Assembly (NCBI GenBank): GCA_025642075.2
Contig: JAODUO010000040.1
Location: 253,501-317,500 of the forward strand
DNA: 64,000 nucleotides
DNA from: Ridgeia piscesae
Lineage: Eukaryota; Annelida; Polychaeta; Sabellida; Siboglinidae
Direction: 5' to 3'
The position numbers and the translations under genes were made by a program. A model generated the notes under the pieces. The model was given only the letters and a program-made list of their open reading frames with translations, was not told where the DNA came from and made no database searches. The first letter of the stretch is position 1, and each line of letters begins with the position of its first letter. Below, one piece after another: positions 1 through 64,000 of this stretch.

Positions 1-305
1 AGTACAAGTAACACAATGTAAACAGAACAGTTACAGTACAAGTAACACAATGTAAACAGAACAGTTACAGTACAAGTAACACAATGTAAACAGAACAGTT
101 ACAGTACAAGTAACACAATGTAAACAGAACAGTTACAGTACAAGTAACACAATGTAAACAGAAATTAATTTAAAAACAGTTAAAAAAAATTTAAAAAAAC
201 AATGTAAACAGAACAGTTACAGTACAAGTAACACAATGTAAACAGAATAGTTACAGTACAAGTAACACAATGTAAACAGAACAGTTACAGTACAAGTAAC
301 ACAAT
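1..305. repeat. 34-nt tandem repeat, cut by window edge
   Basis: About eight copies of a 34-nt unit that includes AGTACAAGTAACACAATG. One AT-rich interruption lies at about 163-200. The array runs off the left edge, so its true length is unknown. No coding potential. Confidence 0.95.
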
Positions 306-3300
306 GGTCTCAAGGGTATTTAACAACTGCTTCTTTCAAATGACAGTTTTATCTAATTACTGAGCCACAAGTCCCACATCTCATTCCTGTATCACGTCTA
401 ATTTATAGAACACAACTACATATAAACTACACTGAAGTCAGTCTTCTAATGGCCAATCTATAAGACCTATAGTACTGTTCAACAGTATTGACATCCGATA
501 ATCTATATACCCAGTATGCCCAGATTAAAGGCTTCATTTGATTTCTGCTATGAAACGAACTCTCGTTTTCATGATCCCGTGAACTAAATGCTTGTTAGTA
601 AGATTTTAGTCAATACATACATTAGAGACCCTCTGGTCCAGGCACGTATGAATGATTAGCATAGTTACAGAACCTGGGCTGTACATGGGCACCACTCAAC
701 CAGTTTATAAATAAGCTAAATTTTGTCTAAATTAATATCCAAGCCTGATCATAATCAGCTTACTTACTGGCTAAAGCCAGATTTGATCAACGTCCGGTAA
801 AAGTTCAACCTAAAACTCTCCTTATATAGGCATATGTACTGGTGGAAGCTGCAACAACTGAACTAACTCGAGACGTACATGAGGTGGTGCAGGTACCTGT
901 GAAGGTTTTCCCAGATTTACCCGGGTAAAAACACCTCCAAGTTGTACTGGTAAAACACCTTTGCAACTCAGCCATTGCATGTTGCACTGGTTCTAAATGC
1001 CAATAAAACACTGCCTCAAACTCAAAGTGAGCCCAAAAACACTACCTCAAAGTGAGTCCCAGTTTACTCCCAGACAGGCACCCAGTGCTCGCAGGACACA
1101 GTACACTATTACAGGGGAAAAAGACTTTGGCCATTGCACACTTGTGTTATCCAGATTTTTATATGTCGACTCCATTCATTGGCCCAGACCACCCAGGAAG
1201 TGATGTCACTATTAACACCTTTCATGTCTACACCTACAGTCGTAAAACCGACTTATGGTTTTTGCCCACTTGTAATGAGACTTCACTGGAAATAAGTATG
1301 CTAGGAAAGTCGCATCAAAGAACGAGATGACACGCTTCTGTCACGCAGTCAGTTGTGTGGCATGGGAGTCAATAGAAAGGTAAATAAAACAATAAAAGAA
1401 TGACTCCTAATCACAGCTACTAATTGTTTTCTAAATTACTATATTGTACATTTCTTTCTACATTTATTCATACATTTCCCCCTCAAAACAACAAAGATGT
1501 ATTCAATTGATCTTGTATAACTCCTTTTGTAAGTTTCAGTTATCAAAACAATTATGATGCATCTTTCATGATCGAGGAAGTTATTAACGTTTTAATTATA
1601 TTTTGTTTTCTAAAACTTACTCCACATAACAACTAGTCCCACTCTTGATGCGTACATACACATAATCCAACAGAAACTAATTATTTAACGAGTGCACTCC
1701 TATCTGAGGTGGAGAGAGAGCCAGACTGGGTTTATCTTAAAGGTACCATGCATTTAGACGTACACACAAAAAACACATCGACACTAGGTAAATGGTAACT
1801 ATTGAGTAACAGCCAAAAAGCTTGAATTAGAGTCATAGTCTTATTTTCACGTCTTCCATCACCAGGTTGACATTAACAGAGCGCTAAGCGTCACAAGTCC
1901 CCGTCACATCCCACAGAGGCAAATAAACTACGAGCTCTCTGACGGAGTAGTTGTGTCGTCTCATTATCCGTGCTGCAGCACATTTCCACATATACCCCCC
2001 GACGCTCATTTCCGACATTTACATGTCATCACGTGCGCCTAAATCTACTTCCAACTGACCGTTTTTAACAGATCTCATTCGTCATCGAGATAGCTTGCGT
2101 GGTGCTAGTAAATTTGATAAATAGTCTTGGTGACATGCATTGCAACGTGAATTTACGGCACCTCCGCATGTTGTGTCACAAAGCACGAATGTGCATCTAC
2201 AGAAATAGATTGATAAAAAACAATGCTAATGATTATTTACTCTGACAGTTGTGAGCTTGTGGTAAGCGACAGGGGAAATGAGGTTAATTTACTGCCCTAC
2301 ACGGAGTTGTGAATTGCTGAATGAGATGTTATCGCTTCAGTGGTGACTCTTGCATCATCCACAGTCCTGATGTAGTCGAGCCCAGATAGTTTACAACATC
2401 AACAATGCCTAGAAATTCAATGGTTCTGAGCATGGTGTAAATACCAACAAACACAAGCACGCACGATACATGCACAAATGCAGCACGTACACTCATGCTC
2501 AGGTGCAGATTTGTAAATGGACAGTTTGGCCACATAGAATGACAGCCCAGACCTTGGGATTCAAACAAGAAACATTCTTAGGTGTATATATATAAGTTAC
2601 AACAATGACAAATGTGCACAATTTCTAATAACCACAAATACATATCATTTGGTCGAAATAAAAAGCAAACAAATACACACAACTGCAACACCGTCAAGAT
2701 TTGATTTCGATCACTGAAAAGTGAGTTCCCAGAGGTCATCTGTGGGGACCTTGTCCCTGGCCCACCAAGAAGTCCTAGCCAAAGGTACCCAAGTGCATCT
2801 CATGCCACCCAGTGAAATGGGTCTAGACACTCGCCATGCCATGAATATCCAGTCAGGTTAGCCAAGTACTTTGTGCTATCTCGAGACACGTTCAATGCAG
2901 TAAACTTAAAGAAGACGACTGCCGTTTGCTATCTCCGGAAGGGCTACACTCAAGCATCTCCATAGCAACAGAAATTGATGATATCATGAGTACACTCCTA
3001 CCCCAGGTAGGGAGAGCCAGGCTGGGTTTTATCTTTACATTATCGCTTTATGATTTGCAACAGGTAATTAGTAATTAGCCACTGGCAATAAAGTATGAGC
3101 CACACACGCACAACAGAAACGTATCTGACTACTACTTGTCACTTGTGTTGTGTATTTGAAAATGAAATGATTTACCAAGGCTGGTACGACCAGTGAAATT
3201 ATTTACCAGGTATTTATGTAGTAAAGTTGAAACATGAGATGGCTTGATAATCAGTAAAACACATCAGCAGAATGTGATGATAAATTAAATGACGGTCGAG

Positions 3301-3544
3301 TTGGGTGATCAATATGAAAAGTGAAGTGACATTTGCTGAAGTTAACATATAAAGTTAATTGATTCATTGGAGCATATGAATACACATTTTGTGTTTTTAT
3401 AATAAATTAATAATAAATGCCAGTACAGTACAAAATAACTTATGCAGAAAACACAGAAAAACATTTTATTAAATAACACAAAAACTAAAATAATTCACCT
3501 ACAACAACTGGACTATGAAATAAAAAAGGTACGGAAAGTTCTGA
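306..3544. other. non-coding stretch, probably intron or 3' flank
   Basis: I see no convincing exon here. Two similar ~50-nt segments in the same orientation (about 1690-1735 and 2988-3035, sharing CACTCCTA and AGCCAG.CTGGGTTT) are probably fragments of one dispersed repeat. If the unknown minus-strand gene continues to the left, this is intron. The short ORFs are not supported by splice sites or composition. Confidence 0.5.
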
Positions 3545-3655
3545 TATAGTGCAGAATCCAGGCCTCAGGATGGTCACTTTATTCCCTGGCTGACCCGTTC
3601 AATCGAACACCATCATGACTTGTCTGTGAAGCACGGAGAAATGACTTCTGAAGAA
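3545..3655 (-). mobile_element. SINE body fragment (copy 1 of 3)
   Basis: The segment resembles the bodies of the copies at 29782-30118 and 30500-30640: a TCAGGA block, then a CTTTA...TCCCTGGC block, then GTTCAAT.GAACA and a GACTTSTCTG block, in the same order. It lacks the tRNA-like head. It sits just downstream of the most distal exon seen of the unknown minus-strand gene. Confidence 0.6.
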
Positions 3656-3676
3656 ACAAAATAAGTTACGACTCAC

Positions 3677-3754
3677 CTAGATCAGCCAGTAACCTTGCGT
3701 CTTCACGAGAGTTGAGAGATCTGTTGAACCCAGGAGAGATGAAGTGCGGAACAT
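3677..3754 (-). CDS. unknown gene, exon e (most distal seen)
   Basis: The acceptor is TTCTCTCCACAG and the donor TAG|GTGAGT, both near consensus. The 78-nt exon completes a codon with 2 nt, then encodes VPHFISPGFNRSLNSREDAR and LLADL, and leaves 1 nt. The peptide has a typical protein composition with no stop. The next exon is not visible and probably lies beyond the left edge. Confidence 0.7.
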   Translation of the reverse strand: MFRTSSLLGSTDLSTLVKTQGYWLI

Positions 3755-6700
3755 CTGTGGAGAGAACACAATGAGTAAGGGCGAGACTGACCAGTGGTCA
3801 AGAAGTAACTCTACCAGCTGTGGTCACTACAATGGTCAGTGCAGCCGCTGCAATTATCCGCCAGTGGATGATCTTCCCTGAGACCAATTAGACTGATCCC
3901 TGACTGGCTGCTTACAACCGGTGCGTGACTGAGGGACACTGTTTACTACCCCCGGTTACCACAATGCATACCAAACACATTGTCACACACATACATGCAT
4001 ATGGAACATGTGACGCATGTCAACATGGGGGCCTTAAGGCTCCCCTAACCTCTCATTGCTACCTATTTTGGAAGTAATGTTTTGAGTATGTATAAATGAT
4101 GAGAATAATAATGTTTTGGCGGGTGTCATCATATGTTTAGTTGGCATCTCTCTGATCTTACTGTAACTGCTGCATTTGATTGTCAGTAAGACGGATTAGC
4201 AAGGGACACAGCCTATGTGAAGACAAGGGACAAAAACTATGTGAAGACAAGGGACACCACCTATGTGAAGACAAAGAACACAGCCTAGGTGAAGACAAAG
4301 AACACAGCCTATGTGAAGACAAAGGACACACACTAGGTGAAGACAAGGGACACAAACTAGGTGAAGACAAGAGACACAGCCTATCTGAAGTCAAGGGACA
4401 TAGACTAGATGAAGACAAGGGACACAGCCTATGTGAAGACAAGGGACACAGCCTATGTGAAGACAAGGGACACACACTAGGTGAAGACAATAGACACAGC
4501 CTATGTGAAGACAAGGGACACAGACTATGTGAAGACAATAGACACAGCCTATCTGAAGTCAAGGGACATAGACTAGGTGAAGACAAGGGACACAGCCTAT
4601 GTGAAGACAAGGGACACAGCGTATGTGAAGACAAGGGACACACACTAGGTGAAGACAATAGACACAGCCTATGTGAAGACAAGGGACACAGACTATGTGA
4701 AGACAATAGACACAGCCTATCTGAAGTCAAGGGACATAGACTAGGTGAAGACAAGGGACACAGCCTATGTGAAGACAAGGGACACAGCCTATGTGAAGAC
4801 AAGGGACACACACTAGGTGAAGACAATAGACACAGCCTATGTGAAGACAAGGGACACAGACTATGTGATGACAATAGACCCAGCCTATCTGAAGTCAAGG
4901 GACATAGACTAGGTGAAGACAAGGGACACAGCCTATGTGAAGACAAGGGACACAGCATATGTGAAGACAAGGGACACACACTAGGTGAAGACAAGAGACA
5001 TAACCTATGTGAAGACAAGAGACACAACCTATGTGAAGACAAGGGACACAGCCTATGTTAAACCAAGGGACACAGCCTATGTGAAGACAAGAGACACAGC
5101 ACATGTGAAGACAAGAGACACAGACTATGTGAAGACAATATACACAGCCTATGTGAAGACAAGGGACACAGACTAGGGGAAGACAAGGGACACAGCATAT
5201 GTGAAGACAAGGGACACAGACTAGGTGAAGACAAGGGACACAGCCTATGTGAAGACAAGGGACACAGACTATGTGAAGACAATAGACACAGCCTATCTGA
5301 AGTCAAGGGACATAGACTAGGTGAAGACAAGGGACACAGCCTATGTGAAGACAAGGGACACAGCCTATGTGAAGACAAGGGACACACACTAGGTGAAGAC
5401 AAGAGACATAACCTATGTGAAGACAAGAGACACAACCTATGTGAAGACAAGGGACACAGCCTATGTTAAAACAAGGGACACAGCCTATGTGAAGACAAGA
5501 GACACAGCATATGTGAAGACAAGAGACACAGACTATGTGAAGACAATATACACAGCCTATGTGAAGACAAGGGACACAGACTAGGGGAAGACAAGGGACA
5601 CAGCATATGTGAAGACAAGGGACACAGACTAGGTGAAGACAAGGGACACAGCCTATGGGAAGACAAGGGACACAGAGTAGGTGAAGATAAGCAACACATC
5701 CTAGATGAAGACAAGGGATACAACCTAAGTGAAGACAAGGACAAGGGATACCACCCAAGTGAAGTCAGTCTAAATGAAGACAAGGGGCACAGCGTGGGTG
5801 AAGATTGCACATACTTTGGGGGTACGGGTGTGGTGGGGTGGGCAAACATGACAGGCGAGATTGAGGACAATCATGACAGTTGATGTTCATCTGTACAGAA
5901 ATCAAACTTGATGTCAACTGGGAAAGTCAGCTCCTAGTCCCAGAGTCCATCCACTAGACAGGACTAAGTGAGCCTTGTGAATGTAACTACCCCCGGTACT
6001 CAGATCTGCAGAGGAAACCAGATCAATAAAACATATTATTTTTTACCGGATTTTACTGTGATTTCACACTGAATGTGTATCTGTTGGCACAGTCAGCGTG
6101 CATGTGACACAGTCAGCGTGCATGTGACTCAGTCAGCGTGCATTGTGACACAGTCAGCGTGCATTGTGACACAGTCAGCGTGCATGTGACACAGTCAGCG
6201 TGCATTGTGACACAGTCAGCGTGCATGTGACACAGTCAGCGTGCATTGTGACACAGTCAGCGTGTGTGTGACCCTGGCCAACTGGTGGAGTGCACGGCCG
6301 TCACACGACCTGGCATCACCCGCCAGACGTGGGTTCACGTGGACCCATAAAACACCAATAAGATATTCCCGGAGCTAGGATGAAAGTGGCAGTGCACCGT
6401 AGTGAGGTGTTTGCCAACCTTTATGCAGCAGTCAACTGTCTGTACCTAGAAACACCCAGAGACTGCACTTAAGCATCCCAACCACCTACGTCTGCGTGCC
6501 TTCATTATCTCACCCAGCATGGCAAAACAGGAAGAACGTCATGTACCGTCAATGAGCTTGTACTTAGATAAAACATTTGTCTAAAGTATTAGATATTAGT
6601 CTTATGTTTGTAAAATGTGTTTTACATGCTACGTGACATGCTGCATTATAGGTTCCAACTTTGCATTTCATCAAATTTATAAGAATTATGGGGAACTTTG

Positions 6701-9040
6701 TTTTCCGCCAAAGTGCACTGCGTATATTATAACTGCCAAATGCTTTAACTGTTAATTGTTATAATGGTAATTTACCTTAATTTACATTGACGGTACGTCA
6801 CCAAATTGATGGACCGATGAGCAGATTTTCAATCAGTATCCTCGCATTAAATACTGAAAGATGTGAATCATTGCATAACATACTCAATCTGGCATCTCAG
6901 CAATGACAGGTACAACACAGTATGTCAATTATGAACCTTTACAATTCGGCTGGCTTATCTCTGCCGAGACTGAAAATGCATAATCATTCACGCATTTCCA
7001 GTCTGGAAATTCACAACAGACAAGTAAAAGAGATTTCATGTGACAGCGAAGAAGCGAAACAATGTTAGAGATGTCAGAATGATGAGCCACGCCAGAGTGG
7101 CCCTAAACCAGCCTCTGCACTTCAAATAAAACACAGCAAGTGTGTATAAAAACGCTAAGCTATGACGGAGGAAATAGCCCAGATTTAAAATCAATCCACT
7201 CCCACTGGAGTAGTGTACTTGGGTCAATGAATACGATCCGAAACGGTGGAGACTGTCCATGTGTGACAGAAAGTGTCACATGACACACAGTGTCTGTCAA
7301 TGCAATGTAAGACTCGCTGTCGAATTCCAACCAAACCCAGGCGAAACATCAACACAGATTGGAGCAAACAAGCTCTGATATCATCAATAAGAAGTACCCG
7401 CTCAACCATTCTCGCCTCAGTACAAATACGCGAGGAATTCGTTCAGCACTGGATTCATGTTATGTAACGGCAACCTGGAGTTAATGGACGACTCGAACAA
7501 AAAGTGTTGTTGTGAAGAAATAAATTAACACTGATATGGTCTGTCAGAACAACATGTGATATCAATGTACCACTTCTTGCAAGACCAATTGGCTCATTAA
7601 ACTCACACACACGAGATAACAGAATGGAAATGTTATTGTATGAATCTGTGGGATGTGAAAAATTAAGGGATGTTTTCTAAAGATAAAATATGACTAATAA
7701 ATGCAATAATTTAGCTACAGAGGCAAAGTAGAATAGATATGTTCAACTGTCAAGATTTAGAAATGATCTTCACTACAGGTGACACGAATTAGCATTTTGA
7801 TAAATGATTTAGAGGCAGCAAATAAACCTTATAATCGTTACAGCATGGCATGTTTGCAACTTGTTGCTAACTGCCTTCAAAACATGTAGTTTGTCTGACA
7901 ATTATATCCACCGAATCCATTATTCTGCTTTCACAAAGATGTTTTATGAGTGTATTTGTATGACACAGTAAATAAGCATTAACCTTCAAAACAAGTTATA
8001 TCCATTTGGAACGTTTTTAGATAAAAAAATACATTTTCTTCTCCACAATTTTAAGTGATAGATTGAAAAACCATTATTTTGCCTGTCACTATTTTGGCAT
8101 TAAACCTGTTTGATTGCAAAATACCTTTACTTCCTCCAATATAAAGCACTCCAATAAAAAGGCACTCTTAACTCAATTTGTCATCCTGCAGATCTTTGAC
8201 GTTTCTAATATTCCTTTACAGGCCTGGTAACGTTTTTTGGCAATTGGGAAATCCAGTGTTGACTGAACAACTTTTATATTGGACTAAAAGTACAAATAAC
8301 TCGCATCAAAACTACTTAAGTAAATATATAATGAAAAAAACTAAATTGATAAAAAGTAAAAGTATCTTTCAAAAGAATTTGAAGTAAGTTCAATTCAACA
8401 TTTGTATTTCAACATTACAGGAAGCAAAAAGATTTGAGACTAAAATAACTATACAAAATATTACTCCACATAAACTTTAACATAGTAACAGTCACTAAAA
8501 TAAAATAATTACTTTGTATGTACAATTGCATACAGTTAATAGACATCTACATGGCAATACTACATGTAAATACTTCTTTACATGCCACCATTGGAGAACC
8601 ACACTTAGTTAATGTTGGGTGCCACCAATGTTGATGAATGTTAATGTGTTAATTAACACTCTCCTGTTACTTACAGTCGTCCATCAGAAGTATATCCAGG
8701 TCGCTGCTCCGTCTTCCCATAATGCTCTGCCTGTTCTTCCTTATTGACCTCCGCTCCACTTTGACCTCCCGTCTGACCCTTAAGTTTGCCAGGGCACAAT
8801 GCGTTGTGGGAGGCTGCTGCAATTTTTTTGGTGAGCGAGGAATGAACTCTTTGTCTGAGGAACTGAAACCATATAGAACAAGATTCAACTGAAATGTCTG
8901 ACAAACTTAACCAGCACCAGACTCCATACTTAGTGAAACGCAGCATAACTGTAATGTGTGGGTTTTAAGAAACCGATTGTGTCGGTTTGTGCAAACATGT
9001 GTAATACAAATCATGCTAATGCGAGACACAAATGATAACG

Positions 9041-9084
<44 letters not shown>

Positions 9085-12000
9085 TATGAATTATTTCTTG
9101 GCATATTTCATTGTTTTAGGGGTTATGAAAATATCTTCCATGCATAATTAAACCCAAAATGTTGACATATTTCATTGGAATAACAAAAAACATTAATTGC
9201 TGTGCAAATAGTAAAAACTGCAAGAACAAACATATTTAATTACCCGGCATAACAATGTAAAATACATAAAAATTTGTATGTGCGTACATACAAACTTCAT
9301 TACGTGATTATGTATATTTAAGGCACTATGTCAATTTTGCACTCATGCGAGGCATTGTTATTCCAGTGCCGCGGAACAGTATTGAGAGACTGAGGTCTCT
9401 GGGACCGTGGTGTGAGGTCTCTCGGGACCGTTGTGTGAGATCTCAGGGACCGTGGTAGGTGGGGACTTGTTTACGATTTATTTCTCAGAAGCAATCTCAC
9501 GTAAGCTCTACAGGTAATACTCCCAGCTAGTGGAGGATTGAGACTAATTCAGCAGTAATTGTCTACTTCACACTGTAATTTACACTTCAGATACGATACG
9601 TGCCTCGCGGCCTACCAGGCCCCTATTACCTCACAACCCTGGGGTTAGGACACATTCGACTCATTAATGCTGTTTTGCTCAATGTTGAACTTTCACTCTT
9701 ATTCTGCACTGACACTTGTTGACCAAAGGCAGAAGTAAGAATTAACACGTTTAATATTACGAGAAGTGTCACTGCTGTGTCACGCATAGTTTGAGAGCTA
9801 ATTATGTTGCCGTAGCAACACTGATTATTTGTCAAACACGATTCATGTATTGGGCTACTTACGTGTAGCATTGTTGTGTACTGAAACATGTTATACAAGT
9901 TGACGTATGTATCATTTACTATCAAATGAGATACGGCCATCAGTCGATTGATGGAACTGTACACACAATTATTAAGTAATTAACTTATACACATGATGTC
10001 ATAACAGTAAAGTTGTGCATCGTATAACAGTAAAGTTGTGCATCATATCTGATCTGGCTTAAGCCATGGTAAAACACCATGAGCAATTCCAGAGTATGAT
10101 GTAAATATTACGTCACAAACAATACACCTTGACGCCTGTTTAAGTGGCCCTACATCAGTCAGTCTTAGTTGTCCACGTACCTTGTGCCATCTGCACCTGT
10201 CTGACAGCTGACACAATACATCCTAGCTGCTGTACACGAGACTAACCTACTCAAAGTTTGCCCCTAACTTTTACACAATTAATCACAACAATGTCACGGC
10301 ATATTGATTATGATATGCAACACTAGTTCCGGGCCTTTGGCAAATACTTCACAATTAGTGCAATCAGAGTCATCTGTGAATGCGGATATCAGATCAAACA
10401 TCACAAGGCAGTCCGGACGTAATCTCTGATATCATAATAAACGGAAACAAGTGCACAGGCGCTGAGTAAGAATAGTTCACATGTGAACAGATAACATTGT
10501 ACAGTTATCACCCGAATGTTCACACTCAGACCTGAGTTCACTGACCTACTGCCCCATGCCAGCAATACATGCTCCCCGTTGCCACGGTCGTGACCTCTGT
10601 CCAAAGGGTCAACGCGGTTCTTCGTGGGCGTTTTCCTCAGTGGTGACAGACACGACGAAGACCGTGGACATGACATGGTGACACTGACAGTGGTTTTTTA
10701 GACACCCAGACATGGGTTGACTGACCTGCCTGTCCGCCCAGGTATGAATGCCTGACTGAGTCTAACTGCGGCCATGTGACCAGTGTAGATTACGACATAG
10801 TGGAATGTAGTGAGCATGTTCCAGCTTGATTACAAAACCACCGCCCCTAACAGAGGCAGTCAACTATAACTAACTGAATCCTATTGTATAACACGATGGC
10901 TATGTCTTTTAGCAGACAGGTTATTGCCTAGGTGAGACAGTCCACCAGTGAGACATATACAGACCCATGGACAATGCTGGATTAGTGGAACAAAGCTAAA
11001 AGCCAACTGAAGTTGGCCCATGCTGATTAATTAGAACCCTGTCAGTGGTATTGATTAATTGGTGTTGACTAATTAGCTTATTGTAACAAAAACCAATTCT
11101 CATTAGATTATGTCACATCGCGGTTAGTCAATTCAATCAGCATTTTGTTTTGATGTCATCGCAACAGTTTCTGCTTCACTGGACATTCACGTAGATATTT
11201 ATGTGTCAACTCGATCAGGCTGTTTTACTTCCTAAAACAGGGCACAATTTGCAAAATCATCAAAAATGGCTACGGCTGAATGATTTTACCTTCCAACTAA
11301 CTGGACAAAGTGAATAGTGAATTAAAAATATAAATTAACAAATACAATAAGCTCTTACGTATAGTAAATCAGATTATGACATTGTTCAGAGTGTGACAGA
11401 AGCCCAGTATACCACACGAAAGTTGCTTTTAGAAAAACAATTGAACAACGGTGAAGGGTGATAAGTAATTAATTAGTGAGTATTTCAATTAGTCACACAA
11501 GTGTGTTTGTCACAGTTTGATCTTACCATTGTTCAACAACAATGACAACAGAATGCTACATGGTCATCCCATTGTTAATTACCCTATAATATTCTCAACT
11601 CTTTTTCTCCCAAGTCAGAGAGTATTAGATTTTATAAACAGAAATATGTCTGAATGCTCAGATAAAACTAGACAGTCTGGTAAGTTTACACCAGTTTGTC
11701 CTAACCTTGACTACAGGAGTGCAGCTAGTTTGGGTGCCATACACCAACAAAATTAACAAACTTAAGAAATTACAATGACAATCAGCACGATTTGTAATGG
11801 GTAATGAGTCATGAAAGCAGCGTAACATTGATGATGACAACTCTCAAGTAGGAGTCCCGATATAGAACACGACAGAGAAGTCAGCTGCCTGGCACTGTTT
11901 TATAAATCCCTACACGGAAAAAGAGCCTTTCATTTGCCGGGTCACCTGGTTCATTCAACTAACAACACTCATGGCCAGCATGAATGATTTATTCAAATAC

Positions 12001-15000
12001 TGGCCAGGGTTCAAGTCTATGCTAATAGCTCTTTTAATAGAACAGTATAAAGGAATGGAATAGACAAACCAAAACAGTTCTATCTGCAACAATGGTGGAC
12101 AACTTTAAATCTAGGCTAGGTAGACGATTTGAATTTCCCATTACACCACCATATTGGTGTAATGTCCTTATGGTTTTTGCCAATTATCATACAAACATAG
12201 ACAAGGTTTCAAAACCTCCAAAAATATGGCTTTGATTTTTTTGTTTTTGTACAAGCAAGAAATAGTAATTAAAACCACTTGCATTACATCTGAACAAGTC
12301 TATTTTTTAGTTGTGTTTAAAAAAATCCATGATAGTATGTACAGTTCTATGTACAAGTAATCACATCACATTATAGAATCACGCTTCCAGAAAGTATCTA
12401 TGTTATGCGTGATGTGATACACAGGAATGTATTTGACTAATTCCAGACAGTCCACTAGATGTCACCACCCTATGTGGAAACATCACCATGCAACTCCATT
12501 ACATCACAGGCAAGTGTCACCACATCACAGGCAGGTGTCACCACATCACACATCACAGACAGGTGTCACTACATCACACATCAGACAGGTGTCACCACAT
12601 CACAGACAGGTGTCACCACATCACACATCACAGACAGGTGTCGCCACATCACACATCACAGACAGGTGTCACTACATCACACATCAGACAGGTGTCACCA
12701 CATCACACATCACAGACAGGTGTCACCACATCACACATCACAGACAGGTGTCACCACATCACACACCACAGACAGGTGTCACCACATCACACATCACAGG
12801 CAGGTGTCACCACATCACACATCACAGACAGGTGTCACCACATCACACATCAGACAGGTGTCACCACATCACACATCACAGGCAGGTGTCACCACATCAC
12901 ACATCACAGACAGGTGTCACTACATCACACATCAGACAGGTGTCACCACATCACACATCACAGACAGGTGTCACCACATCACACATCACAGACAGGTGTC
13001 GCCACATCACACATCACAGACAGGTGTCACTACATCACACATCAGACAGGTGTCACCACATCACACATCACAGACAGGTGTCACCACATCACACATCACA
13101 GACAGGTGTCACCACATCACACACCACAGACAGGTGTCACCACATCACACATCACAGGCAGGTGTCACCACATCACACATCACAGACAGGTGTCACCACA
13201 TCACACATCACAGACAGGTGTCACCACATCACACATCACAGGCAGGTGTCACCACATCACACATCACAGACAGGTGTCACCACATCACACATCACAGGCA
13301 GGTGTCACCACATCACACATCACAGACAGGTGTCACCACATCACACATCACAGACAGGTGTCACCACATCACACATCACAGACAGGTGTCGCCACATCAC
13401 ACATCACAGACAGGTGTCACCACATCACACATCACAGACAGGTGTCACTACATCACACATCAGACAGGTGTCACCACATCACACATCACAGACAGGTGTC
13501 GCCACATCACACATCACAGACAGGTGTCACTACATCACACATCAGACAGGTGTCACCACATCACACATCACAGACAGGTGTTACCACATCACACATCACA
13601 GACAGGTGTCACCACATCACACATCAGACAGGTGTCACCACATCACACATCACAGGCAGGTGTCACCACATCACACATCAGGCTGGTGTCACCACATCAC
13701 ACATCACAGGCAGGTGTTACCACATCACACATCAGACAGGTGTCACCACATCACACGTCACAGACAGGTGTCACCACATCACACATCACAGGCAGGTGTC
13801 ACCACATCACACATCACAGACAGGTGTCACCACATCACACATCACAGGCAGGTGTCACCACATCACACATCACAGACAGGTGTCACCACATCACACATCA
13901 CAGACAGGTGTCACCACATCACACATCACAGACAGGTGTCGCCACATCACACATCACAGACAGGTGTCACCACATCACACATCACAGACAGGTGTCACTA
14001 CATCACACATCAGACAGGTGTCACCACATCACACATCACAGACAGGTGTCGCCACATCACACATCACAGACAGGTGTCACTACATCACACATCAGACAGG
14101 TGTCACCACATCACACATCACAGACAGGTGTTACCACATCACACATCACAGACAGGTGTCACCACATCACACATCAGACAGGTGTCACCACATCACACAT
14201 CACAGGCAGGTGTCACCACATCACACATCAGGCTGGTGTCACCACATCACACATCACAGGCAGGTGTTACCACATCACACATCAGACAGGTGTCACCACA
14301 TCACACATCACAGGCAGGTGTCCCCACATCATACATCACAGGTAAGTTTCACCTCATCACACATCACAGGCAGGTGTCCCCACATCACAGGCAGGTGTCA
14401 CCACATCACACATCACAGGCATGTGTCACTGCATCACAGGCAAGTGTCACCTCATCACACATCACAGGCAGGTGTTACCACATCACATAACACAGGCAGG
14501 TGTCCCCACATCACAGGCAGGGGTTCCCAAATCACAGGCAGGTGCCACCACATCACACATTACAGGCATGTGTCACTGCATCACAGGCAAGTGTCACCTC
14601 ATCACACATCACAGGCAGGTGTTACCACATCATATATCACAGGCAGTGTCACCACATCACAAGCAGGTGTCACCACATCACACATCACAGGCAGGTGTCA
14701 CCACATCACAGGCAGGTGTCACCACATCACAGGCAGGTGTCACCACATCACACATCACAGGCAGGTGTCACCACATCACAGGCAGGTGTCACCACATCAC
14801 AGGCAGGTGTCACCACATCACAGGCAGGTGTCACCACATCACAGGCAGGTGTCACCACATCACACATCACAGGCAGGTGTCACCACATCACAGGCAGGTG
14901 TCACCACATCACACATCACAGGCAGGTGTCACCACATCACAGGCAGGTGTCACCACATCACAGACAAGTGTCACCATATCACACATCACAGGCAAGTGTC

Positions 15001-16453
15001 ATCATATCACACATCACAGGCAAGTGTCACCACATCACAGACAAGTGTCACCATATCACACATCACAGGCAAGTGTCACCACATCACAGGCAGGTGTCAC
15101 CACATCACAGGCAGGTGTCACCACATCACAGGCATGTGTCACCACATCACAGACAACTGTCACCATATCACACATCACAGGCAAGTGTCACCATATCACA
15201 CATCACAGGCATGTGTCACCACATCACAGGCAGGTGTCACCACATCACAGACAAGTGTCACCTCATCACACATCACAGGCAGGTGTCACCACATCACAGG
15301 CAGGTGTCACCACATCACAGGCAAGTGTCACCTCATCACACATCACAGGCAGGTATCACCACATCACAGGCAGGTGTCACCACATCACACATCACAGGCA
15401 GGTGTCACCACATCACAGGCAGGTGTCACCACATCACAGACAAGTGTCACCGTATCACACATCACAGGCAAGTGTCACCATATCACACATCACAGGCACA
15501 TATCACCATATCCCTACTAGGATGTGCTTGTCATACACACGAATGTATCTACTATTTCCTTGCCACCTGTCAGAGGTCGCCACTGCAGGTGAGACAGTCA
15601 CCATTACTTGAGCTGCAGTGAATTAACATCCCACTATTTAATCCCAACGAATGTAATGATGTTTAGTTAATAATAAATTCCTTGTCACACGACTATCCCA
15701 GACCGTCCCACACCATCAGTGATATTTTGGATGCGTTAATGCAATAGATATTGCTGATAAATATGTTAATAAAGTGCACTCAAGATAACAAATTCACGGT
15801 GTTCAAACTGCCAGGAGAAAAAAATCCCCCCCCCAACATTAATCCAAGCACCATCTCAATGTTAGGAAAGCATTAAGCCATACTGCAACCATTATGCCAA
15901 ATATGCATTCTTAGCTGCAATAATGTTAGCCATATATAAAGTAGTGACGACGTAGTGATGTCATGTGCTATTTATAGCAGTAGCCAACAGAGAAATCAAT
16001 CAACAGCAATGTGATTACTGCCTGATGTATATAAGATTAGAGTGATCAGTATCAATATGTCTGGGTGCAGCTGGTCAGTTCTCCCGAGACAGACGACTCA
16101 ACCAGTCAATAACAACCCACAGGGCACGCAACTGGAGGCATTAGGGCACTAACGTCAATTTGTCAACTGCTCTCCCAACTGATATAGTGACTGCACAGAA
16201 CACATGTTGGTTTCTGCTGGGCTAATTTCATATTTCACTTTCTTCAATGTTAAAGTTACTATGGATGGTCTTTGTATTATAAAAGCATATTATGTTCTAA
16301 TATAAATCATTATTTTTTTTTAAGTATTACAATCCATAATTATATTTGCAGCACAGTACATGTGGCTACTTATAGTTAAACAATGGTATAATAGTTTTAT
16401 GTGATACATTAAAGCACTGAAAGATGTTAAAACATACACACACGCACGCACGA

Positions 16454-16485
<32 letters not shown>

Positions 16486-19400
16486 GTTGATTTTGACAGC
16501 ATTTTACAGCGATACCATTCAGATAACTCACTTTTGCAAAAAATCAATAATATTATCTTAATGTTAAACAATTTTGTAGGCAAAATTGTCTTCTAAGTGT
16601 CTGTCAGCATTTACTGACATAAGATGTGAAACCGTATAAAAACAACCTGTTGGTATCCTAGAGTTGTTTCAAATATAATATCAAACCACGGACTTATATG
16701 CATATAAGTTCGTGATCAAACCCATAACCACATACTGAAGTCATCACTGCTGCCACCTAGTGAACATTTCACACATTGTATCTGCACTGCCACCTTGTGA
16801 TCATTATCGGCACTAATATTATACCTGTAATGCCAACATGAAAAAATCTACTCACTAGGTGAAATAGTCTATAGAATATTAGTGTAAACAAAACAAGTGT
16901 TTTATAAACTTTTCTGCAGCAGTTGCAGAAAGACCATGTCACTAGTTACAATGCTGGCGTGCTAATCTTTGCAACACATTAAAAAAATTATAAATGTACA
17001 ATAAAGTGTGTATATTAATTCTTACAGCTGGTTGGCATAAAATATTTAATTTGCATTAGAATATTTTGAAAAATTATCAATACACATGTTCAGCTAATTA
17101 TAGGTTACAGTCAGTACATATGGGTAGTTTTATCAGGTACTACACACAAAGATCACTATCTCAACTTCTCTGGGCAGCAGCTGTTACAGGGTGTCTATTT
17201 AGTTCACCTACCATGTAGGATGTGGAGTCTGTGATGACCCCACTGGCTCCAGTCTGGGGGGTTGTGTGTCTTCAATGTAGTCTTCAAAACAGTACAACTG
17301 TGGTTCCCTCGTCTCAAGGGGGTACCTACCAAGACAGACAACATCACTTTACAACCTATGGCATTCCAGTGACGGGCGGACGGACGGACGGACGGACGGA
17401 CGGACGGACGGACGGACGGACGGACGGACGGACGGACGGACGGACGGACGGACGGACGGAAGGACGGAGACGGACGGACGGACGGAAGGACGGAAGGACG
17501 GAAGGACGGAAGGACGGAAGGACGGAAGGACGGAAGGACGGAAGGACGGAAGGACAACTCTGGCACCCCAATGTCAAGGGATATATATATTTATATATAT
17601 ATATGAGAATTGTTTTGAATTATTGGAGGAACAGACAGGCAAAATTAACCTAACCAAAAGTACTTTGCTCAGGTGCCATTTGTGCAGCCTATTGTGCACA
17701 TAATATCAATGCAAGTGCATTTCATTCATGTACGTTTGCTGCAATAAAATTACTGGAGGCAAACAGACTGGGGCAAGTTGTATCATGTCACTGTTTCCAT
17801 TCGATATAACATGTATCACTTCTATGGCCATTGTGACTGGACTCCAGTAACACAACTACACAACACACCTCGCGTCAACAGGTGCCAGTAGGATGAGACA
17901 GTTGTATCCTCGGAATCATCATGGACGTGGGAAAGTTGTTTATTGCAAGGTCTAATATGTAAAAAACACTACAGCTATTGCGTTATCACCAGTGGATGGA
18001 TAACGACAACATACGTATCGTCTGTTGTCAGTCAATATTTGAATGCTTGATTTTTTTTAGTTTACTATGTATGCGCATAACTCTGCATTTGTATTCACTG
18101 ATCTTAATTTACATGTCTAGCAATTTGACAATTGACTGATTTATATTCAGTCAATCTGATTTTTTTACATCTCACCATCGGTTCACCAGACCATGTTTAG
18201 TTTTGAGCCTTTGCAAAAAATATCTACACAATTAATTCTGTGGTCTGAAAGTCATGAAGTGACAACGGTGGTATCATTGAAAGTATAATTACAGAGAACA
18301 GGTGCCGCCCAGACAGAAACCACATCCTCTTGCAGCAGTGTCTGCTGTGTACAACTATGTGAGGAAGCCACAGACTTTTAACAGACATGTTCACTGGAGC
18401 GTGACGGTATGTGAAGGAACTCATAAAATATGTCTGAAACTTTCTGCAACACTTTTCCTTTTACCAACTGAAATCGTGCTGCGGCTAAATTTACATTTTT
18501 ATCATCATGTTTAAATACACACACTACAAAGACGGTAATTGAATTATGACATGCATAAAGGTGATCAAATGTATAAACAATTAGAATACAAACTGTAGAC
18601 TCATTTTAAATCTAAAAACACATATTAGTTTTGTTAAGCTGTTTTCATTGACATTTCAACAAGTTGGCGTACAATTTTCCTAAATTAGCCATTATGAATT
18701 GATAACATCAACAAAATGACACGATTAACTATCCTACTTTTCTGTTACCCAGCACTAGAGTGGACTGACAAAGCACATATCTGGGGTATGTTCTTCTCAT
18801 AAACAAACCACAGATTTAAGTAAATTCATCATTTTAGTACCCCAATTACACAGATCTGCATTACTGTTTTATAATAATTCCATATATAATAATATAACGA
18901 TATGATATCAACATTAACAGACGTATGACTTTAAATTTAATTTAATAAAAAACGATATAAACATTACTTGGTATTTTTATCTTGTTCTTCTCCATCATAT
19001 GACAAGACTGGACACTTGTTTATTCTCACTTTAATTATATTATCATATTTATCCCTTAGTGTATATTAGTTTATTCATTGTTTGTAAACACAGCCAAACA
19101 GAACATTTTACTCTGGATTGTGGCACATAAATACAGTTATTATCAACACTGCTTTCATATGCTAATTTCTATCCTTTTAGACTAATATTAATAATGTTTT
19201 ATTTATGCTAAATATAAAATAATGTAACACTTACGTATCACATATTTCCTCTCCACCTTCAATGTCTCCAGTCTCCTCCTCCTCCAGGATGTTGTCCTCT
19301 ATGAGTATCCACGCCCTGCTAGATGAGGGTGTCTCCGGCAGCCAGGGTGGAGTATCACAGAACACGTCAGCCCTGTCTTCCCTCAATAACTCCTCCAGAG

Positions 19401-19575
19401 AGATCTCCTCTATCTCAAGGACCTCCCCAGATAGCTCCTCTATTTCAAGGATCTCTCCAGAGAGCTCCTCTATATCAAGGAGCTCCTGTTGGTGGGAGCA
19501 GCCAAACACTGTCCTGCCTTCCGCCACTGTCCTGGCGGTCACTACAGATGACTGTCTTCTGTCAATGTCCACCAT
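3677..19575 (-). CDS. unidentified protein gene, five exons, 3' end off window
   Basis: Five exons on the minus strand (19639-19235, 17325-17212, 10683-10546, 8862-8675, 3754-3677) join in one open frame of about 286 residues. Junction phases are 2, 2, 2 and 1, each matched by the next exon, and the last exon seen ends in phase 1. The likely start is ATG at 19575, preceded by in-frame stops within the same exon. The N-terminal third is acidic with a threefold 10-residue repeat (IEELSGEILE type). The middle has PLRKTPTKNRVDPLDRG, followed by a basic stretch (about residues 190-235) with many R and K. The last part has SPGFNRSLNSREDARLLADL. I recognise no catalytic motif, signal peptide or membrane segment. 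The acidic-then-basic, Ser/Pro-rich make-up suggests a nuclear scaffold or regulator, which is inference only. Its introns hold two large satellite arrays. The gene as such is likely; individual exon edges are less certain, especially at 10.5 kb. Confidence 0.65.
4195..5790. repeat. 24-nt minisatellite with 168- and 408-nt higher-order periods
   Basis: About 66 copies of a 24-nt unit like GACACAGCCTATGTGAAGAC plus AAGG. A marked variant carrying CTATCTGAAGTC recurs at 4381, 4549, 4717 and 4885, exactly 168 nt (7 units) apart, and again 408 nt (17 units) later at 5293. The variant with GTTAAA/GTTAAACC also recurs at a 408-nt offset (about 5056 and 5464). Because 24 is a multiple of three and the unit lacks stops, both strands stay open (KGHSLCED on plus, SSHRLCPL on minus). 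I do not treat these as genes. The array lies in an intron of the unknown gene. Confidence 0.97.
5791..8674. other. intronic non-coding DNA
   Basis: Rest of the intron between the exons at 8675 and 3754 of the unknown gene. It contains the 21-23-nt repeat at 6085-6265 and otherwise AT-rich unique sequence. The small ORFs around 7.0-7.5 kb on both strands have no supporting splice sites or composition. Confidence 0.5.
6085..6265. repeat. 21-23-nt tandem repeat
   Basis: About nine copies of GACACAGTCAGCGTGCATGT, with unit length varying by one extra T. Intronic to the unknown gene. Confidence 0.93.
8675..8862 (-). CDS. unknown gene, exon d
   Basis: The acceptor is ATGGTTTCAG and the donor GACT|GTAAGTAA (full consensus). 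The 188-nt exon encodes 62 complete codons with SSDKEFIPRSPKKLQQPP near the start, a basic middle (RVRREVKVERRSIRKNRQ) and a C-terminal SSDLDILLMDD. Incoming phase 2 matches exon c and outgoing phase 1 matches exon e. The Arg/Lys cluster could be a nuclear localisation or nucleic-acid-binding segment. Confidence 0.72.
9044..9081. repeat. (AT)n microsatellite
   Basis: Uninterrupted TA dinucleotides, about 19 copies. Confidence 0.98.
9385..9465. repeat. short tandem repeat, about 3 x 28 nt
   Basis: Three imperfect copies containing GAGGTCTCTGGGACCGTGGT. Confidence 0.85.
10546..10683 (-). CDS. unknown gene, exon c
   Basis: The proposed acceptor is CCACTGTCAG and the donor AGTAG|GTCAGT. The 138-nt exon encodes 45 full codons including SPLRKTPTKNRVDPLDRG. 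Phases fit both neighbours (2 in, 2 out). The splice signals are weaker than those of the other exons, and a different acceptor in the same frame is possible. Confidence 0.5.
11700..12140 (+). mobile_element. decayed non-LTR retrotransposon, 3' end of reverse-transcriptase ORF
   Basis: Joining frames on the plus strand gives pieces typical of the C-terminal end of CR1/jockey-type ORF2 proteins: VWVPYTNKINKLKKLQ, QSARFVMGNES, CLALFYKSLHGKRAFHLPGH, then IKEWNRQTKTVLSATMVDNF. The pieces are separated by stops and frameshifts, so the copy is dead. It is antisense to the unknown gene and lies in its intron. The clade assignment is from general recall of the family. Confidence 0.7.
12488..15515. 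repeat. 3-kb minisatellite of mixed 28-, 26- and 21-nt units
   Basis: The main unit is 28 nt (ACATCACACATCACAGACAG plus GTGTCACC), with 26-nt variants lacking CA. From about 14.35 kb a shorter 21-nt form (ACATCACAGGCAGGTGTCAC plus C) dominates. Blocks of variants recur as groups: the GTGTCGCC then GTGTCACTAC pair appears near 12.64, 13.00, 13.50 and 14.05 kb. No stop occurs in any plus frame of the unit and 28 is not a multiple of three, so all three plus frames stay open for 1.9-3.0 kb. These are not proteins. Intronic to the unknown gene. Confidence 0.97.
16433..16485. repeat. (CACA)n(CGCA)n microsatellite
   Basis: Tetranucleotide CGCA run with one missing base, following ACAC repeats. Confidence 0.96.
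16687..16714. repeat. 28-bp near-perfect palindrome
   Basis: Centred on TATGCATA with arms CACGGACTTATATG; one mismatch between arms. Confidence 0.85.
16750..16799 (-). promoter_or_regulatory. two CTCF-like motifs in tandem
   Basis: The minus strand reads CACTAGGTGGCAG (16762-16750) and CACAAGGTGGCAG (16799-16787). Both fit the CTCF core (CCASYAGRKGGC) well, in the same orientation 37 bp apart. Function is inferred from motif match alone. Confidence 0.4.
17212..17325 (-). CDS. unknown gene, exon b
   Basis: The acceptor is GTCTTGGTAG and the donor ATG|GTAGGTG. The 114-nt exon takes 1 nt to finish a codon, then encodes YPLETREPQLYCFEDYIEDT and continues with QPPRLEP and SSQTPHPT. Phases fit exons a and c. 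A GGAC/GGAA microsatellite begins about 50 nt upstream of its acceptor. Confidence 0.68.
17377..17553. repeat. (GGAC)n(GGAAGGAC)n microsatellite
   Basis: About 177 nt of GGAC tetranucleotides shifting to GGAAGGAC octamers. Open in several frames on both strands (GRTD and SVRP repeats), which I regard as an artefact. Confidence 0.98.
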
Positions 19576-19639
19576 AGCAACGGTCAGTCAAAGACGTCTC
19601 ACACCAAACTATAGCAGCTTCTGTGGCTCATGTGACGAT
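19235..19639 (-). CDS. unknown gene, exon a with probable start codon
   Basis: The acceptor TTCTCTTTCCAG at 19640 implies an upstream non-coding exon. The first 64 nt carry stops in the coding frame, then ATG at 19575 in context GCTATGG. The coding part (19575-19235) starts MVDIDRRQSSVVTARTVAEG and holds a threefold 30-nt coding repeat (about 19400-19490) giving IEELSGEILE, IEELSGEVLE and IEEISLEELL, then an acidic tail. The donor ATAC|GTAAGTG is strong and leaves phase 2. Confidence 0.7.
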
Positions 19640-20492
19640 CTGGAAAGAGAAATATAACTGCAATGTCAACCAACTGACAAACAAGATCTGTACTGGCAAG
19701 TGTGAAACCAAAACATATATGCCTATGAATTAACATATAAACATTTGTAAATACATTCCAAGTAAGGAAAATAAAAAATGTCTAAAAAAGTATTCACTGA
19801 TACTAAAACATCAAAGCCAGTTAAATTAAATCAAATATACTTTATTAAATTCCAAAAGGGAAATTAAAAGCCACTAGATCGACATAAGATTATGTACCCA
19901 AGCACCATGTTTAAACAAATGTGCTAAAAAGAGCAAACAGTGACATAAAATAACAACATATTTATTACAGAGAGAATAGAAATAATAGTCTCAGATCATC
20001 TGCCATCTGCTGTTACAGATTTATTTAAACAGTATGCTATATATCATTTAAATAAATATTATATGCAGTATATTGACACACACAGCACCTACCAACAAAA
20101 TTAAACCTTTTCAGTCAAACATACCATGGGCTCAGTAACTGTCATTAAAATTGGTCTTCCTGCTCCTGAGAGCTGAGTAACTACAATGCACTACTGTGAC
20201 AGTTAGACCTGGAGGTACGCCACTTTCTACCAACCATATCTGTTTGACACAACTCCAGACACAGCGAGACTCACAGTGCTAATGAACCACACACCATCAA
20301 GCAAGCAATCTAAGCCGAATCGACATGACAAGTTGTCTATACCGTGTTCGGCCACGCGTGACTGACCACCCACCATTTGCAAGACATCCCTTCTAACACT
20401 TGATGCACCCCAGGTACTCAAGTCATTTAATGACATTAAGTGCTATTAGCTTTGTGACAACTCTGGGAGTCATCGGGCCGTATCATCACATC

Positions 20493-20501
20493 TGGCGGGA
20501 A
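20493..20501 (+). promoter_or_regulatory. E2F-like site
   Basis: TGGCGGGAA matches the E2F consensus, about 0.85 kb upstream of the 5'-most exon of the unknown gene. A single short motif, so weak. Confidence 0.2.
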
Positions 20502-22261
20502 CATGGAGTCGGTGAAGCGTGACCACTATGTGGGGTACTTCTGTAACAAGTCTCTATCAACACCTCAGACAAACCAACAACAGTCTATCGCAGGAACACT
20601 GCAGAAAATGTGTGATCAACAAATGATATTGTAGGTGACTGTTTAATTGAACACGACTGTCATATGCAAAACATCAAGTTCCAGATGTCAGACAGAAATC
20701 GTCACCGTGAACAAACTGGCTTATCATCAAGGTGTTCTGCTATATACTGTATCTGTCTGGGTTGACCTTTACTTTCTTACTTAAATGCAATTTGTTCCAA
20801 TATTTAATACATTTTTTAGGAAACATTCAATTTGTTTTTGATTGTATATATTAAACTCTCTAATTGTCATATTTACTATCAATTTGAAAACCTTAACACT
20901 GATTATCGCAAACATCTGAGAACTTTGTCCTGGTATCATCCTAATCTCACCCAGTGTCTTGGTGACTCTGTGTGACCGTCTCACTTCAGTTGTTCTCCCT
21001 TCTCTCTGTCCAGTGTGGGAGTGGTCACTCAGTATACAGTACTCACTGGCATGGTGTGAAGGTGTTGACCAGTGGTCAACATGCTGTACCTAATTACAGG
21101 TGTACTATTTACAAGCTGGTGGACAGCTGACCAGGAGCAGCATGCTTGGACATGTGTTTCTAGTTACTGGGGCGTGTGGTCATGAGGGTGCCTTATGGTC
21201 CCACAGTCTTATGATGTCATGGGGGTCATTTAATAAGTAGTACTTAGACTACATTTAATGTGTAGTGTGGACAGTGGACACATCTGGCCATAGAGGACTG
21301 AGCTGACTTGGAGGTGCCCAAAAGTAACAAATAAATTCAATTATGTTCACCACTTGAAAATTGCATTCCTTTTATTAAACCAATTGTGAATATTATTAAA
21401 ATATTCAGATGCTCCACATCTGACCATCACACAAGGACCCGCACGGCAGCGAGAAGAAAAGGAAAAATACAGCTTTTTGGAAATATCCGTTAGGGAGATA
21501 ATTGAAAGGGCCACAAGCTAGGAAAATTATTCTTTAAGAACTTGTTTATTCCTTCTGCCATTTTAGCTGCTAGTCGTAAGTAAATTGTTTAGAACAGATG
21601 ATTATATGAAATAATTTTTTTACTACTCCTTAAATTAAGATGTGTCTTACCACATTTCAGGGCTGCCATAATTTATTTTACAAATTCCGGTCTTATTACA
21701 GGCATTCCAATGTGTACCTGAAGGAAAAATTGTATGCACTGCTTTAAACAGGTGATAAAGTTATGGAATCTTGACATCCTTCTGGAAATCACTGAACTTA
21801 AGCCACTAGAGAAAGCACCATCCAATCTGTGAGTGAGGTTACAAACATTGTCTGAGACTCGCCTCTCTCCATGGACCACCAGTGCCTAAGTACAGCTGTA
21901 TAGGGTAAACATTAATAATAATAAGAGATTAACACAAAGTCCACCTGGTGCCTCGACTGCTTACATAGTGCACCAAGACTCACACAGTGGCTACTGTCTC
22001 ACCCCCCTTCTGACCTGCACCCCCTGGGGAGGAGCACAGTGCCACTGTGTGAGTCTTAGTCCCAATGGGGACAATAGAGGAAGTCTTTAATGCTCAATAA
22101 TGTCATTGTTCTACAGCTTCAGTCTGATAATCCGAGATAATGCCAGACTAAGACTGTAGTGAGTGGGTCTAGTCAGATGTTACATACATTCCTGTGGACT
22201 CACTGGTGTTAATCTGGGCAGGTAAAAGTGTTTGTTTATGGAAGTGCATGTTTGTGCCTGT

Positions 22262-22268
22262 CCATGTG

Positions 22269-22332
<64 letters not shown>

Positions 22333-22342
22333 TGTGTGTGTA
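22262..22342. repeat. (TG)n(CGTG)n microsatellite
   Basis: TG dinucleotides flank about 15 copies of CGTG. Confidence 0.98.
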
Positions 22343-22422
22343 TGCATTCATGCATATTTGTTTGAGCACCGTATCAAATCTGCTTTTAATGTCTAGTTAT
22401 TTGGGTGTTTACTATTATACTG

Positions 22423-22682
22423 CTATATGATTTTAATAATTATTTAATGACATGTCATCATAGGTATCAAGTTTTTAAATTTCACATTTTATTGCATTTA
22501 TTTGGTTTACAATGTTTGCTACCTTAGTTTCATTTAATTAATTTATATTTCTTATACAAGATTTCATAGTCACAATTATATTAAACATTGCAAACATTGT
22601 AAACCAAATAAATTCAACAAAATGTGAAATTAAACAAATTATACATATGATGACATGTTATTAAATAATTATAAAAATCATG
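22423..22682. repeat. imperfect inverted repeat, about 95-nt arms
   Basis: The left arm (22423-22518, including GACATGTCATCA and TTTGGTTTACAATGTTTG) is repeated in reverse complement at 22585-22682 (CAAACATTGTAAACCAAA, ATGATGACATG). The spacer is about 65 nt. It could be a small foldback or MITE-like element. Confidence 0.8.
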
Positions 22683-22687
22683 AGAAA

Positions 22688-22718
22688 CAGTGTTTAAATA
22701 AAGTTTATTATTATACGC

Positions 22719-22754
<36 letters not shown>

Positions 22755-22783
22755 GTATAATAATAAACTTTATTTAAACACTG
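22688..22783. repeat. inverted repeat enclosing an (AT)n run
   Basis: Arms CAGTGTTTAAATAAAGTTTA and its reverse complement enclose TATTATTATAC-type sequence and an (AT)n centre at 22724-22749. Adjacent CATGAT/ATCATG edges extend the symmetry. A second (AT)n run follows at 22804-22851. Confidence 0.88.
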
Positions 22784-22800
22784 GTTTCAGATTACTCATG

Positions 22801-22803
<3 letters not shown>

Positions 22804-22851
<48 letters not shown>
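22804..22851. repeat. (AT)n microsatellite
   Basis: About 24 TA dinucleotides. Confidence 0.98.
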
Positions 22852-22854
<3 letters not shown>

Positions 22855-24159
22855 TGTACACATAAGTGTGAGAATCTTAGATGCACCAGGTCAAAATATG
22901 CATAATAAATAAAACAAAATAAACAGAAACAAGGCATTGAATGATAAAAACGTCACAACAAAAGGCAGCAAACATAATTCAATTAACACATCAAAGTACA
23001 AGTTCCTTGTGAAAATGTATCCAATTTCTATCCATAATGATTCTGCTTTCCTGGATTAATTTCAGTGCGTTCCATTTCTATGCATACAAACTGCTTCATA
23101 CATAAACAACTACGTCGATTCCTACCATGTGCACGTAACATTTGTTGACAAATTGCCAAACGAGCATTTTTTAAATTTATAATGCTAATTTACTGTCAAG
23201 AAAGTCATTAATTGATGGCAGATTTACAACTAGCAGTGAGCCATGACTAGTACATGGGATGGTATTTGACATTCTGCACCTTTTCATTACTTTGTGGCCA
23301 CGTCGGATAGTGACAGATTCTAAAACAATAACAATACTTGTCATCATGTCAAATTTTTGTTATGTTCAAATTCCTGATTTAAGGGATACAGTGTACATAT
23401 AACAATATATCTCTGCATTATGTGAACGTTGACGAATCACATATTTTATTATGTTCTGCTTGTAGTTTTATTCCACAGATGTCTTTAAGATGAGGTAATA
23501 AAAAACATTGTACTTCATTGTGTAAAAAAATTATGACAAATTAAGATTTCCACATTTATTATAAGACATGAAAGTTTAATCTAATTATTAATTAGCTTGA
23601 TGTGATATTTTTAGATTAGAGTTAGAAAAAAAGAACAAAGGAAATGACATGCAATCCTTCCATTCATTTATTTTTTATCTGAATTGCTTTAGTGATAAAA
23701 TTAAACCTATCTCTGATTATATAATTTCAACATATTAATGTTTTACTTATTTCAGTCATTATTTTTATAAGTAAAAATATCACTCGTTTGAACTATCCAA
23801 TCGAATGAACCTTAATTGTGTCCATTCCACATTGTTTCAGTTGATTGAGATCAATATAAATGAGAACCTTGCTCTAGATAGTGGATATATTTAAATGAAT
23901 AGTCTGTGTGGTTATTGCAGTAGCTTTCTTGATTTTTAGGTTGTCCAATGTTGTTTGTGACCTTCATGCTTAACTAATAACCATCATTTTATAAGTATTG
24001 CATCATGCTTTAAGGTATTCTAAATTTATTTACAAATGACATGTGTTGTTATTTGCTATTGAGTCACATATTTTACCACACATCTACCAAGTTACAAATC
24101 AATCATAGATGTTATTTAACAACCTCAGCTTTAATCAACAAAACACCTGGATATTACCT

Positions 24160-24470
24160 CAGCGTATTTCAATCTGCCAGCATTAACTAAAGCACTCAGA
24201 CAAATAAATAGGCCTGCTCTCATCTGGCCTTGGACTGCATTAGTTCCGCTGCTATTAGTCAGTCTCCACCTCAGCCAGATCACGTCCAGGAAATTAGTCT
24301 GCCAGTCATGGCGCTGAATTTGTGTAATTTGATCAAAGTCAGCAAGAGTTGAATGTGGATGGGAGAAGGCTTGACTGTCACGCATGACCGCACCTAACAA
24401 TACATCACATCCAGGCCTCTCAGTAATGAAGACTTGCACTGATAAAACCCACAGCAATGAATTAATCAGC
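24160..24470. promoter_or_regulatory. possible conserved non-coding element
   Basis: Non-repetitive, balanced composition, different from the AT-rich surroundings, with pieces such as CCACCTCAGCCAGATCACGT and GGCGCTGAATTTGTGTAATT. A 119-residue minus ORF spans it but has no splice support or domain. The look is that of a developmental enhancer; this is an impression, not a demonstration. Confidence 0.2.
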
Positions 24471-24589
24471 CAAGGCCAGATGGAAATCAAAAACCAAACA
24501 TTACCAAGTCAGTGAACCGTGCAGGGCTCAAGGGGATGGAGGTAGGCTGACCTGGCTGTTTGACTAAGGCTGGCTTCAAGGACTGGGAC

Positions 24590-27500
24590 ACAAACCAGCT
24601 CAGTCCCAGTATCACCCATCCACAGGACACCTTCAACCAGCTCAGTCCCATTGTCACCCACTAACAGGACACCTTCAACCAGCTCAGTCCCAGTGTCACC
24701 CACCCACAGGACACCTTCAACCAGCTCAGTCCCAGTGTCACCCACTAACAGGACACCTTCAACCAGCTCAGTCCCATTGTCACCCACCCAAAGGACACCT
24801 TCAACCAGCTCAGTCCCAATGTCACCCACCCACAGGACACCTTCAACCAGCTCAGTCCCAATGTCACCCACTAACAGGACACCTTCAACCAGCTCAGTCC
24901 CATTGTCACCCACCCACAGGACACCTTCAACCAGCTCAGTCCCAATGTCACCCACCCACAGGACACCTTCAACCAGCTCAGTCCCAGTGTCACCCACTAA
25001 CAGGACACCTTCAACCAGCTCAGTCCCAGTGTCACCCACCCACAGGACACCTTCAACCAGCTCAGTCCCAATGTCACCCACCCACAGGACACCTTCAACC
25101 AGCTCAGTCCCAATGTCACCCACCCACAGGACACCTTCAACCAGCTCAGTCCCAGTCTCACCCACCCAACAGGACACCTTCAACCAGCTCAGTCCCAGTG
25201 TCACCCACCCACAGGACACCTTCAACCAGCTCAGTCCCAGTGTCACCCACCCACAGGACACCTTCAACCAGCTCAGTCCCATTGTCACCCACTAACAGGA
25301 CACCTTCAACCAGCTCAGTCCCAGTGTCACCCATCCACAGGACACCTTCAACCAGCTCAGTCCCAGTGTCACCCACTAACAGGACACCTTCAACCAGCTC
25401 AGTCCCAATGTCACCCACCCACAGGACACCTTCAACCAGCTCAGTCCCAGTGTCACCCATCCACAGGACACCTTCAACCAGCTCAGTCCCAGTTTTCACC
25501 CACTAACAGGACACCTTCAACCAGCTCAGTCCCAGTTTTCACCCACTAACAGGACACCTTCAACCAGCTCAGTCCCAGTGTCACCCATCCACAGGACACC
25601 TTCAACAAGCTCAGTCCCATTGTCACCCACTAACAGGACACCTTCAACCAGCTCAGTCCCAATGTCACCCACCCACAGGACACCTTCAACCAGCTCAGTC
25701 CCAGTGTCACCCACTAACAGGACACCTTCAACCAGCTCAGTCCCAGTGTCACCCACCCACAGGACACCCTCAACCAGCTCAGTCCCAATGTCACCCATCC
25801 ACAGGACACCTTCAACCAGCTCAGTCCCAGTGTCACCCACTCACAGGACACCTTCAACCAGCTCAGTCCCAATGTCACCCACCCACAGGACACCTTCAAC
25901 CAGCTCAGTCCCAATGTCACCCACTAACAGGACACCTTCAACCAGCTCAGTCCCAATGTCACCCACCCACAGGACACCTTCAACCAGCTCAGTCCCAGTC
26001 TCACCTACCCAACAGGACACCTTCAACCAGCTCAATCCCAGTGTCATCCACCCACAGGACACCTTCAACCAGCTCAGTCCCAGTGTCACCCACCCACAGG
26101 ACACCTTCAACCAGCTCAGTCCCAATGTCACCCACCCACAGGACACCTTCAACCAGCTCAGTCCCAGTGTCACCCATCCACAGGACACCTTCAACCAGCT
26201 CAATCCCAGTGTCACCCACCCACAGGACACCTTCAACCAGCTCAGTCCCAGTGTCACCCACCCACAGGACACCTTCAACCAGCTCAGTCCCAGTGTCACC
26301 CACTCCACAGGACACCTTCAACCAGCTCAGTCCCAGTGTCACCCACCCACAGGACACCTTCAACCAGCTCAGTCCCAGTGTCACCCACCCACAGGACACC
26401 TTCAACCAGCTCAGTCCCAGTGTCACCCACCCACAGGACACCTTCAACCAGCTCAGTCCCAGTGTCACCCACCCACAGGACACCTTCAACCAGCTCAGTC
26501 CCAGTGTCACCCACCCACAGGACACCTTCAACCAGCTCAGTCCCAGTGTCACCCACTAACAGGACACCTTCAACCAGCTCAGTCCCAGTGTCACCCACTA
26601 ACAGGACACCTTCAACCAGCTCAGTCCCAGTGTCACCCACTAACAGGACACCTTCAACCAGCTCAGTCCCAGTGTCACCCACCCACAGGACACCTTCAAC
26701 CAGCTCAGTCCCAGTGTCACCCACCAACAGGACACCTTCAACCAGCTCAGTCCCAGTGTCACCCACCCACAGGACACCTTCAACCAGCTCAGTCCCAGTG
26801 TCACCCACCACAGGACACCTTCAACCAGCTCAGTCCCAGTGTCACCCACTAACAGGACACCTTCAACCAGCTCAGTCCCAGTGTCACCCATCCACAGGAC
26901 ACCTTCAACCAGCTCAGTCCCATTGTCACCCACTAACAGGACACCTTCAACCAGCTCAGTCCCAGTGTCACCCACCCACAGGACACCTTCAACCAGCTCA
27001 GTCCCAATGTCACCCACCCACAGGACACCTTCAACCAGCTCAGTCCCAGTGTCACCCACCCACAGGACACCTTCAACCAGCTCAGTCCCAGTGTCACCCA
27101 CCCACAGGACACCTTCAACCAGCTCAGTCCCAATGTCACCCACCAACAGGACACCTTCAACCAGCTCAGTCCCAATGTCACCCACCCACAGGACACCTTC
27201 AACCAGCTCAGTCCCAGTGTCACCCACCCACAGGACACCTTCAACCAGCTCAGTCCCAGTGTCACCCACCCACAGGACACCTTCAACCAGCTCAGTCCCA
27301 GTGTCACCCACCCACAGGACACCTTCAACCAGCTCAGTCCCAGTGTCACCCATCCACAGGACACCTTCAACCAGCTCAGTCCCAGTTTTCACCCACTAAC
27401 AGGACACCTTCAACCAGCTCAGTCCCAGTGTCACCCATCCACAGGACACCTTCAACCAGCTCAGTCCCATGTCACCCACCCACAGGACACCTTCAACCAG

Positions 27501-29195
27501 CTCAGTCCCAGTGTCACCCATCCACAGGACACCTTCAACCAGCTCAGTCCCAGTGTCACCCACTAACAGGACACCTTCAACCAGCTCAGTCCCAGTGTCA
27601 CCCATCCACAGGACACCTTCAACCAGCTCAGTCCCAATGTCACCCACCCACAGGACACCTTCAACCAGCTCAGTCCCAGTGTCACCCACCCACAGGACAC
27701 CTTCAACCAGCTCAGTCCCAATGTCACCCACCACAGGACACCTTCAACCAGCTCAGTCCCAGTGTCACCCACTAACAGGACACCTTCAACCAGCTCAGTC
27801 CCAGTGTCACCCACCACAGGACACCTTCAACCAGCTCAGTCCCAGTGTCACCCACTAACAGGACACCTTCAACCAGCTCAGTCCCAGTGTCACCCACTAA
27901 CAGGACACCTTCAACCAGCTCAGTCCCAGTGTCACCCACTAACAGGACACCTTCAACCAGCTCAGTCCCAGTGTCACCCACTAACAGGACACCTTCAACC
28001 AGCTCAGTCCCAGTGTCACCCACCCACAGGACACCTTCAACCAGCTCAGTCCCAGTGTCACCCACTAACAGGACACCTTCAACCAGCTCAGTCCCAGTGT
28101 CACCCATCCACAGGACACCTTCAACCAGCTCAGTCCCAGTGTCACCCATCCACAGGACACCTTCAACCAGCTCAGTCCCAGTGTCACCCATCCACAGGAC
28201 ACCTTCAACCAGCTCAGTCCCAATGTCACCCACCCACAGGACACCTTCAACCAGCTCAGTCCCAGTGTCACCCACCCACAGGACACCTTCAACCAGCTCA
28301 GTCCCAGTGTCACCCACCACAGGACACCTTCAACCAGCTCAGTCCCAGTGTCACCCACCCACAGGACACCTTCAACCAGCTCAGTCCCAGTGTCACCCAC
28401 CCACAGGACACCTTCAACCAGCTCAGTCCCAGTGTCACCCACCCACAGGACACCTTCAACCAGCTCAGTCCCAGTGTCACCCACTCACAGGACACCTTCA
28501 ACCAGCTCAGTCCCAGTGTCACCCATCCACAGGACACCTTCAACCAGCTCAGTCCCAGTGTCACCCACCCACAGGACACCTTCAACCAGCTCAGTCCCAG
28601 TGTTACCCACCCACAGGACACGTTCAACCAGCTCAGTCCCAATTGTCACCCACTAACAGGACACTTTCAACCAGCTCAGTCCCAGTGTCACCCACCCACA
28701 GGACACCTTCAACCAGCTCAGTCCCAATGTCACCCACCCACAGGACACATTCAACCAGCTCAGTCCCAATGTCACCCACCCACAGGACACATTCAACCAG
28801 CTCAGTCCCAGTGTCACCCACCCACAGGACACATTCAACCAGCTCAGTCCCAGTGTCACCCACCCACAGGACACCTTCAACCAGCTCAGTCCCAGTGTCA
28901 CCCACCCACAGGACACATTCAACCAGCTCAGTCCCAATGTCACCCATTAACAGGACACCTTCAACCAGCTCAGTCCCAGTGTCACCCACCCAACAGGACA
29001 CCCTCAACCAGCTCAGTCCCAATGTCACCCACTAACAGGACACCTTCAACCAGCTCAGTCCCAATGTCACCCATCCACAGGACACCTTCAACCAGCTCAG
29101 TCCCAGTGTCACCCACCCACAGGACACCTTCAACCAGCTCAGTCCCAATGTCACCCACTAACAGGACACCTTCAACCAGCTCAGTCCCAATGGGT
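24590..29195. repeat. 4.6-kb array of a 42-nt minisatellite
   Basis: About 110 copies of a 42-nt unit (ACACCTTCAACCAGCTCAGT, then CCCA[G/A/T]TGTCACCCA and CCCACAGG or CTAACAGG). It encodes SPTHRTPSTSSVPV on plus and GDTGTELVEGVLWV on minus because 42 is a multiple of three and stops are absent. Single-base losses shift the frame between TSSVP, FNQLSP and LQPAQSQC versions. Rare variants recur far apart: CAGTCTCACC.ACCCAACAGG at about 25.15 and 25.99 kb (about 20 units), and CAGTTTTCACCCACTAACAG at 25.49, 25.54 and 27.39 kb. This indicates block duplications. No gene is called. Confidence 0.98.
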
Positions 29196-29781
29196 GACAT
29201 TAAGAGTTTGTGAGAGTTACCAAAAATTGGCATATGTTACAGGTGTATTTCAGTTGCAGTCTGCTTCAGCATTTTACATGGATTTATTATCAGAAAACTT
29301 TCACTTTGGGGAGTAATCTATGGCTTCATGTTATCTATCTTACATTAATTAAATTCAAGTTGACTCTGGCAAAAAATCGGGTTTCTATCTCTCAAATGTT
29401 CTGAATTATTTTGACCAAATTATAAATGTCCCTGACCAAAATGACAATGAGTGAAATTTTGCAGAGAGAAATAATTTCCATTGAAACAATAATTTAATCC
29501 ACATTTCACAAAATGTAAAATCCTTCTCTCCTTACCTCTTTTTTATGTTTCATTCTGAACAATTTAAATATTCCCACTTTATTGTTCCATTTGTCTGAAT
29601 TTATTGGTTTTAATAATAAATATATATCTTCTAGATATGTTTGTACTTTGAGTAATTATATATGACATGTGATAAAGTGCCATAATGCACTAAGCGAATA
29701 TAAGGCACTATAAAAAGTATGTATTTTATTAAATTCTAAGTAATATGACTGGCTGAGTTGTTTGTGTGTGTCTTATGTAAA
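29196..29781. other. AT-rich unique sequence
   Basis: No exon, repeat or motif that I can support. Confidence 0.5.
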
Positions 29782-30118
29782 AGGTAAGTTCTTTGATAGC
29801 GCTACAGTATCCAGTCCTCAGGACTGTTCAAAGTGCTTTTACACTTTACTTCCCTGACAGACCTGTTCAATAAACCATTATCTCCACTTCTCTGGGAAGC
29901 ATCCAGCCGTAAGCTACAATTTATAAGCAAAGGCAACTCATACATATATCCACCTCTGTCTATAGCCAGGTATTCACTTATTCAGCTGAGTAAACAGGAG
30001 CAATGTAGAGCGAAAAAACTTCCCCAAGATTTTAACACCACAACACAGGATTCAAACCTGGGTTCTCTTAGGCGAAAGTCCAAAGCTCTACACCTGAGCC
30101 ACTGCACCCTACCACTGT
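29782..30118 (-). mobile_element. tRNA-derived SINE, full-length-looking copy
   Basis: Read on the minus strand it starts near 30118 with a tRNA-like head: box A TGGCTCAGGTGTAGAG and, about 33 nt on, box B GGTTTGAATCC, as in RNA polymerase III promoters. A body of about 250 nt follows, ending in a block with GGATACTGTAGCGCTATCAA and a CTTACCTTTT tail. Body copies lie at 30500-30640 and 3545-3655. The head edge carries a small tandem duplication (GAGCCACTGCACCCTACC type, 30095-30175). Confidence 0.75.
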
Positions 30119-30499
30119 GCCACTGCACCCTACCCCTGCACCACTGCACCCTACCCCTGAGCTACTGCACTGTACGCTCTGTGTAGTCACAATGACTGAA
30201 CAGCAGCTTTTTCTATATCACTAAATGTGTATTCATGGCGATTGTGATAAACAAGGCTTCCAGTATGGTGAAATTTAACACCAACGAAACAGTAATGTGC
30301 AAGCACACACCCAGTCTAAATGTACATATTGAAATGGGGTAATTTAACACCAGGAACCAATGCATTAGTAGCATGCATGCATGGAGATAGTCAGAAAGGT
30401 TTATGTTAATTTTAATACATTCCAACAGTTTTTAATTCCACTTACTTGGGTTTAGCTCGGCTGATGTTGGGAATGCAAGTGCTTATTTAAAAAAAGTAA

Positions 30500-30640
30500 A
30501 GGTAAGTTTTTATACAGCGCAATATCCAATCATCAGGATTGCTCAAAGCACTTTACACTTTACTCCCTGGCAGACCTGTTCAATTGAACATCATTTCGAC
30601 TTCTCTGGGAAACATCCAGCCATAATCCATTACAATAAAC
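30500..30640 (-). mobile_element. SINE body fragment (copy 2 of 3)
   Basis: Shares with 29782-29940 the run AAAGGTAAGTT, TATCCA.TC.TCAGGA, GCTCAAAGCACTTTACACTT, CAGACCTGTTCAAT and ACTTCTCTGGGAA in the same order. No tRNA-like head, so 5'-truncated. Confidence 0.78.
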
Positions 30641-30681
30641 TGATTGTTTGTCAAGACATCCAGACACTCATACACACACAT

Positions 30682-30682
<1 letters not shown>

Positions 30683-30763
<81 letters not shown>

Positions 30764-30769
30764 ATACAT

Positions 30770-30810
<41 letters not shown>

Positions 30811-30990
30811 CTCTCTCTCTCTCACACACTCTCTCTCTCCACACACACACACACACTCACACACACACTCTCTCTCTCTCTCACACACTCTCTCTCTCAC
30901 ACACACACATACATACTCACACACAGACACACTCATACATACTCACACACAGACACATCCACAGACATACTCACACACATGCACTCTCAC
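30683..30990. repeat. (CA)n with (TC)n interruptions
   Basis: Long CA dinucleotide tract with CTCTCT blocks and decaying edges. The HTHTH, SLSHT and CVCVC reading frames are artefacts. Confidence 0.97.
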
Positions 30991-31803
30991 ACAAATGCAC
31001 GCACATACACTATTGCGAGTGCAACTTTGACTGTGTGTACGTGTATTGTAATCAGATAGCAAACACACACTGTGCACAAAGTACAGTCCATAGAAACAAA
31101 AATACCAGTCTTCTCCACCTACCGTCAGACAACAATTGGCTCCTTCTGTAGCAGGAAAGAAAGTCCTTTCAACCTGCTATCTGCAGCTGGCTGTAAACGC
31201 TCCACAGAGGGCATAAATACACAGTCTATCATCAGGCTCAGACGACCAGACTCAAGCAACAATACCCAAATAACACACACATAAACCACACGGAAAAACC
31301 TTTCAACAGCACTTCTTGCCACATCAATGACGCTTCCTGATAAATAGATCTGTCGGACGTAACGGCGGCTGAATTCATAGTTCACCACATTCTAATAGAC
31401 CCACACAAGAGAAACGAGGAGTTAGAGTAAATAACATTCACCAAAATCACTGCGCAAAAAAGGGAATTGATTTGATATCGTGTTACCAATTCAACCTAAT
31501 CTAAGCGAGAGGAGATGATGTAAACATACATATTAGCGCCTAACAATGATCAAGATCACAGTTAAATAGTGAGTTGCCGTTCACTGAACCATGCCAAAGG
31601 CGGCCATGCGGAACACCTTATTGACCAGTGAATATTCACTTAACATGAGTTCAGCAACAGCCAAGCCTGGTGGGAATGCAGTTCACCTGTCTATTCTGTG
31701 CTGTGTCAACATCATATCACACATAGAGATGTTACCACACACAACATGTAAATATCCACTGATTGTGTGCAATAAAGCTATATCATGCAATATCCCCATT
31801 GGA

Positions 31804-31857
31804 AATGTCACTCTACAATAACATGATTGACCAATCATGTTATTGTAGAGTGACATT
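31804..31857. repeat. 54-bp perfect palindrome (26-nt arms, 2-nt loop)
   Basis: The left arm 31804-31829 begins AATGTCACTCTACAATAAC and is exactly reverse-complemented at 31832-31857, separated by only AC. It would form a perfect hairpin. No target-site duplication is evident. Confidence 0.97.
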
Positions 31858-32639
31858 GTAAATAATCACATGACTGGTCATCTAGACGTAATCACCTCAC
31901 AGTCATTATGTATACATTCCAATGACTATGATTTCCTGTTCAATCTAAATAAAATTACAGGCTATATTTTATCACAATTATAAATTAAATATTATATTAG
32001 TCTCTCTGCTCTGGTTGTCTGGGTAACGTGGCAACTATTAACCATAATAATAGTCAAAGCTGTGTAAATGAGTATCAAATAATAATTATTTATTTATTAA
32101 TAATGCTAAAGATACAAATAATCTGAATAAATAATAAAATATGAACTATATGACAACACTAAAGTTGAGTAGAAAATATAATTTAAACCTCTGACAACGA
32201 AGACTCATGTTCTAGGAATGAATTACAAAATAATAATTGTGGTGACATGGAAACATGAACGAAAAATGTCACAGATTCATTTCAAAAGATTTGTAAGAGT
32301 AACTAAGATCTGTCAATGACTCTACCAGTTACGCACTCAATTTTTGCTTATATCAATCCTGATTAAAAAAACAGATATTCATCCCAGTACAAAACTTTTT
32401 TATTTTATTTCAGTCATACATGTGCAAACATATCTATCCAGACCGTATGCAATCATATGACAGTTCTGGTGATTTACCTGTTGTTGCGAGAATCTGTCGA
32501 TCTCTCACATCACTTGTTCCAGTGTCGGAACAAATCTTCTGATGACACATTATTCACAGGCCAATTTACTAAGTAAATGAGAAGACAAGAAACGTTCTTT
32601 AGTATCAGTGCTGCCGAGTTGGACTGTCATATATCAGTG

Positions 32640-33010
32640 ACGTCCATCAGCTGCAGACCCAGTCGGAGTCAGACAATATCACCATTAAGGGGCTGGCAGC
32701 ATATGTTGCTATTGGCCAGACAATTTGCAATCTGCTCAGTTTAAATTACACCAAACAATCTGCATTAATAAAGCAGTATCAATTTTGCTTCAGGCTACTT
32801 AAATGATGTGCTTAGAATAAGTTTGCTTGACATCCAGCTAGGGCCCTCCAGTGATGACGTCTGGCTTGAATGGTTAAAGTGCATTAACCCACAGGCAGTA
32901 ATTGTGGTAGTTACAATTACTTTATTCCCCGCGGTGTGATTGCTGAAAGGTCTCTGTCTGCACATTAACAATTAACCAATTGCGTATTGTGTGCATTAAA
33001 TTCAGCATGA
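32640..33010. promoter_or_regulatory. possible conserved non-coding element
   Basis: A 370-nt block without stops in no consistent frame, free of simple repeats, rich in homeodomain/POU-like AT cores (GCATTAATAAAG, ATTAACAATTAACCAATT) set among GC words (GGGGCTGGCAGCATATGTTG). The texture is unlike the surroundings and resembles deeply conserved enhancers; conservation is not tested. Confidence 0.25.
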
Positions 33011-34244
33011 AACAAACACATCTAACAAGTCTCTGAAGAGACAGGTTACAACGGGACATGATAGGGTTAGGGATCTATCACGATTCATCGCCAATTTTGA
33101 TAATGGCCAAGTGTCAATGTGTGATCTATTTTTGACGCTGTGTGATCCAAAGGTATATGTTTACAGTTGGCTCTCTGAGAACCTTAGAGTAAACTGGTGA
33201 ATCTTAGACTATATAACATGGTTAAACTAGTTAACCTCACTCATACAAGGTAAACTGATGCATCTCAGATTCAACCAGGGTAACAGTATTCATATAATTA
33301 TTGTCAATAAATGTCATCCTTGGAGGTATGATGACTGACTATACAATTAATGCACTGATTGCACAAACGATATCAGAAACTAGAGGCTCCAGAAACTTAA
33401 AGCCCAGAAACTGAAGGCCCAGAAAGTATCCACCTGCCCAGCCAGCTCTTTGGAATAACCACTTAGGAAGACTTCCAACATCTGAGCCTCCCAGGACACC
33501 GAGGTACGCTGGTAACACCGGGTGTTGTACAGGTGTCATCAGACGCCATTGTCAATATATGGCCAGTTTTTTGGCCCACAACACATACAGGCCCAAGTAG
33601 CACAAGAGGTGAGTCTGCCAGGCACTCTCCAGTCTCACTCGTCACCTCCCCCCACCTGACCCCCTATTCAGGAAGAGAAAGAGTACAATCCTAGAGCCCT
33701 GCATGTATGTGCCGGGATCCCTGACCACATGCAGGAAGTTGTCCTGGACTGTCCCCCCAGCTGCCTCTTGATGGCTCTGTCATCAACAGTTTGGGGCCCT
33801 ACCTCACATGTGAACCCATTTTGCTAATCACCCCATGAGGGGTGGACAGATCAGGGAGTTAAATTTGCTCTACATTTCACTGAGTGGGCAAACTCCTTGA
33901 TCAACCTCCTTGAGAGCTCACGCGGATATTCCTTAGTTAATTGCCACAATAAATTCCATATAAATAACGTTTGTACATATCCTATGTCACAGTAAGTATT
34001 CAACTGTGTTGGGACAGGCGCTTTATCTTATTGATGTGCTCGACTATGATCTGCTCACTTTGATTCCTACACACATTGTGTGTCACCGAGTAGGATATTA
34101 ATGTGCGCCACTTCAACTACACCACTTGGAGCTGTCAGCTTTGATTCCACTTGCAATTCTAACGTAGAAATGTGTCTTGATTCAATCTTTACAGACCACA
34201 AAACCTAAAAAACCCAGACTTGCGGCATTTAATATGTAGTGCCC
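33011..34244. other. unique non-coding DNA
   Basis: Nothing I can support. The two minus-strand ORFs near 33.34-33.65 kb are short and overlap in different frames. Confidence 0.5.
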
Positions 34245-36625
34245 AAGTGTAGTAACGTTACGCCACATACATTATTCTCTTCAAGTGTAGTAACGTTACG
34301 CCACTTACATTATTCTCCTCAAGTGCAGTAACGTTACACCACTTACATTATTCTCCTCAAGTGTAGTAACGTTACGCCACTTACATCATTCTCCTCAAGT
34401 GCAGTAACGTTACGTCACTTACATTATTCTCCTCAAGTGTAGCAACGTTATGCCACTTACATTATTCTCCTCAAGTGCAGTAACGTTACGTCACTTACAT
34501 TATTCTCCTCAAGTGTAGCAACGTTACGCCACTTACATCATTCTCCTCAAGTGTAGTAACGTTACGCCACTTACATCATTCTCCTCAAGTGTAGCAACGT
34601 TACGCCACTTACATCATTCTCCTCAAGTGTAGTAACGTTACGCCACTTACATCATTCTCCTCAAGTGTAGCAACGTTATGCCACTTACATTATTCTCCTC
34701 AAGTGTAGTGACGTTATGCCATTTACATCATTCTCCTCAAGTGTAGCAACGTTATGCCACTTACATCATTCTCCTCAAGTGCAGTAACGTTACGTCACTT
34801 ACATTATTCTCCTCAAGTGTAGCAACGTTATGCCACTTACATTATTCTCCTCAAGTGCAGTAACGTTACGTCACTTACATTATTCTCCTCAAGTGTAGCA
34901 ACGTTACGCCACTTACATCATTCTCCTCAAGTGTAGTAACGTTACACCACTTACATCATTCTCCTCAAGTGTAGCAACGTTACGCCACTTACATCATTCT
35001 CCTCAAGTGTAGTAACGTTACGCCACTTACATCATTCTCCTCAAGTGTAGCAACGTTATGCCACTTACATTATTCTCCTCAAGTGTAGTGACGTTATGCC
35101 ATTTACATCATTCTCCTCAAGTGTAGCAACGTTATGCCACTTACATCATTCTCCTCAAGTGTAGCTACGTTACGCCACTTACATCATTCTCCTCAAGTGT
35201 AGCTACGTTACGCCACTTACATCATTCTCCTCAAGTGTAGTGACGTTACGCCACTTACATCATTCTCCTCAAGTGTAGTGACGTTACGCCACTTACATCA
35301 TTCTCCTCAAGTGTAGCAACGTTACGCCACTTACATCATTCTCCTCAAGTGTAGCAACGTTACGCCACTTACATCATTCTCCTCAAGTGTAGCAACGTTA
35401 TGCCACTTACATCATTCTCCTCAAGTGTAGCAACGTTATGCCACTTACATCATTCTCCTCAAGTGTAGCAACGTTAGCCACTTACATCATTCTCCTCAAG
35501 TGTAGAACGTTACGCCACTTACATCATTCTCCTCAAGTGTAGAACGTTAGCCACTTACATCATTCTCCTCAAGTGTAGCAACGTTACGCCACTTACATCA
35601 TTCTCCTCAAGTGTAGCAACGTTACGCCACTTACATCATTCTCCTCAAGTGTAGTAACGTTACGCCACTTACATCATTCTCCTCAAGTGTAGCAACGTTA
35701 CGCCACTTACATCATTCTCCTCAAGTGTAGAACTTAGCCACTTACATCATTCTCCTCAAGTTAGTAACGTTATGCCACTTACATTATTCTCCTCAAGTGT
35801 AGTAACGTTACGCCACTTACATCATTCTCCTCAAGTGTAGTAATGTTACGCCACTTACATTATTCTCCTCAAGTGTAGTAACGTTACGCCACTTACATTA
35901 TTCTCCTCAAGTGTAGTAACGTTACGCCACTTACATTATTCTCCTCAAGTGTAGTAACGTTACGCCACTTACATCATTCTCCTCAAGTGTAGTAACGTTA
36001 CCCACTTACATTATTCTCCTCAAGTGTAGAATGTTACGCCACTTACATCATTCTCTCAAGTGTAGTAACGTTACGCCACTTACATCATTCTCCTCAAGTG
36101 TAGAAACGTTACGACACTTACATCATTCTCCTCAAGTCTAGAACTTACGCCACTTACATTATTCTCCTCAGTGTAGTAACGTTACGCCACTTACATCATT
36201 CTCCTCAAGTGTAGTAATGTTATGCCACTTACATCGTTCTCCTCAGTGTAATAACGTTACGACACTTACATCATTCTCCTCAAGTGTAGTAACATTACAC
36301 CACTTACATTATTCTCCTCAAGTGTAGTAATGTTACGCCACTTACATCATTCTCCTCAAGTGTAGAAATTATACCACTTACATTATTCTCCTCAAGTGTA
36401 GTAACGTTACGCCACTTACATTATTCTCCTTAAGTGTAGTAATGTTACGCCACTTACATTATTCTCCTCAAATGTAGTAACGTTACGCCACTTACATTAT
36501 TCTCCTCAAGTGTAGTAACATTACGCCACTTACATTATTCTCCTCAAGTGTAGCTACGTTACGCCACTTACATTATTCCCCTTCAAGTGTACCGGTAGTA
36601 ATGTTACACCACTTACATTATTCTC
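34245..36625. repeat. 2.4-kb array of a 38-nt minisatellite
   Basis: About 62 copies of a 38-nt unit containing GTAACGTTACGCCACTTACA and TCATTCTCCTCAAGTGTA. The unit carries the palindrome GTAACGTTAC. Variant order repeats at a 10-unit (380-nt) offset (34.44 and 34.82 kb). Units become more degraded, with 1-4-nt deletions, after 35.46 kb. 38 is not a multiple of three and the unit has stops, so no long ORF arises. Confidence 0.97.
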
Positions 36626-39600
36626 GCCAACGTCATGTTCCATGTCACAAAGTGGAACATTCCTCATCTTTACACTGACATTCTGCCCTTGATTTGAAAA
36701 CTACAGTAAAATATGTCAGCGTATATATCCATAAAACACCAATCATACCACATCACACAATACATGGAATTTATAATATAACCTGGATGGCGGCGGCATC
36801 TGTAACTGGGAGAACTCTGACGTCTCCAGATCAGTATACATGGTGTATAGCAATAGACCTGGTCAAACAGACAACTCAGAGAAATAAGAACATACACAAG
36901 AGTTCAAACATCATTTAAACGCAATGTCTCCATGTAACTATTTAACCACTGCTATGCTCACTGCATCAAAGAACCGTCCTCGGATTGGGTTTAGTCCCCC
37001 TAGCCCGTGTCCCTGACTAACGGGGGACTAGTAAAAAGTCACAAACCTCAAATCGCAATCAATAGGGCTTTCAGTAACTTATACCTGAGTGAGGACAGTT
37101 AGCATTCATGTGTGAGTTAAATTGGGTTTTGCTCACCTCAAGCAGTTGTATTATGTAAAGGATTCACTTGCTCTCTTAGAACAGTGAGCTGTCCACACCA
37201 CACAACTGATGTGTGAAAATCACATAATAATGTATAGAGCTTGTGATTAACTCCACCTATAATTAGAACAATCTACAAAAAGGGGATGTATTAAACTAAA
37301 AGCATACTGAACGGGGGGGGGGGGGTACTGGCACTCAATTGTCACACCTCGTGAGGGGGAGGGGAGGAAGCTATTGGGACAGGAGAGGCTAAACAGTAGT
37401 GGACAGTTAGACACTAGACACTCAGTGGCTGATGTTCTAGCTCTAGATAAACACTGATGCAGGTGATGAACTGGTTGTGAGACAAGTAACAACCCCAGAC
37501 ATGAAACAAGTGCTTCTGTTGCATGTTGCGTGCGGCTCATTATTTTTTAACCATCTCATCAAGCAGCACTAACGATGTGTGATCACTGATCACAGACGAG
37601 TGTCCTCACACGGAGCAGACCAACATGTCAGGTGGTCCGTGTTAGATGTGTGTGATGTACATCTTCACTCTCACTTCGTGCCTCAGTACAAATACGTGTC
37701 ACATCATTTCATCTTTCCACAAAACTGACCTGGTGAATCAGCTGTGACAACTATTTCATATACTGTAGTAACATGTGTTATAAAATTATAATTAAATTGT
37801 TAATGTGTAACACTGATTCAAAAATGGTAAGATGAAGAGTTTTGCCCTCAGTAAAAATAGGAGTTCCAGATGTGACATGAAACGTAATATTACCAGACCT
37901 GTGTCATATTCACCCCCCACCCCCCCACCCCCAACATGCACAAATATGTAGAAATAAATACTGAAGCATCAGGTTTCAAATCTAATTATCAGCTGCAACA
38001 TTTTGGAGCCTGAATCATAGCCACTGCATCAGGTTGTGCAAAAAGTCCCAGGAGAAATTTGAATAAATTTATAGCTAACATCCCTTTCTTTTATAATACA
38101 AAAGTAATAATTTAGGCAACTATAATAGTATGAAAAAATCATCACTGCACATTTTTTAACGAATGTTTGGGGGTATTTTGCAGTAATCTTCATATTTTCC
38201 CAGGCAAATGATGTGTGTCTACTTGTATAGCTGCTACACACACAAATTTGTAATTAAAATTAAATAACGAAGCTGGTTCAGTGGTTCATTGGTGGTCAGG
38301 GCCAACATGTTGTCTTTATCAGGTATCAAACATTTGGGGTGTAGGACTTCAGAAATCCTAGCCCTAAAACTCCGTGTACTTTAATCATGGCCAGAGTGTT
38401 TGAAGTGCATGGTGTGACCTCAACAGTAAACTTACATCAGTGTTATATCTCACAACCGTAAGCTACCTGCAGACAAGATCTCATTGAACATTTGAATGAA
38501 CAAACCCGTACAAATGCGCCAGTCAGTAATGGAACTGTCTGCACATTTTGATCTGATACAAAAAGCAGATCGTTGATTAACTGTGCCACTCTACATAAAG
38601 CAAAATACAATTAATTGAGCAACAGACATGACATGATGTCTGGTGGCAGACATCATGATGTCTGGTGGCAGACATCATGTCTGGTGGACACCATTAGTGT
38701 TACAGAAACACAGCAATAAATAGAAACTTAAGAGATTACGTGTAATTCAACCAACTACAAGAGTACTTAACATCTAACACAAAACACTACAAAACTGATT
38801 AAATGCAAAATGTTTCAGCGCTGGCAGAAACTATCAACATACCTAGATAAAATCATCCAGCCACCAATGTTTCAGTCGACCCAGACATCTGTCAGTTTAG
38901 CATCGCGCATGCGACAACATGCTCGGTGCAGATGGTTTTGATGATAGCAATAGCGCGTTTCCTCTAGCCTTGTTAGTACATTTATTCCGAGCACCCTACC
39001 CCAGTAACCTGTGCCCTCACCCCACCCCACCCCAGAAACCAGAGCTTTTGTTCCTGTGAAAGCAATCTGCTGGAGGTGGAGAGTTCTCCTCGGTCATTAC
39101 CTCCGTCCTATCAGGTGGACCGGCCAAGTGCTCCCAAGTGATAGTCCACGTAATTATAGTTATTATTAAAACCGCACAAATACTGTTATAGAAAGTTCTA
39201 CCTGGACCCATGTGAAACTTTCACAATCTTCCGAGATGTATCTCTAATTGTTTTTTATTATGTGTGTGTGTATATATAATGGTTTCATGCGTAAAAAATC
39301 CTACCACAAGTATCATAAACATGCATAATTTACCAATTGATACAATCAGGAGAACATTTAAACTTGCTACGAAACAAGAACAAGTGGTGTAGTCATGATC
39401 AAGTATAGCCATACATGTTCAGATAACTTTTTTCATGGAACAAAACAATCTCTAAAAAGATCACATATCTCAGACTAACTTGAACTCTATAAATTATGAA
39501 TATGTTGAACACAGAATGAAACTGTGATGAGCCCAGTGAAGATATACACACAACCAAACACTCAACAGTGTGAGTGTCACTGAACTAACCTTAGTTCCTG

Positions 39601-42340
39601 TCAGAGTTCTTGTTGAAATGGACACAGTCACTGGTACAACTCTGGATAGAAACCTGAAGTCATCAAATACACATAGCACTGAATCAATCAATCTAGAAAA
39701 CACTTGACATTTGACAAACTAAAAAACAGTTCAATCTAACACATCACCTCCGAATGCTCGACTATCAAATAGCCAAATCAGACATTTGTGCCTGCCAAAG
39801 CCATGAATGTTGCTTTCTCATTATGTACTCAACTTGTTTCCACAGTGGATTACACTTCGCCTGGTTCACACAGCTTTCACACTAAAGCCGGACTAATATG
39901 TACCTGAGTACAATGTGCTTTGTCTCGCACTGGGCCAGCTCTAGCACAATGCAAATTGGAGTCCATTGAAAACAAAGCCAAAGCAACAGTCATGACAAAA
40001 TATGTACAATTGTAGCATCCACTGCACTTGAAGCTTAAAGTGGGTGAACTTAGTACAGAGCTCTGTACCACAATCTTTTCTTTCTTTATATTTTCACAAA
40101 ATATATTCAATTAAGCCATGTTTACAAGATACAAAAACTGTATGATGACATTTATTGACAACTAATTGATGATGTCTGTCCTTCCTCTCTCCCTCCCCCC
40201 CCCCCGAGTCTACATAATGGTGACAAGATGATTTTGATGATTATCATATGACGACTTTGATGATTGTCAGCAGCAGCTCACAGTGGCACTGGCACATGAA
40301 AGTCTCGACAGGACCATGAAGAAGTAGTGTACTATGGGTCATGAAAACTCAGTCATTTGTACAAGAATTTAGTGAATTGAGAGGTAATATTTCCATTTCT
40401 TTCAAAATGAATGCACCTACTATAATCTGGGATGTTCTTACATACATAATTCGCTGCTGTTAGAAGCTAGGTTTGGGCAGCTCTCCATTGCCCCAGGTCT
40501 CCTATACCTACGATACACCAGTGTTCTCGTTTCCTCTGGCTTCTGGTGCATGGATGACTACATTGGAACTCCAATTTTAAGTTACCTAGCAACTACAAAC
40601 CAATTGTCACAGTGCATTAGTAACCTAAAATTACTACTGAAACTATTACCGACCTTTCACCCAGAGCAGAGATCTATTTATTCAAACACAACCTCACCTG
40701 CTGGTAGCAATTATCCACGCTTCAGTCAGTTCATCAACTACGTAGTCACACAACTCCGACATTGTTACTGCGCCATGGTATTTCAAACATGAACAGTGTT
40801 TCAGTACATATTTCTTTTTGTATCTAACAAATGACTTTTTAAGCCTATATATATGTGTGTATATGTTCAATGATTTTATACATTACATAACATACAATGT
40901 AAACAAGTTACGCAATCATTACAGGTGCAGCTTCTGACAGACTGACAATCAAAAAATTATACTGCAAGACACTCTGAGCAGTTGAAAATGTCACAATAGA
41001 GTATCCTCAATTTTATGAGTGATAATAAATTTAACATGTTAATTATGCTGTTAACATGTTCTGCTGCTAAGTAAGAGCCCTAATTTGTGTTATTTTGATA
41101 CTATCAGTCATGTTGTGTACCTCAAATGTTTGATATGGTGAAAATACTGGAACAGAAAAAGGATTTAGGCTTTAGTGACGTAAATATTTAGGCCAACCTG
41201 ACCACCTATCATAGACTTGGTCAGCCTTATTCTGGCCGAGGGAATTCTGTGCACAATTAGGACCACCTCACAGTATGGAATACCATAAATGTACACTGTG
41301 TGCATGACTCAGACTTTTTTGATACAAACAATGCTGTTTGAAGAAAAAATAACATATTGTTTTAAAATGTAAAGAAAAGGTAAAATATGTTGTAGAAATA
41401 CTAGCAATGAAGTCATATGACAGGTAATCTGGTATTTATGACTGTCAAAAGGCAAACAGAAGCCTTCATAATTATCACAAAGGTAACAGTTTTGGGGGGA
41501 ACCTCACTCCTTGACTCATGTGCCCCACCAATAGTTACGGGTCATTCATAGTTGTCAACATTTACGAAGTGGACAAATTGTATGCAGGGAGGGGTCGGAT
41601 GTGTTTGTAGTCTTAAAAAACTGTTGTAGCCTATTTGCTTTTGTTAGTACGTATCAGCCACAACTCACAACATTTTAGTGCACTTTGGGGGAGGGGTCAC
41701 GAAAAATTCTGGCTCAGTGCCCAGTGCCATAGTATAGAATGGTCTGAAAAAGACTGGCTAGTTCAATGAGACCTCATAAGTCTAAGCAAGATCAATAAAT
41801 AAGACTACTATACTAGTCAGTTAAATTTCATATTCCCTCCGAGTACTGGATAGAAATAGATAGGTAAGCCTCTAGAAGAAGGGTGGTTTACCACGAGTCA
41901 TAATGACAACGAGTGTGAATGTGATGAAAAGCGTAACTCTGACTCTCACTCTGTCACTGACTGTACCGTACTTTTATTTTTTAAATATAGCTTCTCGTAA
42001 AATATCGACATTTTGAAGTTTGCCATTAGCGATATCCAAGTAATTATATAGATTGGACAAATTCACAAATAACATCAGTGGTAAAAGATATCTATATACC
42101 AATTTTAACTGTCTCATCCAACGTTTGCATGCAGAAAACGCTTGCGCGCAGACGTGAACGACCGCTTTTTGCCGCGCGTTAATGCACTTACCCGATTCTT
42201 TGCAATACGACACTATTATGTAACGATGGCTATTATTGGCTAGTCAAAAAATTAGGGCCACGGTAACCGAGGCTATCATAGGAAAAAATTAACTAGGTCA
42301 AGATTAAATATGCAGTAACTTTAAAGTAATATTTGATTGG
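36626..42340. other. gene-poor unique DNA
   Basis: Poly-G and poly-C runs (37312-37325, 37913-37931, 40195-40205) and a short triple repeat of ATGTCTGGTGGCAGACATC at 38635-38695. The 80-residue ORF at 40550-40792 (plus) has an odd composition and no splice support. I see no supported gene. Confidence 0.5.
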
Positions 42341-42358
42341 TTATAAAATAATCACTCT

Positions 42359-42409
42359 GCCATCTGGTGGATTAAAAAAACCCACCTATAAAACAATTCA
42401 CCAGATGGC
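42359..42409. promoter_or_regulatory. inverted pair of CACCAGATGGC motifs
   Basis: GCCATCTGGTG (42359-42369) and its exact reverse complement CACCAGATGGC (42399-42409, extended to GGCGCTA) are 29 bp apart. CCAGATGGCGC partly resembles CTCF-type cores. It could instead be a pair of short terminal inverted repeats. Confidence 0.35.
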
Positions 42410-42529
42410 GCTACAATCAACAGACGATCAATTTTGCCATCGCAATGATTCACTACGGAAAAAACAAACATCAGCTAATCATCATGTATGAGGTTTTGTT
42501 ATGTATGAATTACCCGTGTGAGTGTTCAG

Positions 42530-43165
42530 TATTGACGTTACGACATGTACTGTTTTGGCAATGTCCAGGATCAATCTAGTTTGGGACATTTCAAGTAAAC
42601 TATTACCGCCAGTTTAACTGTTCTGTGTTGTGTTGGCGTCGTGTCGCTGGTACTTTTGTTGCAGTTCAGCCCCTTCACCTTGGAAAAAACACAAACACAT
42701 GCAGCCACTGGCACTTACAGTCGCCATATTTTGCTCATATATATTCTTGTGATGTGAGCAACAAGAAAACATTACAGTCTTGTCGATAAAGATGCCGGGC
42801 ATTTCGGGAACTGTGAAGCAAGAACAGTACATCGATGTTGTCATGGGTGGCGACGTCATTAACTAGATTACTAGTATATCATTGATCGCTTATATTTCTA
42901 CCCCTCATTGTACAGAACAACTGTACATATAGCAAGCATTAACATAACACTTCTTTGATTTCGACGTTTATTTTTTACGAAACTGTACATCGAATGTCGA
43001 AAAGACACCGTCACTGCCAGCCAACAACCATTTACTTTAGACAAGTTTAGTTTAATTCAAAACATCGCGTTAAAATGACTGTCTGTTGAAGACGGCGGGT
43101 AGCTTCCCCGGGGTAAGCCATGGAAGGAATCTGCAAGCCGGCCACCGAACCTCAAACCAATGTCG
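42530..43165 (-). promoter_or_regulatory. CpG-containing promoter-like region with possible first exon
   Basis: CG-rich relative to its surroundings, with CRE-like GACGTCA (42851-42857). On the minus strand AAAATATGGCGACT is followed directly by GTAAGTG, that is a start codon in good context next to a perfect donor, near 42715-42735. It could be a first exon of a leftward transcript, possibly the missing 5' exon of the unknown gene 23 kb away. No link can be shown from sequence. Confidence 0.25.
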
Positions 43166-43170
43166 GAGGT

Positions 43171-43354
<184 letters not shown>

Positions 43355-43784
43355 GATTTTCCAGGTGCCAGGAATTTTCACTCCTTCGAGCCACGGTTAC
43401 CTAAAACAAATTATAGTGTTTCAACTGTACTAGCACCAATATACTATATAATGTTCGATAATTATTATAATAATAACGTAACAGTCACATTAAAGGCTAT
43501 GCAGCCGTTTCGTCATCTTGAACGGTATCTCGTCTCTATCTATCGAAGTTCGGGAAGAATCCTTCCTCGGCTTCCTGTGGCCGTGTCGCACGCTTTGTAG
43601 AGTAACAACAACAACAATGTGATATTAATAGAAACGGTAATAATTAGAAAAAAGAAAACGAAGAGGCATGCATGGCCACTTACGTACATCTCGTCGTTAG
43701 GCTGAAAACCGCAATGACGTCATCGCTAATTGTGTTTAAGCCGGTAACGTCATGATCCGCAGCTGCGTAGTGCTCAACTTCCTG

Positions 43785-46468
43785 ACGTAGTGGAGTCACT
43801 TAGGGGGTATGATCGTGACACGCTGGGCCAAAGCACCAAATTTGGCACAGTTGCATCGTAGGACGATATAACACTTTAGAGGGGGCTGCACGATTTTAAA
43901 GGTCAGGTCAAGGATCACTAATTATATAATCATATTGTCCAATATCTCGAGATTTTAATGATATTTTAAAATATTTTCAAGAGCTCAGTTATTTACGGAC
44001 CAACATCTTTCAATGGGATGATTATATGATTTGCTTAAATTCAAAATGGCCTACAAATGCGCAAATATATAAATATATTTATTCTTTATCAGGGGCATTT
44101 TCACAAAGGTTCCAAACAAATATTTAGCATACATTATGGACATATACAAGTTTTGAGATGGGGCTGCCCGGAATCAAAGTTCAAGGTCAATGTCAGATGA
44201 AGGTCAAAATATTTCATAATTCCTATTGTATCATCTACTAACACCATAACAATGTTTGTATTTCGGAAGGTTACAGGAGACCCTATTTTATATTTTTTAT
44301 TTTATACAATTTGCATAAATTCAAAATGGCTGCCAATATGTTCAAAACGTATTATTATAATTTCAATGTGCACGCGTAGCTGCACGCGTGTACTATAACA
44401 TTGGGTACATAGTGCACATCTACATTAATAGAGGCAGTCATATTTACTCAATTAATTAACTCATACTTCCATATGCCGCTACAGTGAGCTTGTTCGTAAC
44501 TCTCACAAAATCAACGGCAGAGACAGAGTGCTGTGCATGTGAGCCCGGCGGTCTTGCATCTGCATTTCTTCGCACAAGTGGGTTCAGCCCTGCAACCACA
44601 CTTGATCAGTTCTCTACAACTTACAGCAGCAGCCGCTAGAGTTGTCGAGACTGGACGCCATCCGGTGTCTTCTCATGTCCATCCAAAGCCTTTAGGGTTG
44701 GCTGCAGCTGTGATAGGCTTCAGGCTATTTCCCTAGATACTGGCTTCTTGCCGAAGATCATTCACCTTGTTATAAGATGTCGTGCTGTAGTACACGATAC
44801 ATGTAAATCGCCCAGTCAGTCTAAATGCTGCAGATGTAAATTCCAAAGGAACACATCCATCCTGAGACGCGCTGGTGAACCCAGCAGTGGCTGCCGGATA
44901 TGTTTTCCATGCTTTCCACGCTGACTTGTTGCCTTTACCGCTGAACTGAGACGTTGCATCAGAACCCGAGAAGGGGTGAGCAAGGGCAAATCACGTGCTT
45001 ATTCCTCCCCAAGTTCTTGGCAGATTTAGTTGATGTGGTAGTAGCGGAAGTGCCCTGTGCCACAGCCGACCCCTAACTGCATTCCTGGATGGTGCTGGGC
45101 AAGACCGTGAAAGATTCCAACCAAAATGACAACCACGTCTGCGTCTACGGTTCTGATGAGAACAGTAGTTGCCCCGTCATTCAGTGCATCATCTACATGT
45201 AGACATATATACTGCTGTCTGCCTCTTGTGGTCATTCGCCGACACCGATATGTCAACACGATTGGACATTAAATGTGAACCACTGGTAGTGTACACATGT
45301 TTACTTGGTGGGTAGTCATGTTTGACTACATCTTCCGTCGGAAGATTAAACACTTCTTCCTTGTTTGTGGCATCTTGTAAGACACCCGCAAAGTACATTG
45401 GCAACACTTTTCTGCATGTGCCTTTCCCTCCTTTTTCACGGGTTGAGGCTTTCACGTTGTCAGGTTGGTACGTGTCCCAGACGATGTCAAACCTAGAACA
45501 GCCTTATAGTTGTCCTTCAGTTCTTGGAATGAAGATAGTGTATTCACCGAACGTTTCTGGGTTGTCGAGTGGCAGGGATGCAATATCGCAGCACCATCGA
45601 ACACTTCGGCATACAAATAAGAGGGTGTGTCTTGTTGGACATTTGGTTCATTGCAATGCAGCTGTCATGTTTGGTGCTCGTTAGTCGAAGTTTCCCATGC
45701 AGAGACAATGCTGGCGGCCACGGATGGTTTTCATTATGCAAAAACTCATCCAGTCTGGTGTTAACGAACTTATTCAGCAATTTTATGGGCTTAGTGCAAA
45801 CTTGAAAAGACAAATTCCTGATACACACTGAACCCACTTATGTGAAGAAGTGCATATGCAAGACCGCCAGGCTCACGTGCACAGCACTCTGACGTGGACT
45901 TTGTGTTGTGCTCATTGTAGCGGCATGTGAGGAATGGAGGTGTGAGTTAATTAGTTAATTAACTGAGGAAATGTGACTGCCTCTAAGAATGTAGATATGC
46001 ACTACGTAGTATTACCCAATGTTATAGTACACGTGTGCAACATTGAAATGATGATAATAAGTTTTTAGCATATTGCCAGCCATTTTGGATTTATGCAAAT
46101 TGTATAAAGTACAAAAGTTTAACAGCCATAAACGTATCCTGTAACCTTCCGAAATACAAACATTGCTATAGTGTTAGTAGATGATAAATTGGAATTATGA
46201 AATATTTTGCCTTTTGACCTTCGTCTGACCTTCACTTTTACATTTAAATCCGGGCAGCCCCATCTCAGAAGTTGTATATGTCCACAAGGTATCTGTATGC
46301 AATATAATTACTGATCTTTGACCTTGACCTGATCTTGACCTTTAAAATCGGGCAGCCCCTTCTAAAAAGTGTTATATGGTCCTAATGTACAACTGTGCCA
46401 AATTTGGTGCTTTGGCCCAGCGTGTCACGATTCCATTAAAATTTGGACTTAAGCGACTTCACTAACGT
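43785..46468. mobile_element. foldback-type DNA transposon with long terminal inverted repeats
   Basis: The left repeat (43785-44590) and right repeat (45825-46468) are inverted copies, roughly 80-85% alike by eye. Shared landmarks include CGTGACACGCTGGGCCAAAG, CACCAAATTTGGCACAGTTG, GATGGGGCTGCCCGGA, TTTGTATTTCGGAAGGTTAC and GTGAGCC.GGCGGTCTTGCA. Outer ends read ACGTAGTGGAGTCACTTA (left) and ACGTTAGTGAAGTCGCTTAA (right, inverted). The left arm has about 150 nt absent from the right. No clear target-site duplication was found. The interior holds a decayed minus-strand coding region. Confidence 0.85.
45026..45837 (-). pseudogene. decayed transposon-associated ORF
   Basis: Three overlapping minus-strand reading pieces in different frames: 45837-45544 (IKLLNKFVNTRLDEFLHNE), 45455-45189 (STREKGGKGTCRKVLP, then KHVYTTSGSHLMSNRVDIS) and 45259-45026 (ALNDGATTVLIRTVDADVVV, then GCGTGHFRYYHIN). 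Together they look like one protein broken by frameshifts. I recall similar 'RTVDTDVVV...YHIN' proteins as abundant repetitive ORFs in invertebrate genomes, without a firm family name. Confidence 0.6.
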
Positions 46469-47691
46469 TGACGCGCCAGCGTGTACAACTACGTTATGTA
46501 CGGACTGGCCCCAAGTCCGTGGGTAAACTGTTGCAAGTTTTCGACCAGTGACCAACAGAGTAACATACCCGCAATACCTAAAAGCAGTTTAATTCGTGAC
46601 AGTAACTTCATATTTCCTCCCGGCGACAGGTGACAGTGCCGCTTTGTTGACGCAACACGTTTATATTGAAAACAGGTGGCGTTCTCACGAATATCTCTTG
46701 ATCATGTCAAAGTTAACATCAGATGACCAGTAAAGTGCGGGGGATTTCATCCTTTACTTTCTTTATTTAATTTTTTTTTAAATATACGTGGTCCAAGAAG
46801 AATTCCCCAATTATAGTTTTCTTTTTGGGGTGTAGGCCTACTTATTGAATAATATCAGAATTATCAAGATTATTATGATGGTCATTTATAAAATTCCAAC
46901 AACCACACAGATAAATATATATATTATTAAACATCATCTTGAGTAATTCAACCAATTGGTACTTTGTTTTAAAACTTAACAGACACTAAAGAACTTGTTT
47001 TGGAATGGTCTAACAGACTAATTAATTTGTAACAAATGTTGAAACTCTTGCAAGTGACTTGATACTAGAACAAGAGGCTTGGATTTTAACAGCTGAAACA
47101 CAACAGTAGGAACTTCAGTCATTTGGGGCAAATCCACACACAGCTCTGCACATGTTGTCTATTTCATGCTAACATGCACTGCCACATGTATGCCTTTTTA
47201 CACAAAGAACAGGTCATAACGAAATAAACAAAACATACAGGGAGTCTTGGACATCTGGATAAAATAATCAACACTTCACAAGTATGGATTGTCTACTTTT
47301 GACAGGATAACCTTTTAATCAGATTAAAAGGGGTGGCATTACTCGGGGATGGAGATCCAGCGGCCCTGTCTCGCTCCACTCCGGGATGTGTGTTTAACTT
47401 TTTAAAGTATACACTTAAAGAAAACATGGTTTGACAGTTTTTAATAAATGTCACCAGGTTCCATTTTGCTATACAACGTATGTATACATCAACAATTCAC
47501 AGCAACAGCAGTACCTGTATTTTTAAAATGTTGCTAAGCAGAAATAAAATCTCAGATATTTAATTGATCACAATTTTAATCGTTCAAGAACAAGTCATCA
47601 GGGTCAACTTATTAAAATTTTCTACATGATTCAAATACTTGTGTTAGTTGCAACGTGTTTTACTGGTTCAGCCATTTCCCTGGTTCCTACA
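46469..47691. other. 3' flank of BMS1, unique DNA
   Basis: Presumably includes the BMS1 3' untranslated region at its right end. No poly(A) signal could be assigned with confidence; ATTAAA on the minus strand near 47560 is one candidate. Confidence 0.4.
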
Positions 47692-47845
47692 GTCATCATG
47701 ACAATGTCTGTTTTTCTTCTTCATCTGCCCCAAGACGTCATTCAGTCGTCATGACGATGTTTGTTCTTCCTCTTCACCTGCCCTATGACATCATTCAGTC
47801 GTCATGACGACGTTTGTTCTTCCTCTTCTCCACCTGCCCCAGAAC
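47692..47845. repeat. 53-nt repeat spanning the BMS1 stop codon
   Basis: Three copies beginning at 47798 (in the coding exon), 47745 and 47692, with a period of 53 nt. The unit covers GTCATGACGACGTTTGTTCT and TCCTCTTC, that is the codons for the basic C-terminus plus the stop. Copy 2 keeps the TGA-equivalent at 47742-47744; copy 3 is more diverged. Confidence 0.9.
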
Positions 47846-48007
47846 GCGATAGATTTGTTTCTTGATTTCCTTGTGCTTAGCGTCCCTCTTGGCCTCCACT
47901 TTCTCGTTCTGCTTCTTGTGTAGTGCGACTCTCTGCCGCATCGCCTGGTGGCGCTCCTGCATCTTTTGCTGATGCAGCGTCTTCATCATCTTCAACAGTG
48001 ATGCCAC
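47795..48007 (-). CDS. BMS1: BMS1 exon 21, C-terminus and stop
   Basis: Acceptor TTTGTCCGCCAG. Encodes [20 protein letters not shown], a basic coiled-coil-like tail, and ends [10 protein letters not shown] with TGA at 47797-47795. The last ~48 nt form the first copy of the 53-nt repeat. Confidence 0.95.
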   Translation of the reverse strand: MASLLKMMKTLHQQKMQERHQAMRQRVALHKKQNEKVEAKRDAKHKEIKKQIYRVLGQVEKRKNKRRHDD

Positions 48008-51000
48008 CTGGCGGACAAAGTTTAAATTAACCAATAGCACAACCAACTACAACGTCAGGTAGTCCTTGTCTGCCAAATATGCAAACGATGTTGTCACATG
48101 ACATGTAGAATGAGGCAGTAATGCTGCACAGTATCATTTAATGACTGCCACAAAAGCAAAGCTACAACCTCCATGTAGCAAGTAGATATTGAACGATGCC
48201 TGTGGTTATTGAGTCCGAAATTTCTTACCTACTTATAACCTCCCACCTTCAAAAGTTGTCTATTAAAAATGTATTCATACTGCTAGAATTAAATAAATCA
48301 TCAATTATTTACTGTCTTCGGTGGGAAGACATCACCTGATTCCGGTGCATCCAAATTCTCCTCACCTTTCTCTCATGTGGCTCTCTCACCATGGCAACCC
48401 TCTTACTCTGCCGCGGGTCCTTCACCTTCCTCGCCACCTTCGGTTTGTCCTTGAATGGTAGCGCCCTCTGTAGTTCCTTGGGAATGATCAGAGGTGCTGG
48501 CGCCTTCAGCTGCCGCTCCACGGGCTGCGGCAGAACACAAGCAAACACACACATTATGTTTAGAATAACAAATATGAATCCTTTTCTTTAACAGTTTTGC
48601 CAGTGAAAAGACCAGGGAAGCAAAATCGTGTCCCCCAGTAACATAGCAGCAGCGTTTTGCACGACAACAATGGATTATGTTTAGTCATGAATTTCCACTA
48701 CAGTGAAATATACACAGTAAGATATATATTATGTGAAACATACAGAAGCATTTAAGAAAACGATAATTACACAGATGCAAAGACAGTTGTCTAGCGTATA
48801 GGAAATAACATTGTCTTTGATTACTTTTTCTAACATTTTAAATTAAATAATTATGTTATATTTGCTAAGTTTCGTAACATCTATTTACACGTTTTTTAAC
48901 AAAAAGATTTTTTAAATTTGGGTGGGATTGCCTGGAGAGAACGGACTGGTCATGCCACTTGCCTACACATCAACTTACCTTGTACAAGTGATCAGGGTTA
49001 ACTTCCCTCTTCACCCCTTTTTCCCGCCGCAACTGCCCCACTGTCTTCATGCCTTGCCACTGGTTCTTCTCAGCAGGTGGCAGCAGCAGGCTGGTGACGG
49101 GGTTGTAGAACTCTGGCACCTGGACGGGGTACCAGGTGCGCACAAACACTATGTCTGCAACAACAGAGGGCGCCAGGTGTTTGCTGAGTTCACAGTTTTT
49201 AGTCTACAAAATCAATGTAGACTGATGTAAATTATTGGGAGAATTACTGGGCTAATAAACTCATCCATGAATGTCACTGAAACTGTCCCCATGACAAGTA
49301 TCTCTCACAACCTCTGTAGACTGTCACCTAAACTGACAGGACATGTATTGTGTCACCTACACTGACAGGACACAGTGTGTGTGTCACTAGTGACAGGACA
49401 AAAAGTTGGTGTCACCAATGACAAGACACATGATGTGTCACCAGCAACAGAACATGTAGTGTGTCAACAGTGACAATATATAGTGTGTCACCAGTGACAG
49501 GACACATAGCGTGTCACCAATGACAAGACACATAGTGTGTCACCAGTGACAGGACACATAGCATGTCACCAGTGACATGACACGTAGTGTGTCACCAGTG
49601 ACATGACACATGATGTGTCATCAGCAACAGGACATGTAGTGTGTCAACAGTGACAATATAATTATAGTGTGTCACCAGTGACAGGACACATAGCGTGTCA
49701 CTAGTGACAGGACACAGCGTGTCACTAGTGACAAGACACATAGCGTGTCACTAGTGACATGAGACGTAGCATGTCACCAGTGACATGACACGTAGTGTGT
49801 CACCAGTGACAGGACATAGTGTGTCAACAGTGACAAGATGTAGCATGTCACCAGTGACAGGACATGTAGCGTGTCACCATGACAGGACTCGTAGCGTGTC
49901 ACCAGTGACAGGACACATAGCATGTCACCAGTGACATGACACGTAGTGTGTCACCAGTGACATGACACATGATGTGTCAACAGTGACATGACACATGATG
50001 TGTCAACAGTGACAATATATAGTGTCACCAGTGACAGGACACAGCGTGTCACTAGTGACAAGACACATAGCGTGTCACTAGTGACATGAGACGTAGCATG
50101 TCACCAGTGACAGGACACGTAGCATGTGACAAGACACATAGTGTGTCACCAGTGACAGGACACGTAGCGTGTCACCAATGACAATATCACCTACAATGTG
50201 ACCTACCACTGAGTAGTATCTTGTCCTCAAACGTCGCCCTGAAAGCACCAGCTGGACCGTCCTTCACCCCCTTCTTCAACTGTCCTCTCACCCCACTCAC
50301 AGTCCGGATGTTGGTTCCCTCAAACTTGGCCACTTCCAGGGCCGAGTTAAACATGCCCTGCAATGACAACCTTCAGTCTTAACAACAACTTCCAGGGGCG
50401 AGTTAAACATGCCCTGTAATGACAACCTTCAGTCTTAACAACAACTTCCAGGGGCGAGTTAAACATGCCCTGCCATAACAGCCTTCAGTCTTAACAACTT
50501 CCAGGGGCGAGTTAAACATGCCCTGCAATGACAGCCTTCAGTCTTAACAACAACTTCCAGGGGCGAGTTAAACATGCCCTGCAATGACAGCCTTCAGTCT
50601 TAACAACAACTTCCAGGGGCGAGTTAAACATGCCTTGCAATGACAACCTTCAGTCTTAACAACAACTTCCAGAGGCGAGTTAAACATGCCCTGCAATGAC
50701 AGCCTTCAGTCTTAACAACTTCCAGGGGCGAGTTAAACATGCCCCGCCATAACAGCCTTCAGTCTTAACAACAACTTCCAGGGGCGAGTTAAACATGCCC
50801 TGCAATGACAACCTTCAGTCTTAACAACAACTTCCAGGGGCGAGTTAAACATGCCCTGCAATGACAGCCTTCAGTCTTAACAACAACTTCCAGGGGTGAG
50901 TTAAACATGCCCTGCAATGACAACCTTCAGTCTTAACAACAACTTCCAGGGGCGAGTTAAACATGCCCCGCCATAACAGCCTTCAGTCTTAACAACAACT

Positions 51001-51618
51001 TCCAGGGGCGAGTTAAACATGCCCTGCAATGACAACCTTCAGTCTTAACAACTTCCAGGGGCGAGTTAAACATGCCCTGCAATGACAACCTTCAGTCTTA
51101 ACAACAACTTCCAGGGGCGAGTTAAACATGCCCTGCAATGACAACCTTCAGTCTTAACAACAACTTCCAGGGGCGAGTTAAACATGCCTTGCAATGACAG
51201 CCTTCAGTCTTAACAACAACTTCCAGGGGCGAGTTAAACATGCCCTGCAATGACAACCTTCAGTCTTAACAACAACTTCCAGGGGCGAGTTAAACATGCC
51301 CTGCAATGACAGCCTTCAGTCTTAACAACAACTTCCAGGGGCGAGTTAAACATGCCCTGCAATGACAACCTTCAGTCTTAACAACTTCCAGGGGCGAGTT
51401 AAACATGCCCTGCAATGACAACCTTCAGTCTTAACAACAACTTCCAGGGGCGAGTTAAACATGCCCTGCAATGACAACCTTCAGTCTTAACAACAACTTC
51501 CAGGGGCGAGTTAAACATGCCCTGCAATGACAGCCTTCAGTCTTAACAACAACTTCCAGGGGCGAGTTAAACATGCCCTGCAATGACAGCCTTCAGTCTT
51601 AACAACTAATATACATAT

Positions 51619-51691
<73 letters not shown>

Positions 51692-54600
51692 AAAACATTG
51701 CTAGAGCAGCTCTGGCAATAAGCTTGGAAGTCGTCCTTATTGCCAGAGCAGAAGTGGATGTATGGGGATGTACATGTACGTCCGGTTGGCAGTATATTCA
51801 GCAAACACATGTCAACATAGTAATTACTTCAGATACATATGACACTCTGATATTCGATTATTTCCAGAGCAGTCTTTTACGTAAATCAGTTCTCAATTTC
51901 CCCGCCAAGACAATGACAATAGTCACGACAATGATAATGATTCATACCTGCATAGATTATGTCACTGTCTTATGTATGTAAACATTTGTATAAAACAACT
52001 TATGCTTTCCTCATTAATATATTGCATTTGTTTGGCCTTTGTAAAGTACCATGTTGATTGCATAAATAACACAAGAGCCTCGTTTTGAACCTGGAGTATG
52101 CAGTAATGTTCTCACCTGTATAAATGCGGTCTTCTTGTAGATCTTGTAGGGTGTCCCGGTCAGTTTCAGCTTCTTCACAATGGTCATTGCCTTGTCCAGT
52201 TCGAGGACGACGCCTGTGGCCGTGACACGGAACTCAGGCTGTGGACAAACATTACACGCGTCAACCGAGTGACACACTAATCCTCAGTCTCATGTTTGTC
52301 CTTGTCACTGCATAACGCTGCACAAAACAGGAAGATGGATTTGTTGCTATCTCACATACATTATCACATTTATAGTAGTATTATGATAATTGTGACAACA
52401 GAAGATTTAATATTGCACTGTTCATTTAAAAAAAACATTTAACAGCAGTTTTTGCGGCTACAAACTGCGCTATGTCACACCAGCGCAAGCAACTGAGTTC
52501 TTATTTGACAAATAATGACAATAACAACTTACTGTAGACCCAGCAACTGTCTGTACCGCCAACATGCCTGTACCTTGAGGAGTGATCGGACCTGTCAACA
52601 ATGACCAGTGTCTATAAACATTGACCAGTATCTATAAATAGCAATCAATGACCATCAACATTACAATTATGAATAATACTGTATCTTTTATATTAGCCCT
52701 TACATGTGAATTTGTAATGGAAACAAACATGACAATTGCAGTCAGTTACCCCAGAAGGTGGCGTGACAGTGCAGGTGTTCGGGTGTGTACTTGAGCAGTC
52801 GATTGCGTCCGTTGTGATCCTGCATGGAGAAGAGAGCAATGCTCTGGAAGCGACGCCAACCGAGGGAGATGATCATAGGATCCCGTGTCTTCAGGATCCT
52901 CTTGTGCCATCGGTGCTTCTTGAGTCGCACCTACACAACACAGGGGACAGACCACTATTTTATGTCTGTGCTTATTGAATCGCACCTACACGACACAGGG
53001 GACAGACCACTATTTGATGTCTGTGCTTCTTGAGTCGCACCTACACAACACAGGGGACAGACCACTATTTTATGTCTGTGCTTCTTGAGTCGCACCTACA
53101 CGACACAGGGAACAGACCACTATTTTATGTCTGTGCTTCTTGAGTCGCACCTACACGACACAGGGGACAGACCACTATTTTATGTCTGTGCTTATTGAGT
53201 CGCACCTACACGACACAGGGGACAGACCACTATTTTATGTGTGCTTCTTGAGTCGCACCTACACAACACAGGGGACAGACCACTATTTTATGTCTGTGCT
53301 TCTTGAGTCGCACCTACACGACACAGGGAACAGACCACTATTTTATGTCTGTGCTTCTTGAGTCGCACCTACACGACACAGGGGACAGACCACTATTTTA
53401 TGTCTGTGCTTATTGAGTCGCACCTACACGACACGGGGACAGACCACTATTTTATGTCTGTGCTTCTTGAGTCGCACCTACACGACACAGGGGACAGACC
53501 ACTATTTTATGTAAGTGCATCTTGATTCGCACCTACACAACACAGGTAACAGACCACTATTTTATATCTGTTTCTTTAGTTGCACCTACATGGCACAGGG
53601 GGCAGACCATTATTTTACCTAAAAAGTCACAACGAACCTGTACATAGCCAATATTTTGTTCCGCACTGAGCAGACCGCCGAGGATGATGGGATATGTGGC
53701 ATCGAAATTGTCAATGAACTCGCAGGGCATGTTGTCTACTTGGAGTCGCACGTAGACCCCAGGGCGATACCCCTCGTACAGCGCCCTCGTCTCCTCATCC
53801 ATCTTGTCAAACTCCTCACGGTTCAACTGTCACACAAAACATGACAACTTTGTTAATACATCTGCTCTTAGTCTCCTGTAGTAAAGTTCACTAAAGTTTG
53901 AAAAAACGAAGTATCAAATGAACATGACCAGAACAGATTGCCATTATTCGGATACTGCAAACTCATGATGACATCCACCTGTAATATTATATGGTCTATT
54001 TATGTATGGGAGCACAGTAACCACGTCACGTCACACTGATGCATCTAAGTCATTGTGACTATGGGAACCACTATTTCTTCTTTGTAATGGTGCCACAGGG
54101 TACAAAACATTAGTCCATCTATGTAACTGTGCTACTGGGTACAAACCGTTATTCCTTCTATAAACCCATGTGAAAGGATACAGATTGCTATTCCCTCTAT
54201 ACTGCCATGTGAGAGGGTACAGAAGACAATTCCCCCAAGCCGTCTACCACTCACAATCGCCTGCTGCTCCATCTCAGACTTGAGGTCGTCGAAGTACGTC
54301 CCGCCTCCCTCCTTGTCGTCGTACATGCTGTCAAACATCGCCTTCATTCGCTTCTTCTTCTCCGTCCTCTTCTCCAGGGCCTTTCTCTTGCGACACTCGT
54401 CCCGATCCTCCACAATATACGCCCCTATCAAGTCAGCAAATGTACGGGGGTAACTGTATGTGTATTTGTTATACTACTCGAAGACACTTTGGGTAGCCAG
54501 AGTCACTGGTTCATCTGACAGTTTATTTGGGGAGTTTTCAGCCACATTGAAAGTACTACACAACAGTAAGTTATTAACACAGTTTTATAGTTTCACTAAC

Positions 54601-57600
54601 CAGGAGCTTTATTATGTGTGTGAAAAACCAATGCATTTTAAAAACGAACAATGGTTGTACTTGTACAACGAAAGCACGTGAAGAAATGTTCCAAGCATTT
54701 AATTGTCAGTGAGACAACATGAAACATACACATGACTTGCATGTTGTGGCCTTGTGATTGTAATATTGCAATATGAACATGCAAATGAGAACATATGAAA
54801 CCAAGAACTGAACTGTGAAACATTTGATTAAGATGAAAGTGACACAGGCAATGAGAACACGTGAAATGTGTCATTGCGAGTTAGTATTTGTGACATTTGT
54901 GACAAAGAAAGTAACTAAGGGAATCTTACATGTGAAACACTGGTTAAATAAACAACATGGGAAATCATTAGGGGTTAATTTGAGATATTTAGTGTGTTAA
55001 GTGTCCTCACCCTCAGCCTTCTTGTCCTCGTCCTCGCCCTCCTCACTGTCACTCTCCTCTGCCTTGTGCACTTCTCCTGTCTCAAGGTCCTCAAAGTCAC
55101 CGAACAACTTGTCTACAACAAACACATTCACGTGACTACTGGACACACTAGTACATAACACATTCACGTGACCACTAGACACACAAGTACATAACACATT
55201 CACGTGACCACTAGACACACAAGTACATAACACATTCACGTGACCACTAGACATACAAACACATAACACAGTCTAACGTCAGACTGCAGATGTTTCAAGA
55301 CCCCACGCATTTGCATTTAATTACTGACATCTAATCATTTGTGACTTTCTCTGAATGATGTAAAATGTGTATATATTTGTACTCATGTTTACTACCTCAA
55401 TTATTTAACTCTCGAAGCTGTGCATGGCAAAATATTAAATTATTTTGTTTTAGAAATACATTCTACTTTTAACCACCAGGTAAACAACTTTCTGATGATC
55501 ACTGCAAGTAATTTCTTACGGCCAGTTCAGCAGTAACACAGTAAATTACAATTTAAAAGACAATATATCCTGGATTTATCGCATACAATCCAATGTTAAG
55601 TCACTGCTTCTTTATAACGGGCTTTCCGACAGAAAGTGTATTTACATAGAAGTAACCCGAGTGACCTACCGTCTTCCTCCAGCAGGGCCTGTGCGTCCTC
55701 ACACGCCTGCCACTTGCCCGTCACGAAGCAATCTTTTATACTTTCCATCAACTGAAACAACACTGACACAGTCACAACAACAACAAAATTTCTCCTCAGA
55801 TATTTACAATGATAGTACATGTTCCTCACCACATATATTTTCAACAACAATAACAACTTAATTTAACTTATGTTATTTCTCCCCGCATCACTCACGTCTT
55901 CCTGCAACCAGTCCCTGATGTCAGTGAAGTGGAAACAGCTGCAGTCTGTTGCATTTGCTGTCACCCGATTCACTTTTTCCCGCATGTCTTTCCGCCGGGC
56001 GACCTTGAACAGACCTCCAACGTCGTCGTCTTCCTCCTCGTCTGAGTCTCCGGCACTGGCAACTGAAACAGACAATTGGTGCTGGTGTCAGTCTCATGCT
56101 GAAGAATATTATTCTCATTCTGAATTTCGCATGGAATCATATATTTCCATGCATTTCTTTTCTCAGTTGCATTCCAAGTTAAATTACTATTTAAAAATAT
56201 TTTAAAGACATTTTATGTAAATTAGTTGTTATGAAATGCGCCACTGTAGTTCTCTGATAAAGAATATCTTTTTGTAATATTAAAAGTCACCAATAGAACT
56301 ACAGTGTATACATATATCATAAAGTGTGGATCAATTGCTAATCTCTTGCATAGTTGTATTGCATTGGGTATTACATGAAACAAAGTTGAACAGCTGTTGA
56401 TGAAAGTGATGGGGTCATGTGGACTCATTGGATTTTTTAAATTTCAAATCAACAAATCTCAGAATGCAATTCTAATCTACATATATTGTTGATATTACTT
56501 CTGACAGAAACATTGTTTCATAGGAGGTATACAAGTTTGGAAAAATAAATCAAACTCACATTAATATCTTAAGACATTTACACATAATCGTATGGTCATT
56601 AGTCACACAATAGTCGGAAAAAACAACTCTGACAAAATATCAATACGATCTTAAAAACATCAGAAACTTACCAGTGTCACCATAGACAAACTTCCTCAAG
56701 TTTGGTATTTCCTGCTGACGACGCATGAAGGCTTCTGATGCCTTCAAGGCAAGATTCTCCTTCCACTGGAGTCCAGGGCCTGCAGAGAGAACTAAGGCAA
56801 TGGAGGGTGGCTGTGATTCACACACAATGTACAGGTCCAATGTCAAGATATTATTCACTTCTATATTTTAAAAGTTTACGTAAATTACCCTCACTAGACC
56901 CAGCACAGATAGACACCCCACAATAAACTGATGGTGGTGGTCTAAATTAAACACGTTTTTTTTACAAAAAACTCTGAACATTATATGACAAAGTTCATAA
57001 AATGGTGCAGTTATAACACAATATATCATCCTATTTTATGTTTTTAAGAAGGTCCTGGCAGTATTGGTACTTAAGAATACCTCACATAAACAGTATGACC
57101 AGATCTAAACATGAGGATGATGAGGAATTGTTACATTGATACGACTGTACAATAAATGCAGAAACATAAAATTTTATTTCCTTTCCTCACCTTCTTCCAT
57201 TTCCTCCTCCTCCTCCCCATCACTTCCCTCTTCAGCTTGCTCTTCCATTCCCTCCTCCTCAGACGAGAGGTCCCTCTCTGAGCAGACCCCACTGTCTGTC
57301 CCAGCAGCCTTTGCTCCATCCTCCGTCCCCTCTTTGCCACCTGACGATTGTTTCCCTTTCTTAGCAGCAACCTTTGCTGATGTTATTTTCCCGACATCTC
57401 TGACGCTCGTGTTTTCCTCTTCACTGTCATCTTCCAAGGACAGATCCTCATTCTCATCAAGATCTTCATCAATGCGATCATTTTCACTATCATTTTCACT
57501 GTCATATTCTACCTCATTTTCACTTTCAGTGTCACTTTCATTATGTTCGATCTGTTTTGACTTCTTGTTGGCAGGTTTTGTCGGGACTACTTTGTGGGTA

Positions 57601-60600
57601 GAGTCTGCTGCACCTTTGGTTCCCTTCTTGCGAGTGACAGGGGAGAAAATGGCTACACCCGAATGGTCACTGTGGTCATCATCAGAGCTCTCTTTCTCAA
57701 GGTCATCTTCACTGTCGGCGTATTCAACATCTGCAGCCGTCTGTGCAAAAAATTTAATATAGGACATTTAATAAATGGTATATGACCAGTAGAGTTTGGA
57801 GAAAAGAATTAGGTTTCAAGTAGTGTAAACCAGGTATTGGTTCAAACCATTCTGATGCAACACAAACAGAAGATTATCAATTTCTAAATACACACAGATA
57901 GATGGAGTATTAAATAACATATGTCCTTTGATCTAAAACACTATTTTTCATTTGTGCCTACCCAGGTACTCATCTATGTTCAGTACTCCCCCTCTTCAGC
58001 TGACCCCCTGATGAGTGGACCCCCTATGTCGTGACAGTTTGTCAATGTACGGACTGTTTTGCCATGTTAATGAGGGGTCACCCGTGGACATGGACAGGAT
58101 ATTTGTGTCTGGTGCTAAACTTGCTGTGAAACTCAAACAAACAAATTCTATCTACTCTACCTGTTTGCCATCAGTCTGTGACTGTGACATGACCTTGTCT
58201 TCCTCCTCCTCCTCTTCCGTTCCCTCTTCTTCATCTTCACTAATTTCTTCATCCTCCTAAAGTAATAAAAATAGACACATTTCAGAACATTCTTGAACGA
58301 CAAGAAGAAGAACAACTACGGAAGACGTGTTTCTATTCGCTTGTGTATGTAAGCCTTGTTGTATGTATTTCAAAATTGTCAATACCTTTGTCACAGAGTC
58401 ACAGATAATTTTGTCCTGTGTATGTGTGACAACAATATGAAAAAAGTGAACTCTTTAGTGCCAGACCCAACTGTGCCAATCACTGTTTCTGTGCCACACA
58501 TCTTGTTTCTCAACATCAAATGACATTAACTGTGTCTGTGATACCATTTTAAATTATCAATAAGACTGATTGTAACAAAACAGAGGTGGTCGGCCACTAG
58601 TTTTATAATTACATTTACATTATTCTGATGGCAAAAATAAGACAGAAGTCGTAACCAAAACACACAACAGTGTATATTTATCATGCACAACACATCGAAA
58701 AACAGTTGAAATGTGTATATTAGTGGAAATAAGTTTTGCTGTGTCATTAGACTATTTCTTTTTTTGGAAAAAAATTGAACCTGTCGTTTCAAGAAATGTG
58801 AATAGTTTACTAAGTGACTTTTTGTACATTAAGCTCATAAAATACAAGTTTAACAAAAAAAGGCCTGACATTTCTTGCAGGTCAATGCAGCTTGGTGCCA
58901 TTGGAATGTTTAAGGCTAAAATAATAACGATTCTATTACTTAATAATGTCAGAGTTTACTAGTGTAGTTAACAATGAAGGTCATTCATAACGACAAGTTG
59001 ACCCGACACCTAGTGACAAGCATGGAAATCAACAGTTAGTGGCGTTTCAACAATGAAACCAGAAAACGACTGGTATTTGATGATACTATTTCTTACACAA
59101 AGTTCCTATTGTATCTAGGCTAGCGCTGTCAATCGCCAATTGTGACATAGGCGAAATGGTTTGCTATTTGGCGAAAATAAATTAAAACTCTTCGCCAAAT
59201 TGGCGAAACGTTATTTATGTAATTATTATTGCTGTCATCAGCAATACATGACTGCATTATTCACTGCATTATTCAACGCCCGGCTCTGTTGAAATTGCCA
59301 AAACAATCGCTCATCACACTGACCCAAATAACCAGTCAGCGTAACGTGACCTGCTGGGTAAACAATAGGTCGCTAATCACTCCATTTAGCCATGCTCACA
59401 GACAACAGGGGGGCTTAATTAAATCAAGAAATGTGTTTACTAGACAATGGGGACCTGCTTAATGACACTAATTACAAATTTGAGACAAGTACAACGCTGT
59501 ACCTGACAGGTTCCATATTATCACTCAGTCTCAAGGCAGTCACATGGCATGGTCATTAATCAATGTGCCATCTAGTAACTATGCAATAAAATGCCAATAT
59601 AGATTGTAATTCATGTATATTTGACAAGTCTCACCACCAGAAGCACAACAGATAGAAAGATGCAAGTCAAAAACGTGTTTTATCAAGTAAAGCCTGCGTC
59701 ACCCAGGCCAGGATTACAGTTAACTAATTTCAGGAATTAATCCATTCAATTAATCAATTTCTGAACAGTCGAGTGATGTTTTAAGATAGGTAATAATTAT
59801 ATCAATACATTGTTTGAATTACTGCGGGGCAACAAGAGTAGAGTAGATGGTTCTTAATTATTTTGCCTTGTAAAATTGTATCTTTTAACCTCTAAATAAA
59901 AAGCTGTAATGTTAATTTTATTACATTAATAGCATGTGTTAGTTGCTGTTTCTTTGTATATATATTGCAAAATTCCCAACAGATGTTCAGCTTTCCTTTT
60001 ATGGTTAAACAATGTTCTGTTAAATTATACTGGATGTTTATTTGCATTATATATGTTTATCTAAATATAGAAATGTTTAGTTAATTAAAATTGGGATTTT
60101 TTTCTTTTGAATATTGTATAGAATTTTATATTATGTCTTGCATTTTTATACCGGGTAATGTAATTGATCTAAAAAATGGCTAAAGAAAATCTCATTTGGC
60201 TAAAAGAATTCTGACCTTCAGCCTAATTGGCTAAACAGATTCTAGGCACAGTGCTAGCTTTGTATAACAATACAAACATAATTTAATGATTAGATAATAT
60301 TCTAATTTAAATGTTTAAGAATGAGAAACTGTGTATAACATGGATTCACTTTTGTTTCTATAATGCTGAGATGATATTGAAGAGGTTTCAGGAATGAAGG
60401 GATTTAACGGTTATGACTGAATGCAGGCTAGACTTTCTCACCAACCAGTAGAATTACCTCATCATCCTCATCATTGCTGTCTTCATCTTCAACCTCCGAG
60501 TTATCCTCAAATACTGCCTTCCTCCGAACCCTCCCATTCACTTCCACTCTCTCTTCTTGCGGCATCCGAAATCTGGTTGTCACGGAAACAAGAATGTTAT

Positions 60601-63600
60601 ATTGCAAGTGAATGCCTCATGAACTTCAGTAGGTATTGACAAATAATATTGTAACATCTACAAATAAAATTGCAACATGTCTACACAAGTTCATATAATA
60701 TTTCTACTAACATGTATGTAGTAGATCATTTGTGTGAACATTAGTGAAAAAAATTCCCATCAAGTTTGTTTTTCTCTCAATTGTATTACTTGGATGTACC
60801 CCACACAGGTGTCCATCGTCAAAATGTAGAAACCTGACCAAAAAGCTATGTTGATAACGTTGAACTAAATGAAAAGAAACCTTAATCTGCTTTTCATGTT
60901 TCAATGACAATATCAGACACACTCCTACATCCACTGGCTGGCAGCAAATAGTGGCATGATATCTTACCGCTCTGCGTCCTCTGATGAAATGGGTGTGGTT
61001 CCCTTGAAGATGGACACTTGGCTGGATGCCATCTTTGTGTCGACAGTCTGACGTGAATCGACTAGATTTGACACAAGTTCGTTAGATGGTTTCTCTGGCT
61101 GAAAATACAAACATTTTCATTCAGCTTTTGAGCCTTGTCCTAGAGCTCATGTGGCTTTACTTTTGACTGCTAAACAATGAGTTGATTAAAAGCAAATTTC
61201 ATCGGCATGACACGAGAGTGTCTTCCCTGTTCAGATGTAGTGACATGTGCAAATGTAGTGACTTGTGTTATCAGTGCAGGTGTAGTGATGTGAGAGTGTC
61301 TTACTGTGGATGTGTAATGACATGAGTGTGTTACCTTTGCAGGTGTAGTGTAGTGACTGACAGTGTTACCTGTGCAGGTGTAGTGACATGAGTGTGTTAC
61401 CTTTGCAGGTGTAGCGAAGTGAGTGTGTAACCTGTGCAGGTGTAGTGACTGACAATGTTACCTGTGCATGTGTAGTGACATGAGTGTGTTACCTGTGCAG
61501 GTGTAATGACAAGAGTGTGTTACCTGTGTAGGTGTAGTGACAATAGTGTGTTACCTGTGTAGGTGTAGTGACAAGAGTGTTACCTGTGTAGGTGTAGTGA
61601 CAATAGTGTGTTACCTGTGCATGTGTAGTGACATGAGTGTGTTACCTGTGCAGGTGTAATGACAAGAGTGTTACCTGTGTAGGTGTAGTGACAATAGTGT
61701 GTTACCTGTGTAGGTGTAGTGACAATAGTGTGTTACCTGTGTAGGTGTAGTGACAAGAGTGTTACCTGTGCAGGTGTAGTGACATGAGAATGACTACCCC
61801 CCAGCTCTATGTAGACGGCGTCCTTGTCGTAGACGATGCCCCCGACCCCTGACATGGGTGAGTAGATGAGTCGTTCCTTCTCACTCAGTGTCCGGCGGTT
61901 CTCGCGGTCAGGCAGAGGGCAAGGGTCAGGGAGGTAGCTCATGTCGCGGACGCTGAAGTCACCGCAGCCTGGTATGTGGACGTGGCTGTGGTTGTGGAAG
62001 TGAGTGCCACGCACGTAGCCGTACAGACACACAGACCGGTCACACTTCGCCTGTCTTCGCACTAGCTCGGGGTCTGTGACATCCTCCAGTCTACAACATG
62101 TGACACGTCACCTGTGGTCAACACAGACCCGTGACATGTAACCTGTGACACATGACACTTCATATTGGGTCACCTGTGACATGTCACTTCACCCGGGGTC
62201 ACCTGTGAAATAACACTTCACCCGGGGTCACCTGTGAAATAACACTTCATCTGGGGTCATGTGTGACATATGACACTTCACCTGGGGTCAGGTGTGACAT
62301 GAAATTTCACCTGGGGTCAAGTGTGACATATGACACTTCACCTGGGGTCAGGTGTGACATGACATTTCACCTGGGGTCAAGTGTGACATATGACACTTCA
62401 CAGTTAAAAACTATATGTAAGGAATGTTATAATTGTATTATTATTTTTAATCTATACCGTACACTTTTTAAGTTTTATTGTATGTGAAGTCTAAGAGACG
62501 CACCTGTCAGCAATCAGATATGGATGTGTGGACCTCCAAATGAGAGGTCTGAACTTCATGACGGAGATGAAGCGACCGAGGTTGTGTATCTCTGTCTTTT
62601 GGTACTCCCCGTTCACCATGCCAGACAGGTAGAACAACTTGGCCCCCTGCAACATGCATCATACACCTTCACCACTGGCTCGACAAAGCAACAATTCAGC
62701 CACAATTGGATACATGACTAAGACACCCTTTGATAAGCTATTCAGCCAACCCTGAACAGACTATTCAGCCAACCCTGGACAGAGTGCACAGTCACCCACA
62801 GACTGACTGTTTCTTGCAGATACAACTCATTCGTTCCACTGGGGAGTGAAATTGCTGAAGTAAAATAAGCATTTTCTTGCATTGTTCTAGAAAGCAGGTG
62901 GTGTGAAGGTTTTTATAAAGAAGCACACCAATACAAGGCATCTAGTTCTGGCCGAGCTAACTGACCGCATAGATCTCTGTCCAGAAGCGATGTTTCAGTC
63001 GTTTCTTTGTCTTGCTTAGCTGTTTGTTGTTGCGGAAGTGGTCTAGATGTGTCAACACACCCATAATCTTGGGGAAGCCGTGAACCTGACAGATGTTGAG
63101 GAACTCAAACGTTTCCATCTCAAAGCCAAAGCTTGCATCGACCAGCAGCAGAATCTGACAGCACAAACAATCATTTTAGAATGTTACACTGTCGATTGGC
63201 AACACAATATGTCATTTATCATTTGTATTATCGCGTGTTGTATAAATGTAGACAAAAATAATGTTTGGTTCAAAATCTTCAAGGCTGTATTTATCCCACC
63301 TAGATGTGTCCCATTTTAAAAATAACCAAGTATTTTCAGCTTTAATAGCTACATTATCCTGAACTTGGTCTGTGCTAGACATTTCACAAGTCAGCTTAAA
63401 TGTATAATCAAAACAAAGTTTAGTTTGAGAAATGTGAAAATACTTGTGGTTGTTTTATTTTACAACCACTGTTTATGAGATCAAAATAAAGTACAAACCT
63501 AGATGAATAAAATTGCTTCAGCTCTGAACCAATTCCCAGAATATACGAATGACTCTTTAAATGTTTATTTTCTTCATTTTTTATGTGATTACGTAAAGCA

Positions 63601-63894
63601 TCAAATTGAAAGCCAATTCTTTTGATGCTTCCCCAACCATCTACTTCTTTCTAAATTGTTGTCTCTTCTTGCTACACCATTCATCAGCATTTTTCAGATG
63701 ATTTCACTGAATTCTAAATAAACTACATGTTTGGTAACATGACATTACTAACACACTGGTAGCCACAACCGTCATTTGTCTGTCTGACTCTCTCCAGGCT
63801 GTACCATGACTTACCAGGTCAGCAACCTTAGCCAGGTCTATCATTGAGTTGATGTCATTGTTGCATTCAACAATTGTGAGCCGTCGTTTCTTTC
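47795..63894 (-). CDS. BMS1: BMS1 ribosome biogenesis GTPase, 21 exons, N-terminus off window
   Basis: BMS1 is the GTPase of the U3 snoRNP/SSU processome in the nucleolus. It binds RCL1 and is needed for early pre-18S cleavages. Twenty-one exons join with no frame break into 1,168 residues plus stop; the human protein is about 1,280, so roughly 100-110 N-terminal residues with the P-loop are beyond the right edge. By in-window numbering: end of the GTPase domain at 1-137 (with G4-like THLD at 61-64 and [16 protein letters not shown] at 74-89), AARP2CN-like domain about 90-245 ([34 protein letters not shown]), long acidic region 290-700, then the conserved C-terminal domain 697-1098 ([80 protein letters not shown]) and a basic tail to 1168. 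Nearly every intron holds a minisatellite, some overlapping splice sites. Identification is from recognised family motifs in the right order. Confidence 0.96.
48008..48365. other. BMS1 last intron, nothing notable
   Basis: Unique sequence. Confidence 0.6.
48366..48524 (-). CDS. BMS1: BMS1 exon 20 of window
   Basis: Acceptor TTCTGCCGCAG, donor AAG|GTGAGG. 53 codons: [47 protein letters not shown]. The IPK.LQ.ALPFK and REPHERK motifs are diagnostic. Confidence 0.96.
48525..48978. other. BMS1 intron, nothing notable
   Basis: Unique AT-rich sequence. Confidence 0.6.
48979..49154 (-). CDS. BMS1: BMS1 exon 19 of window
   Basis: Acceptor GTTGTTGCAG, donor AAG|GTAAGT. 58 codons: [40 protein letters not shown], ending HLYK. 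Strong family match. Confidence 0.96.
49340..50190. repeat. palindrome-bearing minisatellite, about 26-28 nt
   Basis: About 30 variable units built on TAGTGTGTCACCAGTGACAG plus GACACA in the intron between BMS1 exons 18 and 19. Many copies contain the perfect palindrome TGTCACTAGTGACA or a close form. It ends about 17 nt from the exon-18 donor. Confidence 0.94.
50207..50357 (-). CDS. BMS1: BMS1 exon 18 of window
   Basis: Acceptor GTCATTGCAG, donor AGTG|GTAGGT. Encodes [49 protein letters not shown]. Conserved core. The 5' edge is the seed of the array to the right. Confidence 0.96.
50330..51606. repeat. 52-58-nt minisatellite carrying the exon-18 splice acceptor
   Basis: About 22 copies. 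On the minus strand each reads TTAAGACTGAAGG, then TTGTCATTGCAG, then GGCATGTTTAACTCGCCCCT and GGAAGT. The last part copies the first 27 nt of exon 18 with one shared change (G to C). An (AT)n run follows at 51637-51689. Confidence 0.97.
51607..52115. other. BMS1 intron, (AT)n and unique DNA
   Basis: An (AT)n run at about 51637-51689 directly follows the acceptor-carrying array. The rest is unique sequence. Confidence 0.7.
52116..52238 (-). CDS. BMS1: BMS1 exon 17 of window
   Basis: Acceptor TTGTCCACAG, donor CAG|GTGAGA. 41 codons: [40 protein letters not shown]. Confidence 0.96.
52533..52591 (-). CDS. BMS1: BMS1 exon 16 of window
   Basis: Acceptor TTGTTGACAG, donor ACA|GTAAGT. A 59-nt micro-exon encoding [19 protein letters not shown], which joins exons 15 and 17 in phase. 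Confidence 0.93.
52750..52930 (-). CDS. BMS1: BMS1 exon 15 of window
   Basis: Acceptor GTTGTGTAG, donor TGGG|GTAACT. Encodes [57 protein letters not shown]. Among the most conserved parts of BMS1. Its first 18 nt are the seed of the array to the right. Confidence 0.96.
52913..53600. repeat. 54-55-nt minisatellite carrying the exon-15 splice acceptor
   Basis: About 12 copies fill almost the whole 707-nt intron 52931-53637. On the minus strand each unit contains CCCTGTGT.GTGTAG, then GTGCGACTCAAGAAGCAC, identical to the first 18 nt of exon 15, then GACATAAAATAGTGGTCTGT. Confidence 0.96.
53638..53826 (-). CDS. BMS1: BMS1 exon 14 of window
   Basis: Acceptor TGTGTGACAG, donor CAG|GTTCGT. 63 codons: [60 protein letters not shown]. 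Strong match to the family. Confidence 0.96.
54040..54230. repeat. degenerate intronic repeat, about 45 nt
   Basis: Four diverged copies with GGGTACA.A.C.TT.TTCC.TCTAT between BMS1 exons 13 and 14, ending about 25 nt from the exon-13 donor. Confidence 0.65.
54255..54424 (-). CDS. BMS1: BMS1 exon 13 of window
   Basis: Acceptor GACTTGATAG, donor ATT|GTGAGT. Encodes [20 protein letters not shown], then [20 protein letters not shown] and [11 protein letters not shown]. The basic helix plus TYFDDLK is typical of BMS1/TSR1. Confidence 0.95.
54425..55010. other. BMS1 intron, nothing notable
   Basis: Unique AT-rich sequence; the small plus-strand ORFs are not supported. Confidence 0.6.
55011..55112 (-). 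CDS. BMS1: BMS1 exon 12 of window
   Basis: Acceptor TTTGTTGTAG, donor GAGG|GTGAGG. Encodes [20 protein letters not shown] then acidic residues; [10 protein letters not shown] is a family signature. Confidence 0.95.
55113..55669. other. BMS1 intron with 36-nt repeat at its acceptor end
   Basis: About four copies of a 36-nt unit (CACATTCACGTGACCACTAG plus ACACACAAGTACATAA) at 55122-55265, starting about 9 nt from the exon-12 acceptor. The rest is unique sequence. Confidence 0.88.
55670..55751 (-). CDS. BMS1: BMS1 exon 11 of window
   Basis: Acceptor TTGTTTCAG, donor GACG|GTAGGT. Encodes [20 protein letters not shown] and [17 protein letters not shown] is a family signature. Confidence 0.95.
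55896..56062 (-). CDS. BMS1: BMS1 exon 10 of window
   Basis: Acceptor GTCTGTTTCAG, donor GAC|GTGAGT. Encodes an acidic start ([19 protein letters not shown]), then [19 protein letters not shown]. The LGGLFKV-type and DCS motifs match the family. Confidence 0.94.
56063..56671. other. BMS1 intron, nothing notable
   Basis: Unique AT-rich sequence. Confidence 0.6.
56672..56779 (-). CDS. BMS1: BMS1 exon 9 of window
   Basis: Acceptor TCTCTGCAG, donor CTG|GTAAGT. Encodes [20 protein letters not shown] and [15 protein letters not shown], a conserved helix of the family that marks the end of the disordered part. Confidence 0.95.
57191..57740 (-). CDS. BMS1: BMS1 exon 8 of window
   Basis: Acceptor TTTTGCACAG, donor GAAG|GTGAGG. 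The largest exon, 183 codons, acidic and Ser-rich ([52 protein letters not shown]) with short basic clusters (KKSK, AAKKGKQ). Poorly conserved in the family and probably disordered; in yeast the region binding RCL1 lies further C-terminal in such acidic sequence. Confidence 0.9.
58161..58256 (-). CDS. BMS1: BMS1 exon 7 of window
   Basis: Acceptor TTACTTTAG, donor CAG|GTAGAG. 32 codons, very acidic ([12 protein letters not shown], then a run of six E) ending SQSQTDGKQ. Low complexity, but flanked by good splice sites and in phase. Confidence 0.85.
59118..60262. mobile_element. possible transposon-like segment inside a BMS1 intron
   Basis: The edges are weakly inverted: AGGCTAGCGCTGTC at the left and, reversed, AAGCTAGCACTGTGCC at the right. 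Short GGCGAA (left) and TGGCTAAA (right) clusters lie inside. No ORF. The rest of this 2.2-kb intron (58257-60457) is unique AT-rich DNA. Confidence 0.3.
60458..60572 (-). CDS. BMS1: BMS1 exon 6 of window
   Basis: Acceptor GTGACAACCAG, donor GAG|GTAATT. Encodes [20 protein letters not shown] then an acidic run ([13 protein letters not shown]). Start of the long acidic region. Confidence 0.92.
60573..60967. other. BMS1 intron, nothing notable
   Basis: Unique AT-rich sequence without repeats or motifs I can support. Confidence 0.6.
60968..61098 (-). CDS. BMS1: BMS1 exon 5 of window
   Basis: Acceptor GTATTTTCAG, donor GCG|GTAAGA. Encodes [20 protein letters not shown] and [13 protein letters not shown]. 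Phase 0 in, 2 out. Confidence 0.93.
61205..61790. repeat. 29-31-nt minisatellite carrying the exon-4 splice donor
   Basis: On the minus strand each unit reads like CATGTCACTACACCTGCACA then GGTAACAC. That is the last seven codons of exon 4, the CAG|GTAAC donor and a few intron bases. About 15 donor copies follow the real one. Confidence 0.95.
61766..62090 (-). CDS. BMS1: BMS1 exon 4 of window
   Basis: Acceptor CATGTTGTAG, donor GCACAG|GTAACA. The 325-nt exon runs from [20 protein letters not shown] via [29 protein letters not shown] and [20 protein letters not shown] to HVTTPAQ. Its last ~21 nt are part of the donor-spanning minisatellite to the left. Confidence 0.95.
62095..62400. repeat. 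intronic tandem repeat of about 30-31 nt
   Basis: About nine degenerate units around TTCACCTGGGGTCA.GTGTGACATATGACA between BMS1 exons 3 and 4. It begins about 5 nt from the exon-4 acceptor. Confidence 0.88.
62504..62646 (-). CDS. BMS1: BMS1 exon 3 of window
   Basis: Acceptor CATGTTGCAG, donor CAG|GTGCGT. Encodes [16 protein letters not shown], then [15 protein letters not shown] and THPYLIAD. Phase 0 in, 2 out. Confidence 0.95.
62966..63154 (-). CDS. BMS1: BMS1 exon 2 of window
   Basis: Acceptor GTGCTGTCAG, donor GCG|GTCAGT. 63 codons from [18 protein letters not shown] through [15 protein letters not shown] to [20 protein letters not shown] stands in for the G4 motif that recognises guanine. 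Confidence 0.95.
63815..63894 (-). CDS. BMS1: BMS1 exon 1 of window
   Basis: Acceptor TGTTACAG, donor CTG|GTAAGT. The exon finishes a Gly codon, then encodes [20 protein letters not shown] and AKVADL: the part of the GTPase domain where a DxxG motif would be, here the atypical EC..D form known for this family. Confidence 0.93.
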
Positions 63895-64000
63895 CTGTAA
63901 CATGGCCAAGTGTACTTCATGTTGACGATGTTAAAATATGTATTCACAACTTCACAGAGATGGCTATTTTATTGACTAGACGAAATGAAAAACGTAAATT
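63895..64000. other. BMS1 intron at window edge
   Basis: Intron sequence upstream of the first BMS1 exon seen; the next exon, with the P-loop, lies beyond the edge. Confidence 0.7.

Follow-up and report, generated by a model that had tools for sequence, protein, structure and literature searches.

Mirage-type minisatellites across splice junctions of BMS1 and other genes in the tubeworm Ridgeia piscesae

Three minisatellite arrays in the BMS1 gene of the tubeworm Ridgeia piscesae extend across splice junctions, and the same pattern recurs in other genes of this genome, namely TSR1 and four myosin loci out of six. The assignment of these arrays to the mirage type is supported. The original prediction, made from the DNA letters, had named such minisatellites of amphioxus as a possible precedent. 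This precedent proved correct, and the arrays described here sit in an annelid instead. We consider it likely, with some reserve, that mirage-type arrays stem from rampant GC-biased local duplication and are tolerated because the exon-side copy remains functional.

The BMS1 gene was delineated in a stretch of 64,000 nucleotides, hereafter the window. It occupies positions 47798..63894 on the minus strand, as do all features given below, and comprises 21 exons within the window, from exon 1 (63815-63894) to exon 21, which includes the stop codon (47798-48007). Exon numbers are counts within the window, outside which there are stretches resembling additional 5′ exons. Each of the 20 introns between the numbered exons is of the GT-AG type, and the reading frame is open after joining the exons. 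Residues 1-1167 of the translation (1172 aa) aligned with PDB chain 7mq9_SI ('Ribosome biogenesis protein BMS1 homolog'), which we take to be the human protein. Furthermore, the protein was 94% identical to BMS1 of Lamellibrachia satsuma, a tubeworm (Annelida), and among the matches listed Capitella teleta was second with 66%; on these grounds amphioxus was rejected as the host. Within the one host assembly, matches to BMS1 were confined to contig C40. No RNA family reached its gathering score in the window, and eight selected open frames at 1-47 kb had no Pfam match over the cut-off.

The three arrays that had been predicted to overlap BMS1 junctions were found by TRF and in the sequence at the exon 4 donor and at the exon 15 and exon 18 acceptors. 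Their units are of minisatellite size (31, 55 and 56 bp) and are present in 13-23 copies. Each unit combines 18-26 exon bases with the splice site, such that the array crosses the boundary between exon and intron and the splice signal recurs; seven more arrays of this structure were found in TSR1 and the myosin loci. The 31-bp array at exon 4 (61264..61788; ∼17 copies) crosses the donor behind the last exon base at 61766. Inside this array are 23 exon bases and 16 junction-like sites, of which 15 keep GT; here and in the next two counts the real site is included. The exon 15 acceptor (first exon base 52930) is covered by a 55-bp array of ∼13 copies (52913..53617) with 18 exon bases inside and AG kept at 13 of 13 sites; this array occupies intron 14 up to 20 nt from the exon 14 donor. 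Across the exon 18 acceptor (first exon base 50357) lies a 56-bp array of ∼23 copies (50332..51607) with 26 exon bases inside and AG kept at 19 of 23 sites, in which all 22 intronic copies encode proline versus alanine in the exon. L. satsuma has a proline codon here, which might derive from exchange between array and exon. The idea that the captured bases encode conserved residues held for exon 15 (VRLKKH versus MRLKKH in the PDB chain) and exon 18 (GMFNSA). It did not hold for exon 4, the edge residues of which (SHVTTPAQ) fall in a gapped, badly matching stretch of the PDB alignment. Copying from exon to intron, as proposed, is supported at exons 15 and 18. At the borders between exons 14 and 15 and between exons 17 and 18, the BMS1 prediction of L. 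satsuma, a gene model rather than RNA, continues from one exon into the next with no residues from the arrays.

Other repeats of BMS1 were inspected with respect to exon edges. The expected duplication of the stop codon region was recovered as a 53-bp repeat of 2.6 copies (47690..47828), which copies the last 31 coding bases, stop codon included, together with adjoining 3′ UTR bases. At least three more arrays were supposed to begin 5-17 nt from a junction. At default TRF settings this applied to two, a 36-bp array of 4.2 copies in intron 11 (55121..55270; 8-9 nt from the exon 12 acceptor) and a weak 20-bp repeat of 2.1 copies with a score of 70 (52597..52638; 5-6 nt from the exon 16 acceptor). 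The rest were more distant: intron 13 contains a pair of overlapping 39-bp repeats (54079..54234; 2.1 and 2.2 copies) at 20-21 nt from the exon 13 donor, a 26-bp array of ∼33 copies in intron 18 (49322..50183) is 23-24 nt from the exon 18 donor, and a 29-bp array of 8.5 copies in intron 3 (62141..62401) is 50-51 nt from the exon 4 acceptor. Seven intronic arrays of BMS1 reach a TRF score of 100 or more, and each of them is no further than 51 nt from an exon edge. Distances to an edge are larger, 66-994 nt, for three weak arrays in introns (score 50-85), and one array is located within exon 8 (57477-57542).

For BMS1 alone, six of the seven arrays scoring at least 100 were within 30 nt of an edge versus 1.9 expected (p ∼0.002), or 3.4 expected when each array was restricted to its own array-free intron (p 0.04). 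Three arrays spanned a junction versus 1.0 expected (p 0.06), or 2.0 under the own-intron null (p 0.28). The original prediction of a placement far beyond chance was thus overstated for BMS1 alone. The replication set, consisting of TSR1 and six myosin loci with 35 introns and 22 arrays, is based on few genes that were picked as easy to find and not randomly. In this set, 7 of the 22 arrays spanned a junction versus 2.2-2.6 expected, and 11 lay within 30 nt of an edge versus 4.1-5.7 expected. Under the own-intron null, the seven spanning arrays compared with 2.6 expected (p 0.008), and 14 of the 22 arrays were within 51 nt versus 7.7 expected (p 0.003). Altogether, junction-spanning arrays were present in six of the eight loci examined, namely BMS1, TSR1 and the myosin loci C285, C570, C272 and C103, and none was found at myosin loci C971 and C1015. 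Long open frames beside myosin exons were discarded as a marker of arrays, the letters showing no array at C1015 and C971 exons with values of 771-1153 aa. Of 42 arrays in ∼230 kb of sequence, most of it random, 3-4 were near a detectable coding segment versus 0.9-1.9 expected (p 0.06-0.12), which is no significant excess in a test of weak power in which ab initio coding segments stood in for exons. A general tendency of minisatellites to hug exons is not supported.

The GC content of array units was 0.467-0.468 versus 0.40 in the background, and was similar in random and gene loci. Introns had a GC content of 0.40-0.44 in the 50 nt closest to either edge and of 0.34-0.37 past 100 nt. When the null was weighted by GC, the spanning arrays expected among all 29, of which 10 were observed, rose from 3.2 to 4.5 (pooled) and from 4.9 to 6.3 (own intron). 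The spanning excess was accordingly ∼3-fold against uniform placement, ∼2.2-fold with GC weighting and ∼1.5-fold with GC and own intron combined (p 0.054). Within 30 nt there were 17 of 29 arrays, for which GC weighting predicted 7.8 when pooled (p 0.0002) and 11.4 with own introns (p 0.015), and 21 of 29 were within 51 nt versus 14.3 (own intron, p 0.004). For the replication set alone, GC and own intron together gave p values of 0.046 for spanning, 0.062 for 30 nt and 0.027 for 51 nt. A trinucleotide-weighted null, which was trained in-sample, is distorted by low-complexity windows and was not relied on in either direction, yielded 6.7 spanning arrays (p 0.065) and 14.3 arrays within 30 nt (p 0.15) under the own-intron design, and 0.3 spanning arrays of 29 when pooled. 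An excess thus persists after GC weighting, and this counts against the explanation favoured below.

According to the explanation that we favour, local tandem duplication of 20-100 bp would have included a splice junction in the first unit by accident, and the array would then expand into the intron, with the exon-side copy still in use. Minisatellites are very common in this tubeworm genome, and they would arise preferentially where the sequence is richer in GC and contains words similar to CA/TG, GTGAC and CAGG; due to this preference, the GC-rich exon edges within AT-rich introns would be favoured sites. Selection would purge coding-disrupting arrays and spare those leaving one intact outer splice site. 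The duplication step was probably local slippage or repair, selection presumably acts as a filter on arrays, and we assume that splicing remains accurate despite the look-alike 'ghost' sites.

Conceivably, splice junctions could be true hot spots for tandem duplication, owing to chromatin edges, transcription-coupled breaks or exon-border repair, but we regard this as rather unlikely. While hot spots would account for the spanning (∼3-fold) and near-edge excess over uniform placement in the independent gene set (own-intron p 0.003-0.009) and for the part of the excess that GC weighting leaves, the p values with GC and own intron are 0.004-0.054, and the random loci likewise argue against them. 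Moreover, the consensus donor 9-mer CAGGTAAGT formed 803 close pairs (8-38 nt apart) per 6723 copies genome-wide (11.9%), as compared with 636 per 5252 copies (12.1%) for its reversal, which served as a control. Genome-wide there was thus no tandem excess of the 9-mer over its reversal, at low power and with a rate ratio of 0.99 whose rough 95% interval of 0.65-1.53 includes a guessed degree of clustering. The exon share of the unit was spread evenly among the ten spanning arrays (mean 0.53, KS p 0.35), and both donors (four arrays) and acceptors (six) were affected, which together indicate that unit ends are random relative to junctions. Retro-splicing as the origin was disfavoured, as unit ends do not coincide with junctions. 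Initiation near splice junctions, one of two explanations offered beforehand, is weakly supported, by an excess that shrinks upon correction and against a donor 9-mer lacking any. A special role of splice sites in initiation is not established; a modest extra junction preference is possible, not proven.

Plain chance, by which arrays fall anywhere in short introns and edges are hence always near, seems less likely still. The array-bearing introns are indeed short after collapsing the arrays, and the own-intron spanning counts for BMS1 and with GC weighting are compatible with chance, as are both trinucleotide-weighted own-intron counts. The replication set, however, retained its spanning and 51-nt excess under the own-intron null.

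Ghost sites at the three BMS1 junctions had scores similar to those of the real sites. If used for the real site, none of 44 tested ghosts in BMS1 (14 at exon 4, 12 at exon 15 and 18 at exon 18) and none of 32 in TSR1 would keep an open frame. Since 0 of 76 ghosts leave the frame open, the real site must be used for the full protein. At C103, AG is kept at 31 of 32 junction-like acceptor sites, the real site counted. The TSR1 array keeps AG at 33 of 51 such sites, showing that ghosts have decayed, and at C570 the TRF consensus and one displayed copy read GAAG versus GCAG at the real site. An in-frame repeat insertion at TSR1, where the exon-ending frame stays open across the array over 451 codons, was rejected, all 32 AG ghost acceptors being out of phase. 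Selection for spare splice sites, with extra donors or acceptors buffering mutations or aiding splicing, is highly improbable: the often intact ghosts at exon 4 and C103 and their real-like scores in BMS1 would suit it, but recent homogenisation by itself keeps copies intact, ghosts have decayed at TSR1, the C570 copies deviate from the real site, and the absence of any tested BMS1 or TSR1 ghost that could substitute without a premature stop leaves the earlier proposal that arrays preserving spare sites are tolerated unsupported.

Amphioxus mirage minisatellites are described for Adh3, the globins BflGb6 and BflGb9 (PMC3087553), PGBD5 and troponin C (PMC3902484). As far as the accessible text of these papers goes, they share with the tubeworm arrays tandem repeats that reach over the exon-intron boundary, be it the 5′ or the 3′ one, and duplicate the splice signals. 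Genes with such arrays are reported to be spliced regularly and the arrays to vary in length (PMC3087553, PMC3902484), and the boundary copies of BflGb6 escape homogenisation (PMC3087553). Unlike these, the tubeworm arrays reside in annelid BMS1, TSR1 and myosins, have up to ∼58 copies, occur several in one gene, and were counted against placement nulls. Intron gain by tandem genomic duplication, as outlined for potato RdRp (PMC4974935) and in the Rogers model cited in PMC3087553, also involves a duplicated segment with splice signals, whereas the tubeworm arrays sit inside introns. In green algae, tandem repeats are enriched near intron-exon junctions (PMC3887541), a comparable statistical excess; these algal and plant repeats, however, have units of 1-50 bp, and the available portion of that paper does not mention junction-spanning exon copies. 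Earthworm metallothionein genes likewise carry annelid intronic minisatellites, located in their first intron (PMC12783039); the text available describes exon 4 duplications in one clone, absent from the transcript, and mentions no arrays over a splice junction.

Junction-spanning minisatellites have been described from a handful of amphioxus genes (PMC3087553 and PMC3902484, in the text available), and the tubeworm arrays add an annelid case to this known mirage kind. With six of eight annelid loci carrying them, the class becomes testable, including the questions of how splicing selects the sole frame-keeping site among a dozen to ∼50 look-alikes and of whether new introns arise from arrays of this type. 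They also hold a warning, as gene prediction in repeat-rich genomes can choose a ghost site, which a splice prediction did once at TSR1. Speculatively, and in our view improbably, minisatellites would truly originate at splice junctions in two or more distant animal lineages (tubeworms among the annelids, and amphioxus), and with their duplicated splice sites and exon pieces the arrays would form a lasting reservoir for the growth, sliding and gain of introns.

The 3′ part of BMS1 occupies positions 47690–63894 of the window on the minus strand. Within the window 21 exons were resolved; each of the 20 intervening introns has GT-AG ends, and the joined reading frame runs without interruption to a stop codon at 47798. 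The translation matches the BMS1 chain of PDB 7mq9, presumably the human protein, over nearly the full length. Over the C-terminal 416 residues it shares 94% identity with a protein predicted from Lamellibrachia satsuma, a vestimentiferan tubeworm (Annelida, Siboglinidae), and 66% with the Capitella teleta match. Two more coding stretches just beyond the window, in the fetched stretch L009, were taken for putative 5′ exons.

When tandem arrays were called by TRF with default scoring (unit of at least 9 bp, overlapping calls merged), 13 arrays were found in the BMS1 region. Three of these span junctions, and they are the ones originally predicted, at the donor of exon 4 and the acceptors of exons 15 and 18. 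The exon 4 array includes 23 exon bases, the exon 15 unit comprises ∼37 intron bases and the first 18 exon bases, and the exon 18 unit (array at 50332–51607) comprises ∼30 intron and 26 exon bases. With a matrix built on the other junctions of BMS1, the real exon 4 donor scored 6.2 and its ghost sites (the array copies of a real splice site) mostly 6.2–6.4; the corresponding values were 3.7 and mostly 3.0–3.8 for exon 15, and 4.2 and mostly 3.5–4.2 for exon 18. Ghosts thus score like real sites at all three junctions. Of the three calls, that at exon 4 is the least secure, since an alternative, poorer donor (61784) would likewise fall within the array. In the exon 18 array, each of the 22 intronic copies has CCC or CCT (Pro) where exon 18 encodes Ala; the residue at this position is Ala in the PDB chain and Pro in the L. 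satsuma protein. This single substitution hints that the array or the variant may predate the divergence of L. satsuma and the present species, or that copies and exon may exchange sequence.

The original prediction held that the BMS1 arrays lie at exon edges far more often than by chance, which is overstated for BMS1 alone. As a null model, each array was cut to one unit and placed randomly over array-free introns, either pooled or within its own intron. Among arrays with a TRF score of at least 100, six of seven lay within 30 nt of an edge, versus 1.9 expected with the pooled null (p 0.002) and 3.4 with the own-intron null (p 0.04). Three spanned a junction, versus 1.0 (p 0.06) and 2.0 (p 0.28) expected, respectively.

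A replication set was drawn from the same assembly (628 Mb, 4875 contigs), consisting of TSR1 (L010–L011), a paralogue matched by the same domain as BMS1 in the genome search, and six myosin loci (L029–L037). The latter were chosen for several closely spaced exon matches, after viewing a table column initially misread as a sign of arrays, and the remaining loci of that table were left out. A first pass over 14 introns gave three spanning arrays out of eight. In the fuller set (35 introns, 22 arrays scoring at least 100), seven arrays spanned a junction versus 2.2 expected pooled (p 0.0025) and 2.6 own-intron (p 0.008), 11 lay within 30 nt versus 4.1 (p 0.0007) and 5.7 (p 0.009), and 14 within 51 nt versus 5.5 (p 0.00008) and 7.7 (p 0.003). 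Lowering the score cut-off to 50 (33 arrays) gave p values of 0.043, 0.020 and 0.015 under the own-intron null. Spanning arrays covered two donors on contig C285, an acceptor and a donor (103-bp unit) on C570, and acceptors on C272, C103 and in TSR1, the last being the largest (45 bp × ∼58); the myosin loci on C971 and C1015 had none. Four arrays scoring at least 100 were excluded because the surrounding intron or gene was incompletely known: C272 242301–242661 (∼30 nt from a donor), TSR1 99360–99926 (∼38 nt from an acceptor), C1015 215786–216005 (∼50 nt from a coding segment) and 102828–103473 on the TSR1 contig (outside known exons). Together with BMS1, the set comprised 55 introns and 29 arrays, of which 10 spanned a junction, 17 came within 30 nt of an edge and 21 within 51 nt; without three arrays judged low-complexity, these numbers were 10, 17 and 20 (n = 26).

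The possibility that such arrays are tolerated because they preserve spare splice sites was not supported in BMS1 and TSR1 when each intact ghost was substituted singly for the real site, with the normal partner site kept. None of the 44 BMS1 ghosts (14, 12 and 18 at exons 4, 15 and 18, respectively) gave an open frame, and phase was kept in 12; among the 32 TSR1 ghosts with AG, none kept phase or was open. Since none leaves the frame open, these ghosts, used singly, could not replace the real site in making the full protein. In TSR1 (L010, 92642–93994 of contig C249), the frame that ends in the exon stays open over 451 codons across the 45-bp array, although none of the 32 AG ghosts is in phase with it.

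Data on random loci, base composition and a genome-wide 9-mer speak against junctions having a special role. A set of 19 stretches, most of them random (∼227 kb in total, 47 kb of the window and L009 among them), contained 42 arrays scoring at least 100. A coding-like segment lay within 60 nt of 3–4 of them versus 0.9–1.9 expected (p 0.06–0.12), one clear case being an array in L020 whose end directly abuts the acceptor site of an HtrL_YibB exon. Coding coverage showed no peak in the first 50 nt off array edges (0.038 versus 0.054 overall for looser segments, 0.027 versus 0.035 for stricter ones); for stricter segments it was higher within 250 nt of array edges (0.027–0.049) than beyond 300 nt (0.008–0.017). 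Array units have a GC content of 0.467–0.468 versus 0.40, in random and gene loci alike, and the edges of introns are also rich in GC. With a GC-weighted null whose strength was fitted to these 42 arrays, the 29 arrays of BMS1 and the replication set still gave 10 spanning versus 4.5 pooled (p 0.007) and 6.3 own-intron (p 0.054), 17 within 30 nt versus 7.8 (p 0.0002) and 11.4 (p 0.015), and 21 within 51 nt versus 9.9 (p 0.00001) and 14.3 (p 0.004). The consensus-donor 9-mer CAGGTAAGT occurs 6723 times in the assembly and its reversal 5252 times, an excess suggesting that about one fifth of the copies are real donors. Pairs 8–38 nt apart numbered 803 (11.9% of copies) versus 636 (12.1%) for the reversal, a weak test in which doubling at real donors is hard to see. 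That ∼12% of copies form such pairs for both 9-mers reflects very high short tandem duplication in this genome. Minisatellite sequence makes up ∼8% of 17 sampled random loci. Four very large minisatellites of the window sit where no gene was recognised, at 4200–5740 (24 bp × 64), 12501–15512 (28 bp × ∼115), 24593–29189 (42 bp × 109) and 34244–36591 (38 bp × 62), and a minus-strand segment at 19246–19488, possibly coding, contains an internal 30-bp repeat and has no Pfam match.

Minisatellites spanning exon–intron boundaries, termed mirages, are known from the amphioxus genes for Adh3, globins, PGBD5 and troponin C (PMC3087553, PMC3902484), which confirms the precedent named in the original prediction. 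The BMS1, TSR1 and myosin arrays share the structure by which mirages are defined in the available parts of these papers, whereas their host is an annelid. At the level of titles and abstracts we found no published report of junction-spanning arrays in an annelid, and the accessible part of a study on earthworm intron minisatellites (PMC12783039) does not mention them.

The exonic share of the unit is evenly spread from 0.28 to 0.90 among the 10 spanning arrays (KS p 0.35), and the arrays occur at either end of introns (four donors, six acceptors); the unit ends are therefore not set by the junction. The arrays would arise by ordinary local tandem duplication, short tandem copies being very common in this genome; duplication would favour GC-rich DNA, and selection would filter the resulting arrays. 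Beyond such GC-favoured, selection-filtered duplication, there may be a true preference for junctions.
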